Positions 1-64,000 of a DNA stretch of 64,000 nucleotides are shown here, piece by piece. The stretch's first letter is position 1, and the number at the start of each line of letters is the position of its first letter. Under the pieces are notes generated by a model. That model did not search any database and was not told the DNA's origin. It saw nothing but the letters and a program-made list of their open reading frames with translations. The position numbers and the translations under genes were made by a program. Source of the stretch: Candidatus Blautia excrementipullorum (GTDB lineage Bacteria > Bacillota > Clostridia > Lachnospirales > Lachnospiraceae); the NCBI GenBank assembly GCA_019118645.1, contig DWYN01000087.1, positions 1 to 64,000 on the forward strand. Reading direction: 5' to 3'.

Positions 1-224
1 TAAATGTCATTCAGACGAGGAAAAACAATTATGAAATATTTTCTCACAGATATTTAAAGGCGGGTGTTTGACATAAAAAAAGAAATGGGTATATAATACT
101 TTGCATGGCCGCAGAGAAAGCGGCAATAATAAGATATCCGAAATGTTTTATTGTCCAAAGTAAAATCACAGGCCTGAAATTCTGACCTATGTTGAAAGCT
201 TGATTATGAAAGGAATGGTGAAAA

Positions 225-1388
225 ATGATAGTAGAACATGGAATGATTTCTTTTCTTAAAAAATTTGACGAGCATCCTTTTCTGATAAAATGCGGGGGAA
301 AGGAGTATAAAGTCGGAGAGGGGGATCCGGTATTTACCATAAAGATCAATAAAGAAATTCCTCTGAAGGCGCTTATGACCAGCACTTCCATTGCTCTCGG
401 AGAAGCCTATATGGACGGAGATCTGGAGGTAGAGGGAGATCTTTACCATGCCCTTGACAATTTCCTGGGACAGATGGGAAAATTTTCCACAGACCAGAAA
501 GCTCTGAAAAAGCTGATCTTTACTCCTTCTTCTAAGAAAAACCAGGAAAAAGAAGTACGAAGCCATTACGATATCGGAAACGATTTTTACCGTCTTTGGC
601 TGGACGATACGCTCAGCTACTCCTGCGGCTATTTTATGCATGAGGACGATACTCTGTATCAGGCCCAGGTTAATAAAGTGGATTACATTTTGAAGAAACT
701 TTACCTGAAAGAGGAAATGACGCTCCTGGATATCGGATGCGGATGGGGATTCCTTTTAATAGAAGCAGCGAAAAAGTATAAAGTTCATGGAACAGGAATT
801 ACGCTCAGTGAAGAGCAGTATAAAGAGTGCCAGAAACGCATTGAAGAAGAAGGACTTCAGGATTATGTGACAGTAAAACTGATGGACTACCGTGATCTCC
901 CTAAATACGGAGAAAAGTTTGACAGAGTAGTCAGTGTCGGCATGGTGGAACATGTGGGACGTGACAATTATAAGCTTTTCCTGGATTGTGTAAACGAATC
1001 ACTGAAGCAGGGCGGCCTTTTCCTCCTCCATTTTATCAGCGCGCTGAAGGAACATCCGGGAGACGCATGGATTAAGAAATACATTTTCCCCGGCGGAACG
1101 GTACCAAGCCTGAGGGAGATGATGTCGGCAATGGCCGAGGATAATTTCCATACCATGGATGTGGAAAATCTCCGGCTGCATTATAACCGTACCCTGCTCT
1201 GCTGGAGGAAAAACTATCTGGAGCACCTTGATGAGGTGAGAAAGATGTTTGACGAGAGATTTATCCGTATGTGGGATCTGTATCTGGCAGCCTGTGCTTC
1301 TACTTTCCATAATGGAATTATAGATATACATCAGATTTTAATGACGAAGGGAATCAATAATGACCTGCCTATGACAAGATGGTATTGA
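225..1388 (+). CDS. cfa: Cyclopropane-fatty-acyl-phospholipid synthase family methyltransferase
   Basis: ORF 387 aa; SAM-binding motif LLDIGCGWGFLLIEAA and CFA signature YSCGYF, VVSVGMVEHVG. Confidence 0.92.
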   Translation: MIVEHGMISFLKKFDEHPFLIKCGGKEYKVGEGDPVFTIKINKEIPLKALMTSTSIALGEAYMDGDLEVEGDLYHALDNFLGQMGKFSTDQKALKKLIFTPSSKKNQEKEVRSHYDIGNDFYRLWLDDTLSYSCGYFMHEDDTLYQAQVNKVDYILKKLYLKEEMTLLDIGCGWGFLLIEAAKKYKVHGTGITLSEEQYKECQKRIEEEGLQDYVTVKLMDYRDLPKYGEKFDRVVSVGMVEHVGRDNYKLFLDCVNESLKQGGLFLLHFISALKEHPGDAWIKKYIFPGGTVPSLREMMSAMAEDNFHTMDVENLRLHYNRTLLCWRKNYLEHLDEVRKMFDERFIRMWDLYLAACASTFHNGIIDIHQILMTKGINNDLPMTRWY

Positions 1389-1415
1389 TTCTTTCGAGAC
1401 AGAGGGGAACGGAAG

Positions 1416-2477
1416 ATGAAAAATATTATATTAACGGGAGACCGCCCTACGGGGCATCTCCATGTAGGACACTATGTGGGATCTCTGAAAGAAAGAGTAA
1501 GACTTCAGAATGGGGGAAATTATGATGAAGTTTATATTATGATTGCCGACGCTCAGGCGCTTACGGACAATGCAGAGCACCCCGAAAAGGTACGGCAGAA
1601 TATTCTGCAGGTTGCGCTGGACTATCTTGCCTGCGGCCTGGATCCGGAAAAATCTACGATTTTTATTCAGTCGATGGTTCCTGAGCTGACGGAACTGACT
1701 TTTTATTATATGAATCTGGTAACAGTTTCCCGTGTACAGAGAAATCCCACAGTAAAGGCGGAGATCCAGATGCGTAATTTCGAAGCCAGTATTCCGGTTG
1801 GCTTCTTCTGTTATCCCATCAGCCAGGCGGCGGATATTACGGCTTTCCGGGCCACTGCAGTGCCGGCAGGAGAAGATCAGGCTCCGATGCTGGAGCAGTG
1901 CCGGGAAATTGTGCATAAGTTTAATTCGGTCTATGGAGAAACGCTTACAGAGCCGAAAATCATTCTTCCGGAGAATGAGGCCTGTATGCGGCTTCCGGGA
2001 ATTGACGGAAAAGCGAAGATGAGCAAGTCTCTGGGAAACTGCATTTATCTTTCCGACGATGAGGAGGATGTGCGCAAAAAAGTGATGTCCATGTTTACAG
2101 ATCCCAATCATCTGAGAGTGCAGGATCCTGGGCGTGTGGAAGGAAATCCGGTGTTTATTTATCTGGAGGCTTTTTCGCGGCCGGAGCATTTTGCTGAATT
2201 TCTGCCGGAATACAGTGGTCTGGAGGAACTGGAAGAACATTACCGCAAGGGCGGACTCGGAGATGTGAAAGTTAAAAAATTCCTTAATAATGTTATGCAG
2301 GCGGAATTGAGTCCTATCCGGCAGAGAAGAAAAATGTGGGAGCAGCGCCTGCCGGAGGTCTGCGAAATTTTGAAAAAAGGAACAGAAAAAGCCAGAGCTG
2401 CAGCAGCCGAGACGCTTCATGATGTGCGTCACGCTATGCGGATTGATTATTTCGAAAACGATAATCTGCTGAATTAA
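1416..2477 (+). CDS. trpS: Tryptophanyl-tRNA synthetase
   Basis: ORF 353 aa; class I motifs [18 protein letters not shown] and KMSKSLGN. Confidence 0.95.
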
Positions 2478-2551
2478 GCTTTTCAGGCAAAGAGAAAATT
2501 CTTCTTTGCCTGAAAAAAAATAAAAAAATTTAAAAAAATTAAAAAAAAGGC

Positions 2552-2580
2552 TTGCTTTTTAATTCAGAGTATTATATAAT
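2552..2580 (+). promoter_or_regulatory. Sigma-A-type promoter for tRNA-Gln (TTGCTT-17-TATAAT) preceded by an A-tract UP-like element
   Basis: TTGCTT at 2552-2557, TATAAT at 2575-2580, four A-tracts at 2513-2548. Confidence 0.75.
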
Positions 2581-2613
2581 ACCACTTGTCGCAAGCGAGA
2601 AAAGCGAATATAA

Positions 2614-2685
2614 AGGGCTATCGCCAAATGGTAAGGCAACGGACTCTGACTCCGTCATTTCAAGGTTCGAATCCTTGTAGCCCTG
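2614..2685 (+). tRNA. tRNA-Gln (anticodon CTG)
   Basis: Acceptor AGGGCTA/TAGCCCT; anticodon arm ACGGA-CTCTGAC-TCCGT; T-arm GGTTCGAATCC. Confidence 0.93.
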
Positions 2686-2690
2686 CTTGA

Positions 2691-2718
2691 GAGCACTTCG
2701 GAAGAAGTGCTCTTTTTT
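2691..2718 (+). terminator. Rho-independent terminator after tRNA-Gln
   Basis: GAGCACTTC-GGAA-GAAGTGCTC followed by T6. Confidence 0.9.
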
Positions 2719-2744
2719 CGTTGAAAAGTTCCTGTGTTATGGAA

Positions 2745-3365
2745 CTACCTTCGTTCAACGGCTCCGGCGGGGCAGATCTCAAGGCAGTTTCCGCAGTGCA
2801 GGCAATGTTCCTGTTTAATCACAACAGGCTTCTGCGAGATATCAATGCATTTCTGGGGACATTTGGAATAGCACAGTTTGCAGCCGATACACTTGTCTGT
2901 CACAAAATAACCGGTTTCCTTTGTCTGTACGCCGCCGAAAGAAAAGCCGGCCCGGTCTATCGGAAGTCTGGAAAGGTCGAACCATTCACCGGTTCCCTCA
3001 TAAATTTTGAACACGGTAAGGGCGCTGCGGGAGCGTGCATCGGGATAAATCTTTTCCATGTATGTATTTTTGCGGAACAGGTCAGGCAATTTATCCGGCC
3101 CGATCTCTTCTGCTTTGCCCTGTACGGATACGGCCACGCAGGAAAGAGTATCTTTCCCTTTCATTGCGGTAAAGGCGATATTTTCATTGGCTTTCAGGCG
3201 GTCATAAAAGCGCTTCCCTTTTGCGGTCAGGAAATAAAGACCGTTTTCGTCATAGTCCATGATGTCGATAGCGCAGGTAACGGGCCGTCCTTCACTGTCC
3301 ACAGTGGCAAATACGGTAGAGTGGATTTCTTCCACGATGTATTTAAGATAATCTCTTGTCTGCAT
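2745..3365 (-). CDS. Pyridoxamine 5'-phosphate oxidase-like (FMN-binding split barrel) protein with C-terminal 2x[4Fe-4S] ferredoxin domain
   Basis: ORF 206 aa; CIGCKLCYSKCPQKC and CLHCGNCLEICP motifs; PNPOx-like N-terminus. Confidence 0.85.
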   Translation of the reverse strand: MQTRDYLKYIVEEIHSTVFATVDSEGRPVTCAIDIMDYDENGLYFLTAKGKRFYDRLKANENIAFTAMKGKDTLSCVAVSVQGKAEEIGPDKLPDLFRKNTYMEKIYPDARSRSALTVFKIYEGTGEWFDLSRLPIDRAGFSFGGVQTKETGYFVTDKCIGCKLCYSKCPQKCIDISQKPVVIKQEHCLHCGNCLEICPAGAVERR

Positions 3366-3460
3366 AATAAACCTCCTGTTTTTCTCCGCCCTTTAAAATC
3401 GGGGTAAGCTGCTTATAAAGCAGCATGGTGACAAGGCTGATGCTGATTCTCTTCAGAAAA

Positions 3461-3656
3461 TTGAACGGTTTTCTTATAAATTTATTGTAATCTTCTTTGC
3501 ACGGACTGTGAAGTACGCACAATATTGTGGCATAGTTACCTGCTTGTAACTATGAAGATTTGCCCGGGAGGATTTTCTTCTTTATTTCTTTAGACGAAAT
3601 AAGGGTATCGCTCTGTCCTCTGATTTGATAATTTTGCGCTACCCTTTTTGCTTATA
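3461..3656 (+). ncRNA. Candidate structured RNA or leader ending in a terminator-like hairpin
   Basis: Hairpins CATAGTTAC-CTGCTT-GTAACTATG and TTATTTC-TTTAGAC-GAAATAA, then AAGGGTA...TACCCTTTTTG; no supporting ORF. Confidence 0.35.
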
Positions 3657-3769
3657 AATTACCAGAGAAACCAATTGTTTTATTCTGTATAATGAATAAA
3701 GGAAAACGAAAGCGGAGAATGACTTTGTAATGTGAAGAAACTCTTGTATGGGGAAAGAAGGCGCAGCTT

Positions 3770-4569
3770 ATGATTCATATTTATACTCAGAAATCAGGAG
3801 AGAACAGAATTTTACAAAATGATTTGTATTTTAATCTCTATACGGGAAATCAGCCTTTTACAGAAGAGGATAAAAAGATTATCCAGGAAATAGATCATGC
3901 AAAACTGACAGATGATCTGCATATTGAAACAGAATACGGACTGGTAAAAAATCCGGACAAAATTGTTTGTACAGATGAATGCGGCAGCCTCGCCGGCATG
4001 TTTCATTGCCTATATTGTACAGGCGGTGGTCAATAATCTTGCGCCTCTTTTATTTGTGACATTTCAGACAACTTATCAGATACCGCTGTCAAAAATTACC
4101 GTTCTCATAACGGTAATTTTTCTGATTCAGCTGGTCATTGATGCGCTGTCCGCAGGCATGATTGACCGGATCGGGTATCGCGCATCTATGATCGCAGCAC
4201 ATATTTTTTTCGGCGGCAGGCCTGATTTCCCTTACAGTTCTGCCGGAGCTGCTGCCGGACGCATTCGCGGGACTTCTGCTTTCTGTCTGCGTTTATGCCG
4301 TCGTCGGCGGTCTGATAGAGGTTCTTGTCAGTCCGATCATGGAAGCATGTCCTACTGAAAATAAAGAAAAAGCGATGAGTCTTCTTCACTCATTCTATTG
4401 CTGGGGGCAAATGGGAGTAGTGCTCCTGTCTACGATCTTTTTTGCGTTTGCAGGTATTGAAAACTGGAAAGTGCTTGTGCTTCTCTGGGTGCTTATACCG
4501 GTTTTCAACATGTTTCTGCTTATAAGGACTCCGATATACTCTCTGTATGCGGAAGGCGAAAAGGGATAA
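3770..4569 (+). pseudogene. Chimeric relic: N-terminal fragment of an unidentified protein joined to a frameshifted N-terminal half of an MFS transporter
   Basis: Three overlapping frames; MFS-like segments AYIVQAVVNNLAPLLFVTFQTTYQIPLSKIT...DRIGYRASMIAAH and SPIMEACPTENKEKAMSLLHSFYCWGQM, truncated at EGEKG*. Confidence 0.75.
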
Positions 4570-4668
4570 GAAGAATATGGGTGAAAGTACTCCGGCAGAG
4601 AACGGCGTGATCCTGCGGTGAGAAAAACATAGTTTAACCAACCACATATGTTAAAGGAGGAAAATGAG

Positions 4669-5018
4669 ATGAAAATGAACTTAAAAAAACAAAGGCGTGC
4701 TTTGAAATGTCTGATTTTGGTGTTCCTCTCATCGTATCCGTCATGACTAACGGCCGTTCGGACGACGCGAACGGTATCAGTGTCGATGGTACAGAAGCAT
4801 GGCTGCAGCTGTCCCGAAAAGGGAATGTATTTGCGGTACATTATTCCCTGGACGGGAAAGAGTTCAGGATGGCCAGACTCACATATTTGCCAATGAGCAG
4901 CACGATAAAGATCGGATTTGAAGCGCAGTCGCCCTCGGGGAGCGGAGGGGTGCGAAATTTCAGCGACATTGATTTCAGGAAAGTATCACTGAGCAATATC
5001 CGAAACGGCAATGAATGA
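4669..5018 (+). pseudogene. Truncated DUF1349-like protein (C-terminal half), start codon and body in different frames
   Basis: AAAGGAGG RBS and ATG at 4669 in one frame; body KACFEMSDFGVPLIVSVMTNGRSDDANG... in the -1 frame after A7. Confidence 0.65.
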
Positions 5019-5043
5019 CATGTAGAAATCTCTGTATAGGTAT

Positions 5044-5796
5044 TCAGTCCGGTTCTGTATCGGAAGCAGGATCCGGGACGGGGGTTTCGGCATCTGAAAT
5101 CTGCAGTGTTTCCAGATTTACGGCCTTGTAAACATCCTGCTGATTCTCCCTTATGCTGTAATAATAGCTGCCGTCATGGATCCCCGCAGGCTGGGCGGTT
5201 AATGCGCTGCCCAGCTCCAGCGAAGTGAGTTCTTCTGCCTGCCCCTCTTCGTTCAGCCGGCACAGCGTGAGGCCGTTCCAGCTGGTGTCGCTGTTTTCGT
5301 CCATATCGAATCGGAGATAGTAAACATAATCGTCGGAAATGGTATAGGAAAATACGCAGTGCTCATCGATCATGGATAAAGTGCCGCTGTCGTCCAGAAA
5401 CATAAATTTTACAGGTCCCACATCGGTGCGCATGCCGGACATAACAATGTTCCCGTTCCAGTAATCCGCATTTCGGATTTTGTCTGTGAGCATGGTACTC
5501 TCTTTGGTAAGAAGATCATAGGAGATAAAATTGCGTCCAAATTCTGAGTTGTTGTCCAGGTAATACACTTGGTTTTCCTGTTTTCCGATGACACGGTATC
5601 CGTCCGGTACAGCTGTGATTTCTTCCAGTTCCTCTGTGCTGAATTCCTGTATTTTTTCTGTGTTTCCCACAAAGAAAAGGTCATTTGACTCCAGAATTTC
5701 ATAGCCGTGTCCGGTATCGGAAGCGGCCATTGCCTGTGTGTTTCCGAAGAGACCCCATATCAGTGCGGTACAGCATATGCAGAGCCGTTTTTTCAT
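5044..5796 (-). CDS. Secreted protein, possibly beta-propeller-like (DUF5050-like)
   Basis: ORF with signal peptide MKKRLCICCTALIWGLFGNTQAMA; repeated YYLD/YYLRF/YYYSI strands. Confidence 0.6.
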   Translation of the reverse strand: MKKRLCICCTALIWGLFGNTQAMAASDTGHGYEILESNDLFFVGNTEKIQEFSTEELEEITAVPDGYRVIGKQENQVYYLDNNSEFGRNFISYDLLTKESTMLTDKIRNADYWNGNIVMSGMRTDVGPVKFMFLDDSGTLSMIDEHCVFSYTISDDYVYYLRFDMDENSDTSWNGLTLCRLNEEGQAEELTSLELGSALTAQPAGIHDGSYYYSIRENQQDVYKAVNLETLQISDAETPVPDPASDTEPD

Positions 5797-6053
5797 GTTC
5801 AATCTTACCTCCTTCTGACGCATTTATTGCGTCAATAATAGCAGATCGGAAGTTTTCTTCCGGATTTTCTCTTTTCTTCTTTATGTTTTTATTTTTATTT
5901 TACAGGTTCTTATCGGAGTTGTAAATTTCTATTTTAACTTGTTTTTGTTCCTTTTCGGAAGTCTCATACATATAGAATATTTTTACATGCTGAGTAAATA
6001 AATTGACGAATAACTATCTCAGTGATATTATGATATAAAACAAGGAGGCTGAT

Positions 6054-6285
6054 ATGAAAAAGAAAATAGCATCTTTATTTTTTTCAAGCCTGTTGCCGGC
6101 GCTGACATAAAAGAAGAAAATTTCAGTGTTGTAAATAAAGAGAATGCTATGAGATTCAGATATACAAGTGAATCGGAGCAAGTGGATAAAGAGCTTACTG
6201 AGACAGTAGATTATTCAGATACTCTGGATACAGACACTTTTTCAAACGATAATAAAGAATATTATCCGGAGGAAAGATATTAATT
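6054..6285 (+). pseudogene. Small acidic secreted protein split by a frameshift at T7
   Basis: MKKKIASLFFSSLLPALT* in one frame; FKPVAGADIKEENFSVVNKENAMRFRYTSESEQVDKELTETVDYSDTLDTDTFSNDNKEYYPEERY* in the -1 frame. Confidence 0.5.
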
Positions 6286-6302
6286 ATGAAGGAGAAAGCG
6301 AA

Positions 6303-6863
6303 ATGAAAAAGAAATTGAAACAGTTGTTTTGCGTGATGCTGGCGGTTATATTATGCATGGGTACGGCAGTTCCTGCTGCAGCGGCGACCAGGAATCAGAG
6401 GATCGCGATCACGAAGTACAAGGCCTATCTGAAAAAGAACAAAGGCTGGTATTCTATGGTGGATATCGACAAGAACGGAATACCGGAGCTGGTTATTCAT
6501 AACAGGACAAAGATGACAAACGAGCTTTATACTTATAATCCGAGAACCAGGAGGACGGTATGCCTAAAGCGTATGAGCTGGGGAAAAGACTGGGCGAAAC
6601 CGAGATATTCCGTGTCCAGACATACTGTAATATTTCCGCAGACCGATACCGGCGGATACAGATATTACGCATACCGTGTAAGCGGAACTAAGGCGAAGCT
6701 TGCATTAAGGACAGAATATATCAATGGAAGATTTGTCAGATTTGGAGCGAAATATAAGAAGGGATACAAAGTCAACGGAAAAAGAGTAAGCAAGTCTGTT
6801 TATAACAAGAAGTTGTCCTCAGTAACCAGAGGGGGCAGATATCCGTCGAAAGCAAGCAAATGA
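6303..6863 (+). CDS. Secreted basic protein of unknown function
   Basis: ORF 186 aa with signal peptide ending PAAAA; very Lys/Arg/Tyr-rich; followed by hairpin AGAGATCTCC...GGGGTCTCTTTTT. Confidence 0.65.
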   Translation: MKKKLKQLFCVMLAVILCMGTAVPAAAATRNQRIAITKYKAYLKKNKGWYSMVDIDKNGIPELVIHNRTKMTNELYTYNPRTRRTVCLKRMSWGKDWAKPRYSVSRHTVIFPQTDTGGYRYYAYRVSGTKAKLALRTEYINGRFVRFGAKYKKGYKVNGKRVSKSVYNKKLSSVTRGGRYPSKASK

Positions 6864-7009
6864 TCACCATATGAAAAATCTACAGAGATCTCCGGTAAAC
6901 GGGGGTCTCTTTTTGTTTCAACGGACAGATAAATGAAAAAAATGGAGTGAATAAAGGACGGGAATGTAGTACAATATCAGTGAATACACAACTGCTTGGA
7001 GGACTTTGC

Positions 7010-8236
7010 ATGATTATTAAACAGTATATCAAGGATTTTGAAAAACTCGGATTCGGTATGTTTGTACATTTTGGAATCTACAGCGTGCTGGGAAAAGGCG
7101 AGTGGTCGAAGAAACTGCTGGCTATCAGCGATGAAGAATATTATAAGCTGAGTGAAAAATTTGATCCGGTTCCGGACTGGGCGGACCGGCTGGTGACTAC
7201 GGCGAAAAAAGCGGGCTGTAAATATATTACTCTTACCACAAGACACCACGACGGATATTCCCTGTATGATACCTGCGGACTGAATCCTCTGGATGCGCCG
7301 CATACCTGCGGCAGGGATCTGGTCAGAGAATTCGTGGATGCCTGCCGCAGGCAGGATATTATCCCGTTTTTTTACCATACTCTTCTGGACTGGCATGAAG
7401 AATCCTACCGCACTGACTTTAAGGAATATTTGAAGTATCTGCGGAAAAGTGTAGAGATTCTCTGCACCAATTACGGAAAAATCGGAGGACTGTGGTTTGA
7501 CGGGATGTGGGACAGGCCGGATGACGACTGGGAAGAGGATGCGCTTTACGGATGCATCCGCCGGCATCAGCCGGAGGCTATGATCATCAACAATACCGGG
7601 CTCGGAGCCCTCGGACAGCTCGGCCATATTGAGCTGGACAGCGTAACCTTTGAGAGAGGGAAGCCGCAGCCGCTGAATATGGAAGGAGCGCCGAAATATG
7701 TGGCCAGTGAAATGTGCCAGGTATTTGCTGACCACTGGGGTTATACTGCGGAGGATCTGAACTATAAGTCGCCTGCGGATATGATAAGGGATCTGGTTCT
7801 CTGCCGCCGATATGGCTCCAATCTTCTGATGAATGTAGGGCCAAAGGGAGACGGAACGCTGCGGGAGATGGACGCGGCAATTTATCACCTGATGGGAGAA
7901 TGGGTTTCTATCAATGGAGAGGCTGTCTATGAGCCGCGTCCCTGCCAGGTGAAAGTAGAGAATAAGGAAGACGATTTTCTGCTTAAAAAAGACAACGTGT
8001 ACTATCTTTTCTGTGATCACCTTCCTATGGCTGCGGATCCGAATGTGGCTCTGGTACAGGAAGGAGAATTCCGGGATATTTTCAGCCTGGATAAGAAGAT
8101 AAAAAGGATTACGTGGCTGGACAACGGAGAGAAGATTGACTTTGACCAGAAAGACGGAAAGGTAACAGTAAAAACAGTGCCTTATACATATGGACGCCAG
8201 CTTGTCGTGAGAGTGGCAAAGATCGAGACAGAATAA
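7010..8236 (+). CDS. Alpha-L-fucosidase (GH29 family)
   Basis: LGFGMFVHFGIYSVLGKGEW, CKYITLTTRHHDGYSLYDT, GGLWFDGMW, NLLMNVGPKGDGT. Confidence 0.9.
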   Translation: MIIKQYIKDFEKLGFGMFVHFGIYSVLGKGEWSKKLLAISDEEYYKLSEKFDPVPDWADRLVTTAKKAGCKYITLTTRHHDGYSLYDTCGLNPLDAPHTCGRDLVREFVDACRRQDIIPFFYHTLLDWHEESYRTDFKEYLKYLRKSVEILCTNYGKIGGLWFDGMWDRPDDDWEEDALYGCIRRHQPEAMIINNTGLGALGQLGHIELDSVTFERGKPQPLNMEGAPKYVASEMCQVFADHWGYTAEDLNYKSPADMIRDLVLCRRYGSNLLMNVGPKGDGTLREMDAAIYHLMGEWVSINGEAVYEPRPCQVKVENKEDDFLLKKDNVYYLFCDHLPMAADPNVALVQEGEFRDIFSLDKKIKRITWLDNGEKIDFDQKDGKVTVKTVPYTYGRQLVVRVAKIETE

Positions 8237-8260
8237 AAAGACAGGAAAAGAGTGAGCATC

Positions 8261-8983
8261 ATGGCATATAGTTTCAGCGGAAGAGTCCGCTATAGTGAAA
8301 TTGGAGAAAACGGCCGTCTGACGCTGCCGGGAATCCTGAACTATTTTCAGGACTGCAGTACCTTTCAGTCAGAAGAGGTCGGACTGGGGCTTGAGGTTCT
8401 GAAGAACAGAAAGAGATTCTGGGTCCTCTCGGCGTGGCAGGTGATTGTGGACCGGTATCCAGCCCTGGGAGAGAAAATCAGAACCTCCACCTGGGCTTAC
8501 GGTTTCCGGGGGTTTATAGGAATGCGAAATTTTACCATGGATACGGAAGACGGACAGCGTCTTGCATACGCCAATACTTACTGGTCCTTCATCAATGGAG
8601 AGACCGGTATGCCGGAAAAGCTGACAGAACAGGATATCAGCGGATATAAAAGTGAAGAAAAACTGGATATGGATTATGCGCCCAGAAAAATCGCCCTGCC
8701 CGGAAGTTTTGAAAAGGAAGCCCCGTTTTATGTTCAGAAGCATCATCTGGATACGAACCATCATGTAAATAACAGCCAGTATATTCAGATGGCAATGGAC
8801 TATATTCCTGCGGATTTTCAGATTTGGCAGATGAGAGCGGAATATAAGCAGCAGGCAAGGCTGCAGGATATGATCTGCCCGCAGAAATCCGTTGAGGAGG
8901 ATAAAGTTACGGTTCTTCTGAATGACGAAAAATCAAATCCTTATGCAGTAGTAGAGTTTGTAAAGGCACAGGAAGCCAGATAA
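8261..8983 (+). CDS. Acyl-ACP thioesterase
   Basis: Hotdog-fold thioesterase sequence; DTNHHVNNSQYIQMAMDYIP. Confidence 0.88.
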   Translation: MAYSFSGRVRYSEIGENGRLTLPGILNYFQDCSTFQSEEVGLGLEVLKNRKRFWVLSAWQVIVDRYPALGEKIRTSTWAYGFRGFIGMRNFTMDTEDGQRLAYANTYWSFINGETGMPEKLTEQDISGYKSEEKLDMDYAPRKIALPGSFEKEAPFYVQKHHLDTNHHVNNSQYIQMAMDYIPADFQIWQMRAEYKQQARLQDMICPQKSVEEDKVTVLLNDEKSNPYAVVEFVKAQEAR

Positions 8984-8999
8984 AAGGAGGAATTGTATT

Positions 9000-9857
9000 A
9001 TGGGCAAATCATATCAGAAACAGTGGGTGGGCGTATTCGGAGATCCTGTAGATGACAATCCTACTGTTGTCATGGAACAGGCAGCTTTTGATTATGCAGA
9101 AATTCCTATGGAGTATCTCACGATTCAGGTAAAAAGAGGCGATCTTAAGGCGGCCATGGAAGGCATGCGTGCAATGAACTTCTCCGGAATCAATATCACT
9201 ATGCCGCATAAGGGAGAGGTTATTCAGTATCTGGACGAGATTTCAGACAGTGCGAAAACAATGGGAGCCGTAAATACGGTTTACTGGAAGGACGGAAAAC
9301 TGGCCGGTGAAAATACAGACGGAAAAGGATTTTTAAAGAGCCTACAGGACGGACAGGTACCTATAAAGGGAAAAAAAGCTATGATTCTGGGCGCCGGCGG
9401 GGCAGCCAGAGCAATTGCAGTGGAGCTGGCCGGAGCCGGGATAGCTGTAGTGACAGTTGTAAACAGAAATGAGGAGCACGGACAGGCTCTTGTGAAGATT
9501 ATAAATGAAAAAACAGCGGCAGAAGGCGTGTTTATGCCATGGAAAGAGACTGTGTCTGTTCCGGAAGACACAGATATCCTGGTGAACGCCACTCCAATCG
9601 GATTTACTGATGAGGGGAAACCGGACATTGCCTATGATGATCTGAAAGAAGGGATGGCTGTATGTGATGTTATTCCGAACAAAGCGTGGACACCTTTTCT
9701 TCTGGAAGCAAAAAACAGGGGACTTCGTACATTTAATGGCCTGCAGATGCTTGTAAACCAGGGCGCGGTTGCCTTTGAACTCTGGACGGGAAAGCCGGCG
9801 CCGATGGATGTGATGCGGAAAGCGATGGAGAAGGAGTATGGAGTGACACTTCCCTGA
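9000..9857 (+). CDS. Shikimate dehydrogenase-family oxidoreductase (atypical substrate-binding motif)
   Basis: GINITMPHK, AMILGAGGAARAIAVELAGAG, VNATPIGF, NGLQMLVNQGAVAFELWTG. Confidence 0.88.
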   Translation: MGKSYQKQWVGVFGDPVDDNPTVVMEQAAFDYAEIPMEYLTIQVKRGDLKAAMEGMRAMNFSGINITMPHKGEVIQYLDEISDSAKTMGAVNTVYWKDGKLAGENTDGKGFLKSLQDGQVPIKGKKAMILGAGGAARAIAVELAGAGIAVVTVVNRNEEHGQALVKIINEKTAAEGVFMPWKETVSVPEDTDILVNATPIGFTDEGKPDIAYDDLKEGMAVCDVIPNKAWTPFLLEAKNRGLRTFNGLQMLVNQGAVAFELWTGKPAPMDVMRKAMEKEYGVTLP

Positions 9858-9949
9858 CAAATGAAAAAATAGTCAATTTATTAGATTGTTTAAGGAAAAA
9901 ACAAATTTTTTTATTTGTGCATCGTTTTTTCGACAAAAAGATGCTTGAG

Positions 9950-9978
9950 GACACTTGAAGAATCCTGTATAATTTTTT
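9950..9978 (+). promoter_or_regulatory. Promoter of the LacI-family regulator gene (TTGAGG-17-TATAAT)
   Basis: TTGAGGACACTTGAAGAATCCTGTATAAT upstream of 10015; coordinates approximate to a few bases. Confidence 0.65.
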
Positions 9979-10014
9979 GTAAAGAAAAATATATTTGTTT
10001 GAAAAGGTAATGAC

Positions 10015-11091
10015 ATGAGCGGGATTAAAGATGTGGCAAAAAGAGCCGGAGTTTCAATATCGACGGTGTCCAATGTGCTGAATAAAACAAAATATGTGAG
10101 TCCGGAACTGGTAAAACGGGTGGAACAGGCTGTGGAGGAACTTTCCTATGAGGTGAATCCTATTGCCCGCAGTATGAAAAATAAGGAAACCGGACTTATA
10201 GGTGTGATTACAGAAGATTTGTGCGGGATCTTTTATCCTTACGTTATTAAGGGGATAAATTCTGTTGCGGTAGAAAAAGGATATCAACTTTTGATTTGTG
10301 ATGCCCAGGGAACCTATGGCAGTCAGATTAAGCGTGAAAGGGAGCTTTTCCGCCGGCTTATATCCAACAGAGTGGACGGGATCATCTTTGCATCCACTGT
10401 ATCGGCGGAGAATCAGGAAGACTATTTCCGCGAACTTTACAGAGAAGCCAACCGGTATAAAAGAACGCCTATGATTAGTATAGAGAGAGACTTCACCAGC
10501 GTAGGGATTGATTCGGTTTATTTTGATTCCTATGGCAACGCGATCAAGGCGGTACAGCATCTGGTAGACTGCGGATGCAGGAAAATCTGTCATATTACGG
10601 GAGCGCAGGATTTGGAAATAGCCCGGGACCGTGTCCGGGGATATAAAGACTGTATGGATGAAAATCATCTTTCTTATGACGAAAGTATGATTGCAATAGG
10701 AGATTACAGCCACCAGAGCGGGTATACGGCAATGAAGAAGCTTCTGGGACAGGTGCCGGATATGGACGGAGTTTTCTGCGGAAATGACCAGATGGCTATA
10801 GGAGCGCTGAAGGCGATTAAAGAAAGCGGAAAAAGAATACCGGAGGACATTAAAATCATGGCCTATGATGATGTATTTCTTTCTAGCGTAGTAGAGCCGT
10901 CTTTATCTACGATTCATATCCGTAAACGCCATACGGGAATAAAAGCGGCTGAGATTCTTTTTCATCGTATTGAGAATCCCCAGGATGATCACAATGTGCC
11001 GATCGGAATAAAAATGGATGCCAGTTTGGTAATACGGCAGTCAACGATCGGAAAAGGCGAAACAGGAGACTGGAGCTTAGTTGACTGGTAA
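10015..11091 (+). CDS. LacI-family transcriptional regulator
   Basis: ORF 358 aa; HTH GIKDVAKRAGVSISTVSNVLN and periplasmic-binding-like C-domain. Confidence 0.95.
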   Translation: MSGIKDVAKRAGVSISTVSNVLNKTKYVSPELVKRVEQAVEELSYEVNPIARSMKNKETGLIGVITEDLCGIFYPYVIKGINSVAVEKGYQLLICDAQGTYGSQIKRERELFRRLISNRVDGIIFASTVSAENQEDYFRELYREANRYKRTPMISIERDFTSVGIDSVYFDSYGNAIKAVQHLVDCGCRKICHITGAQDLEIARDRVRGYKDCMDENHLSYDESMIAIGDYSHQSGYTAMKKLLGQVPDMDGVFCGNDQMAIGALKAIKESGKRIPEDIKIMAYDDVFLSSVVEPSLSTIHIRKRHTGIKAAEILFHRIENPQDDHNVPIGIKMDASLVIRQSTIGKGETGDWSLVDW

Positions 11092-11117
11092 AAGAGGGGC
11101 GGATGCCCCTCTTAATT
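11092..11117. terminator. Terminator shared by convergent genes
   Basis: AAGAGGGGC-GGAT-GCCCCTCTT-AATTTT. Confidence 0.8.
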
Positions 11118-12848
11118 TTATGCTTCCAGAATAGGAAGGTGAAAAATAACAGTGGTTCCATATCCTGAAAGGGACAGTATTTTCACGTCTGCCGTATTTC
11201 CATAGAACAGTTTCAGGCGTTCCTTTACGTTATTAAGACCGATGGAGTGGGAAGGGTTTTTCTCCTGATCCCGGCATTGATAAATGTTTTCCAGATGGTT
11301 TTCTGAAATCCCTGTTCCGTTGTCTTTCAGGGAACAGATCAGAATTTCTCCTTTCCGCCGGATGGTGATCCAGATATGGGGATCCGGCCGGCTTTCTTTA
11401 AATCCATGGAATATGGAATTTTCTATAATAGGCTGAAAAAGCATCTTTAAGATTCTGCATTCATATACCGTTTCCCGGACGTAGATATCCATCATAATTT
11501 TCTGGGGTACATGGAGCTGCATAACTTGGAGATATTCTTTCAGATATTCGATTTCTTCCCGAATGGTAAAATGGTCGTCTCCTGATTTCAGAGTTTTTTC
11601 CAGCAGTCTTCCGAAAGAGGAAATGGTATTTGCGACTGCAGTGTCCTTATTCAGAAAAGCCATCCATTTAATGTTATTGAGAGTGTTAAACATCAAATGG
11701 GGATTAATCTGAGACTGCAGGATCATATATCGGAACCTCTCTTTTTCATTTTCCTGCTCCAGAAGCTTTTGCTGCTGAGTCTGCGTACGTTCAAAAAGAA
11801 CAGCCAGCTTTTTTGTCATGTGATTAAAGCTGTTTCCAAGATCTGTCAGTTCATCTTTGGAACGTCCGGAGAACCTGCAGGAAAAGTCTCCTTTTTCCAC
11901 TTTTATCATCAAACTTTTCAAAGTTTGTATCGGCTTTAGAAAAGAATGCAGGATTAGCAGAACCGCAATAATCAGACCGGCAGTTACCAGAAGATCAATA
12001 CCTATAAACAGGCCGCTGTGGGAGACTTCATGATAAAGGACGCTTTTGGGGATCATTGAAACAAAATTCCACCCATTGTAGAGAGAACAGGACAAAATGT
12101 AATTGTCAGAGTGTTCTTTTAAATAAGAATTATAGGGCTGGCCAATCAGGGACTTGTCTCCGGAAGAAATAATTGTTCCATCAGCATCACATAAAAGATG
12201 TACGCTTTCCTGATAAAGGGTTGAGGATCGAAGAATTCGAAACAATTTCTCTTCATCCACAATGAGAATAGCCTTTCCCAGATACTGTTTTTTATAATTT
12301 CGTATATTTTTTCCGATGCACAGGACTTTTTTATCTGAGTCGCCGCCAAGCTCCTGCATGGAAGCGGAAAAATATGTATAATTCAGATCTTTTTCTTCTA
12401 TTTCTTCCAGATACCGGCTGGTCAGGGGAGTTTCCCACACAGCAGGGTCACTGATGTAATAGGTACTGTACGCATAGTGGTCTTTATCCAGAATAAGAAA
12501 ATCTACAGTACAGTAGAAAACATACCTCTGATACTGTGAGGTCAGGTTATCGATGGAGATTGTTGTTTTTAATTCATCGTTAAACGTCTGCTTATCTTTT
12601 TCCAAGGATCTGTAAAGTACGGAGTCTGTAGACAAAAGATTCAGCGTGACACCCATTTCTCTCATAAGGGTTTTTAAGGTATTGTCTACATTTACCACAG
12701 CATTTTGAAATGCAAAATCAGTGTTTTTCAGAAGCTGACTTTCCATCTGCAGCTGAAGTATCATGTTGATCGCCATTACAGGTATGATAACAAAAAGAAG
12801 AATGCAGAGGGTAATTTTAATCTGAAGACTGTGAAGATATTTTTTCAT
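11118..12848 (-). CDS. YesM-type sensor histidine kinase
   Basis: ORF 576 aa; two TM segments, HAMP, LQSQINPHLMFNTLNNIKWMA, C-terminal HATPase GTGISENHLENI. Confidence 0.93.
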   Translation of the reverse strand: MKKYLHSLQIKITLCILLFVIIPVMAINMILQLQMESQLLKNTDFAFQNAVVNVDNTLKTLMREMGVTLNLLSTDSVLYRSLEKDKQTFNDELKTTISIDNLTSQYQRYVFYCTVDFLILDKDHYAYSTYYISDPAVWETPLTSRYLEEIEEKDLNYTYFSASMQELGGDSDKKVLCIGKNIRNYKKQYLGKAILIVDEEKLFRILRSSTLYQESVHLLCDADGTIISSGDKSLIGQPYNSYLKEHSDNYILSCSLYNGWNFVSMIPKSVLYHEVSHSGLFIGIDLLVTAGLIIAVLLILHSFLKPIQTLKSLMIKVEKGDFSCRFSGRSKDELTDLGNSFNHMTKKLAVLFERTQTQQQKLLEQENEKERFRYMILQSQINPHLMFNTLNNIKWMAFLNKDTAVANTISSFGRLLEKTLKSGDDHFTIREEIEYLKEYLQVMQLHVPQKIMMDIYVRETVYECRILKMLFQPIIENSIFHGFKESRPDPHIWITIRRKGEILICSLKDNGTGISENHLENIYQCRDQEKNPSHSIGLNNVKERLKLFYGNTADVKILSLSGYGTTVIFHLPILEA

Positions 12849-13603
12849 GAAGAACCTCCCTGCCGGTAATGATTCGGCGACATACCTGTAGATTTCTTAA
12901 ATACTTTACAGAAATAACCGGTGTCGCTGAAACCTGTCATTTCCGCAATTTCTGCAACAGTGTATCTTTTACTTCCATTCAACAGTTCTTTTGCTTTTGC
13001 AATTCGAAGATCTGAAAGATAATCGCTGAAGGAATGACCTGTTTCTTTTTGAAACAGATAGCTCAGATGATTTTTGCTCATATGAATATGAGACGCAATA
13101 TCAGAGAGAGTAAGATTATCTTTATAATTCATTTCCATATATCTTAAAGCGTCGGCAATGTCTGAACGTATTTTTTTATGAGCGGGAAGATTCTGAACAG
13201 AACTGGAAAGAACATTCTGTTGTTCCTCTGTGATTTTTTGAGCAACATCCTCCATAATTCCGGAAATTTCTTCGGGAGTTGCTGACAGCTTGAGAATGTA
13301 ATCCCGGACTCCTTTTTTGAAGGCATCCCGCACATAGCTGTAGTCTTCGTGACAGCTTAAAATAATAATGTTTGTCTTAATGTTCAGTTCTTCCAATTTT
13401 TGAATCAGTTTCATTCCATCCATTTCAGGCATGATTAAATCCAGAAGTATAATATCAGGAGTATCCTGCAGGATTATATTCAATGCCTCCCGGCCGTTGG
13501 ATGCTTCGCCGATCAGGCGGAGGTGCAGAGATTCCCAGTCAATACAGTTTATGAGTCCGGTACGGACAATAAATTCATCGTCTACAACTAAGACTTTCAG
13601 CAT
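12845..13603 (-). CDS. YesN-type response regulator with AraC HTH
   Basis: ORF 252 aa; receiver domain VLVVDDEFIVRTGL...DIILLDLIMPEMDG; AraC C-terminus GFSDTGYFCKVFKKSTGMSPNHYR. Confidence 0.93.
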   Translation of the reverse strand: MLKVLVVDDEFIVRTGLINCIDWESLHLRLIGEASNGREALNIILQDTPDIILLDLIMPEMDGMKLIQKLEELNIKTNIIILSCHEDYSYVRDAFKKGVRDYILKLSATPEEISGIMEDVAQKITEEQQNVLSSSVQNLPAHKKIRSDIADALRYMEMNYKDNLTLSDIASHIHMSKNHLSYLFQKETGHSFSDYLSDLRIAKAKELLNGSKRYTVAEIAEMTGFSDTGYFCKVFKKSTGMSPNHYRQGGSS

Positions 13604-13845
13604 AAGAACACTCCTTTAAAAATGGAAAAAGGTTTTTCAACATACTATTATTATACATTACTTTTTGGATATTTGACAATAAATACAAAAAGAACGTAAT
13701 ATCTTCCAATTTTTTCGTTATTTTTTTCAAGCATTATAGAAAAGACATAATATTTTACAATTATAACAGATGTTTCTACATTGTAGAAAAAAAGAAAATA
13801 TGTAAGAATAAATTCATCAAATAACAAGAGAAAAGGAGGAAAAGA

Positions 13846-15096
13846 ATGAAAAAAGGGATAAGGAAATTATTGAGCGTAACTTTAAGCGCATGTATGGCGC
13901 TTCCATTTGTTTCAGCAGTACCGGCTGCAGCGGAATCAGAAAAAACAATTCGGGTCTGGTACTGGGAAGACAATGACGGATCCTATGAAGAGGCGTATTC
14001 CACATGGAGTGAACAGTATCCTGACGTAAACCTGGAACTGGAAGCGATTCCGTGGAACAGTTACCATGACACTCTGATTGCAGCGGCCGCTTCCGGGGAT
14101 CTTCCTGATGTATATAAGATTCAGCCCACCTGGATTCCTGAACTGATCAGTCTGGGGGCGGTGGAAGGTCTTGATGAGTACATTGATTCCTGGGAGGAGA
14201 AAGACACCATACCGGAAAGTATGTGGGAATCAGCAAGGGCAGGACAGGAGGAAACTTATGCATGGCCGCACAGTCTTGTGGTTTTGTATCTGTACTGCAG
14301 GAAATCTTATTTTGAGGAAGCCGGACTGGAATATCCGGAGACGATGGATGAATTTTATGAGGCCTGTGAGAAACTTACACAGGATACAGACGGCGATGGG
14401 ACCACAGATGTATATGGATTCAGTATGCGCGGCGCCCGGGGCGGACATTTTATGTGGGCCGGACTGACTTTGAATGCAGGTGTAGATTTCTTTGACAGTG
14501 AAGGGAATGTTACGCTGAACACTCCTGAAATGGTGGAGGCAAATCAGAAGTACCTGGATATTTATTTGAACGGATGGGCGCCTAAGACAGCGCCTACAGA
14601 CGGATATACAGAAATTGTGCAGAATTTCGAGAGCGGCGTTACAGCAATGCTGGTTCATCATCTGAATTCCGCAAAGGAGATTACAGAAGTTCTGGGAGAT
14701 GACGTAGACGTAGTGGCGCTTCCGGAAGGAGCGGCCGGCAGATATCTTCCCAGTGAACCCTGCCACTGGGCTGTTTCATCAAGCAGCGAAAATAAAGAGG
14801 AGGCCGTTGATTTTCTGAAATATTCTACCGGACCGGAGGCGCATAAAGCGCTGTGCCAGAGCGCAGGACTTGTTCCGTTCGTCTCCCCGGTTACGGAAGA
14901 TCCGGAATTTACAGAAGATAAGTTCTGCGCGGCTTCTATGGAATATCTGGATGATGTAAAGACTTTCCCGGTAGTAAATACATTTGGGGACTGGTCGGAG
15001 ACGGTGTGGCCTCAGACTATGCAGAGGGCAATGATGGAAGAGATAGACAGTGCAGAGATGATGGAAATTCTGGCTGACAACTTAGCTGGAGAATAA
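13846..15096 (+). CDS. Sugar ABC transporter substrate-binding protein (CUT1)
   Basis: ORF 416 aa; signal peptide; family-1 extracellular solute-binding protein pattern. Confidence 0.92.
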   Translation: MKKGIRKLLSVTLSACMALPFVSAVPAAAESEKTIRVWYWEDNDGSYEEAYSTWSEQYPDVNLELEAIPWNSYHDTLIAAAASGDLPDVYKIQPTWIPELISLGAVEGLDEYIDSWEEKDTIPESMWESARAGQEETYAWPHSLVVLYLYCRKSYFEEAGLEYPETMDEFYEACEKLTQDTDGDGTTDVYGFSMRGARGGHFMWAGLTLNAGVDFFDSEGNVTLNTPEMVEANQKYLDIYLNGWAPKTAPTDGYTEIVQNFESGVTAMLVHHLNSAKEITEVLGDDVDVVALPEGAAGRYLPSEPCHWAVSSSSENKEEAVDFLKYSTGPEAHKALCQSAGLVPFVSPVTEDPEFTEDKFCAASMEYLDDVKTFPVVNTFGDWSETVWPQTMQRAMMEEIDSAEMMEILADNLAGE

Positions 15097-15102
15097 AATG
15101 CC

Positions 15103-15126
15103 GGGGCTGTGTGAAAATACAGCCCC
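15103..15126 (+). terminator. Intercistronic hairpin between binding-protein and permease genes
   Basis: GGGGCTGT-GTGAAAAT-ACAGCCCC. Confidence 0.6.
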
Positions 15127-15150
15127 CCAAATTTCAGGGGGAATTGCATA

Positions 15151-16047
15151 ATGAAATCAAAAAAGAAATTTGAGTATCAGCCCTATCTTCTTCTGGCTCC
15201 TGCAATCCTGATTGTGGTTCTGATCATCGGATATCCGGTGGTGCGTGCAGTTGTACTGAGTCTGTACAAGTATAATCTTACGGATCTGCAGGGAGTGGAA
15301 TTCGTAGGACTTCAGAATTATATTGATATTCTGACAAATGACCCTGCCTTTTGGCCGGCATTTAAGAATACGGTGATCTGGGTGGGAGTCACTGTGGCGG
15401 CGCAGCTTTTGCTGTCGCTTCTGCTGGCAAATATTCTGAATAAAGCTTTTTTTGGAAGAGGCCTGGTACGGTCCATTGTGCTGATTCCATGGGTGACGCC
15501 CTGTGTGCTGATTTCTCTCATGTGGGCATGGATTTTTAACGGAAATTACGGGGTTATGAATGAAATTTTAAAGAGGCTGCACATAATCAGTGAAAATATT
15601 GCGTGGATTGCGCAGCCGGATACCGCGTTGTGGATACAGATACTCGCCATGATCTGGCAGGGAATTCCGTTTTTCACGATTATGATTCTTGCCGCCATGC
15701 AGTCTGTGCCGAGAGAGCTTTATGAATCTGCCAGTGTGGACGGGGCATCCCGCATTAAACAGTATTTTCATATTACGCTTCCGGGGATTGCCTCCACAAT
15801 TGTATCAACAGTCATGATCCGTCTGATCTGGGTCTTTAATAACGTGGATATTATTTATACTATGACAGGAGGCGGCCCGGGATACAGTTCGCTGACTTTG
15901 TCGGTGTATACCTATCAGCAGGCTCAGAAATCTATGAAGTTCGGCTATGGAAGCGCTGTGGCGATCATTGGAGCAGTATTCATGTCGGCGGTAATTTTTA
16001 TTTATCTGAGACTGACAAGAGAACAGGGAGGTATGATAAGCAAATGA
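15151..16047 (+). CDS. Sugar ABC transporter permease (MalF-type)
   Basis: ORF 298 aa; six hydrophobic segments; EAA loop ELYESASVDGASRIKQYFHITLP. Confidence 0.92.
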   Translation: MKSKKKFEYQPYLLLAPAILIVVLIIGYPVVRAVVLSLYKYNLTDLQGVEFVGLQNYIDILTNDPAFWPAFKNTVIWVGVTVAAQLLLSLLLANILNKAFFGRGLVRSIVLIPWVTPCVLISLMWAWIFNGNYGVMNEILKRLHIISENIAWIAQPDTALWIQILAMIWQGIPFFTIMILAAMQSVPRELYESASVDGASRIKQYFHITLPGIASTIVSTVMIRLIWVFNNVDIIYTMTGGGPGYSSLTLSVYTYQQAQKSMKFGYGSAVAIIGAVFMSAVIFIYLRLTREQGGMISK

Positions 16048-16868
16048 AAGAGAGAAAAAGCATATGGACATTTTATATACCTCTTGTATTTTTTCTGGTA
16101 GTCGTTTTGTTTCCTTTTGCATGGATCTTTCTGACGTCGCTGAAAGAAGAAAAAGAAATGTTTTCTGCAGACTTTCATTTTCTGCCTTTGTCACCTACGC
16201 TGAACAGTTACCGGGAGCTTTTTGAGAAGACGGACTTTCTCCACAATATGTGGAACAGCCTTGTGGTTTCCTTTGCCACCGTACTCATTGCAGGCGTTGT
16301 TTCTTTTCTGGCAGGCTACGCTCTTTCCAGATATCGGTTTAAGATGAGAAATGGACTGATGTATTTCTTCCTTCTGCTTTACCTGGTGCCCAGTACGCTC
16401 CTTTTGATCCCGCTGTATACAATTTTTAATACAATAGGGATTCTTCATACGCAGCTCTGCCTGATTATTGCGTACAGTACATACTCTATACCGTATGCTG
16501 TCTGGCTTACGACAGGATTTATCAACCAGGTGCCCTTTGAGCTGGAGGAGGCGGCTGCCCTGGACGGCTGTAATCTTTTTCAGAGAATGACCAAAATTGT
16601 ACTGCCTCTTTTGCGGCCGGCTATGGTAGCTTCACTCAGCTTTATTTTTATTACTTCATGGAACGAATATACATATGCAAATATGTTTACGAATAAAGAA
16701 TCCAGAACGGTAACGGTTGCCCTGTCAAATTTTATGTCTCAGTATAACATACGGTGGGATTTGATTACGGCAGGAGGAATTATTGTGGTGATTCCGGTAG
16801 TAATCATGTTCGTAATCGTACAGAAGGATTTGATTGCAGGGCTGACTGCCGGCGGCGTGAAAGGTTAG
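16044..16868 (+). CDS. Sugar ABC transporter permease (MalG-type)
   Basis: ORF 274 aa; EAA loop ELEEAAALDGCNLFQRMTKIVLPLLRP. Confidence 0.92.
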   Translation: MKERKSIWTFYIPLVFFLVVVLFPFAWIFLTSLKEEKEMFSADFHFLPLSPTLNSYRELFEKTDFLHNMWNSLVVSFATVLIAGVVSFLAGYALSRYRFKMRNGLMYFFLLLYLVPSTLLLIPLYTIFNTIGILHTQLCLIIAYSTYSIPYAVWLTTGFINQVPFELEEAAALDGCNLFQRMTKIVLPLLRPAMVASLSFIFITSWNEYTYANMFTNKESRTVTVALSNFMSQYNIRWDLITAGGIIVVIPVVIMFVIVQKDLIAGLTAGGVKG

Positions 16869-16879
16869 GTGAGAAGAAG

Positions 16880-17230
16880 ATGAGAAATATGGAGCAGATA
16901 TGCTACATTGTGCATGAACCGGATAATGTTGCAACAGCGATGGCTGATATTTCTCCGGGAAAAATAACTCTTACAGGGGAGTGCGGGAGAGCCGGAAATG
17001 AAATTACGGTTTTTCAGCCCATTCCTTTTGGACACAAGATTGCTCTTTATGATATTGAGGAGGGATCGGAGATAATTAAATACGGGGTCTGTATCGGGAT
17101 TGCCACAAAAAAAATCAGAAAAGGGATGTATGTTCATCTTCATAATATGAAGAGTGCATATGATTTCCGCTCTGCACAGCTGGATCCGGTAACTGCGCAT
17201 GCAAAGGATATTGAATATAAAGTGTACTAG
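16880..17230 (+). CDS. UxaA-family hydrolase small subunit (SAF domain)
   Basis: Short ORF directly upstream of the UxaA-like large subunit; HNMKSAYDFRSAQ; SAF-like composition. Confidence 0.75.
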   Translation: MRNMEQICYIVHEPDNVATAMADISPGKITLTGECGRAGNEITVFQPIPFGHKIALYDIEEGSEIIKYGVCIGIATKKIRKGMYVHLHNMKSAYDFRSAQLDPVTAHAKDIEYKVY

Positions 17231-17241
17231 GAGGGAAAAGG

Positions 17242-18456
17242 GTGAAGGAAGATATTTTGTGTCAGGGATATCAGAGAAAAGACGGATCTAAGGGAATCCG
17301 GAACAAAGTTCTGATTGTATTTACAGTAGAATGCAGTAAACATGTATGCCGGAAAATCGCAGAGCATTTTCAGGATCTCGGAGAGGATGTGGAAACAATA
17401 GGATCCCACTCCTGCCTCCATAATCAGGTGAATATTCGGAGACTTTTGAAATATTGTACCCACCCTAATGTAGGAGGAGTGCTGGCAGTAGGCCATGGCT
17501 GTGAATATACTTATCCGTCCATGCTTGCGAAGGCGGCAGAGAATACCGGAAGAGAGGCCGACTGGTTTTATCAGCAGGAAGCGGGAGGAACTGAAAAAAG
17601 TATTTCCAAAGGAATTTCCACAGTACAGAAGATGCTGGAAAAACTGAAAAAGGTTCCAAGGGTTCCTATGTATATCAGTGATCTTGTAATAGGAGGGGAA
17701 TGCGGAGGGTCTGATTTTACCTCAGGACTGGCCGGAAATGCGCTGGTGGGAAGCGTGTTTGATTATGTCATAGATCAGGGAGGAACAGCGGTATTTGAAG
17801 AGCTGAGCGAGGGAATCGGCCTGAGAGACTATCTTGTAGGACGCGGAGCAGACAAAAAGGTAAAAGAGGACATTGCAAACGCCTATGATAAGACAGTGGA
17901 TTTCTGCTCTGCTTACGGACAGTTTTCTATTGCACCGGGAAATATGGACGGAGGGCTGACAACCATAGAGGAGAAAAGTATGGGAGCTATGGTGAAAAGC
18001 GGAAGACGGCCCATTCAGAATGTGCTGAAAATTGCGCAGACGCCGGTGCGCAAAGGACTTCATCTCCTTGATGTAATTCCGGACGAAAAACTTGAGCCCG
18101 CTCATTTTATTGCGGCGGATCCCTCGGATATGCTTGATCTCATAGCGGCGGGATGTCATCTTGTTTTTCTGGTGACAGGCAGAGGTCATGTGGTGGGAAC
18201 TCCTGTAAGTCCGGTCATTAAAGTTACCGGAAATCCGAGAACATATGAGAAGATGTCAGATGATATTGATTTTTGTGCTGCAGGGCTTCTTGACGGCACT
18301 GAAAAAATGTCCGATATGACACAGCGTATGGTAAGGCTGCTTACAGAGGTATGCAGAGGAAAGCTGAGCAGCGCGGAAAAAATGGGCCATAGAGAAGGGA
18401 TTCTGTATTTCAATTTTCAGGATCCGGTCCGTGTTCCGAAATGCTGGAAGTTTTAA
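17242..18456 (+). CDS. UxaA-family hydrolase large subunit (altronate/galactarate dehydratase-like)
   Basis: GYQRKDGSKGIRNKVLIV, GGECGGSDFTSGLAGNALVG, VTGRGHVVGTPVSPVIKVTGNP. Confidence 0.88.
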   Translation: MKEDILCQGYQRKDGSKGIRNKVLIVFTVECSKHVCRKIAEHFQDLGEDVETIGSHSCLHNQVNIRRLLKYCTHPNVGGVLAVGHGCEYTYPSMLAKAAENTGREADWFYQQEAGGTEKSISKGISTVQKMLEKLKKVPRVPMYISDLVIGGECGGSDFTSGLAGNALVGSVFDYVIDQGGTAVFEELSEGIGLRDYLVGRGADKKVKEDIANAYDKTVDFCSAYGQFSIAPGNMDGGLTTIEEKSMGAMVKSGRRPIQNVLKIAQTPVRKGLHLLDVIPDEKLEPAHFIAADPSDMLDLIAAGCHLVFLVTGRGHVVGTPVSPVIKVTGNPRTYEKMSDDIDFCAAGLLDGTEKMSDMTQRMVRLLTEVCRGKLSSAEKMGHREGILYFNFQDPVRVPKCWKF

Positions 18457-18470
18457 AGTGGAGAAAGAAA

Positions 18471-19370
18471 ATGAAAAAAGAAAAGCTGAAGGGAATTATC
18501 CCTCCCTTAGTAACACCTCTTGACAGGGAGGGAAAGATAGATGAACAATCTTTGGGAAAACTTATCCGTTTCTGTATTAACGGCGGCGTGTCGGGAATTT
18601 TTATACTTGGTTCCTGCGGAGAGGGCTCTTCCCTGACTGCTGTGCAGAAAAGAGCGGCAGTCAGCGCCGCGCTGAAAGCGGCCGGGGGAGAGGTTCCGGT
18701 TTTAGTGGGAGTCCTGGAAACTTCCACAGAAAAGATACTTGAGGAAATAAAAACATATGAGAAAGAAGGAGCAGAATATTTTGTTTCGGCAGTGCCTTAC
18801 TATCTTTCTCCGCAGAACCAGGAGGATATTCTGAGGCATTACCGCTTTCTGGCTGAACATACGGAAGGAAAACTGATTGCCTATAATATTCCGCCCTATG
18901 TGCATTGTGACATACTGCCGGAGACAATGAAAAAAATTCTAGAAATACCGGAAGTAATTGCTGTCAAGGACAGCACAGGGGACTGGAGCCTGTGCCAGAA
19001 AGCCCTGTTTTTGAATCATGGAGGAATTCTCAGCGGGAATGAGGAGCTGTGCGGGGCGGCCATGGCGTTTGGGGCAGAGGGCAGCGTTCCCTGCCTTGCC
19101 AATGCTTATCCGGAGTTTTATTCAAAAATGTACAGATACGCACAGGAAAAAAATATAGAAAAGGTAATAGAATGCCAGAAAGCAATTATTAAAATGAAAA
19201 GAGTGCTTGATTTTTCCAGAAATTGGATTTCCTCGGTAAAGTATCTCTGTGCAAGAAAAGGACTGATTCAGCCGTATACTTCATATGGAATTTCCCCGTT
19301 AAATAAGGCTGAAATAGAGAAAACAGAACAATATCTGAAGGAAAACGAAAAATTATTTATAGGAAAATAG
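18471..19370 (+). CDS. DapA/NAL/KDG-aldolase-family aldolase
   Basis: IPPLVTPLDREGKID, GSCGEGSSLT, AVPYYLSP, AYNIPP, VIAVKDSTGDW Schiff-base Lys. Confidence 0.9.
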   Translation: MKKEKLKGIIPPLVTPLDREGKIDEQSLGKLIRFCINGGVSGIFILGSCGEGSSLTAVQKRAAVSAALKAAGGEVPVLVGVLETSTEKILEEIKTYEKEGAEYFVSAVPYYLSPQNQEDILRHYRFLAEHTEGKLIAYNIPPYVHCDILPETMKKILEIPEVIAVKDSTGDWSLCQKALFLNHGGILSGNEELCGAAMAFGAEGSVPCLANAYPEFYSKMYRYAQEKNIEKVIECQKAIIKMKRVLDFSRNWISSVKYLCARKGLIQPYTSYGISPLNKAEIEKTEQYLKENEKLFIGK

Positions 19371-19473
19371 GCGAAGAGAGCTGAGGACAAAGATTGCTGT
19401 GATTCCTGCGCGGCAATCTTTACGCGTATAATAAAGATTGAAATAGTATAGCAAAATGTGCAAATAATTCCAA

Positions 19474-19737
19474 TTGCAAAACGTTTTACAACAATTATTT
19501 TGCAGTAAAATAGTATGAAAATATAAAAAGTGCACAAAATTAAGAATGAAAAACGTTTGAAAATGCACAAAAAATATTTTTTTGTGAATTTTACATTGAC
19601 AAAACGTTTTTCTAGAAGTATGATATAAACACATTAAACAAGAGACAGGACGAAAGAAAAATTCACATAGTAAAATTGCACAAATTTGGATGGCAGAAAT
19701 TGTGAATTTATTTTTTTCAAAAACAGAAAAACGTTTT
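19474..19737. promoter_or_regulatory. Four-site AAAACGTTT(T) operator array (LacI/CcpA-type)
   Basis: AAAACGTTTT at 19478-19487, 19601-19610 and 19728-19737; AAACGTTT at 19551-19558. Confidence 0.8.
19596..19624 (+). promoter_or_regulatory. Promoter TTGACA-17-TATGAT with operator inside the spacer
   Basis: TTGACA 19596-19601; TATGAT 19619-19624; operator 19601-19610. Confidence 0.8.
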
Positions 19738-19764
19738 ACCAAAAAAGAGCAAGGGAGGTAAATT

Positions 19765-20979
19765 ATGGAAGATCAGAAGAGAATGGCGGAGCAGGCCCTG
19801 GAACAGGGCGGCGGTATCTTGAGACTTACACCTACATGGGTTCCGAGATCCTTCTGCAGACCAGGTAAACGTATTAAACTGCATCCGGATGACTATTTTG
19901 TTTTAGGTCAGCGCGGCGGGATTGATGAGAGATGGTTCTCGTCCACAACATGGGCGGAAAACGGACCGGGAACGCCGGAGGATGAAGGCCTGAGTTATGT
20001 GGCTCTGGACGAAGAAGGAAAAGAGAAAATTCTTCTTCGAGATGTAGTGGACCTTATGGGATCTGAGGTAATCGGTGATTCTCTTTGGAACAAGTACCAT
20101 CGCTGGCCGATGTTTTCAAAATTCTTTGATAATGCCGGTCCCCTCCCGCATCATATCCACCACAGACAGGAGCATGCAGCCAGGATCGGAGCTTCCGGGA
20201 AACCGGAAATGTATTTCTTCCCGGCACAGATGAACAACCATGGAGGAGAATTTCCATTTACATTTTTCGGATTTAATCCTGAGACTACCAAGGAAGAGGT
20301 TCTGGAAGCCCTGAAGAACTTTACAAAGGGCGACAACAAAATTTTATCTCTTTCCATGGCATACAAGCTGGATCTGGATACAGGATGGGATGTGCCTCCG
20401 GGAGTAATGCATGCACCGGGAAGTCTCTGTACATATGAACCGCAGTTTGCTTCCGATGTCTATGCAATGTATCAGTCAGTTCTGATGAACGGACAGATTG
20501 TAGGAGAAGACCTTCTCTGGAAAAACACTCCTGAGGAAGAAATCGGAAATTACGAATATCTTCTCGATGTGATCGACTGGGAACGCAATGTGGATCCTGA
20601 GTTCCATAAGAACCGCTTTATGAAGCCGATTCCTGTAAGACCGGAAGAGGAAATGAAAGCGGATGGATATATGGAAGAGTGGATCTGCTATAAATGCGAA
20701 ACAGTCTGTGCAAAGAGGCTTACAATTCTTCCGGGACATACGGTGACTATCAAAGACAGCGCTCCTTACGGTCTGATCTGTCTGGAAGGCCACGGTACCT
20801 TCGGCAAATGGGAAATCGAATCCCCGGCGCTGATCCGTTACGGAGAGCTGACACACGATGAGTATTTTGTCACTGAGAAAGCGGCAAAGGAGGGTGTGGT
20901 TATCACAAACCCGTCTCTTACAGACCCGATTGTAATTCTGAAACATTTCTCAGAAAACCCGGATCTTGTAATAAAATAA
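19765..20979 (+). CDS. Bicupin protein, putative sugar isomerase (paralogue 1)
   Basis: ORF 404 aa; RIKLHPDDYFVLG, PLPHHIHHRQEHAARIGASGKPEMYFFP, DVPPGVMHAPGSLCTYEPQ; same domain pattern as 26407-27708. Confidence 0.8.
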   Translation: MEDQKRMAEQALEQGGGILRLTPTWVPRSFCRPGKRIKLHPDDYFVLGQRGGIDERWFSSTTWAENGPGTPEDEGLSYVALDEEGKEKILLRDVVDLMGSEVIGDSLWNKYHRWPMFSKFFDNAGPLPHHIHHRQEHAARIGASGKPEMYFFPAQMNNHGGEFPFTFFGFNPETTKEEVLEALKNFTKGDNKILSLSMAYKLDLDTGWDVPPGVMHAPGSLCTYEPQFASDVYAMYQSVLMNGQIVGEDLLWKNTPEEEIGNYEYLLDVIDWERNVDPEFHKNRFMKPIPVRPEEEMKADGYMEEWICYKCETVCAKRLTILPGHTVTIKDSAPYGLICLEGHGTFGKWEIESPALIRYGELTHDEYFVTEKAAKEGVVITNPSLTDPIVILKHFSENPDLVIK

Positions 20980-21003
20980 ATTTTTAAAAGGAGGAGAGGA
21001 ATC

Positions 21004-22512
21004 TTGGCAGGCAAATATATACTGGAAGCCAAAGGGATTGACAAATCTTTCTCCGGAGTAACTGTTCTTAAAGGAGCGGAGCTGTGTATTGAACCTGGAG
21101 AGCTTCATGCGCTTATGGGTGAAAACGGTGCAGGAAAATCCACTCTGATGAAGATTATCATGGGGATTTATACCAAGGACGCTGGAAAGGTTATTCTGGA
21201 AGGACAGGAAGTGAACTTCAAATCTGCCAGAGAGGCGTTGGACGCGGGAATTTCCATGATCCATCAGGAACTGAGCCCTATTCCGGAAATGACAGTTGCT
21301 GAGAATGTATTTCTTGGCAGGGAGCAGAAAAAAATAAAAGGTCTTCCTTTTGTTGATAAGAAGGAACTGAACCGGAAAACACAGGAGCTCCTGGAAGAAT
21401 ATGACTTAAGTGAATACATTAAACCGAACATGAAAATGAAGGATCTGAACATTGCTCAGATTCAGATGATGGAGATTATTAAGGCGGTATCCTATAACTC
21501 AAAAGTCATTATCATGGATGAGCCTACTTCATCTCTTTCAGAAAAAGAGACAGAAACCCTATTCCGCATCATTGCCAATCTGAAAGAGAAAAAGGTTGGT
21601 ATCATTTACATCTCCCACCGTATGGAGGAAGTGTTTGAGCTGGCAGACAGAGTTTCCGTGCTTCGTGACGGACAGTTTATCGGCTGTGTGAAGGTTGCCG
21701 ATGCGTCCAGAGAACAGCTGATCAACATGATGGTCGGACGTGAACTGGAAGGCGGTTATCCGAGTAATACGGCCGAGAAGGGCGAAGTTGTTCTGGAACT
21801 TAAGAATTTCACCAGAAAGGGCGTCTTTAAGAATGTAAATCTTCAGGTTCACGCCGGAGAAATCCTTGGTATGGCCGGACTGGTAGGAGCCGGACGAAGC
21901 GAGGTAATGAGAGCACTGGTGGGCTACGATAAACTTGATTCCGGAGAAATTATTCTGGAAGGCAAGAAGATCGAGATCAAGCATCCCAAGGATGCCATCA
22001 AGCATCATATTATCATGGCTTCTGAGGACAGAAAACAGCTTGGCCTGGTACTCTGCAGAAACATCAAAGAAAATGTTTCGCTTCAGAATTTTGACAAGAT
22101 GTCAACCGGAAGCTTTATTAACAAAGTAAAAGAGATTCAGCTTGCGAAGCAGTACACAGAAGAGATGTCCACAAAGATGAATGGCATCGGGGATCTGGTA
22201 TCCAGTCTTTCCGGTGGTAACCAGCAGAAGGTGGTACTTGCAAAATGTCTGATGTCTGACCCGAAGGTGCTGATCATGGATGAGCCTACCAGAGGTATCG
22301 ACGTAGGAGCAAAAGCAACGATCTATAATATCATGATTAACCTTGCGAAACAGGGTATTGCGATCATTATGATTTCTTCGGAAATGCCGGAACTGATCGG
22401 CATGAGCGACCGGGTGATCGTTATGGCCGAAGGTGAAGTAAAAGGCGAGCTGGTGGGTGAGGAAGCGAAATCCCAGCAGACAATCATGAATCTAGCGTTT
22501 GGAGGAGAATGA
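21004..22512 (+). CDS. Ribose/galactose-type ABC transporter ATP-binding protein (RbsA/MglA-like, duplicated ATPase)
   Basis: ORF 502 aa from TTG; Walker A GENGAGKST, signature LSGGNQQKV, Walker B VLIMDEP. Confidence 0.94.
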   Translation: MAGKYILEAKGIDKSFSGVTVLKGAELCIEPGELHALMGENGAGKSTLMKIIMGIYTKDAGKVILEGQEVNFKSAREALDAGISMIHQELSPIPEMTVAENVFLGREQKKIKGLPFVDKKELNRKTQELLEEYDLSEYIKPNMKMKDLNIAQIQMMEIIKAVSYNSKVIIMDEPTSSLSEKETETLFRIIANLKEKKVGIIYISHRMEEVFELADRVSVLRDGQFIGCVKVADASREQLINMMVGRELEGGYPSNTAEKGEVVLELKNFTRKGVFKNVNLQVHAGEILGMAGLVGAGRSEVMRALVGYDKLDSGEIILEGKKIEIKHPKDAIKHHIIMASEDRKQLGLVLCRNIKENVSLQNFDKMSTGSFINKVKEIQLAKQYTEEMSTKMNGIGDLVSSLSGGNQQKVVLAKCLMSDPKVLIMDEPTRGIDVGAKATIYNIMINLAKQGIAIIMISSEMPELIGMSDRVIVMAEGEVKGELVGEEAKSQQTIMNLAFGGE

Positions 22513-22513
22513 A

Positions 22514-23461
22514 ATGACACAGAAAAAAGACATGGGTAAAATTCTGAGGCAGTTTGGCCTTGTATTTGTAGCCCTTATTATCATTATCTTTATGAGCATT
22601 ACGTCAGACGTATTTCTGACCAGTCAGAATATCATCAATATTCTGAGACAGATTGCAATTAATGGTATTCTGGCAGTTGGTATGACCTTCGTTATCCTGA
22701 CCGGCGGCATTGATCTTTCCGTAGGCTCCGTAGTTGGTATCACAGGTGTTATTGTCGGTTCCTTTCTGCAGAACGGTACAAATTGGGTTCTGGCAAGCCT
22801 TATAGCACTGGTAATTTCCATTATCTGCGGTATCATCAACGGATGGCTGATCGCCTACATCGGATTCCAGCCGTTTATCGCTACACTTTCTACCATGACA
22901 ATCGGAAGAGGTTTCGCGCAGGTTTGGTCCGATGGAAAACCGTACATGATTTCAGACGAATCATTTAAGCAGATTGGACAGGGTTCCTTCCTCGGTATTC
23001 CGATTCCGATTTTTCTGCTGGTAATCTTTTGCGTGATCGGTCTTGTTATCCTGATGATGACTACCTTCGGACGTTATGTATTCGCAATCGGCGGCAACAT
23101 GAGCGCAGCAAAACTTTCCGGTGTCCGCACACAGAGAATTCAGACCATGGTATATGTATTCTCCTCCATCTGTGCATGGATGGCAGGTCTGATTTTGGCA
23201 GCTCGTATCAGTTCCGGACAGCCCAATGCAGGTGAGTCTTACGAAATGGATGCTATCGCAGCTACGGCAATCGGCGGAACAAGTATGAACGGCGGTATCG
23301 GTTCCCTGACAGGAACAATCATCGGTTTCATTATTCTGGGTCTTCTGCAGAACTCCATGAACCTGATGAACATCAACTCTTTCTGGCAGCAGATTGTAAA
23401 AGGTATTCTGATCATTGTGGCAGTATTCCTGGATATGAGAACAAAGGGCAAGAAGAATTAA
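22514..23461 (+). CDS. Ribose-type ABC transporter permease (RbsC-like)
   Basis: Hydrophobic ORF; VILTGGIDLSVGSVVG, ATAIGGTSMNGGIGSLTGTIIG. Confidence 0.94.
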   Translation: MTQKKDMGKILRQFGLVFVALIIIIFMSITSDVFLTSQNIINILRQIAINGILAVGMTFVILTGGIDLSVGSVVGITGVIVGSFLQNGTNWVLASLIALVISIICGIINGWLIAYIGFQPFIATLSTMTIGRGFAQVWSDGKPYMISDESFKQIGQGSFLGIPIPIFLLVIFCVIGLVILMMTTFGRYVFAIGGNMSAAKLSGVRTQRIQTMVYVFSSICAWMAGLILAARISSGQPNAGESYEMDAIAATAIGGTSMNGGIGSLTGTIIGFIILGLLQNSMNLMNINSFWQQIVKGILIIVAVFLDMRTKGKKN

Positions 23462-23557
23462 GTCTATAGTTTTTACAAATAGAAAATTTTATAAAGTGAA
23501 ATTTAATATCACTGCGATATTAAAAAATAAAACTCATTTAAGTAAGGAGGAACAAAA

Positions 23558-24730
23558 ATGAAAAAACAGGTTATCGGTACTTTACTGGCAGTATCAATGG
23601 TAGCATCAATGGGAGCTGTAAACACAGTAAGCGTAGCAGCAGAGGACAACTCCGACATCACTATCGGATTTTCTTCCAAGGATAATTCCGATATGTTTGT
23701 TGCAGCTATTGCAGACGCTGCTGAGGCAAGAGCAGAGGAGCTGGGCGTAGAGCTTCTGGTATATGATGCAGGCGGCGATGTAAACAAACAGATCAGCGAC
23801 TGCGAGACTCTTCTGGCCTCTGGCGTAGATGCACTGATCGTTATTCCGCAGAGTGTAGAAGGAAGTGCTCCTGTTGTAGGAATGGCAAATGATGCAGGTG
23901 TTCCGATCGTTGTTGACAATGGAGATATCGCTGATACAAACTATACAGCATTCGTAGGATGCACTGACCAGGAATCCGGAGAGCTTCTCGGAACATGGTT
24001 TATTGAGAAATCCGGCCTTAAGGAAGGCGACAAAGTTGCCATCATTGAGGGACCGATGGGACAGTCCGGACAGGTTGGACGTATGGCAGGATTTGAGGAA
24101 GTCGGACTTCTTGACTACTTTGATGTAGTTGCAACCCAGACTGCAAACTGGAAGAGAGACGAAGCTATGGCTCTTGCAGAAGACTGGATCACCACTTACG
24201 GCGACGAGCTGAAAGCAATCATCTGCGAGAACGATGATATGGGTATGGGCGCTCTGGCAGCAGCACAGGCAGCAGGACGCGACGACATCATCATCGGCGG
24301 CGTTGACGGACTTGAAGATGCAGTTCAAGCAGTTGCAGACGGTACATATGGCGTAAGTATTCTTCAGGACTCTGAGGGACAGGGCTCTGTTGGTGTTGAC
24401 GTAGCTATGCAGATCATCAACGGCGAAGACTATGAAAAAGACACAAGAATCCCATTCCACACCATCGATGCAGACAATGTAGAAGCTTATCTTGAAGGCG
24501 GCTTAGAGGCAATTTCTGATGACGCGGCAGCAGAAGACGCAGCAGCTACAGAAGAAGCAGCAACAGACGATGCGGCAGCAGCAGATGATGCAGCAGCTAC
24601 AGAAGAGACAGCAGACGACGCGGCAGCAGCAGATGACGCAGCAGCAGAAGATGACGCAGCAGCAGAAGAGACAGCAGACGACGCGGCAGCAGAAGACGAT
24701 GCAGCAGCTGAGGAAGAAGCAGCAGAATAA
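23558..24730 (+). CDS. Ribose-type ABC transporter substrate-binding protein (RbsB-like) with acidic Ala-rich C-terminal tail
   Basis: ORF 390 aa; signal peptide; type-1 periplasmic-binding fold; last ~70 aa only A/D/E/T. Confidence 0.92.
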   Translation: MKKQVIGTLLAVSMVASMGAVNTVSVAAEDNSDITIGFSSKDNSDMFVAAIADAAEARAEELGVELLVYDAGGDVNKQISDCETLLASGVDALIVIPQSVEGSAPVVGMANDAGVPIVVDNGDIADTNYTAFVGCTDQESGELLGTWFIEKSGLKEGDKVAIIEGPMGQSGQVGRMAGFEEVGLLDYFDVVATQTANWKRDEAMALAEDWITTYGDELKAIICENDDMGMGALAAAQAAGRDDIIIGGVDGLEDAVQAVADGTYGVSILQDSEGQGSVGVDVAMQIINGEDYEKDTRIPFHTIDADNVEAYLEGGLEAISDDAAAEDAAATEEAATDDAAAADDAAATEETADDAAAADDAAAEDDAAAEETADDAAAEDDAAAEEEAAE

Positions 24731-24766
24731 TCAATATAGAAAACAGTTTAAGACCTGATTGACAAG

Positions 24767-24823
24767 AGCAAGGCACCGCGGGCAAAGATATACATGATAA
24801 GGACTTTGCTGCGGTGCCTTGCT
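24767..24823 (+). terminator. Strong intercistronic hairpin after the binding-protein gene
   Basis: AGCAAGGCACCGC..GCAAAG / CTTTGCTGCGGTGCCTTGCT, followed by CCTTTT. Confidence 0.75.
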
Positions 24824-24878
24824 GACCTTTTACCGGCACCTGTGCCGAAATAACAGCAGAACAGAAAGGATTGAAACC

Positions 24879-25307
24879 ATGCTTAGAAATATACCGAAAA
24901 TTCTTCCTCCTGAACTGGTAAAAACCATGATGGAGATGGGCCATTCCGACGTACTTATTATTGCGGATGCCAATTTCCCGGGAACAGCACATGCAAAAAA
25001 AATCATCCGTATGGACGGAATTATGATTCCGGAGCTTCTGGAGGCAATACTGCAGCTGTTTCCTCTGGATAATTTTATTGACAATCCGGTTCGGCTGATG
25101 AGAAACCTTCCGACAGAACCGGTTCCGGAAATCTGGGATACTTACAGAGAACTTCTGAACAAATATGACAAAGATGACGCATTCCATGAGTTTGACTTTA
25201 TTGACCGCCTTCCCTTCTATGAAGTGGCGGAGAAAGCTTATGTAATCGTGCAGACTGGCGACGAATCCCGCTATGGAAATATCATTCTGCAGAAAGGAAT
25301 ATGCTGA
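24879..25307 (+). CDS. RbsD/FucU-family mutarotase
   Basis: MLRNIPKILPPELVKTMMEMGHSDVLIIADANFP. Confidence 0.92.
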   Translation: MLRNIPKILPPELVKTMMEMGHSDVLIIADANFPGTAHAKKIIRMDGIMIPELLEAILQLFPLDNFIDNPVRLMRNLPTEPVPEIWDTYRELLNKYDKDDAFHEFDFIDRLPFYEVAEKAYVIVQTGDESRYGNIILQKGIC

Positions 25308-25313
25308 GACTTT

Positions 25314-26351
25314 ATGAACTACCAGAATGAAAAAAAATATATCGGCCACAAAGACCAGCTGATGAAGGTAAAGAGAATCAAAATGCAGGAAGGCAAGGCC
25401 AGCGGAGTTGATATGATTGACGTACAGAACCGCTCCGGTATGCATTTTGATGTAAATGTAAGCCGTGGAATGGATATTCCGTATCTGGATTTCTGCGGAG
25501 AAAATGTCGGTTTTATTTCTCCCTGCGGCGTGGTGGCTCCGGAATATTTTGACGACAAGGAGCTGGGATTTCTGAAAAGCTTTACTGCAGGCTTTCTTAC
25601 TACCTGCGGTCTGAAGGCGGCAGGGGCTCCCTGCGAATATGAGGGAACCGCCTATGGACTTCACGGAAATCTTTCTCATACGCCGGCGGAAGACGTAAGC
25701 TGCAGAATTGTGGAGGACGGTGAGGTGCCTGCTGCAGTCATCCGGGGAACAGTCCGTGACGCGGTGATTTTCGGAGATAAAATGACTCTGGAAAGAGAAA
25801 TCAAATGTTTCTATAAAGAACGGAAATTTACACTTCATGACAAGGTGACGAACGATGGATATAAAAAAGTCCGCCAGATGATTCTCTATCACTGCAATAT
25901 CGGTTATCCGATTCTTACGCCGGACAGTGAAATCTATATCCCTTCTCTGGAAGTGAAAGCCCGCAACGCACATGCTCAGGAGGGAATTGACAGCTGGATG
26001 AAACTCCAGGAGGCAGATCCCGACTATGAAGAGATGTGCTATTACCATAAACTGAAACCGGATGAAAATAATCATGCAACAGCTGCGATCTATAATCCGG
26101 AATTAGAGCTTGGAATAGCCATTGAAATAGATCTGAGCACACTGGATCATTTCGTCCAGTGGAAGATGATGGGCGCCGGAGACTATGTGATGGGTCTGGA
26201 ACCCGGCAACTCCACCATTGACGGAATTGAGGACGCAGTAAACAACGGATCCATGAAATATCTGGAACCGGGAGAAAGCAGAGAATATCAGCTTACCTTC
26301 CACATCCTCAAAGGCAGGGAGAGCTTTGAAAAAATAAAGAAAAAACCCTGA
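25314..26351 (+). CDS. DUF4432 / aldose-1-epimerase-like protein
   Basis: ORF 345 aa; NVSRGMDIPYLDFCGENVGFISPCGVVAPEYFD, YGLHGNLSHTPAE. Confidence 0.85.
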   Translation: MNYQNEKKYIGHKDQLMKVKRIKMQEGKASGVDMIDVQNRSGMHFDVNVSRGMDIPYLDFCGENVGFISPCGVVAPEYFDDKELGFLKSFTAGFLTTCGLKAAGAPCEYEGTAYGLHGNLSHTPAEDVSCRIVEDGEVPAAVIRGTVRDAVIFGDKMTLEREIKCFYKERKFTLHDKVTNDGYKKVRQMILYHCNIGYPILTPDSEIYIPSLEVKARNAHAQEGIDSWMKLQEADPDYEEMCYYHKLKPDENNHATAAIYNPELELGIAIEIDLSTLDHFVQWKMMGAGDYVMGLEPGNSTIDGIEDAVNNGSMKYLEPGESREYQLTFHILKGRESFEKIKKKP

Positions 26352-26406
26352 ATACGATGTATACTAGTAAGAGCTATAGAGCAACAGAAAACAGGAGGTA
26401 TGAAAG

Positions 26407-27708
26407 ATGACAGAAAAAGAATTAATCATGAAAGCCGGCGAGGAGCTGGATGCAAAACTCGCTGAGGCAAAAAAGACAGGAAATCTTGTAGTAAAGGACG
26501 CGACAGAAGATGAGAGCGTAATCCGTTCTACTTTTGAAAAGGGAGAAGGAATCTTCCGTCTGTTCCCGGCATTTGTACCGAGAAGATTCGGCAAAGCAGG
26601 ACACAGACTGAAACTTCATCCGGATGATTACTTCGCATTCGGAATGGCAAGAGGCTCCATCACAGAGCGCTGGTTTGCTTCCACAATTGCTGCACAGAAC
26701 GGAGAAACTGCAAAGGCTGACGAAGGTATGGCTTATGTATGTGTAGACTACAACAGCGATGAGAAATTCTCCTTAAGAGATGCGGTAAAGGTTCTTGGCG
26801 CAGAGCTGGTTGGAAAAGAGCTTATGGATAAATACAACGGATGGCCGATGTATTCCAAATTCTTTGATAATGAGAACCCGCTGTTCCACCATCTGCACCT
26901 GGGATTCGAAGATGCTGCCAGAGTAGGAAAACTGGGCAAACCGGAAAACTACTATTTCCCGAAACAGCTGAACAACTATTTCGGTGAAGCAAACTATACA
27001 TATTTCGGATTTGACCCGGATGTAGATCCTGAAGAGATCAAAGAGAGAATCCGTCATTTCGCAGATGACGATACAAGAATTACAGAGCTCTCCAGAGCAT
27101 ACAGAGTTGAGCTTGGCACAGGCTGGTACACACCGGCAGGCGTTATCCATGCACCGGCTTCTGTTCTGACCTATGAGCCGCAGTGGAACTCCGATGTAAA
27201 CTCCGTATATGAGAATATCGTATCCGGCGAGGTTTATCCTCCGGAAATGCTGGATGAAGAGCTTCCGGAAGACAAGAAGACAGTAGAGGATGTATTCAAA
27301 CTTCTTGACTGGGAGAAGAACGTAGATCCGCATTACAAGAAACACTACTTCCGCAGACCAATCGTGGAGACAGAAACCGATCAGTATGTTCAGAAATGGA
27401 TCACCTATGCAAACCCATATATCGCTGCAAAAGAGCTGACCGTATATCCGGGACAGACTGTAACGATTAAAGACGGAGCTGCTTATGGATGTATCTTCAT
27501 TCAGGGCCATGGAAAATTCGGCGTATATGCAGCAGAAGCTCCGACACTTCTTCACTTTGGCCAGCAGAGCACAGATGAATTCTTCGTTTCTGAAAAAGCT
27601 GCAACAGACGGCGTTACGATTACAAACATCAGCCCTGTAGAGCCTCTCGTTGTTCTGAAACACTTCGGACCGAACTGCCCGGGTGTTCCGCAGGAAGTTG
27701 CTGAATAA
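26407..27708 (+). CDS. Bicupin protein, putative sugar isomerase (paralogue 2)
   Basis: ORF 433 aa; RLKLHPDDYFAFG, PLFHHLHLGFEDAARVGKLGKPENYYFP, YTPAGVIHAPASVLTYEPQ. Confidence 0.8.
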   Translation: MTEKELIMKAGEELDAKLAEAKKTGNLVVKDATEDESVIRSTFEKGEGIFRLFPAFVPRRFGKAGHRLKLHPDDYFAFGMARGSITERWFASTIAAQNGETAKADEGMAYVCVDYNSDEKFSLRDAVKVLGAELVGKELMDKYNGWPMYSKFFDNENPLFHHLHLGFEDAARVGKLGKPENYYFPKQLNNYFGEANYTYFGFDPDVDPEEIKERIRHFADDDTRITELSRAYRVELGTGWYTPAGVIHAPASVLTYEPQWNSDVNSVYENIVSGEVYPPEMLDEELPEDKKTVEDVFKLLDWEKNVDPHYKKHYFRRPIVETETDQYVQKWITYANPYIAAKELTVYPGQTVTIKDGAAYGCIFIQGHGKFGVYAAEAPTLLHFGQQSTDEFFVSEKAATDGVTITNISPVEPLVVLKHFGPNCPGVPQEVAE

Positions 27709-27747
27709 TCAATTCTGAGCCTCCGAAAGGGCAGGCTTTGATGCAGG

Positions 27748-27795
27748 CAGCCCAGGATACTCCTCCCTTTTTCTATGTATTCTGGGCTGATTGTT
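27748..27795 (+). terminator. Terminator after bicupin gene 2
   Basis: CAGCCCAGGATAC...GTATTCTGGGCTG followed by a T-rich tract. Confidence 0.65.
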
Positions 27796-27906
27796 TCTTT
27801 ATTATTTCATGGGAAGGCAGTATAATTTTTATACAGAAAGCGGAAGAGAATATCTTTCTGCCGCTGCATAATACTGTGAAATAAGTTTAGAGAAAAGGAG
27901 TAAAAC

Positions 27907-29421
27907 ATGAAATATTTACTGGGAATTGATAATGGAGGAACTTTCTCCAAGGCAGCTATTTTTGATGTGGACGGAAATCAGATTTCCGTGGCAAGCGTTC
28001 CCACAGTCACCCTTACGCCAAAGCCGGGATATACAGAAAAGGATCTGGACGAGCTTTGGGAAGTAAATGCGCAGGCAGTTCGGAATGCCATTGAAAAAAG
28101 CGGGATTGATCCGAAGGATATTGCGGGAGTTTCTTTTTCCGGCGCGGGAAAAGGTCTTTATATGATCGGCTACGATGGAAAGCCCTCCTACAACGGAATC
28201 ATGTCAACAGATACGAGAGCCTGGGCGCAGGTAGAACAGTGGTATAAAGACGGAACCAATAAAAAGGTTTATGAAAAAACCTTCCAGGAAATCCTGGCTG
28301 TTCAGCCGGTAAGCCTTCTGGCATGGTTCAGAGACAATCAGCCGGAAGTTCTGAAAAACACGAAATATATTTTTGCAGTAAAGGATTATATCCGTTATAT
28401 GCTTACCGGAGAGGCCTACAGTGAATATACAGACTGTTCCGGCGGAAATCTGGTAAACATGGTTACAAAACAGCATGACAGAGAACTGATGGCGCTTTAC
28501 GGCCTGGAAGACTGCTATGAAAAGCTTCCGCCTCTGAAATATTCCGCAGAGATCTGCGGCCATGTAACAAAAGAGGCCAGTGAGAAGACGCTCCTTCCGG
28601 AGGGAACTCCGGTGGCAGCCGGAATGTTTGACGTCAATGCCTGCGGCATTGCTTCCGGTCTGTCAGACGAAGAGCAGATGTGCATGATTGCCGGAACCTG
28701 GAGCATCAATGAATTTATCAGAAAGACGCCGGTAACCAACGGTACTGTGGCTCTGAATTCCATGTTCTGTATGCCGGGATATTTCCTTATTGAGGAGAGC
28801 AGCCCCACATCCGCAGGAAACATGGAGTGGTTCATCCGGAACCTGATGAATTACGAGAAGGAAGAAGCCAAGGCAAAAGGCGGCTCTGTATATGACATCA
28901 CAAACGAGTGGGTGGCATCTATTGAGCCTCAGGACTGCAATGTGATCTTCCTGCCGTTTTTGAACGGATCCAATGAAGACGCTCTTGCCAAGGGAACCTT
29001 TGTGGGTCTGACGGCTTACCATAATAAAAAACATATGCTTCGCGCAGTATATGAGGGAATTGTATTTTCACATGTGACGCATGTAAAGAAACTGCTCAGA
29101 AACAGAGAGGTGCCCAAGAGCATCCGCCTTTCCGGAGGCGCGGCAAATTCGGACGTATGGGTGCAGATCTTTGCGGACGCTCTTCAGATTCCCATTGACG
29201 TAGTCGGCGATAAAGAGCTGGGAGCTCAGGGAGCGGCTATGGCAGCGGGAATTGCGGCCGGTATCTACAAAGATTATCAGGAAGCCATAAGCAGGACGGT
29301 GCATATTACCAAGACTGTAAATCCGCGTCCGGAATATAAAGAGATTTATGAAGAAAAGTATGCAACTTACCGTGCAGTAATCGACGGGCTGAGCAAAGCG
29401 TGGGAACATTTTAAAAATTAG
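27907..29421 (+). CDS. FGGY-family carbohydrate kinase, LyxK (L-xylulokinase)-like
   Basis: ORF 504 aa; LGIDNGGTFSKAAIFD; resembles E. coli LyxK along its length (SFSGAGKGLY, PVSLLAWF, AEICG, GMFDV, SPTSAGNMEWF, LPFLNGSN). Confidence 0.85.
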   Translation: MKYLLGIDNGGTFSKAAIFDVDGNQISVASVPTVTLTPKPGYTEKDLDELWEVNAQAVRNAIEKSGIDPKDIAGVSFSGAGKGLYMIGYDGKPSYNGIMSTDTRAWAQVEQWYKDGTNKKVYEKTFQEILAVQPVSLLAWFRDNQPEVLKNTKYIFAVKDYIRYMLTGEAYSEYTDCSGGNLVNMVTKQHDRELMALYGLEDCYEKLPPLKYSAEICGHVTKEASEKTLLPEGTPVAAGMFDVNACGIASGLSDEEQMCMIAGTWSINEFIRKTPVTNGTVALNSMFCMPGYFLIEESSPTSAGNMEWFIRNLMNYEKEEAKAKGGSVYDITNEWVASIEPQDCNVIFLPFLNGSNEDALAKGTFVGLTAYHNKKHMLRAVYEGIVFSHVTHVKKLLRNREVPKSIRLSGGAANSDVWVQIFADALQIPIDVVGDKELGAQGAAMAAGIAAGIYKDYQEAISRTVHITKTVNPRPEYKEIYEEKYATYRAVIDGLSKAWEHFKN

Positions 29422-29438
29422 AAAAAGGGGTAAAAGTT

Positions 29439-30410
29439 ATGTTTAAAATGGCAATTTTAGGCGCTGGCGCCATCGCACACAAAATGTCAAATACTATTTC
29501 TCAGATGGATAATGTAGAACCGTACATTATCGCGGATGTAAATATCGAAAAAGCAAAAGAAGTAGGAGAAAAATACGGATATACAAAAATCTGCGGTTCT
29601 GTGGACGATATTCTTGCAGACGATCAGGTAGACCTTGTATATATCGCGCTTCCCCATTCACTTCACTATAAATTTACAAAAATGTGCCTGGAAGGCGGAA
29701 AGAACGTACTTTGTGAAAAATCCTTTACAGTAAGCGCGTCTCAGGCAAAAGAGATTCTTTCTCTGGCAGAGGAGAAGAAACTTCTTCTCCAGGAGGCGAT
29801 CTGGACAAGATATATGCCTTCCAGAAAGATGATCGACGATATCATTGCCAGCGGTGTGATCGGAGAAGTTACTTCTCTGACGGCAAACCTCGGCTATGAG
29901 CTCAGTGCGGTTCCGAGAATCTGGGATGTAAACTCTGCCGGCGGCGCTCTGCTTGACTGCGGCGTTTACCTTGTTCATTTTGCACGCATGATTTTCGGCG
30001 ACAACATCACAGACATGAAGACTTCCGCTGTATTCCGCAACGGCGTTGACATGTGCGACAACATTACCATGATTTTCGACGACAGCAAGATGGCAACCAT
30101 GCAGACGAATGTTTATGCTGCACAGAACCGTTCCGCGGCAATATTCGGAACAAAGGGATACATTGAGATCACCAATATTAACAATCCTGAAAAGATTACC
30201 GTATTCAACGATCAGTATGAGGAGGTAGCTTCCTATCTGCCGCCGCAGCAGATCACAGGATATGAGTATGAAGTGCTTGCCTGCATGCGGGCTATTGAAA
30301 ACGGCGAGATTGAGTGCCCGGAGGCTCCTCATGCGGAGACCATTAAGGTTATGGAAATTATGGACAGCATCCGTCAGTCCTGGGGATATGAAATTCCGCT
30401 GATTTCCTGA
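29439..30410 (+). CDS. Gfo/Idh/MocA-family oxidoreductase
   Basis: ORF 323 aa; MAILGAGAIAHKM, YIALPHSLHY, GKNVLCEKSFT. Confidence 0.93.
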   Translation: MFKMAILGAGAIAHKMSNTISQMDNVEPYIIADVNIEKAKEVGEKYGYTKICGSVDDILADDQVDLVYIALPHSLHYKFTKMCLEGGKNVLCEKSFTVSASQAKEILSLAEEKKLLLQEAIWTRYMPSRKMIDDIIASGVIGEVTSLTANLGYELSAVPRIWDVNSAGGALLDCGVYLVHFARMIFGDNITDMKTSAVFRNGVDMCDNITMIFDDSKMATMQTNVYAAQNRSAAIFGTKGYIEITNINNPEKITVFNDQYEEVASYLPPQQITGYEYEVLACMRAIENGEIECPEAPHAETIKVMEIMDSIRQSWGYEIPLIS

Positions 30411-30474
30411 TCCGTTTCGATTTTGCCGGCGTAAGCCAGTGTTTTAAATTCATAGATCAAAGCAGGAGAGCAGT

Positions 30475-31317
30475 ATGAGAGCATATACTTTAGGTTTGTA
30501 TGAAAAAGCAATGCCTTCCGACCTTACCTGGAAGGAAAAGCTGGAAACAGCCAAAGCGGCAGGTTATGATTTCGTTGAGATCAGTATTGACGAGACAGAC
30601 GCGAAGCTTGCCCGTCTGGAGTGGACAAAGGAAGAACGTCTGGATCTTGTAAAGACCATGTATGAAGTGGGCCTTCCTATCCGCACCATGTGTCTGAGCG
30701 GCCATCGGAAATATCCCATCGGCAGCAGCGATCCCGGAACCTGTGCGAGAGGAATGGAAATTATGGAAAAAGCCATTCAGCTTGCGGACGATCTGGGAAT
30801 CCGCATTATCCAGCTTGCAGGATATGATGTTTACTATGAGGAATCTACGCCGGAAACAGTAAAACGATTCGGGGAAAACCTTGTGAAATGTGAACGCATG
30901 GCGGCCAAAAAAGGAATTGTCCTGGGATTTGAGACCATGGAGACGGAGTTTATGAATACGGTGGAAAAGGCGATGAAATATGTAAACCGTATCAATTCTC
31001 CTTATCTGGGAGTTTATCCGGATATGGGAAATATAACAAACGCAGCCAAGACCTACGGCACCGATGTGCTTGCAGATATCCGCACAGGCATCGGACATCT
31101 GGACGCTGTACATCTGAAGGAAACCGTGCCCGGCGTATTCCGGGAGGTTCCCTTTGGAACAGGGCATGTGGATTTCCCCGCAGTGATTGCAGAGACGTGG
31201 AAAGCAGGAGTCCGCAGATATGTAACGGAATTCTGGTATACAGGCAACCCTGAGTGGAAGAAAGATCTGGATTTTGCGGTGGGAATGATGCGTCCTATTC
31301 TGGATGCCCAGGAATAA
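30475..31317 (+). CDS. L-ribulose-5-phosphate 3-epimerase (UlaE/SgbU-like)
   Basis: ORF 280 aa; GLYEKAMPSDLTWKEKLETAKAAGYDFVEISIDE, MCLSGHRKYPIGS, EFWYTG. Confidence 0.9.
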   Translation: MRAYTLGLYEKAMPSDLTWKEKLETAKAAGYDFVEISIDETDAKLARLEWTKEERLDLVKTMYEVGLPIRTMCLSGHRKYPIGSSDPGTCARGMEIMEKAIQLADDLGIRIIQLAGYDVYYEESTPETVKRFGENLVKCERMAAKKGIVLGFETMETEFMNTVEKAMKYVNRINSPYLGVYPDMGNITNAAKTYGTDVLADIRTGIGHLDAVHLKETVPGVFREVPFGTGHVDFPAVIAETWKAGVRRYVTEFWYTGNPEWKKDLDFAVGMMRPILDAQE

Positions 31318-31392
31318 AGACAGCAGAACTCAGAGATTGATGGAAGATTCTGAGATGCATGCGGCGGACGGTGCCGAAATCTCAGATACAAC

Positions 31393-31421
31393 TTGGCTTT
31401 CGGAGGCAACAAGTATATAAT
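31393..31421 (+). promoter_or_regulatory. Internal promoter TTGGCT-17-TATAAT before the AraD-like gene
   Basis: TTGGCT 31393-31398; TATAAT 31416-31421. Confidence 0.6.
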
Positions 31422-31466
31422 AGAATACAGGAGCATCCGAAAATCATTTGTAAAGGAGAAAGAAAA

Positions 31467-32162
31467 ATGCTTGAAAAATTAAAAGAAGAAGTTTACAAAG
31501 CCAATATGGATCTGCCGAAATATGGCCTCGTTACGTTTACCTGGGGAAATGTAAGCGGAATTGACAGAGAAAAGGGACTTTTTGTTATCAAACCCAGCGG
31601 AGTTGAGTACGAGAAACTGAAACCGGAAGATATGGTAGTTGTGGATCTTCAGGGAAATAAGGTTGAGGGCGAATACAATCCGTCTTCCGACACAGCGACA
31701 CATGTTGTTCTTTACAATGCCTTCCCAAATATCGGAGGAATTGTACATACCCATTCTCCCTGGGCTACAAGCTGGGCGCAGGCAGGAAGAGGAATTCCCT
31801 GCTATGGAACCACACATGCAGACTATATTTACGGAGAAGTTCCCTGTGTGCGCAATCTGACAAAAGAAGAGATTGATGAGGCTTATGAGAAAAATACAGG
31901 CATTCTGATTGCCGACTATTTTAAGGACAAGGATTACGAGGCTGTTCCGGCAGTTCTCTGCAAAAATCATGGTCCTTTTACCTGGGGCAAGGATGCTCAT
32001 GAAGCAGTTCACAACGCAGTTGTCCTGGAGGAAGTTGCGAAGATGGCCTGCCGCTGCGAAATGATCAATCCGCAGGTAAAACCTGCTCCTCAGGAACTGC
32101 AGGATAAGCACTACTACAGAAAGCACGGAGCAAACGCATACTACGGACAGATTACAAAATAA
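31467..32162 (+). CDS. L-ribulose-5-phosphate 4-epimerase (AraD/UlaF-like)
   Basis: [63 protein letters not shown]. Confidence 0.93.
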
Positions 32163-32217
32163 TTTCCTGATTTTGTAAGTGCATAAAAAGAGCCGGGAAA
32201 CAGAACCCGGCAGAAGA

Positions 32218-32250
32218 GGGGGATGCCGTACGGCATCCCCCTGCTGTTTC
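32218..32250. terminator. Terminator hairpin at the end of the sugar locus
   Basis: GGGGGATGCCG-TA-CGGCATCCCCC then TGCTGTTTC. Confidence 0.65.
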
Positions 32251-32290
32251 TGAAGAGAAGTCAGAATGTTTTCCTGAGTCCGGTCGCTTT

Positions 32291-32791
32291 CTATTCAGGA
32301 AGAGTGTAAGGATAATCGGGAGCTTCCGGACAGTTCAGATACTCTTTCAGACAGTTGACGACAAATTCATGATCCGCGATATGATAGAGATTGGAAGCGA
32401 TCACTGCGCCGATTACCGGAGAGCTTCCTTTGATCCGGATGGGGAAGCCGCCTCCGCACAGAGCATAGTCGGCATCCGCAAGGCCGTGGGTGGCCGGAGT
32501 ATCTCCGTCCTGTTCAAAAATCAGCGCGGACATAAGAGAGCTGCGCTCCATGAGTTTTACAGAATTGAATTTTCTCTCCATCCATTTCTGATTCAGTAGA
32601 TTGGTTCCATCCGGGCAGTGCTGAAACAAGATGCAGCCGTTATTCATCCGTATGGACACAGCGATTGTGATGTTGTGTTTCTGTGCATAGGAAACCATGC
32701 ATGTTCCCAGTTCCCAGGCTACTTTGTGATTAAATTCGGGAAACTGCAGAAGCTCTTCTTGTTTTCGTAAGATATCCAGATTTTCAGACAT
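32291..32791 (-). CDS. Heme-degrading/HbpS-like (UPF0303/GlcG-type) protein
   Basis: ORF 166 aa; LADADYALCGGGFPIRIKGSSPVIGAVIASNL. Confidence 0.8.
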   Translation of the reverse strand: MSENLDILRKQEELLQFPEFNHKVAWELGTCMVSYAQKHNITIAVSIRMNNGCILFQHCPDGTNLLNQKWMERKFNSVKLMERSSLMSALIFEQDGDTPATHGLADADYALCGGGFPIRIKGSSPVIGAVIASNLYHIADHEFVVNCLKEYLNCPEAPDYPYTLPE

Positions 32792-32995
32792 AATTTTTCC
32801 TCCTTTTATTTGGCAGTGAGAAAGGACATCTGTAAAGAAAAAGGTTTTTCCATATAAGAATATTATACAGGAAAGGGGCCTGATCAGGCAAGATAAAATA
32901 TTCGGAATTGCTGAACTTTAGCATATTTTTTCGGCCTGCATGTGTTAATGTCAAGAAAATTACGAATGATTAGCATGTGCTGGGGTTCTGATTAT

Positions 32996-33247
32996 ATGAA
33001 GATTTACGACTATCAGGGAAAGAAGAATGTGAGCGGCGATATGATCAGGCAGCTTCGCGTGAAAAAGAGGATGTCTCAGAGTGATCTGGCCGCCAGGCTT
33101 CAGGTGGAAGGCGTGATGCTGGAGAGAGACAGCATCAGCAGAATAGAGAGCGGAACGAGATTTGTAGCCGATTATGAACTGTTTATATTTGCGAAAATAT
33201 TTGGCGTGGACGTGGCAGAGCTGCTGGAAATTCAGGAAAAACCGTGA
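32996..33247 (+). CDS. XRE-family HTH regulator
   Basis: MIRQLRVKKRMSQSDLAARLQVEGVMLERDSISRIESGTRFVADYEL. Confidence 0.85.
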   Translation: MKIYDYQGKKNVSGDMIRQLRVKKRMSQSDLAARLQVEGVMLERDSISRIESGTRFVADYELFIFAKIFGVDVAELLEIQEKP

Positions 33248-33506
33248 TTTTTAAAGACTGAAAAGGAAATACAGAGAAGAAGGCGGAGATATCAGCTTCG
33301 GGCGATTTCTCTGCTTTTTTTCTGTCATTCGGACAGAGATTGTGCTACAATGAACATATGACCGGGCGGTACTGCCGCGGAATTATATTTGAAATTGTAA
33401 AAGAACCGCCGTCTGTGGAAAAATATGCGTTTTTCTGCGGCGGCAGCTGCATAAATAAAAAGAAAACAGAGAATGGCCGCCGGGAAGGCGGCAGAATGGA
33501 GAATAT

Positions 33507-34346
33507 ATGATTGAACTGGGAAAGAAACAGAGGCTTCTTGTGGTGAAACCGGTGGAATTTGGAGTGTACCTTGGGGAGGATCCGGGGGCGGAGGCAAAGA
33601 ACCGTGTGCTCCTTCCGGCGAAACAGGTGCCGGAGAATATCCGAGAGGGAGATTCGCTGGAGGTGTTTATTTATAAGGATTCCAAGGACCGTCTCATCGC
33701 AACAACTAGAGAACCGGTTTTGACAGTGGGAGAGACTGCTGTGTTAAAAGTGCGCCAGGTGACGAAAATCGGCGCTTTTCTTGACTGGGGCCTTGAAAAA
33801 GATCTTCTTCTGCCTTATCATGAGCAGACTGTCCGGGTGCATGAAGGACAGGAATGTCTTGTAGCTCTTTATGTGGACAAGAGCAGCCGTCTCTGCGCAA
33901 CTATGAAAGTTTACCCTTATCTGGAGAAAAAATCACCTTATCAGAAAGGGGATCAGGTAAAAGGCCGTGTGTACCAGACAAGCGATAATTTCGGGGTCTT
34001 TGTGGCAGTGGACGACAAATATTCCGCCCTGATTCCGGCAAGGGAAACGGCAGGAAAGTATCGCCCGGGAACAGTTCTCGACCTTCGTGTCACAGAAGTG
34101 AAGGAGGACGGAAAACTGAATGTCACAGACAGAAAGAAAGCTTATCTCCAGATAAATGAAGATGCGGAGAATGTGCTGCAGGTGCTGCAGGAATTTGCAG
34201 GCGTGCTGCCCTTCGATGACAAAGCTGCCCCGGAGGTGATCCGGAGGGAGTTCGGGCTCAGCAAAAACGCTTTCAAGCGCGCGGTGGGCCATCTTCTGAA
34301 AGAAGGGAAAATTGAAATCCGCGAACGAAAAATTTATCTGTTGTAA
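33507..34346 (+). CDS. S1 RNA-binding domain protein (CvfB-like)
   Basis: ORF 279 aa; repeated S1-like units and C-terminal winged helix FGLSKNAFKRAVGHLLKEGKI. Confidence 0.88.
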   Translation: MIELGKKQRLLVVKPVEFGVYLGEDPGAEAKNRVLLPAKQVPENIREGDSLEVFIYKDSKDRLIATTREPVLTVGETAVLKVRQVTKIGAFLDWGLEKDLLLPYHEQTVRVHEGQECLVALYVDKSSRLCATMKVYPYLEKKSPYQKGDQVKGRVYQTSDNFGVFVAVDDKYSALIPARETAGKYRPGTVLDLRVTEVKEDGKLNVTDRKKAYLQINEDAENVLQVLQEFAGVLPFDDKAAPEVIRREFGLSKNAFKRAVGHLLKEGKIEIRERKIYLL

Positions 34347-34357
34347 AGGATGGTATT

Positions 34358-37300
34358 ATGAATTTTACACATCTTCATGTTCATACAGAATACAGTCTTC
34401 TCGACGGCTCCAATAAGATCCAGGAATATGTGTCCAGGGTCAAGGAACTGGGCATGGACAGCGCCGCAATTACGGATCACGGGGTTATGTACGGGGTAAT
34501 TGATTTTTACAAGGCAGCGAAAGCCGCCGGAATTAATCCTGTTCTCGGCTGCGAGGTCTATGTGGCTCCCGGATCCAGATTTGACAGAGAGACAGGAAGC
34601 GGGGAAGACCGTTATTATCATCTTGTGCTCCTTGCGGAAAACAACCAGGGATACAGTAATCTGATGAAGATAGTTTCCAAGGGGTTTGTAGAGGGATTTT
34701 ACTATAAACCAAGGGTGGATCTGGAACTTCTCAGAGAATACCATGAGGGAATTATCGCACTGAGCGCCTGTCTGGCGGGAGAGGTGGCAAGATATCTGAC
34801 AAGAGGAATGTACGAAGACGCAAAAGCCGCAGCTCTCCGTTATCAGGATATCTTCGGGAAAGGAAATTTTTTCCTGGAGATGCAGGATCACGGAATTCCC
34901 CAGCAGCAGGCGGTAAACCAGCAGCTTCTGAAGATGCACAGGGAGACAGGAATTGAACTTGTCGCCACCAATGATGTACATTATACGTTTGCCGAGGACG
35001 CCGGACCTCACGATGTGCTTCTCTGTCTGCAGACCGGGAAAAAACTGGCGGATGAAGACCGCATGAGATATGAAGGCGGACAGTATTATGTCAAATCTCC
35101 GGAAGAAATGGCGAACCTTTTTCCATACGCGCTGGAAGCGCTTGAGAATACCCATAAAATAGCAGAGAGATGCCACGTGGAGATTGAATTCGGCGTAACC
35201 AAGCTGCCGAAATATGACGTGCCGGAGGGCTATACATCCTGGGAATATCTGAATAAGCTCTGCCATGAGGGGCTTGAGAAACGGTACCGGCCGGTGACGG
35301 ATAAGCTCAGGGAGCGCCTGGAATATGAGCTGTCCACAATCAAAAACATGGGATATGTGGATTACTTTCTGATTGTATGGGATTTTATCAAATATGCCAG
35401 GGACAACGACATCATGGTAGGTCCCGGCCGGGGATCGGCGGCAGGAAGCCTGGTTGCCTATACCCTGGGCATTACCCAGCTTGATCCTATTAAATACGAC
35501 CTTCTGTTTGAGCGTTTCCTGAATCCGGAGCGCGTATCCATGCCGGATATTGATGTGGACTTCTGCTTCGAGAGAAGACAGGAGGTTATTGATTATGTAG
35601 TGCGGAAATACGGAAAAGACAGGGTGGTGCAGATTGTAACCTTCGGTACGCTGGCCGCCCGGGGCGTGATCCGCGACGTAGGGAGAGTTCTGGATATGCC
35701 CTACGCCCAGGTGGACGCCATTGCCAAAATGATTCCCCAGGAGCTGAATATAACGATTGATAAGGCTCTGGAGATGAATCCGGAACTGCGCCGGGCTTAT
35801 GAGGAGCAGGAGGACATCACCAGGCTGATCGACACGGCAAAGCGTCTGGAGGGTCTGCCAAGACATACCTCCATGCATGCGGCAGGCGTGGTGATCAGCC
35901 AGAAAAGCGTAGATGAATATGTGCCTCTTTCCCGGGCCCAGGACGGTTCTATCACAACGCAGTTTACCATGACAACCCTGGAGGAGCTTGGGCTTCTTAA
36001 AATGGACTTTCTGGGACTTCGCACCCTGACCGTAATCCAGAACGCAGTCCAGCAGGTGGAAAAAAATACCGGCATCCGCCTGGATATGCAGAAAATTGAT
36101 TATAATGACAAGAAAGTCCTTGATTCTCTCGGAACAGGACGCTCGGACGGGGTGTTCCAGCTTGAAAGCGCCGGGATGAAAAGCTTCATGAAGGAGCTGA
36201 AGCCCCAGAGCCTGGAAGATGTAATCGCCGGCATCTCCCTGTACCGCCCGGGCCCGATGGATTTCATTCCCCAGTATATCCGGGGGAAAAATCGTCCGGA
36301 CACAATCCGCTATGACTGCCCTCAGCTGGAACCGATTTTGAAGTCGACTTACGGCTGCATTGTGTACCAGGAGCAGGTTATGCAGATCGTGCGCAGCCTG
36401 GCAGGATATACTCTCGGAAGAAGCGATCTGGTGCGCCGCGCTATGTCAAAAAAGAAGGCTTCCGTAATGGAAAAAGAGCGCCAGAATTTTGTCTATGGAA
36501 ATAAAGAAGAGGGAGTTCCGGGATGCATTGCCAATGGAATTCCGGAAAAAACGGCAAATAAGATTTACGATGAAATGACAGATTTTGCCAAATATGCTTT
36601 TAATAAGTCCCATGCGGCGGCGTATGCGGTGGTTTCCTATCAGACCGCTTTTCTGAAATACTATTATCCGGTGGAATTTATGGCGGCGCTGATGACCTCC
36701 GTAATTGAAATGCCAAATAAAGTGGCGGAGTATATTCTTGTCTGCCGTCAGATGGGAATTAAGATTCTGCCGCCGGATGTGAACAGAGGTACCTATGGAT
36801 TTTCGGTGGACGAAGGCGCGATCCGTTATGGCCTGTCCGCAATAAAGAGCGTGGGAAGACCTGTCATAGAAGCCCTGGTAAAAGAACGGGAGGAAAGAGG
36901 AGAATTTCTGTCCCTCAAAGATTTCGCGGAGCGTCTTTCCGGGGTGGTGAACAAAAGGGCAATTGAAAACTTTATCAAATCCGGAGCTTTGGACTGTCTG
37001 GAGGGAAACAGGCGGCAGAAGATGACCGTTTATGCCCAGATTGTGGACAATATCGCTAAGGAAAAGAAAAACGACATTGCAGGGCAGATGACGCTTTTTG
37101 ATTTTGCCGGAGAAGATGTGAAAAAAGATTTCGAGATCCGGATGCCGGAAGTAGAAGAATACGATAAAGATACGATCCTTGCCTTTGAAAAAGAAGTTCT
37201 TGGAATTTACTTAAGCGGACATCCCCTGGAACAGTGCAGGGAGATGATGGAAAAAATCATAACCGCAAGAACCACAGATTTTCAGCCGGAGGAAGAGTCC

Positions 37301-37825
37301 GGGATACCCAAGGTGCGCGACAATCAGAAAGTGATTGTGGGCGGCATGATTACGGATAAAACGATTAAATATACAAAGAATAATAAGGTGATGGCTTTTC
37401 TGACAGTGGAGGATCTTGTGGGAACTGTTGAAGTTGTGGTTTTCCCCAGGGATTATGAAAAATGGAATTCTCTTCTCGGAGACGAAGCCCGGGTGTTCAT
37501 TCAGGGACGGGTAAGCGCTGAGGACGACAAGGCCAGCAAACTGATTCTGGAAAAGGCAAGAGCTTTTGACGATATTCCCAGAGAACTGTGGATTCAGTTT
37601 AGAGACAGGGAGGACTACAGCCGTCAGGAGCAGTGGCTTTTGGGATTTCTCAGCCAGAATTCAGGGTCTGACAGTGTTGTCATCTACTTAAAGGATGTCA
37701 ATGCCATGAAGAGGCTGCCGGCTGGTTTTCATGTAAGGATAAATGATTCCTGCACCGAGGAGCTCAGCAAAAAATATGGAGAATCCAATGTTAAAGTTGT
37801 GCAAAGAGTATTGAAAAACTTCTGA
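34358..37825 (+). CDS. dnaE: DNA polymerase III subunit alpha
   Basis: ORF 1155 aa; PHP domain HLHVHTEYSLLDGSNKI; active site PDIDVDFCFERR. Confidence 0.97.
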   Translation: MNFTHLHVHTEYSLLDGSNKIQEYVSRVKELGMDSAAITDHGVMYGVIDFYKAAKAAGINPVLGCEVYVAPGSRFDRETGSGEDRYYHLVLLAENNQGYSNLMKIVSKGFVEGFYYKPRVDLELLREYHEGIIALSACLAGEVARYLTRGMYEDAKAAALRYQDIFGKGNFFLEMQDHGIPQQQAVNQQLLKMHRETGIELVATNDVHYTFAEDAGPHDVLLCLQTGKKLADEDRMRYEGGQYYVKSPEEMANLFPYALEALENTHKIAERCHVEIEFGVTKLPKYDVPEGYTSWEYLNKLCHEGLEKRYRPVTDKLRERLEYELSTIKNMGYVDYFLIVWDFIKYARDNDIMVGPGRGSAAGSLVAYTLGITQLDPIKYDLLFERFLNPERVSMPDIDVDFCFERRQEVIDYVVRKYGKDRVVQIVTFGTLAARGVIRDVGRVLDMPYAQVDAIAKMIPQELNITIDKALEMNPELRRAYEEQEDITRLIDTAKRLEGLPRHTSMHAAGVVISQKSVDEYVPLSRAQDGSITTQFTMTTLEELGLLKMDFLGLRTLTVIQNAVQQVEKNTGIRLDMQKIDYNDKKVLDSLGTGRSDGVFQLESAGMKSFMKELKPQSLEDVIAGISLYRPGPMDFIPQYIRGKNRPDTIRYDCPQLEPILKSTYGCIVYQEQVMQIVRSLAGYTLGRSDLVRRAMSKKKASVMEKERQNFVYGNKEEGVPGCIANGIPEKTANKIYDEMTDFAKYAFNKSHAAAYAVVSYQTAFLKYYYPVEFMAALMTSVIEMPNKVAEYILVCRQMGIKILPPDVNRGTYGFSVDEGAIRYGLSAIKSVGRPVIEALVKEREERGEFLSLKDFAERLSGVVNKRAIENFIKSGALDCLEGNRRQKMTVYAQIVDNIAKEKKNDIAGQMTLFDFAGEDVKKDFEIRMPEVEEYDKDTILAFEKEVLGIYLSGHPLEQCREMMEKIITARTTDFQPEEESGIPKVRDNQKVIVGGMITDKTIKYTKNNKVMAFLTVEDLVGTVEVVVFPRDYEKWNSLLGDEARVFIQGRVSAEDDKASKLILEKARAFDDIPRELWIQFRDREDYSRQEQWLLGFLSQNSGSDSVVIYLKDVNAMKRLPAGFHVRINDSCTEELSKKYGESNVKVVQRVLKNF

Positions 37826-37917
37826 AAATGCTTTAAACTATAACCGAATATGTGTAGAACAGATAAGTATTGATTTTCCGTTCTCGGCGGAAAGTCGGAA
37901 TATGGAGGAATGGAATC

Positions 37918-38907
37918 ATGGCAGAAAAGAAGATAAAGACCATTGGCGTTCTGACCAGCGGCGGAGATGCTCCGGGAATGAATGCCGCAATCCGTGCTGT
38001 TGTAAGAAGAGGTCTCAGCAGCGGACTGAATGTAAAAGGTATTTATAAAGGATACAACGGACTTTTAAATGAAGAAATTATAGATATGACAGCGAAGGAC
38101 GTATCTGATACGATCCAGAGAGGCGGTACGATCCTGTATACTGCGCGCTGCGCTGAGTTCCGTACGCCGGAAGGCCAGCAGAGAGGCGCGGAAGTGTGCA
38201 GAAAGCACGGCATTGACGGACTGGTTGTTATCGGAGGCGATGGTTCCTTTGCAGGCGCTCAGAAACTGGCGAACCTTGGAATTAACACAATCGGTGTTCC
38301 GGGAACCATTGACCTGGATATCGCCTGTACAGAATATACCATTGGATTTGACACGGCAGTGAATACAGCGATGGAGGCCATCGACAAAGTACGTGATACC
38401 TCTACTTCCCATGAGCGGTGCAGCATCATCGAGGTAATGGGACGGAACGCAGGCTATCTCGCAATGTGGTGCGGCATCGCCAACGGCGCAGAGGATATTC
38501 TGATTCCTGAGAAATATGATTACGATGAGCAGAAGCTGATCAACAATATTATTGAGAGCCGTAAGGCGGGCAAGAAACATCACATTATCGTCAACGCGGA
38601 GGGCATCGGCCATTCCGAGGCTATGGCGAAGCGTATTGAGGCTGCCACCGGAATTGAGACCCGCGCAACAATTCTCGGCCACATGCAGAGGGGAGGAAGT
38701 CCTACCTGTAAAGACCGTGTATATGCGTCTATGATGGGAGCTCTTGCAGTAGACCTTCTGGTAGAGGGAAAATCCTGCCGCGTAGTCGGATACCGTCACG
38801 GCGAGTTCATGGACTTTGATATCAACGAGGCTCTTGCCATGAAGAAGGACGTATCTCCTTATATGTGGGAGGTATGCAATTCTCTTTCTCACAATTACAA
38901 GAAATAA
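37918..38907 (+). CDS. pfkA: 6-phosphofructokinase
   Basis: IGVLTSGGDAPGMNAAIRAVVRR, GTIDLDIACTEYTIGFDTAVNT. Confidence 0.94.
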   Translation: MAEKKIKTIGVLTSGGDAPGMNAAIRAVVRRGLSSGLNVKGIYKGYNGLLNEEIIDMTAKDVSDTIQRGGTILYTARCAEFRTPEGQQRGAEVCRKHGIDGLVVIGGDGSFAGAQKLANLGINTIGVPGTIDLDIACTEYTIGFDTAVNTAMEAIDKVRDTSTSHERCSIIEVMGRNAGYLAMWCGIANGAEDILIPEKYDYDEQKLINNIIESRKAGKKHHIIVNAEGIGHSEAMAKRIEAATGIETRATILGHMQRGGSPTCKDRVYASMMGALAVDLLVEGKSCRVVGYRHGEFMDFDINEALAMKKDVSPYMWEVCNSLSHNYKK

Positions 38908-38988
38908 AAATCATAACCGGCTGCGTGCAGCCGGGGATTTACAGGAGACCACCGTCAGGCGGTCTCCGTTATGTATAGAGGAGTATAT

Positions 38989-39765
38989 ATGATCGCCAGT
39001 TTGCAGAATGCGCAGGTCAAAAATATTATAAAACTGAATCAGAAGGCAAAGGAACGCAGGGAACAGGGCCTTTTTATCGCTGAGGGAAGAAAGATGTTTC
39101 TGGAAGCGCCCTCCGGCTGGATTCACAAGGTGTATGTGTCGGAGTCCATGGAAAAGGACGAAGAGGTGATGGCGCGCGCCAGGCTCTTTTCCCGGGAGAC
39201 GGTGACGGATACAGTGTTCCGCCAGATGAGCGATACGCAGACGCCGCAGGGCGTTCTGACTGTCCTTCACAGGCCTGCCTATCAGGAGGAAGAGCTCCTG
39301 AAACAGCCGGATCCTGTGATTATGGTTCTGGAGGATCTTCAGGATCCCGGAAATGCCGGAACGATTCTGCGCACAGCTGAGGGAGCTGGCGTCAGCGGTG
39401 TTTTTCTCACAAAGAGCTGTGTGGATATTACAAACCCAAAAGTAATCCGTGCTACAATGGGCTCAGTATATAGAATGCCTTTTGTATATGTGGAGAATGT
39501 GCCGTCTCTGAAAGAACTTTTCCGGAGCAGGGGAATCCGGATTTTTGCCGCGCATTTACAGGGTAAAAAAGCGTATTATGAGGAAACCTATCAGGGAGGA
39601 ACTGCCTTTTTGATCGGCAATGAGGGAAAAGGCCTGACAGCTGAGGCGGCTGAGGCGGCGGATACGCTGATCCGCATTCCCATGTGCGGCCAGGTGGAAT
39701 CTCTCAATGCGGCTATGGCGGCGGGGATCCTTATGTACGAAGCGGCCCGTCAGCGGAGAAGCTGA
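38989..39765 (+). CDS. TrmH/SpoU-family RNA methyltransferase
   Basis: LEDLQDPGNAGTILRTAEGAG, IGNEGKGL, ESLNAAMAAGILMYEA. Confidence 0.93.
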   Translation: MIASLQNAQVKNIIKLNQKAKERREQGLFIAEGRKMFLEAPSGWIHKVYVSESMEKDEEVMARARLFSRETVTDTVFRQMSDTQTPQGVLTVLHRPAYQEEELLKQPDPVIMVLEDLQDPGNAGTILRTAEGAGVSGVFLTKSCVDITNPKVIRATMGSVYRMPFVYVENVPSLKELFRSRGIRIFAAHLQGKKAYYEETYQGGTAFLIGNEGKGLTAEAAEAADTLIRIPMCGQVESLNAAMAAGILMYEAARQRRS

Positions 39766-39823
39766 GGGAGACGGTTCAAAGGACGGTTACGCAGGACAGA
39801 AGAGAGGAAGGAGGTTCAGGCTT

Positions 39824-40273
39824 ATGGAACTGGTTATGGGGCCTTTTATCTGGCTGGCGCTGGTGGCTGTGCTGCTGATTATAGAGGCGGTCACAGTAGG
39901 GCTCACAACCGTGTGGTTTGCCGGCGGAGCGCTTGCGGCGGCGATAGCGTCCTGGCTGGGAGCAGGACAGGCAGTGCAGTGGATTCTTTTTCTGGCTGTA
40001 TCTCTGGTGCTCCTGATTTTTACAAGACCTCTGGCTGTGCGCTACATGAACCGGGAAGTTTCCCGCACCAATGTAGACAGCCTGATCGGGAAAAGAGCTG
40101 TCGTGATTCAGGAAATCAATAATCTGGCCCAGACAGGACAGGTGAGGATCAATGACCTGGAATGGATGGCGCGGACAAAAGAGGACGAATGCACGATCCC
40201 GGAAAAGGCGGTTGTGATAATAAAAGAGGTAAAAGGCGTAAAACTGATTGTGGAAGAGGAAAAGGAGGGATAA
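39824..40273 (+). CDS. NfeD-family membrane protein
   Basis: N-terminal TM segments plus C-terminal OB-like domain; upstream partner of an SPFH gene. Confidence 0.85.
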   Translation: MELVMGPFIWLALVAVLLIIEAVTVGLTTVWFAGGALAAAIASWLGAGQAVQWILFLAVSLVLLIFTRPLAVRYMNREVSRTNVDSLIGKRAVVIQEINNLAQTGQVRINDLEWMARTKEDECTIPEKAVVIIKEVKGVKLIVEEEKEG

Positions 40274-40276
40274 ACT

Positions 40277-41224
40277 ATGGGCTTTGGTATTATTTTTGTG
40301 ATTGTTATATGTATTCTGGCGCTGTGGATTCTGGCGTCCTGCATCAAGATCGTTCCCCAGGCGTATGCGGTTGTTCTGGAAAGGCTGGGCGCTTACCGCA
40401 CCACCTGGAATACGGGCATTCATTTTAAGGTGCCTTTTATTGAGCGTGTTGCCCGGAAGGTTAATTTAAAGGAGCAGGTGGTGGATTTTCCTCCCCAGCC
40501 CGTAATTACTAAGGATAACGTAACAATGCAGATTGATACGGTTGTGTTTTTCCAGATTACGGATCCGAAACTGTTCGCCTACGGTGTGGAGAATCCTATT
40601 ATGGCCATAGAGAATCTCTCCGCCACCACCCTCAGAAACATTATCGGCGATATGGAGCTGGATGAAACTCTGACCTCCCGTGAAGTGATTAATACGAAGA
40701 TGCGCGCGTCTCTTGATGTTGCTACAGATCCCTGGGGAATCAAGGTAAACCGTGTGGAGCTGAAGAATATCATTCCTCCGGCTGCGATTCAGGACGCTAT
40801 GGAGAAGCAGATGAAGGCTGAGCGTGAGCGCCGTGAAGCGATTCTGATCGCGGAAGGTGAGAAGCGTTCTACCATCCTTGTGGCGGAAGGAAAGAAGCAG
40901 TCCGCGATTCTTGACGCGGAGGCGGAGAAACAGGCAGCGATCCTCAGGGCGGAGGCCCAGAAGGAGCGTATGATCAAAGAGGCGGAAGGCCAGGCGGAGG
41001 CCGTCCTGAAAGTACAGAATGCCAATGCGGAAGGCATCCGTATGATCCGGGAAGCCGGCGCGGACCAGGCAGTTCTGACTCTGAAGAGCCTGGAGGCGTT
41101 TATGAAGGCAGCCGACGGCAGAGCCACGAAGATCATCATTCCTTCCGAGATACAGGGGCTGGCAGGCCTTGCGTCTTCTTTGAAGGAAATTGTGGCAGAG
41201 GATAAAAATTCGGCGCAGCAGTAA
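40277..41224 (+). CDS. SPFH/Band 7 (stomatin/QmcA-like) membrane protein
   Basis: ORF 315 aa; N-terminal [35 protein letters not shown]; coiled region [18 protein letters not shown]. Confidence 0.93.
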
Positions 41225-41286
41225 AAAACAATGCGCAGAGGCCGGTTCGAAACCGGTCTCTGCAGAAAATAAGAGGAGAGATTATT

Positions 41287-42288
41287 ATGAACTTAAAAGG
41301 ACGGAATTTCCTGACACTGAAGGACTTTACACCGGAGGAGATCAATTACCTTCTTGACTTGTCCGCGGAGCTGAAAGAAAAGAAGAAAAATGGAGAACTT
41401 CACGAGTATTACAGAGGCAAAAATATTGCCCTGATCTTTGAAAAGACAAGTACCAGAACCCGCTGCGCCTTTGAGGTTGCGGCCCATGACCTGGGTATGG
41501 GGAGCACTTATCTGGATCCTTCCGGTTCTCAGATAGGCAAGAAGGAGAGCATCGCGGATACCGCGAGAGTTCTTGGAAGAATGTACGACGGAATCGAGTA
41601 CAGAGGATTCGGCCAGGAGATCGTGGAGGAGCTTGCGAAGTACGCGGGCGTGCCGGTGTGGAACGGACTGACCAACGAGTACCATCCTACCCAGATGCTG
41701 GCGGATATGCTTACTATCCGGGAACATTTCGGAAGGCTGAAGGGAATCCGTCTGGTATATATGGGAGACGCCCGCTATAACATGGGAAATTCCCTTATGA
41801 TCGCCTGCTCAAAACTTGGCATGCATTTTGTTGCCTGCACCACAAAAAAATACTTCCCCAATGAGGAACTGGTAAACCTCTGCCAGGGCTGGGCAAAGGA
41901 ATCCGGAGGAACCATCACTCTTACGGAAAACGTGGAAGAGGGAACGAAAAACGCCGATGTGATCTACACGGACGTCTGGGTATCCATGGGAGAGCCGGAT
42001 GAAGTGTGGGAAGAGCGCATCCGTGATCTGACGCCTTATAAAGTGACAAAGGATGTTATGAAAAACGCCGGAGAAAAGGCGATTTTTCTTCACTGTCTGC
42101 CATCCTTCCATGATCTTAAAACAAAGATCGGAAAGGAAATGGGAGAGCGCTTCCGGCTTACGGATATGGAGGTTACGGACGAGGTGTTTGAATCTCCCCA
42201 GTCTCTTGTATTTGACGAGGCGGAAAACCGTATGCACACAATTAAGGCGGTGATGGTGGCAACCCTGGGAGAGCCGGAGAATAAATAA
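41287..42288 (+). CDS. argF: Ornithine carbamoyltransferase
   Basis: [38 protein letters not shown]. Confidence 0.95.
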
Positions 42289-42338
42289 CAGCCTGTACTG
42301 CCGCGGCGAACGCGAAATTCTCTGAGATACAGGATGAT

Positions 42339-43148
42339 ATGGCGGAGAAAGCAATGTACGATCAAAATACAATTTCAAAGGCAATACATACGAAATGGGC
42401 GGGCAAAACCGTCCATTTTGTGAAAGAAACAGATTCTACAAATAACTGGGCCAAAGATCTGTCGCGGCAGGGAGCTCCTCATGGAACACTTGCAGCGGCA
42501 GAATTTCAGTCTGCGGGAAAAGGAAGACTGGGAAGGGCATGGAAGGCCCCGGAGGGAAGTTCGGTGATGATGTCCCTTCTGCTGCGCCCGTCCTTTGAGC
42601 CGGCGTACGCGTCCATGCTGACGCTTGTTATGGGTCTGAGCGTGGCCCAGGCGGTAGAAAGCCTGGACATTCAGACGTCCATCAAGTGGCCCAATGACGT
42701 GGTGGTTTCCCGGAAAAAAATCTGCGGCATCCTCACGGAAATGGGACTGGAAAACGGGAAGATCCGCGAAGTGATCATCGGAGTGGGAATCAACGTGAAT
42801 ACGGAGAGTTTTCCGGAGGAGCTTGCGGATAAGGCCACTTCCCTCCGGCTGGAAACAGGAAAGAAATATGACCGGAACCAGGTGGCAGGCCTGGTGATGG
42901 GGAAATTTGAGACAAACTATGAAAGATTTGTCCGCACCTGCGATCTCAGCCTGCTCCTGGAGGATTACAACCGGCTTCTTGCAAACAGAGAACAGCCGGT
43001 GCGGATTCTTGACAAAAATCAGCCCTTTGAGGGCATCGCTCTGGGAGTGAATGAAAAAGGGGAACTTCTGGTGCAGACGGAGACGGAGGGTGTGCGCCCT
43101 GTCCGGGCAGGGGAAGTGTCCGTGAGAGGACTGTACAGCTATGTGTGA
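42339..43148 (+). CDS. birA: Biotin-[acetyl-CoA-carboxylase] ligase
   Basis: ETDSTNNWAKDLS, QSAGKGRLGRAWKAPEGSSVMMSLLLRP, KWPNDVVVSRKKICGILTE. Confidence 0.93.
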   Translation: MAEKAMYDQNTISKAIHTKWAGKTVHFVKETDSTNNWAKDLSRQGAPHGTLAAAEFQSAGKGRLGRAWKAPEGSSVMMSLLLRPSFEPAYASMLTLVMGLSVAQAVESLDIQTSIKWPNDVVVSRKKICGILTEMGLENGKIREVIIGVGINVNTESFPEELADKATSLRLETGKKYDRNQVAGLVMGKFETNYERFVRTCDLSLLLEDYNRLLANREQPVRILDKNQPFEGIALGVNEKGELLVQTETEGVRPVRAGEVSVRGLYSYV

Positions 43149-43222
43149 GGGAAGCAGGCGGACGCTCTGCAAATTGTGCGCTCTTTGCAGGTCCGCCATG
43201 AGAAAAGATACAGGAGGAAGAT

Positions 43223-43585
43223 ATGTATCAGGACAGAATTGTGCTCTGCGGCGCCAGCGCCTATGAGCAGAAATATTATTTTAACCAGGATTTTGATTCT
43301 CTGCCGGAGGCGGTAAAAAAAGAACTGCAGATTATGTGCGTGCTTTATACCGAAGAAATCGGAGGAATCCTGACTCTTGAATTCGATGAGGAAGGGAATC
43401 TTCAGTTTAAAACAGAGGCTTTGGACGCAGACGCCATGTATGACGAGATCGGCAGTGTGCTGAGAATCAAAAAACTTCAGACAGAAAAAAGAGAACTTCT
43501 GGAATCCCTGGAAATGTACTACCGTGTATTTTTCCTGGGCGAAATCCCCGAGGAAGTGGGGAAAAATGTGGATAACGGAGACTGA
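43223..43585 (+). CDS. Conserved hypothetical protein (DUF6145-like)
   Basis: ORF 120 aa with RBS; placed between birA and dusB. Confidence 0.65.
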   Translation: MYQDRIVLCGASAYEQKYYFNQDFDSLPEAVKKELQIMCVLYTEEIGGILTLEFDEEGNLQFKTEALDADAMYDEIGSVLRIKKLQTEKRELLESLEMYYRVFFLGEIPEEVGKNVDNGD

Positions 43586-43588
43586 AAC

Positions 43589-44572
43589 ATGATAAGACGG
43601 TGGAAAATCGGACCGGTGGATATAGAAAATCCTTTTGTGCTTGCGCCAATGGCGGGAATTACGGATCTTCCGTTCCGGGGACTCTGCAGAGAGCAGGGAG
43701 CGGGTCTGGTATATACGGAGATGGTAAGCGCAAAAGCAATTTCCTACCGCAACAGAAATACGCTCCCCCTGATGGAGATCAGCCCCGGGGAGCATCCGGC
43801 AGCTCTTCAGATTTTCGGCAGCGAGCCGGAACTGATGGCTGAGGTGGCCAGGAGCATTGAGGAGCAGCCTTTCGATATTTTGGACATCAATATGGGCTGT
43901 CCGGTACCGAAGGTGGTGAATAACGGAGAAGGATCGGCGCTTCTGAAAAATCCCGCTCTGATACGCGAGATCGTCACAGCGGTGTCCGGAGCAGTCAAAA
44001 AGCCTGTGACAGTGAAAATCCGTATTGGATTTGAGGGCGCTTCTGTGGATCCGGTGGAAATCGCGAAAATCATTGAGGATTCCGGCGCGGCGGCCCTTGC
44101 GGTTCATGGCAGAACCAGGCAGCAGTACTATTCCGGCCATGCAGACTGGGAGACAATCCGGAAGATAAAAGAGGCGGTTTCCATTCCGGTAATGGGAAAC
44201 GGAGACGTGGACAGCCCCAAGAAAGCGGAGGCCATGTTGAAAGAGACAGGATGCGACGCAGTGATGATCGGAAGAGCAGCGAGAGGCAATCCCTGGATTT
44301 TCCGGGAAATGAATCACTATTTTCAGACGGGCGAGCTTCTTCCCAGACCCTCCCTTGAAGAGCTGAAAGAAATGATCCTGCGCCATACCAGATGGCAGAT
44401 AGAAAAAAAGGGCGAGTATACCGGAATCCGGGAAATGCGCAAGCATGTGGCATGGTATACTGCGGGAATGAGACACAGCGCAGGCATCCGGCGGGAGTCT
44501 AATCTGATTTCCAGCTATCAGGAACTGGAGGCGCTTCTGGAGCGTCTTTCCGCCCAGGAAAATAAAATGTGA
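43589..44572 (+). CDS. dusB: tRNA-dihydrouridine synthase
   Basis: APMAGITDLPFRGLCREQGAGLVYTEMVSAKA, DINMGCPVPKVVNNGEGSALL, VHGRTRQQYYSG. Confidence 0.95.
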   Translation: MIRRWKIGPVDIENPFVLAPMAGITDLPFRGLCREQGAGLVYTEMVSAKAISYRNRNTLPLMEISPGEHPAALQIFGSEPELMAEVARSIEEQPFDILDINMGCPVPKVVNNGEGSALLKNPALIREIVTAVSGAVKKPVTVKIRIGFEGASVDPVEIAKIIEDSGAAALAVHGRTRQQYYSGHADWETIRKIKEAVSIPVMGNGDVDSPKKAEAMLKETGCDAVMIGRAARGNPWIFREMNHYFQTGELLPRPSLEELKEMILRHTRWQIEKKGEYTGIREMRKHVAWYTAGMRHSAGIRRESNLISSYQELEALLERLSAQENKM

Positions 44573-44611
44573 TTTTTGCCTGAAACCTGCGGAAATACAG
44601 CCTTTTTGAGC

Positions 44612-44640
44612 TTGACAACGGACAGGGTTTTGGGTATAAT
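44612..44640 (+). promoter_or_regulatory. Consensus sigma-A promoter TTGACA-17-TATAAT
   Basis: TTGACA 44612-44617; TATAAT 44635-44640. Confidence 0.85.
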
Positions 44641-44685
44641 ACAGAAATTGTGAATATCCTAGAATAATACTGCCCTTTTGGCGGT

Positions 44686-44841
44686 ATGATGTATCTGGGA
44701 GCGCATGTGGATGTCAATTCGGATGAATTGTCCGGCATATTCTATAATGAGAAAGATGCAGCAGAAAATCTTTCGCGAAATGTGGGAATTTATATGAACA
44801 GCGGACATGATCTGTCAGAACAGATGTTATCCGGGCATTGA
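44686..44841 (+). CDS. Putative 51-aa small protein
   Basis: MMYLGAHVDVNSDELSGIFYNEKDAAENLSRNVGIYMNSGHDLSEQMLSGH*; below the ORF-track cutoff; weak RBS. Confidence 0.4.
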   Translation: MMYLGAHVDVNSDELSGIFYNEKDAAENLSRNVGIYMNSGHDLSEQMLSGH

Positions 44842-44857
44842 AAGGGAGTAAGGTATT

Positions 44858-45340
44858 ATGGAAGAAAAGAAGAACTTGATGACGTATGCAGGTCTTAAGA
44901 AGTTAGAGGAAGAGCTGCATGATTTAAAGGTTGTAAAAAGAAAAGAAGTGGCGGAAAAGATCAAGGAGGCCAGAGAACAGGGCGACCTTTCTGAGAACGC
45001 CGAGTATGACGCTGCAAAAGATGAGCAGAGAGACATCGAAGCACGTATTGAAGAAATTGAAAAAATACTGAAGAATGCAGAAGTCGTAGTGGAAGACGAA
45101 GTGGATCTGGACAGAATCAGCGTAGGCTGCAAGGTGAAGGTCCATGACTACGAGTTTGAGGAAGATATGGAGCTGAAAATTGTGGGCTCCACAGAGGCCA
45201 ACAGTCTGGAAGGCAAGATTTCCAACGAATCTCCGGTAGGAAAGGCACTTATGGGCGCTCATACGGGAGACGTTGTGGAAGTGGAGATGCCTTCAGGGAT
45301 TATGAAGTATAAGGTACTGGAGATTCAGAGAAACATCTGA
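44858..45340 (+). CDS. greA: Transcription elongation factor GreA
   Basis: LTYAGLKKLEEELHDLKVVKRKEVAEKIKEAREQGDLSENAEYDAAKDEQ. Confidence 0.95.
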   Translation: MEEKKNLMTYAGLKKLEEELHDLKVVKRKEVAEKIKEAREQGDLSENAEYDAAKDEQRDIEARIEEIEKILKNAEVVVEDEVDLDRISVGCKVKVHDYEFEEDMELKIVGSTEANSLEGKISNESPVGKALMGAHTGDVVEVEMPSGIMKYKVLEIQRNI

Positions 45341-45475
45341 AGCGGGAAGTATCAGGACTTATTCTGAAACAAAGAGAAAGACAGGAAAAAAGAGCAGCGT
45401 CGCCGCGCAGTCAGGGAATCCCTCTGCGCTTCGGCGCTGTATTCTGAGGATAAACAAATTTAAGGAGGCGCGAAA

Positions 45476-47422
45476 GTGGCAGAGCAGAAGAAGCAGGAAC
45501 AGGATCTCAATCAGATTCTGAAAGTACGCCGGGAGAAGCTTTCCGAGCTTCAGGCAAACGGGAAAGATCCCTTTCAAATCGTAAAATACGATGTTTCACA
45601 TCACAGCCAGGATATTAAAGACCATTTTGCGGAGCTGGAAAACCAGACCGTTACCGTAGCAGGACGTATGATGTCCAAGCGTGTAATGGGAAAAGCTTCT
45701 TTTTGTCATGTACAGGATCTGAAGGGAACCATTCAGTCCTATGTGGCAAGAGACAGTCTTGGGGACGAGGCTTACAAGGATTTTAAAAAACTGGATGTCG
45801 GCGATATTATCGGCATCAAAGGCCAGGTATTCAAAACAAAAACAGGAGAAATTTCCATCCATGCTTCTGAGATCACACTTCTGTCCAAGAGCCTTCAGGT
45901 GCTTCCGGAGAAATTCCATGGGCTGACGAATACGGACCTCCGCTACCGCCAGAGATATGTGGATCTGATCATGAATCCGGAAGTAAAAGACACCTTTGTG
46001 AAGCGTTCTAAGATTATCAGCGCTGTCCGCAGGTATCTGGACAGTCAGGGCTTCATGGAAGTGGAGACGCCGATGCTGGTATCCAATGCCGGCGGCGCGG
46101 CGGCGCGTCCTTTTGAAACTCATTTTAACGCGCTGAACGAGGATCTGAAGCTCCGCATTTCACTGGAGCTTTATCTGAAACGTCTGATCGTGGGCGGTCT
46201 GGAAAGAGTATACGAGATCGGACGCGTATTCCGGAATGAGGGACTGGATACCCGCCATAATCCGGAGTTTACCCTGATGGAGCTTTATCAGGCATATACA
46301 GATTATCACGGCATGATGGATCTGACGGAAAACCTGTACCGCTTTGTTGCCCAGGAGGTTCTCGGCACCACGAAGATTGTTTATAACGGTGTGGAAATGG
46401 ATCTGGGCAAACCCTTCGAGCGCATCACCATGGTGGACGCAGTGAAGAAATATGCCGGCGTAGATTGGAATGAAATCCATACCCTGGAGGAAGCCCGCGC
46501 AATTGCGAAAGAACATAATATTGAATTTGAGGAGCGCCATAAGAAAGGCGATATCCTGAATCTCTTCTTTGAGACATATGTGGAGGAGCACTTAATCCAG
46601 CCGACCTTCCTGATGGATCATCCGATTGAGATTTCTCCGCTGACCAAAAAGAAACCGGAGAACCCGGAATATGTAGAGCGCTTTGAGTTCTTCATGAACG
46701 GCTGGGAGATGGCAAACGCCTACTCTGAGCTGAATGATCCCATCGATCAGAGAGAGCGTTTCAAAGCCCAGGAGGAGCAGCTTGCGCAGGGCGATGAGGA
46801 AGCAAACACCACAGACGAAGATTTCCTGAACGCTCTTGAGGTAGGCATGCCGCCTACAGGAGGAATCGGCTTCGGCATTGACCGTATGGTTATGCTGCTG
46901 ACGAATTCCGCAGCCATACGCGACGTTCTGGCCTTTCCGACCATGAAAAGTCTGGGTGGATCCGATTCATCGAGGAAAGCCGGAAAAGCGGAAAACACAG
47001 TTTCCTCCGGTGCGGATGCGTCAGTCTCCGCTTCTTCCGTGAAGCTTGATCTTTCTAAGGTGAAGATCGAGCCGCTGTTTGAGGATTTTGTTGATTTTGA
47101 TACTTTCAGCAAGTCTGATTTCCGTGTAGTGAAAGTGAAAGAGTGCGAGGCGGTGCCGAAGAGCAAGAAGCTCCTGAAGTTCGTTCTGGATGACGGATCA
47201 GAAACAGACAGGGTGATCTTAAGCGGTATTCACGACTATTACGAACCGGAAGAACTGGTTGGCAAAACCTGCATTGCGATTACCAACCTGCCGCCCAGAA
47301 AGATGATGGGCATTGATTCCTGCGGTATGCTGATCAGCGCGGTATATGAGTATGACGGACATGAGGGACTGAACCTGCTGATGGTAGATGACGGTATTCC
47401 TGCGGGAGCAAAGCTGTACTAA
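45476..47422 (+). CDS. lysS: Lysyl-tRNA synthetase (class II) with C-terminal tRNA-binding (MetRS-C/Trbp111-like) domain
   Basis: ORF 648 aa; class II motifs [15 protein letters not shown] and [14 protein letters not shown]-terminal [31 protein letters not shown]. Confidence 0.95.
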
Positions 47423-47477
47423 ATCTTTGCAAAAGACTCCGGAAAGCAGGCTTTTCGCTGTAGAGTACGACAAATAC

Positions 47478-47525
47478 GAGGACACTTTTCTAAAAGAAAT
47501 TTTAGAGAGGTGTCCTCTTTGTTAT
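47478..47525 (+). terminator. lysS terminator
   Basis: GAGGACACTTTTCTAAAA...TTTTAGAGAGGTGTCCTCTTTGTT. Confidence 0.85.
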
Positions 47526-47527
47526 AA

Positions 47528-47620
47528 TCAAGAAATTTTTACAGAGATAAAGGGGAACGGGAACCTACGATAAAAACTGTATATGGAGAGGTCCCATATT
47601 CCCGAAGAGTCTATCGAACC
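47528..47620 (+). pseudogene. Fragment of ISLre2/UPF0236-type transposase
   Basis: Frame reads SRNFYRDKGEREPTIKTVYGEVPYSRRVYRTN*, matching the UPF0236 pattern RDKGxRxxTIKTVxGEVxYxRRVY. Confidence 0.55.
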
Positions 47621-47690
47621 AATTAGACCAATCAAACCAAACTGGTTTGACGGAAGAATATATCGAGTTGCCGATCAGATTTTCCCTCTG

Positions 47691-48701
47691 CTATACGACA
47701 TACTTTTTCAGAAGCGGTATCTTCTGCATCACCCATGAGCCTGCCAGGGAGAAGAGAAAGGCTGCCGCCCAGAAAATCAGAATTCCTCCGTACCCAAAAT
47801 TCAGCGGTGTAATGCCGAGATATTTATAAAACAGATTTAAAAAAACAGGATGGATCAGATAAATCCCAAAGCACAGATTCCGATGGGAGGACATCCATGA
47901 CACATGAACACCGCTGTTGGCAGCAGTGAGAAAAAGGCAGACTGTCAGCAGGACAATCAGAGGGGAATCATAGGAAACCCGGAACAGCTTCAGGAAAGCC
48001 ATATCTGCAATCAGAAAACCCGCTGTCAGAAGAGCGGTCACGGAAGTCAGACGGGGACTGACTTTTCCGTATTTCAAAAAATAATATCCCAATATATAGT
48101 ACAGCAGGTAAATGCCGGAGAAAGGGTAGGTAAAACCCAGATCAAAATCAGTCAGCTGCTCAAAAAATGGAATAAGGCTGCTGAAAAGTCCTCCGAGGAT
48201 CAGCCCGTACTCCAGAAGCTTCCGCCCACTGCAGCGGATGATCATCCGCAGAAAGGGAGTGGCCAGATACAGTCCTGTCAGCTCATACAGATACCACATA
48301 TGAGCCCAGCTTTTGCCGGAAAGCGTGTTGAGAAAGCCCTTCCACAACAGAGCAGGAGAAAAACGCCCCTCTGTTACCGTCAGCTCCATAACGGCAAAAA
48401 CAGTCCCAAAAAGCAGCAGGGCAAGAAGAATCCTCCGAAGGTAGTGCGTAAATATTTTTCTCACAGAAATTTCTTTATCCGGATTCAGAAGAAGAGCGCC
48501 GGAAATCATAAGAAAAACAGGAACACCTGTGGTTGTAAGAGCTTTTACTGTATAATAAACCGCACGCTGGTTCGGAGTCATCTCAGCGGACAGAACTGCC
48601 GTAACACCGGAAACTACGTGGAGCATTACGACCATAGCGGCGGCGCTCCAGCGTAGAACATCCAGGAAAGCAGTGGAAGAGCTGTTCCTTTTCATAATCA
48701 T
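47691..48701 (-). CDS. Acyltransferase-3 family membrane protein
   Basis: ORF 336 aa; ~10 hydrophobic segments; FLDVLRWSAAAMVVMLHV, FLMISGALLL. Confidence 0.9.
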   Translation of the reverse strand: MIMKRNSSSTAFLDVLRWSAAAMVVMLHVVSGVTAVLSAEMTPNQRAVYYTVKALTTTGVPVFLMISGALLLNPDKEISVRKIFTHYLRRILLALLLFGTVFAVMELTVTEGRFSPALLWKGFLNTLSGKSWAHMWYLYELTGLYLATPFLRMIIRCSGRKLLEYGLILGGLFSSLIPFFEQLTDFDLGFTYPFSGIYLLYYILGYYFLKYGKVSPRLTSVTALLTAGFLIADMAFLKLFRVSYDSPLIVLLTVCLFLTAANSGVHVSWMSSHRNLCFGIYLIHPVFLNLFYKYLGITPLNFGYGGILIFWAAAFLFSLAGSWVMQKIPLLKKYVV

Positions 48702-48864
48702 AATCCCCCAGTCTCATACAGATGAAAAACATTTTTGTTATCTGATATTCTAATATACTTATCTCTCAGCTACAAGAAAAAAGTTCCAAAGAACATATAT
48801 AAAATATTATATTAGAATAAACTGCGGCGGAATATTTTTTACAAGGCGCAGGAAAACAATCGGT

Positions 48865-48890
48865 TACAACAAAATATAAATTATGTTGTA
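48865..48890. promoter_or_regulatory. Palindrome TACAACA-N12-TGTTGTA (site 1)
   Basis: TACAACA-aaatataaatta-TGTTGTA. Confidence 0.6.
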
Positions 48891-49091
48891 CATATATCAT
48901 TATAATATCTTTCTCTGGACGAATGTCAAGAAAAATCATATAATATGTTCATTCTTCTTTTTTATATTTATCATTTAAAATCTGTAAATACTGATAAATT
49001 ACAGCGGTTCACACTGCTTGAGACAGGAGATTTATTTGTCAGGCATAAAATCCTGGACTTATTTCAAAAAATTTCATGAGGGAACGGAAAA

Positions 49092-49123
49092 AAATACAAC
49101 ATAATTGATATTTTGTTGTATTT
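49092..49123. promoter_or_regulatory. Palindrome AAATACAACA-N12-TGTTGTATTT (site 2)
   Basis: 10-bp perfect arms with 12-nt spacer and the same core as site 1. Confidence 0.65.
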
Positions 49124-49381
49124 GAAAAATACGGACGGAAAATGGAGAATTGTGTTATCTTCTTGAGAATAAAATTTCATATGAGGACTTTCCGGAGAAC
49201 GAGTGGATCGATATTTGCGAATACATTACCGGCAGGAAGGAAGACAGGGGAAAAGAGGCTTACTGCTGCCTGAAAGAATGGGCCGGCAGAGAACGATAGT
49301 CTCCGCAATGTTCAAGAACAGCCGTCTGTGTTATACTTATGGTAAATAAAACATGAGTATACAATCAGGTTGGAGGAAAAT

Positions 49382-50680
49382 ATGAAATTACTGGGAATTG
49401 ACATTGGAACAACATCAATTAGCTTTACTGTAATGGAAAAGGAGAGCAAAACTCTGGTGAAGGCTTCCACTGTCGGCAATGAAAGCTTTATGAAAACAGG
49501 AAATTCCTGGGAAAAGATACAGAACGCAGCTGAGATAGAAAAAATAGTGAAAGAAACTGTTGAAAAGTTTTTTGCGGAATTCACGGATATAGTCTCTATT
49601 GGTCTTACCGGACAGATGCACGGAATTTTATATACGGACGGCCGGGGAAATTGTGCCAGCCCTCTTTATACCTGGCAGGACGGCCGGGGAAACCGTCCGG
49701 TCTTTGAAGGAAAATCTCTGACAGAGACAATATATGAAGAGACAGGTGTGCAAGTATACACAGGCTACGGATGGGTGACCCATCTTTACAATCAGAGAAA
49801 AAATCTTGTTCCAGAAACGGCGGCATCCTTCTGTACGATTGCAGATTACATAGGAATGAAGCTGACGGGACGAGAGCAGCCGCTGATACACAGCAGTATG
49901 GCAGCCAGCTTCGGTTTTTTTGATCTGGAAAGAAATCAATTCCGGCAGGATGCACTTGAACTTCTGGGGATAAACTGCGGCATTATGCCGGAAATATCAG
50001 ACAAAATTTCGGTACTGGGTGAGTTTGACGGCGTACCTGTTTACACGGCTATTGGCGACAACCAGGCAAGTGTTCTGGGGGCGACAGGCAGGGAGCCGGG
50101 AACGATTCTGGTGAATATGGGGACAGGAGGACAGATTTCTGTGATTTCAGACAGAAATATTGAGGTTCCCGGAATTGAAACAAGACCTTTTCTGGATGGA
50201 AATTACCTTTTGGTGGGGGCTTCCCTCTGCGGCGGAAGGGCATACGCGGTTCTTGAAAATTTTTTCCGCCAGTACGGAAAGGCCGCAGGGACAGGTGACC
50301 GCGCCCAGTATGATGTAATGGAAAAAATTCTGGAACAAGGTGAAACAGCAGATCCGCTGAAGGTACGGACAACATTTCAGGGAACCAGGACGGATCCTGA
50401 GCGGAGAGGAAGCATTGAAGGAATCAGTGAGAATAATTTTACCCCGGCTGCACTGATACAGGGAGTTCTGGACGGGATGGCACAGGAACTGTATGAAATG
50501 TACTGTGAAATAAGGAGCCAGGTGAGCCTGGACGTTTCCACTATGACGGCAGCCGGAAACGGAGTCAGAAAAAACCACTATCTGCAGAAGGCTTTTGAGA
50601 AGATTTTTGATAAAAAGCTTGTGCTTGCTCCCTACAAAGAAGAAGCTGCCTGTGGTGCGGCAATGAGCTGCTGCCGATAA
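49382..50680 (+). CDS. FGGY-family carbohydrate kinase (sedoheptulokinase-like)
   Basis: LGIDIGTTSISFTVME, SIGLTGQMHGILY, GDNQASVLGA, MGTGGQISV. Confidence 0.85.
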   Translation: MKLLGIDIGTTSISFTVMEKESKTLVKASTVGNESFMKTGNSWEKIQNAAEIEKIVKETVEKFFAEFTDIVSIGLTGQMHGILYTDGRGNCASPLYTWQDGRGNRPVFEGKSLTETIYEETGVQVYTGYGWVTHLYNQRKNLVPETAASFCTIADYIGMKLTGREQPLIHSSMAASFGFFDLERNQFRQDALELLGINCGIMPEISDKISVLGEFDGVPVYTAIGDNQASVLGATGREPGTILVNMGTGGQISVISDRNIEVPGIETRPFLDGNYLLVGASLCGGRAYAVLENFFRQYGKAAGTGDRAQYDVMEKILEQGETADPLKVRTTFQGTRTDPERRGSIEGISENNFTPAALIQGVLDGMAQELYEMYCEIRSQVSLDVSTMTAAGNGVRKNHYLQKAFEKIFDKKLVLAPYKEEAACGAAMSCCR

Positions 50681-50715
50681 AAAAGATTTTAGTTTAGAGT
50701 GAGGCGGAGATTCTT

Positions 50716-51870
50716 ATGAAATTTTTTCATTTATCAGACCTGCACATAGGTCTGAAGCTGATGAACCGTGATCTGAGGGAGGATCAGGAATATATTTTCC
50801 GGCAGATTACAGACATTGCTTCCCGGGAGCAGCCGGATGCGGTAGTGATCGCCGGGGATATTTATGACAAGGCCGTGCCTTCCGCCGAGGCTGTGGAGGT
50901 TTTCGACCGGTTTATAGCAGATCTTGCAGAAGCTTTGCCCCAGGCGGCGATTATGATGATCAGCGGAAATCACGACAGCGCGCCGAGGGTGAACTGTTTT
51001 CGGAATATTCTTTCCCGGCAGAATCTTTATATGGTGGGACAGCCCCCTCAGAGAGAGGACGAATATATAGAAAAGGTGACCCTTGAGGACAAATATGGAG
51101 CGGTGAATTTTTATCTGCTTCCTTTTGTGAAGCCCTCTATGGTGAAAATGGCGGTGGGAACAGACGAAAATGGGAACAATCTTTCCTATAATGACACCGT
51201 GCGCCGGCTGATAGAGCGGGAAGGGATAGACGAAACTCAGAGAAACGTCCTTGTCAGCCACCAGTTTTATCTTCCGTCCGGAAAGAAAGCGGAGGATGTG
51301 GAACGAATGGACTCCGAGATCCGGACGGTGGGAAATATTGACCAGGTGTCGGCGGATGTTCTGGAACTTTTCGACTACGGCGCTCTGGGGCACATACACA
51401 AGCCTATGAAGGTGGGACGAGACTGCTTCCGCTACTGCGGGACACCTCTGGCATGCTCTGTAAGCGAGGCAGGGCAGGAAAAGGGAATTCTCATGGTGGA
51501 GTTAAGCGGCAAAGGAAAGGAACCGGAGATTTCTGTACTTCCTCTGAACCCCCTCAGGAAGGTTCGGGTTATCTGCGGCAGCCTTCAGGAAGTGCTGGAG
51601 CAGACCTGTGAGGATTATGTGTCGGTGATTTTAACGGATAAGGCGGATCTGGATGTGATTGATATGCAGGACAGACTTCGCCATGCTTTTCCAAATCTTC
51701 TGGAGATCCGCCGGGAAAATCTGAGAAAAGCAGATTACAGCGGGGAGATGAGAGCGCAGGAGGAAATGCTGAATCCCTACGAGCTGTGCTGTTCTTTTCT
51801 GGCAGAGCTGGATGAGGAAGAAAAGGAGATTCTCCGCGATGTAATTCATACAGTTCAGGAGGTGAAGTAG
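50716..51870 (+). CDS. sbcD: Exonuclease SbcD
   Basis: FFHLSDLHIGLKL, VIAGDIYDKAVPSAEAV, ISGNHDS, LGHIHKP. Confidence 0.95.
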   Translation: MKFFHLSDLHIGLKLMNRDLREDQEYIFRQITDIASREQPDAVVIAGDIYDKAVPSAEAVEVFDRFIADLAEALPQAAIMMISGNHDSAPRVNCFRNILSRQNLYMVGQPPQREDEYIEKVTLEDKYGAVNFYLLPFVKPSMVKMAVGTDENGNNLSYNDTVRRLIEREGIDETQRNVLVSHQFYLPSGKKAEDVERMDSEIRTVGNIDQVSADVLELFDYGALGHIHKPMKVGRDCFRYCGTPLACSVSEAGQEKGILMVELSGKGKEPEISVLPLNPLRKVRVICGSLQEVLEQTCEDYVSVILTDKADLDVIDMQDRLRHAFPNLLEIRRENLRKADYSGEMRAQEEMLNPYELCCSFLAELDEEEKEILRDVIHTVQEVK

Positions 51871-51871
51871 G

Positions 51872-54800
51872 ATGCGGCCGCTGAAACTGACCATGCAGGC
51901 ATTTGGCTCCTATGGGGAAAAAACTACTATAGATTTTGAGATGCCGGATCAGAATCTTTTTCTGATTACAGGAGATACGGGAGCGGGAAAAACAACCATT
52001 TTTGACGCCATTGTTTTTGCGCTGTACGGGGAGGCAAGTTCTTCGGAAAATAAGAAGGAAGGAGTCGTGCTGCAGAGCCAGTATGCGGATTACGGCCGGG
52101 AACCCTTTGTGGAGCTCGTCTTTGCGGAAGGAACAGGAAAAGACAGGGATGTTTATACTGTCCGCCGTGTACCGCGGCATTTAAAACTGATTACAAGAGG
52201 CGCGGCAAAGGGAGTGGGTACCAGGGAAATCGCAGGAGCAGTGGCCTTAATTCTGCCGGACGGAACGGAATATCCCCAGAAGGAGGCGGATAAAAAGCTT
52301 CAGGAGATCGTAGGACTGACAAAGAACCAGTTTATGCAGGTGGCAATGATTGCCCAGGGAGAATTTATGGAGGTCCTCCGGGCAAAATCCGACGATAAAA
52401 AAGTGATTTTCCGGAAACTTTTTCATACAGATATATATCAGGATATTGTCAATGAGCTGGGAAATCGGAAACGGGAAAAAGAGAAAGAAATTGCCGTTTT
52501 GAAAACCCGGTGTCAGACGGAGACCGTCCGTGTGAAAATTCCGGAAGAGTATGAGAGAAAGCAGCAGATGTCAGAGCTGAAAAAAAGTATTCTGGACGGA
52601 GACTTTGCAGCTGCCGGAGAATTTATGGACGAACTGCAGCTGCTGACAGCTGCTGCCGGAGAAGACTATAAGAAAGCGGAAGAAGAATATAAAGACGCGG
52701 CCAGGGAAAGAGATAAAAAGAGAGATGAGCTGGCCGGAGCGGTGGATCTGCAAAAAATGTATCAGAATCTTGAAAGCGCGGAGGCAGAGCTGGAAATCCT
52801 GGACAGCCAGACAGAAGAGATCCGGAAAAAAGAAAATCTGGCGGAACAGCTTACAGGAGCTTTTGAAATTCAGAAGAAATTCCGCTGGCTGAAAGAAACA
52901 GAGGAAACCGCGGAGAAAACCCGTGAAGTCCTGAGAGAAAATCAGAAAAAACTTCCAGGTATTATAGAAAATGCAGACAGAGCAAAGCGGGAAGCAGAAA
53001 AGGCAAAGCTTGACTTTGAGCGGGAACAGGAAAAGTTCAGCAGAATGTCAGAAAGGGCAAATTCGGCTTTGGATCTGTTTGAAAAAATCAGCCGCGCGAA
53101 AAAAAGGACTGAATCGGGAGAGAAGAGCTTCCAAAAGGCCAGAGAAGAAGAAGAGACCTTAAAGCAGAAACAGAAAGAGCTGGAAGAACGGGAAAAGTTA
53201 TGGAAAGAACAGGAAGAAAAGCTTTCCAAAGCTGAGCAGAGGCTGCTTTTGTGGGAAGCGAAATACCGCGAATCAGAAGAAATCAAAAAGGAAATCAGAG
53301 CTCTGAAAGAGACTTTTAAAACCACAGAAGAATACAGAAAACAGGCGGAAAAATCTCAGGCAGGCTATGCTTCTGCCAGAGAGGAGTACAAACAGATCAG
53401 AGATTCCTATGAAAAGATGAGACAGACTTTTCTGGACGCTCAGGCGGGATTTCTGGCGAGAATCCTGGAGGAGGGGAAGCCCTGCCCTGTCTGCGGATCG
53501 CTGACCCATCCGTCTCCCTGCCAGTGGAAAGAGGAGTACGGGGATGTTTCTGAGGAGGGGCTGGAGGAACTGGAAAACCGGAAAGAAGAGCTTCGCCAGA
53601 ACCAGGAAAAGTTTGCGGCAGAAGCCAGGGCAAACCTTGATCTTGCGGAGGCAAAAACGGAAGACTGTCAGGAAAAATGGGATCATTTAAAGGAGAGAAT
53701 TACTGCGGCGGTTTCGGAAATTCCGGATGATTTTCGCTGGGAGCAGGCCGGAGAAACAGTGGAAACATGGGCGGTTTCTGTTCAGAAGGAGGGGGATCAG
53801 TGCAGGAAAGATGTGGACTTTCTGAATGAGATCCGCCTTTCCCTTAAAGGAGTGGAAGAAGAGAAGGGACAGCAGAAAGAAGCTCTTGCATTTGCAGAGG
53901 ATGCTGTAAGAAAAGCGGAAAAAGATCTTGCGGCTGCCCGGGCAGAACTTTCCAGTCTGTCCGGATCCACAGAGTTTTCCTCCCGGGAGGAAGCAAAGGA
54001 ACAGATGCGCCTGGCTGAGGCAGAAAGAGACAAGCGGAAAGCAGCAAGTGAAACTGCGGAAAAAGCTGCGGAAGTGTGGAAAATGAGGCGGCAGCAAACG
54101 GAGACTTTGATTGCCCGGTATATAGAGGAACTTCCTTCCATGGAACAAAAAATCAGTGAGAAAAGATCGGATTATCAGCGGGAAATGGAAAACAGAAAGC
54201 TGACGGAGTCTGGATGGAAGGTTCTTGCCCGGACTTATGAAGAAGAGTCTGCGGAATCATTGAGAAAGGAGATCAATGACTACCAAAGCCGAAAGGAAGC
54301 GGCCATTAAGCTGAGGGATTCCATGAAAAAAGCTGTTGGAAAAAGGAAGAAACCGGTTCTGGAAGAGCTGAAAAGGCAGGCAGAGGAGGCGGAAAACAGG
54401 CTGAAAATCTCTGAAAAAAACAGAAATGCCCGGCAATCTCTGAAGAAGGACAATCAGGAAGTATACGATGCGCTGGTGCCAAGAATGGAAGAGAGGCAGC
54501 AGACGCTGATGCAGCATGGAAAGCTGGACGCTCTTTACCGGATGACCTCCGGCAATGTCAGCGGTTCCAGGATGGATCTGGAAACTTATGTGCAGAGATA
54601 TTATCTGGAGAGGATTCTTCACGCTGCCAACCGCAGATTCCGGGAGATGTCCACAGGCCAGTTCGAGCTGCGGATGTACGATCTGAAAAAAGCCGGAGAG
54701 GGAAAAAACAGAGGACTGGATCTTATGGTTTATTCTACGGTTACAGGGAAAGAACGGGAGGTCCGCACTCTTTCCGGAGGAGAATCTTTCATGGCGGCTC

Positions 54801-55063
54801 TTTCGCTGGCGCTGGGAACGGCAGATCAGATTCAGCAGAGTTCATCGTCCATTCATCTGGATATGATGTTTATTGACGAGGGATTTGGGTCTCTTGACGA
54901 GCATTCCAGAAACCAGGCAGTGAAGGTGCTCCTGAAAATGGCGGAAGGCTCCCGGCTGATCGGAATTATCTCTCATGTAACGGAGCTGAAGCAGGAAATA
55001 GAAGATCAGCTTCTGGTAAGAAAAGATGAAACAGGAAGCCATGTGCGCTGGCAGATCAGCTGA
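51872..55063 (+). CDS. sbcC: Exonuclease SbcC
   Basis: ORF 1063 aa; Walker A GDTGAGKTTIFDAI, zinc-hook CPVC, TLSGGESFMAALSLALG, MFIDEGFGSLDE. Confidence 0.95.
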   Translation: MRPLKLTMQAFGSYGEKTTIDFEMPDQNLFLITGDTGAGKTTIFDAIVFALYGEASSSENKKEGVVLQSQYADYGREPFVELVFAEGTGKDRDVYTVRRVPRHLKLITRGAAKGVGTREIAGAVALILPDGTEYPQKEADKKLQEIVGLTKNQFMQVAMIAQGEFMEVLRAKSDDKKVIFRKLFHTDIYQDIVNELGNRKREKEKEIAVLKTRCQTETVRVKIPEEYERKQQMSELKKSILDGDFAAAGEFMDELQLLTAAAGEDYKKAEEEYKDAARERDKKRDELAGAVDLQKMYQNLESAEAELEILDSQTEEIRKKENLAEQLTGAFEIQKKFRWLKETEETAEKTREVLRENQKKLPGIIENADRAKREAEKAKLDFEREQEKFSRMSERANSALDLFEKISRAKKRTESGEKSFQKAREEEETLKQKQKELEEREKLWKEQEEKLSKAEQRLLLWEAKYRESEEIKKEIRALKETFKTTEEYRKQAEKSQAGYASAREEYKQIRDSYEKMRQTFLDAQAGFLARILEEGKPCPVCGSLTHPSPCQWKEEYGDVSEEGLEELENRKEELRQNQEKFAAEARANLDLAEAKTEDCQEKWDHLKERITAAVSEIPDDFRWEQAGETVETWAVSVQKEGDQCRKDVDFLNEIRLSLKGVEEEKGQQKEALAFAEDAVRKAEKDLAAARAELSSLSGSTEFSSREEAKEQMRLAEAERDKRKAASETAEKAAEVWKMRRQQTETLIARYIEELPSMEQKISEKRSDYQREMENRKLTESGWKVLARTYEEESAESLRKEINDYQSRKEAAIKLRDSMKKAVGKRKKPVLEELKRQAEEAENRLKISEKNRNARQSLKKDNQEVYDALVPRMEERQQTLMQHGKLDALYRMTSGNVSGSRMDLETYVQRYYLERILHAANRRFREMSTGQFELRMYDLKKAGEGKNRGLDLMVYSTVTGKEREVRTLSGGESFMAALSLALGTADQIQQSSSSIHLDMMFIDEGFGSLDEHSRNQAVKVLLKMAEGSRLIGIISHVTELKQEIEDQLLVRKDETGSHVRWQIS

Positions 55064-55162
55064 GCATAAAAATGATTACAGATATAAAAGCAGAAAGAAA
55101 AGGCAGATTCCAGACGTCCGCAGCATACTGACAGATACACGACGAATGAAGGAGAGAACAGA

Positions 55163-56092
55163 TTGATTTCAAAAACAATGCGAACAATTTTACACGCTTT
55201 GTCCTACGGGAATATTGAGGTGGAGGCGTCGAGAAAACTGGCAGATCTGAAAAAATTAGATGTTATGCGGATATTTTGGAAAAAACTGGATACAAAGGTG
55301 TATAATAAAGATTATGAAGTACCGGTCCGACTGTATTTTCCATCTGAAGAATCTATGAAGGAGGAGCTGTCTGAGGGAAAGGAGCTTCCTGTGATCCTCT
55401 TTTTCCATGGCGGCGGCTGGGTGACGGAAAGTGTGGAAACCTACGACCGCGTATGCGCCAGAATGGCGCAGTCTACAGGACAGATCGTGGCTTCGGTGGA
55501 ATACCGGCGCGCTCCGGAACATCGTTTTCCGGTTCCGCTGGAGGACTGCTATGCAGCCGCGAAGGCGCTTTATACAAACCGTTCTATTCTTCACACGGAT
55601 CCGAATAAAATTACTGTTATGGGAGACAGCGCGGGAGGCAACCTGGCGGCTGCGGTGGCGCTGAAAGCAAGAGATACGGGAGACTTTAAGATCCAAAGGC
55701 AGATTTTGATTTACCCCACTCTCAACAACTGCTACACCCAGGAATCTCCTTATGCTTCCGTTCAGGAGAACGGAGAGGACTATCTCCTGACAGCAGTAAA
55801 AATGCAGGATTATGTAGATCTGTACAAAAGCAGTCCCGATGATCTGCAGAATCCCTACTTTGCTCCTCTGATGGAAAAAGATCTGAGCCGTATGCCGGAA
55901 ACTCTGATCCTTACAGCGGAATTTGATCCTCTCAGGGATGAGGGGGAAGAGTACGGCAGAAGGCTGAGGGAGGCGGGAAACCGGGTGGAAATACACAGGA
56001 TTCCGGATGCCCTTCACGGATATTTTGCTCTGGGAATCAGTTTTTTTCATGTGAAGGAGAGCTTTGCGTATATTAATGAATTTCTTAGATAA
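55163..56092 (+). CDS. Alpha/beta hydrolase (HSL-type esterase)
   Basis: FFHGGGWVTESVETYD, VMGDSAGGNLAAAVAL, catalytic D/H region. Confidence 0.92.
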   Translation: MISKTMRTILHALSYGNIEVEASRKLADLKKLDVMRIFWKKLDTKVYNKDYEVPVRLYFPSEESMKEELSEGKELPVILFFHGGGWVTESVETYDRVCARMAQSTGQIVASVEYRRAPEHRFPVPLEDCYAAAKALYTNRSILHTDPNKITVMGDSAGGNLAAAVALKARDTGDFKIQRQILIYPTLNNCYTQESPYASVQENGEDYLLTAVKMQDYVDLYKSSPDDLQNPYFAPLMEKDLSRMPETLILTAEFDPLRDEGEEYGRRLREAGNRVEIHRIPDALHGYFALGISFFHVKESFAYINEFLR

Positions 56093-56112
56093 AGAAAAGG
56101 AAGCTGGGAATA

Positions 56113-57924
56113 GTGGAAAGAAGATATTCAAAATGGCGAAAACTGGATAATGCCGCCCTGGCTTTTCCTCTTGTGACAGGAAAAAACGACACAAGAGTAT
56201 TCCGGTTCTACTGTGAGCTGAAGGAGACAGTACAGCCGGAGATTCTTCAGGACGCCCTGGATCAGACGATGGAGAAATATCCCCTGTTTCAGGCGGTGCT
56301 GAGGAAAGGCCTGTTCTGGTTTTATCTGGAGAGAAGGGATATCAGACCTCTGGCAAAAGAGGAGAAAAAACCTCCCTGCAGCCGTCTGTATATACCGGAT
56401 AAAAAATCACTGCTGTTCGAAGTTACATATTATGAGAAAAGGATAAATTTTGAGGTGTTTCATGCTCTTACCGACGGTACGGGAGCTATGAATTTCCTTC
56501 TGCAGCTTGTGCAGAATTATCTGATTCTGGCCCATCCCGAGAGTCCTGTTCCGAGGATTCCGGAGGAAGAAAAGATTACCCCCGGCGATCAGGAGGAGGA
56601 TAGCTTTTCGCAGTATTATAATTCGGATACGCCCAGACATAAGAAGAAAAAGCCGGCTGCGGTGCGGCTGAAGGGAGAGAAGCTGGCCCATGACGAAATG
56701 CAGATTCTGGAGGCGGCAATCCCGGTAAAAGAGATTCTGAAAAAGGCCCGGTCATACGGAGCTTCTATCACCGCTTTTTTATCGGCGGTGCTGATCTGCG
56801 CGATCCATGAGGAGATTCCCCGGAGCCGCCAGAAAAAACCTGTGGCTCTGATGGTTCCGGTGAATCTGAGAAATTATTTCCCGTCCCAGTCTATGGGAAA
56901 CTTCTTCGGATGGATAGAGGTAGGCTATACTTTTTCTGAGAATACTACCTTCCGGGAAGTATTGGATAATGTGAAGAAGCAGTTTGAGACGGAGCTTGTC
57001 AAAGAAAAGATCGCTGAACATATGAGCGGCTATGTGAGGCTGGAAAAGAACCCGATCATACGGGCGGTTCCCCTGGAAGTAAAGCGGTATTTTCTTATGG
57101 TGGGCGCAGAGCTGGGAAGCCGGAGCATTACTTCCGTTTATTCCAACATCGGAGTAATCCGCCTTCCGGAAGAATATGAGAACTATATAGAAAGATTTGG
57201 ATTTTTTGCCAGCACAAATTCACTTCAGCTTTGTTCCTGTTCCTATGGAGAGGAACTTCTTCTCGGGCTTACTTCCAAGATTCCGGATGACAGCATTCAG
57301 AGAAACTTTCTGAAAATACTGAAGAGAGAGGGAATTCCTTTTCAGGAGGAGTACAACGACTTTCCGGGCTGCGGCGAGGAGCAGAAGCAGGAAAGCAAAA
57401 AGCTTGTGCAGACTTTTACTTTTCTCTGTATTGCGGCTGCGGTGATCTGCGGGATGATCAACTACATCACTCTGGAGACGCTGAACTGGTTCTGGTTTGC
57501 GGCTGCAGGCTGTCTGTGCGCCTGGCTGGTAGTGATGGTGGCTTATACAAAGCGGAGAAACATTTTGAAAAACGAGATGTGGCAGCTATTGATTATAACA
57601 GTAATTGCCGTTTTATGGGACAGCTTCACCGGCTGGAGAGGCTGGTCCCTGGATTTTGTTCTTCCCTTCGGCGCGATGGCAGTACTGGGATCCATGCCGG
57701 TGATTGCCAGGGTAAGCCGGCTGGAACCGGAGGAATATCTGTTTTATCTTGTCCAGGCTGCCATAGCCGGGTGTATTCCTGTCATTCTCGTCTGGACGGG
57801 GGTGGTGCATTTCCGTTATCCGTCGGTAATCTGTTCGGGAATCAGTTTCCTGGTGCTGGCAGGACTGTTCATTTTTCAAAGGAAAAATATGCTGAGAGAG
57901 TTTCGTAAAAAACTCAGAATGTAG
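56113..57924 (+). CDS. Condensation/acyltransferase-like protein with C-terminal membrane segments (DUF6320-like)
   Basis: ORF 603 aa; FHALTDGTGAMNFL HxxxDG motif; C-terminal hydrophobic helices. Confidence 0.7.
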   Translation: MERRYSKWRKLDNAALAFPLVTGKNDTRVFRFYCELKETVQPEILQDALDQTMEKYPLFQAVLRKGLFWFYLERRDIRPLAKEEKKPPCSRLYIPDKKSLLFEVTYYEKRINFEVFHALTDGTGAMNFLLQLVQNYLILAHPESPVPRIPEEEKITPGDQEEDSFSQYYNSDTPRHKKKKPAAVRLKGEKLAHDEMQILEAAIPVKEILKKARSYGASITAFLSAVLICAIHEEIPRSRQKKPVALMVPVNLRNYFPSQSMGNFFGWIEVGYTFSENTTFREVLDNVKKQFETELVKEKIAEHMSGYVRLEKNPIIRAVPLEVKRYFLMVGAELGSRSITSVYSNIGVIRLPEEYENYIERFGFFASTNSLQLCSCSYGEELLLGLTSKIPDDSIQRNFLKILKREGIPFQEEYNDFPGCGEEQKQESKKLVQTFTFLCIAAAVICGMINYITLETLNWFWFAAAGCLCAWLVVMVAYTKRRNILKNEMWQLLIITVIAVLWDSFTGWRGWSLDFVLPFGAMAVLGSMPVIARVSRLEPEEYLFYLVQAAIAGCIPVILVWTGVVHFRYPSVICSGISFLVLAGLFIFQRKNMLREFRKKLRM

Positions 57925-57987
57925 GAAAAGAAAAATAATTTAAAAAGGTACTCCTGAAAAGGCTTCGCATAAATGCAGTGAAAAAGA

Positions 57988-58016
57988 TTGTTTTCTCCGT
58001 ATAACCGTGATAAAAT
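57988..58016 (+). promoter_or_regulatory. Promoter TTGTTT-17-TAAAAT upstream of the TPP riboswitch
   Basis: TTGTTT 57988-57993; TAAAAT 58011-58016. Confidence 0.55.
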
Positions 58017-58083
58017 AACCGTATCGTACCATTGCCGCATCGAAAGCGGCGGTTCAGGGAAATCTGTTAGGTATGATTAAGTA

Positions 58084-58172
58084 AACGGGGAGCTTGCAGA
58101 AGCAGGCTGAGAGTAAGCTGTGTTGCTTTGACCCGCAAACCTGATTTGGATAATGCCAACGTAGGGAACATA
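58084..58172 (+). promoter_or_regulatory. TPP (THI-box) riboswitch
   Basis: GGGGAGC...GGCTGAGAGTAAG...ACCCGCAAACCTGATTTGGATAATGCCAACGTAGGGAA. Confidence 0.96.
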
Positions 58173-58190
58173 TGCCGGGAGTCTATGTGG

Positions 58191-58225
58191 ACTGCAGTAT
58201 GCCGTTGGCGTGCTGCAGTTTTTTT
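58191..58225 (+). terminator. Riboswitch expression-platform terminator
   Basis: ACTGCAGTATGCC-GTT-GGCGTGCTGCAGT followed by T-tract. Confidence 0.85.
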
Positions 58226-58452
58226 GCGCCATACGCCCGGCCGGGGCTGCCGTGCTTGCACAGGCGGACTTCAGAAAGGTTTTCCCTGATACTGTTTACG
58301 GTAATGTGAACAGATTTCAAAGTCAGACCGGGGGCACCACTTTCTGACGAAAAATGTAACTTTATGGATTACGGATATGCGCAGGTGCAAGTCACTGCGA
58401 GAGCAGGAGGCGCAGTTCATTTTGGCCCGATAGTGCAGGGCAGGGAGGAAAA

Positions 58453-59763
58453 ATGACAAATTACACAACACAAATGGACGCGGCCCGTCAGGGAATTGTC
58501 ACACCGCAGATGAAAATTGTGGCAGAAAAGGAAAACTTTAATGAGGAGGAGCTGAGAAAGCTGATTGCAAAGGGTGAGGTGATCATCCCCTGCAATAAGA
58601 ATCACAAATGTATAAGTCCAAGCGGAGTAGGCGCAAAGCTGAAGACAAAGATCAATGTGAATCTCGGCGTTTCCCGGGACTGGAAAGACGTGGATATGGA
58701 GTATGAGAAGGTGCGCTCCGCTGTGGAGATGGGAGCGGAGGCTATTATGGATCTCAGCTCTTACGGCGATACCAGGACTTTCCGGCGCAGACTGACATCA
58801 GAATGTCCTGCGATGATCGGAACAGTTCCCATCTATGACGCGGTGGTTTATTATCATAAAGCTCTGGGGAAGATTACCTCGGAGGAATGGATTGATATTG
58901 TGCGGATGCATGCGGAGGACGGAGTGGATTTTATGACAATTCACTGCGGTATGAACCGCTCTACGGCAGAGCGGTTTAAGAAGAACAAACGGCTGATGAA
59001 TATTGTTTCCAGAGGCGGTTCCATCATGTTTGCCTGGATGGAGATGACAGGACAGGAGAATCCGTTTTATGAGCATTTTGATGAGATCCTGGATATCTGC
59101 AGAGAGTATGATATTACTCTCAGCCTGGGTGACGCCTGTCGTCCGGGATGCCTGGCGGACGCTACGGATACGGCGCAGATAGAGGAACTGATCACGCTCG
59201 GCGAGCTGACAAAGCGCGCCTGGGAAAAGGATGTGCAGGTGATGATCGAGGGGCCGGGGCATATGCCTATGAATCAGATCGCGGCAAACATGGAAATTCA
59301 GAAGACTCTGTGCCACGGCGCACCTTTCTATGTATTAGGGCCTCTTGTGACAGATGTGGCTCCGGGATATGACCATATCACATCGGCTATCGGCGGAGCT
59401 ATGGCGGCGGCGGCAGGAGCTTCCTTCCTCTGCTATGTGACTCCGGCGGAACATCTCAGGCTTCCAAATGCAGAAGATGTAAAGGAAGGCATCATTGCGG
59501 CGAAGATTGCCGCCCATGCCGCTGACATTGCCAAAGGCGTCCCCGGAGCGGCGGAATGGGATTATAAAATGAGCGAGGCGCGGAAGCGGCTGGATTGGGA
59601 GGAAATGTTCCGTCTCAGCATGGACCCGGAGAAGGCCAGACGCTACCGTGCCGAGGCGAAGCCGGAGAAGGAAGACACCTGCAGTATGTGCGGGAATTTC
59701 TGCGCGGTTAAGAATACCAACCGTATTCTGGACGGGGAGATCGTCACCATATTCGATGAATAA
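58453..59763 (+). CDS. thiC: Phosphomethylpyrimidine synthase
   Basis: ORF 436 aa; [36 protein letters not shown]-terminal [10 protein letters not shown] cluster motif. Confidence 0.97.
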
Positions 59764-59791
59764 AAACGACAAGTTCTTTAGCTTTTCTTGG

Positions 59792-59826
59792 CTGCCCTCT
59801 TCCGTTGGGAGAGGGCAGTATCTTTT
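59792..59826 (+). terminator. thiC terminator
   Basis: CTGCCCTCT-TCCGTTGGG-AGAGGGCAG followed by TATCTTTT. Confidence 0.8.
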
Positions 59827-59963
59827 GATACATCTTTTTTATCTCTCATGTATACGATGTTTACTTTTTCCGATATAATGGCTATAGTGAAACTACATAA
59901 ATGACAGGGACAAATTTCCGGGCGGAGAAACGGATATTTTCCTGTCTGGAAAGGAACAGAATC

Positions 59964-60689
59964 ATGTACAGGATTGCAGTCTGCGACGATGAGGAAGCGA
60001 TTGTAAAGGAAACGAAACGGCTGATCCGAGAGTGGGATCCGGAGGTGGAAGTCACCTGTTTTTCTTCCGGGGAAAGCCTGGTAGAGAATTACGAAGGATA
60101 TGAAGCGATTTTTCTTGATATTGATATGGACGGTATGAACGGCATAGAGACCGGAAAAGCTGTCCGCCGGATGGATAAAGACACGAAAATCGTATATCTT
60201 ACCGCCTACAGAGACTACGTTGCGGGAGCTTTCGGAGTACATGCCTTTCAGTATCTGCTGAAGCCGGTGAGAAAAGAAAAAGTCTGGAATGTACTGGAAG
60301 AAATCTTCCGCTATACAGAGATTCCGGAGAAAAAAGTGATTCTGGATTTTAAGACGGTGGACGGCATCGCCTGCCTTTCGGTGGAATCGATCTATTTTTT
60401 CGAATATGTAAACCGGAAAATCCGGATTGTCACGAAAGAGGAAGAATTCTTTATGGTGGAGCGCATAGGGAGTGTGGCCAAGCGGATGGAAAGCTTCGGG
60501 TTTTCCATGCCTCACAAGAGTTTTGTGGTAAACATGTTCCATGTAAAAAATGTCAGAAATCAGTATATCTATCTGGATAATGGAATGGAAGTTCCTCTGT
60601 CTCAGAAAAAACTGAAAACCTGGAAGCAGGAACTGACAGTGTATTTGTCGGAACGCCTGGCAAAGGGAAAGGAGGTGCAGAAATTATGA
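59964..60689 (+). CDS. LytTR-family response regulator
   Basis: MYRIAVCDDEEAIVKETKRL receiver, AIFLDIDMDGMNGIE, C-terminal LytTR domain. Confidence 0.93.
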   Translation: MYRIAVCDDEEAIVKETKRLIREWDPEVEVTCFSSGESLVENYEGYEAIFLDIDMDGMNGIETGKAVRRMDKDTKIVYLTAYRDYVAGAFGVHAFQYLLKPVRKEKVWNVLEEIFRYTEIPEKKVILDFKTVDGIACLSVESIYFFEYVNRKIRIVTKEEEFFMVERIGSVAKRMESFGFSMPHKSFVVNMFHVKNVRNQYIYLDNGMEVPLSQKKLKTWKQELTVYLSERLAKGKEVQKL

Positions 60690-61951
60690 TATCAGCGATG
60701 ATCGTGCGTACTCTGATCATCCTTGCTTTTCTGACAGCATATACAGGGAGCGGCATCTGGTTTCTGCACGCGGCGCCCCGGGAAGTGGATTCACCCCGCT
60801 GGGCCAGATGTCTGGCCTGGGGAATCTATACGGTAATTTCGGTGGCGGTGCCCACGCTGTTTCTGAATGACGTCATTACCATGACAGCTCTGATTCTCTG
60901 CTATCTTCTGATTACTTGGTTTCTGTATCACAGAAGCAGGACATGGCTGCTCTATGGAGTGGTTTTTGTAATGGCCAATTATGCGGCTCAGGCTATTGGA
61001 ATTTATCTTGCCGCCCATCTGGGGACAAGGATAGAAATGAGCAGTTTTATTCTCGGAAATATTATGGAGATTCTGAAGAGCAGCTTTGTGGTGGCAGTGA
61101 CGTATGTGCTGAGGCTGATTGTGCAGAAACGTCTGGTGTCTGACAGGGAAGACCTGAAGATCCGGGGAATGGTTCTTGTGCCTGCCTCCAGTATGATTTT
61201 GATTTTTTTATTCTGTCTCTCGGGAAGCGGATTTTTTGAAAAGTATGGATACGGATGGATGATTGTGTACTGTGTACTCTTTTTGATCATCAATGTCTAC
61301 TGTCTCTATGTGTGGTATGATGTGGCGGAAAACAAGGAGCTGAAACACAGGATGGAACTTCTTTCCCAGCAGAATGAGCTGACGCATCAGTACTATGAGG
61401 ATATGGAAAAGAATTACAACGATTCCAGAAAGATCATCCATGATATCCGGAATCATTTGAATATGCTGGAACAGTCGGCCAAGCTGGAAGGAGACTCATA
61501 TTTTGAGGATGTCCACGGGATGCTGAACTCTCTGGGAATGAAATTTTATACAGACAACCGTATGCTGAATATTGTCCTGAACGACAAACTGAAAAAGCTG
61601 GAACCGGGACAGGCAGAATGCAACCTGGGAGGAATCGCAATGGACTTTCTGGCGGATGTGGATGTCACTACAATTTTTGCTAATCTTCTGGACAACGCGA
61701 TTGAGGCCGGGGAAAACAGGAAAAATTTCTGGCTGAAAATACGGGGAGAACAGATTCAGGATTTTACGGTAGTAAAAATCTGGAACCCTTCGGCGGGAGA
61801 TTATGTTCCCGGACGATCCGGAAAAAAGGGACACGAGGGGCTGGGCCTGGAGAATGTGCGCAATGCAGTGCAGAAATATCACGGAGCGCTGAACATCGAG
61901 AACAGGGATGGGATATTTTCTGCGGCGTTGGTCTTCCCGGGTCAGACCTGA
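60686..61951 (+). CDS. GHKL (AgrC/ComD-type) sensor histidine kinase
   Basis: Multiple TM segments; RKIIHDIRNHLNML; TIFANLLDNAIEAGE; HEGLGLENVRNAVQKYHG. Confidence 0.93.
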   Translation: MISAMIVRTLIILAFLTAYTGSGIWFLHAAPREVDSPRWARCLAWGIYTVISVAVPTLFLNDVITMTALILCYLLITWFLYHRSRTWLLYGVVFVMANYAAQAIGIYLAAHLGTRIEMSSFILGNIMEILKSSFVVAVTYVLRLIVQKRLVSDREDLKIRGMVLVPASSMILIFLFCLSGSGFFEKYGYGWMIVYCVLFLIINVYCLYVWYDVAENKELKHRMELLSQQNELTHQYYEDMEKNYNDSRKIIHDIRNHLNMLEQSAKLEGDSYFEDVHGMLNSLGMKFYTDNRMLNIVLNDKLKKLEPGQAECNLGGIAMDFLADVDVTTIFANLLDNAIEAGENRKNFWLKIRGEQIQDFTVVKIWNPSAGDYVPGRSGKKGHEGLGLENVRNAVQKYHGALNIENRDGIFSAALVFPGQT

Positions 61952-62065
61952 AAAGAACACAGACTGTGTAAAAAGGCAGATTGTATAAAAAAGGCCCGGC
62001 TGCTGTATGTGTGCCGGCTTTACATAAATATTTTGCAATGCGGCAGAAAAAGGAGAGGAGACATT

Positions 62066-63094
62066 ATGAAGATGACGCAGATGGAAAAGAAGCAACTGAT
62101 GATTTTTATTTTTGTGGCTTACGGAGTGACCTATGTACTGGGAATTCTTATGTGGGCTTTTTATGGAACAGGAGCAGATCTCAGCGTATTCCCCAATGCG
62201 CAGATGCTGTATCCTGCGGCGGGCGTGATGCTGGCCTATCTTGTCACAAAAAAAGGAGATCGAAATCTTCCCAAAGGGCTGTTTGTATTTTTTATCCTGC
62301 TGACGGCAGTGCTGATGGTATGTTCCATACTTTCTGTGTTTATGCCTAGAACCATGCAGTCGGGAGAAACGGAAGTTTCTGCTTGGCTGATGATCGTTCA
62401 GGTTCTTCTGATTCTGGGGAGCGTAATATTCTGGATCCTGCTTCTGGCAGCAGGAAATGAGAGGAGAGCAGTCTATGGACTGAAGGGGAAGAACTGGAAA
62501 ACGTCGTTTCTCTGCATCCTGCTGTTCTTTGTACTGTATAGTATCCGGATGGGAATCTCCAGTGCGGTTTCCGGACAGCTGGGAGCTTTTGGGGCGGTCT
62601 GGGCAGATCCTTCCACCTGGATTTACCTGTTCAGTATGATTCTTAATTTCTTTCTGGTGGTGGCTGCCTTCTTTGGAGAAGAATATGGATGGAGGTATTA
62701 TCTTCAGCCTATTATGCAGAAACGCTTTGGATTAAGAGGCGGAGTTCTGCTTCTCGGAGTTGTGTGGGGATTGTGGCATCTGCCTATTGACTTTTTCTAT
62801 TACACTACGCCGGATATGGGGCTTGCCGCCTGCGTCAGCCAGCAGATTACCTGCATTTTTATCGGAATTTTCCTGGCATATGTGTACATGAAAACAGAGA
62901 ACATCTGGGTTCCTGTGGTTGTTCACTTTATGAACAATAACCTGATCCCCATGTTTGCCGGGGACTATTCTGCGGAGGTCCTTCAGGGCCAGGCGATCTA
63001 CTGGAGCGATCTTCTTCCGGCGCTGGTACTGAATCTTGTGATTTTCGGATGGTTCCTTTTCCTGAAGCCCTTCCGGAAAGGCGGAACAAAATAA
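62066..63094 (+). CDS. CPBP-family (Abi/CAAX-like) intramembrane metalloprotease
   Basis: EEYGWRYYLQPIMQKRFG, GVVWGLWHLPIDFFYYT, VVVHFMNNN. Confidence 0.92.
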   Translation: MKMTQMEKKQLMIFIFVAYGVTYVLGILMWAFYGTGADLSVFPNAQMLYPAAGVMLAYLVTKKGDRNLPKGLFVFFILLTAVLMVCSILSVFMPRTMQSGETEVSAWLMIVQVLLILGSVIFWILLLAAGNERRAVYGLKGKNWKTSFLCILLFFVLYSIRMGISSAVSGQLGAFGAVWADPSTWIYLFSMILNFFLVVAAFFGEEYGWRYYLQPIMQKRFGLRGGVLLLGVVWGLWHLPIDFFYYTTPDMGLAACVSQQITCIFIGIFLAYVYMKTENIWVPVVVHFMNNNLIPMFAGDYSAEVLQGQAIYWSDLLPALVLNLVIFGWFLFLKPFRKGGTK

Positions 63095-63244
63095 ATTTCC
63101 GCAGCGGTGGGGTATAAAAGAAAAGACAGCAGATTTTCGCTTTTTGACAGATGGAAAACGTTATGATATAACAAATCATAGAATATAGAAAAGAACCGGG
63201 TTCTCCTGCCGGCGGTAAAAGAGGAGAACCCGAGGGGGATATGT

Positions 63245-64000
63245 ATGGAAAGTGATTATCTGATCAGAAAAAAGCCCATGCAGGCGCTGCTGATTTTTTC
63301 CCTGCCGATTATTCTGGGAAATCTGTTTCAGCAGACTTATACAATGGCGGATTCCGCCATTGTGGGGCGTTTTGTCAGCGAGCAGGCTCTGGCGGCGGTA
63401 GGAGCTTCGTATTCGCTGACAAATATTTTTATCTGTGTGGCGATCGGAGGAGGAATGGGAGCTTCCGTGATTGTCGGGCGGCATTTCGGCGCAAAACAGT
63501 ACCGGGAGATGAAAGCCGCCATTTATACGGCATGCCTTGCCTTTCTGGCAGTGAGTGTTTTGCTGGGGGGATTGGGGCTTCTATTCAGCAGACAGATTAT
63601 GACGGCGCTGAATACGCCGGAGGACGTCATGGGGATGGCGGTTCAGTACCTGAATATTTACTTTTATGGATTGCCGTTCCTGTTTATGTACAATGTGCTT
63701 TCTTCTATGTTTAACGCTCTCGGCAGATCCAGAATTCCTCTGTATTTTCTGATTTTTTCTTCTGTGTTTAATGTGGCGCTGGATCTGATTCTGGTGATAC
63801 AGTTTGATCTTGGGGTGGCCGGCGTGGCCTGGGCGACTATGATTGCCCAGGGGATTTCCGCGGTAATGTCCTTTGGAGTGCTTGTCAGAGAACTGAGAAA
63901 ATTCGGCTGTGATAAGACAGAAGTTTTTAACAGCAGAGAGCTTGTGGAGATGACGAGGATTGCTCTTCCTTCTATTCTGCAGCAGTCTACAGTGTCCATC
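63245..64000 (+). CDS. MATE-family efflux transporter (truncated by window end)
   Basis: MESDYLIRKKPMQALLIFSLPIILGNLFQQTYTMADSAIVGRFVSEQALAAVGASYSLT; open to the end of the window. Confidence 0.9.
   Translation, partial: MESDYLIRKKPMQALLIFSLPIILGNLFQQTYTMADSAIVGRFVSEQALAAVGASYSLTNIFICVAIGGGMGASVIVGRHFGAKQYREMKAAIYTACLAFLAVSVLLGGLGLLFSRQIMTALNTPEDVMGMAVQYLNIYFYGLPFLFMYNVLSSMFNALGRSRIPLYFLIFSSVFNVALDLILVIQFDLGVAGVAWATMIAQGISAVMSFGVLVRELRKFGCDKTEVFNSRELVEMTRIALPSILQQSTVSI

Follow-up and report, generated by a model that had tools for sequence, protein, structure and literature searches.

Upstream of bicupin gene 1 (19765-20979, forward strand), the first gene of an operon in the 64-kb stretch of Blautia DNA analysed here (the window), a short CG-centred palindrome occurs four times, which raises the question of which protein reads these sites and how they could control the operon. 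The site positions of the original prediction were exact: AAAACGTTTT is present at 19478-19487 (O1), 19601-19610 (O3), and 19728-19737 (O4), and AAACGTTT at 19551-19558, where the 10-bp form of the site is AAAACGTTTG (O2, 19550-19559); none of the four is assigned to a strand. With centres at 19482.5, 19554.5, 19605.5, and 19732.5, the spacings are 72, 51, and 127 bp, as predicted. The window contains four matches to AAACGTTT against 1.12 expected, a count reached by no shuffle, and all of them fall within 19479-19736. For the intergenic region alone (394 bp, 28.9% GC), a first-order Markov model gave a mean of 0.06 copies of AAACGTTT, and none of 20,000 runs produced three or more. The proposed scan for further copies, carried out on the 3.43-Mb assembly (89% complete), located AAAACGTTTT at eight places; three are those of the array, the sole intergenic copies, and the other five lie within coding frames.

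The array surrounds a predicted sigma-70-type promoter on the forward strand (19596-19624), in which TTGACA (19596-19601) and TATGAT (19619-19624) are separated by 17 bp and match the consensus at 11 of 12 positions. One operator had been placed inside this promoter, and it is: the first A of O3 doubles as the final base of the -35 box and the remainder occupies the spacer, the extended 16-bp site covering 19598-19613. Relative to the predicted transcription start, the operators are centred at approximately -149 (O1), -77 (O2), -26 (O3), and +101 (O4), the last of these being the downstream operator, with the ATG 32 bp further on. In an alignment of 12 Blautia genomes, TTGAC of the -35 box is invariant and column identity in the -10 box is 0.87. 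A search of Rfam over 19370-19800 returned no match up to E=1, and thus no known leader RNA is found in this region.

Cupin 1 is encoded in 12 of 64 Blautia genomes (E <= 1e-160), and all 12 genomes carrying the operon have AAAACGTTTT sites upstream of it. The array also appears before the equivalent bicupin/Rbs-type operon in Robinsoniella, Hespellia, Diplocloster, other Lachnospiraceae, and Treponema; several genera have just one or two sites. Column identity across the 12 Blautia upstream regions was 1.0 for O4, 0.86 for O2, 0.79 for O3, and 0.52 for O1, the least conserved site, which is about equal to the background of ~0.50, although a copy at the O1 position was found in most of the 12. 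O1, O2, or O3 is missing in some Blautia genomes. The distance from O1 to O2 is 71-72 bp where O1 is present, that from O2 to O3 is 51-53 bp where both are retained, and that from O3 to O4 is 113-129 bp, with 170 bp in one species. The symmetrised consensus of 72 sites, AGAAAAACGTTTTTCT, is an even, CG-centred palindrome of ~16 bp and has the form of a LacI-family operator; CG-centred even palindromes account for 1173 of 1303 motifs of this family (PMC4052901).

The LacI-family regulator encoded at 10015-11091 (forward strand; LacI 10015) had been named as the obvious candidate, and Pfam domains, synteny, co-occurrence, and the recognition helix all point to it as the probable binder of O1-O4. 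The protein (Pfam LacI, 2.5e-18; Peripla_BP_3, 1.5e-32) combines helix-turn-helix and sugar-binding domains, and its gene is linked to the operon; these features, phylogenetic footprinting, and regulator co-occurrence are those by which LacI-type regulons are recognised. An orthologue is encoded in exactly the 12 Blautia genomes with cupin 1 and in no other of the 64 (E <= 1e-100). In other species it adjoins the cupin operon or sits inside it, in support of the assignment: in five related genomes lacI immediately precedes cupin 1, with an additional site before lacI in one of the five, and it is found within the operon or at its end in Hespellia and Treponema parvum. In the lineage of the window, an 8.3-kb cassette (11118-19370) separates lacI from the cupin operon. 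The cassette, present in one set of Blautia species only and absent in others, encodes a histidine kinase, an AraC-type response regulator, an ABC transporter, altronate/galactarate-dehydratase-like (UxaA/GarD-like) pieces, and a DHDPS-family aldolase. Its AraC-type two-component regulator (12845-13603) was rejected as a candidate binder because, in several genomes that have the array, it is not found near the operon.

Regulator and operon form one cluster, which accounts for part of the co-occurrence within Blautia; the rearranged and unlinked loci are the stronger evidence. At these loci the array accompanies the LacI 10015 orthologue rather than the cupin gene. Where operons are rearranged, the sites stand before the first gene after the promoter: cupin 2, beside LacI, in Diplocloster; rbsA at L070, L121, and L124; cupin 1 at L122 and L123; and lacI at L126. 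No AAACGTTT was found upstream at 21 cupin-1 loci without the array's LacI nearby (L063-L085 except L070 and L083; three have short upstream sequence, and L063 is the second copy of Robinsoniella). Robinsoniella and Diplocloster each carry an extra cupin-1 copy outside the control region, and these copies have no perfect site. The recognition helix ISTVSNVLN is kept in the LacI orthologues, with single substitutions in three, and is absent from the other LacI-family proteins of the genome. One further LacI homologue (52%, locus L125) has the same helix, but within 20 kb of it neither the operon nor a perfect site occurs. This homologue weighs against the assignment, as do the cassette that separates lacI from the operon and the lack of O1, O2, or O3 in some Blautia genomes. 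The array following the LacI orthologue, the near absence of the cre-type G described below, and a recognition helix unique in the genome make the assignment of O1-O4 as operators of LacI 10015, drawn from sequence comparison, well supported.

The original prediction had also offered CcpA as a binder, and this part did not hold. CcpA belongs to the same superfamily, the CG-centred A/T-rich palindromes look like cre boxes, and the genome encodes LacI-family proteins with CcpA-like TVSRV helices (L039, L040). However, a cre box (WTGNAANCGNWNNCA) has TG/CA flanks and a G at -6 (counting the central C as -1), whereas the array lacks TG...CA flanks and this G, which lies five positions ahead of the central C, is found in 1% of half-sites in the 72-site set, which argues against CcpA. 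Many carbon-metabolism sites would be expected for cre, whereas no intergenic AAAACGTTTT occurs elsewhere in the genome, the distribution is that of a single operon, and the sites, absent from the 21 loci above, follow the local LacI instead. In LacI-positive Blautia, 25 of 30 matches to GAAAAACGTTTT fall in the array, so that the regulon looks limited to one operon. CcpA is thus disfavoured, and it is very improbable that the sites are cre boxes placing the operon under general catabolite repression. Literature searches for CcpA cre sites in Lachnospiraceae, and for the motif string together with LacI, found no paper in the library covered.

Among named profiles and structures, those of RbsR and PurR of E. 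coli come closest to the 10015 protein. The RbsR profile matched at 2.3e-67, with 227 bits against an equivalog cut-off of 531 bits, and the best structures were RbsR (9ny7, 1.3e-51) and PurR (2.9e-48). Identity with either was rejected, as the scores are far under the curated equivalog cut-offs; the E. coli regulators also differ from the 10015 system in helix residues and operator flanks.

The genes that this regulator would control extend from bicupin gene 1 through the rest of the predicted operon (21004-32162, forward strand), whose order is kept across Blautia. This part encodes an RbsA/RbsC/RbsB-type ABC transporter, a FucU mutarotase, a DUF4432 protein, bicupin 2, an FGGY kinase, a GFO/IDH/MocA oxidoreductase, an L-ribulose-5-phosphate 3-epimerase, and a class II aldolase (AraD-type); the Rbs-type transporter and AraD names come from reading the translations rather than from a profile search. 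The RbsB-type substrate-binding protein has a long C-terminal low-complexity tail rich in Ala, Asp, and Glu (24460-24730). The two bicupins (19765-20979 and 26407-27708) are paralogous, 48% identical, and neither belongs to a Pfam or NCBIfam family. Cupin 1 had no sequence match in Pfam, NCBIfam, or the PDB; its AlphaFold2 model (pLDDT 82) resembled phosphomannose isomerases, the best Foldseek match being 1zx5 (E 1.2e-14, TM 0.58 on the query and 0.76 on the target). This modelled fold indicates that the label of bicupin was right and makes a role as a sugar isomerase plausible. Cupin 1 is accompanied by an FGGY kinase, an L-ribulose-5-phosphate 3-epimerase, and an AraD-type protein, and one may reasonably guess that the pathway leads from a rare pentose or ketose to D-xylulose 5-phosphate. 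The spirochaete Treponema parvum (L060, NZ_CP054257.1) possesses the operon, with cupin 1 at 81% identity, LacI at 55%, and matching operators, which suggests that the operon and its regulation were transferred jointly between phyla.

With high probability, LacI 10015 is a local repressor of this single operon that acts on O1-O4 by promoter occlusion at O3, with O1, O2, and O4 as auxiliary sites. Operators embedded between -35 and -10 recur in Blautia and at loci L061, L070, L121, L123, and L126, and an operator in this position is known to compete directly with RNA polymerase (PMC7804116); together, these observations favour occlusion. We infer binding, the sign of regulation, and the effector as follows. 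As long as the sugar (or sugar-phosphate) effector is absent, O3 would be occupied by a repressor dimer, which would cover the -35 box and the spacer and block access of RNA polymerase to the promoter. O4, O2, and O1 would co-operate by raising the local concentration of repressor, and O4 could additionally be a roadblock. The effector would be a compound of the bicupin/kinase/epimerase pathway, either its substrate or an intermediate; it would free the repressor from DNA, and the transporter and enzymes would then be switched on.

That LacI 10015 binds, yet only O3 and O4 matter while O1 and O2 are decaying or minor, is a less probable reading: O1 is at background conservation (0.52 vs 0.50) and O4 is invariant, O2 is degenerate at L130 and L083, and several genera have no more than one or two sites. 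O2, however, keeps its column identity of 0.86, and O1, where present, stays 71-72 bp from O2. The number of sites and their spacing also bear on looping, in which the repressor would bridge phased operators and repress in the manner of LacI tetramers or of GalR with HU; we regard this as unlikely. The original prediction read the spacings as close to 7, 5, and 12 helical turns; the spacings themselves are correct, but phasing at the array locus did not reach significance (R=0.80 at 10.5 bp, p=0.066; p=0.24 with a free period). Blautia intervals do gather near whole turns (R=0.69 at 10.5 bp, p=0.009, from nine collapsed intervals, which were collapsed by hand and are non-independent), and the lengths of O1-O2 and O2-O3 are retained though much of the intervening sequence diverges, which may stem from a second motif between the sites. 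Against looping, 13 intervals from other genera gave R=0.45 near antiphase, with half-turn spacings of 26, 36, 110, and 185 bp, and phasing across all genera pooled was absent (p=0.78); a family-wide phasing was rejected on these grounds. The LacI orthologues, in an alignment judged by eye, carry a short C-terminal APEDWxLSDW-like tail that is free of leucine heptads, and they have no LacI-type tetramerisation tail. GalR loops DNA without the tetramerising C-terminal helix of LacI.

The E. coli gal system (GalR OE/OI, PMC4693257), in which looping has been demonstrated, is a related known case. Both systems have at least two operators flanking a promoter and a repressor that is probably dimeric, and the O3-O4 distance of 113-129 bp among the four sites here is near the 113 bp of the gal loop. 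In gal, repression is seen at spacings of 103, 113, 123, and 133 bp but not at 108, 118, or 128 bp (PMC4693257). The array has 113-117 and 126-129 bp in Blautia and 118 bp in Treponema, a range that includes spacings at which gal repression is abolished, and, judged by the gal spacings, its 127 bp in the window is out of phase. The systems differ further in that one operator here directly overlaps the -35/-10 region and in that the array is not known to require HU. PurR, a close homologue, shows no loop-type gain (PMC7804116).

The second motif consists of inverted half-sites, TKCACAA / TTGTGMA, upstream of -35 (19521-19588, no strand assigned), with further copies at 19676-19683 and 19700-19706. 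Across 13 Blautia promoters, 37 half-sites were counted against 2.6 expected (largest shuffle 10), an enrichment that overstates independence because the Blautia species are related. Their offsets from -35 are fixed in Blautia at -75/-65, -32, -14, +81, and +104. CRP and Rex were considered as binders, but the half-site spacing would fit neither. A LacI-family gene (C178:8845) was considered because of a similar palindrome upstream, and was rejected since it is absent from the other 63 Blautia genomes (E <= 1e-60). That palindrome, TAGTGCATAATGCACAA (G000:C178:8738-8754, L138), lies ~100 bp upstream of the gene and is perhaps its own operator. Perfect GAAAAACGTTTTTC palindromes occur in Blautia without LacI 10015 (G049:C280:6834, G057:C18:39486, G010:C115:1414, G010:C173:12541, G048:C21:5925) and are perhaps operators of other LacI-family proteins. 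An arrangement in which dimeric LacI-family repressors on the four operators and a second factor on TTGTGMA/TKCACAA fold the Blautia promoter region, with near-whole-turn spacings kept there and other genera doing without, is conceivable and appears quite improbable.

Close counterparts of the array are the local LacI-type regulogs described by Ravcheev et al. 2014 (PMC4052901), which share with this locus an even 16-bp palindrome centred on CG, a single sugar operon as target, a regulator gene that adjoins it in relatives, and sites within ~300 bp of the start codon. Four sites are rare among them: the survey lists 116 regulated operons with three adjacent sites but just five with four (PMC4052901), a multiplicity that is uncommon yet not without precedent. 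Over three quarters of local LacI regulators control their own gene (PMC4052901), whereas no operator site was found upstream of lacI 10015, which counts against the assignment; at L055 and L126 there is one before lacI. The array is an ordinary type of switch with unusually many sites.

For an uncharacterised sugar pathway that includes two unclassified bicupins, these results thus name the regulator, its precise operator, and the one operon that it is predicted to target. The assignment covers Blautia and, via the same operator, the spirochaete Treponema parvum. The natural variation in site number and spacing between genera provides a test case for auxiliary operators of repressors without a LacI-type tetramer tail.
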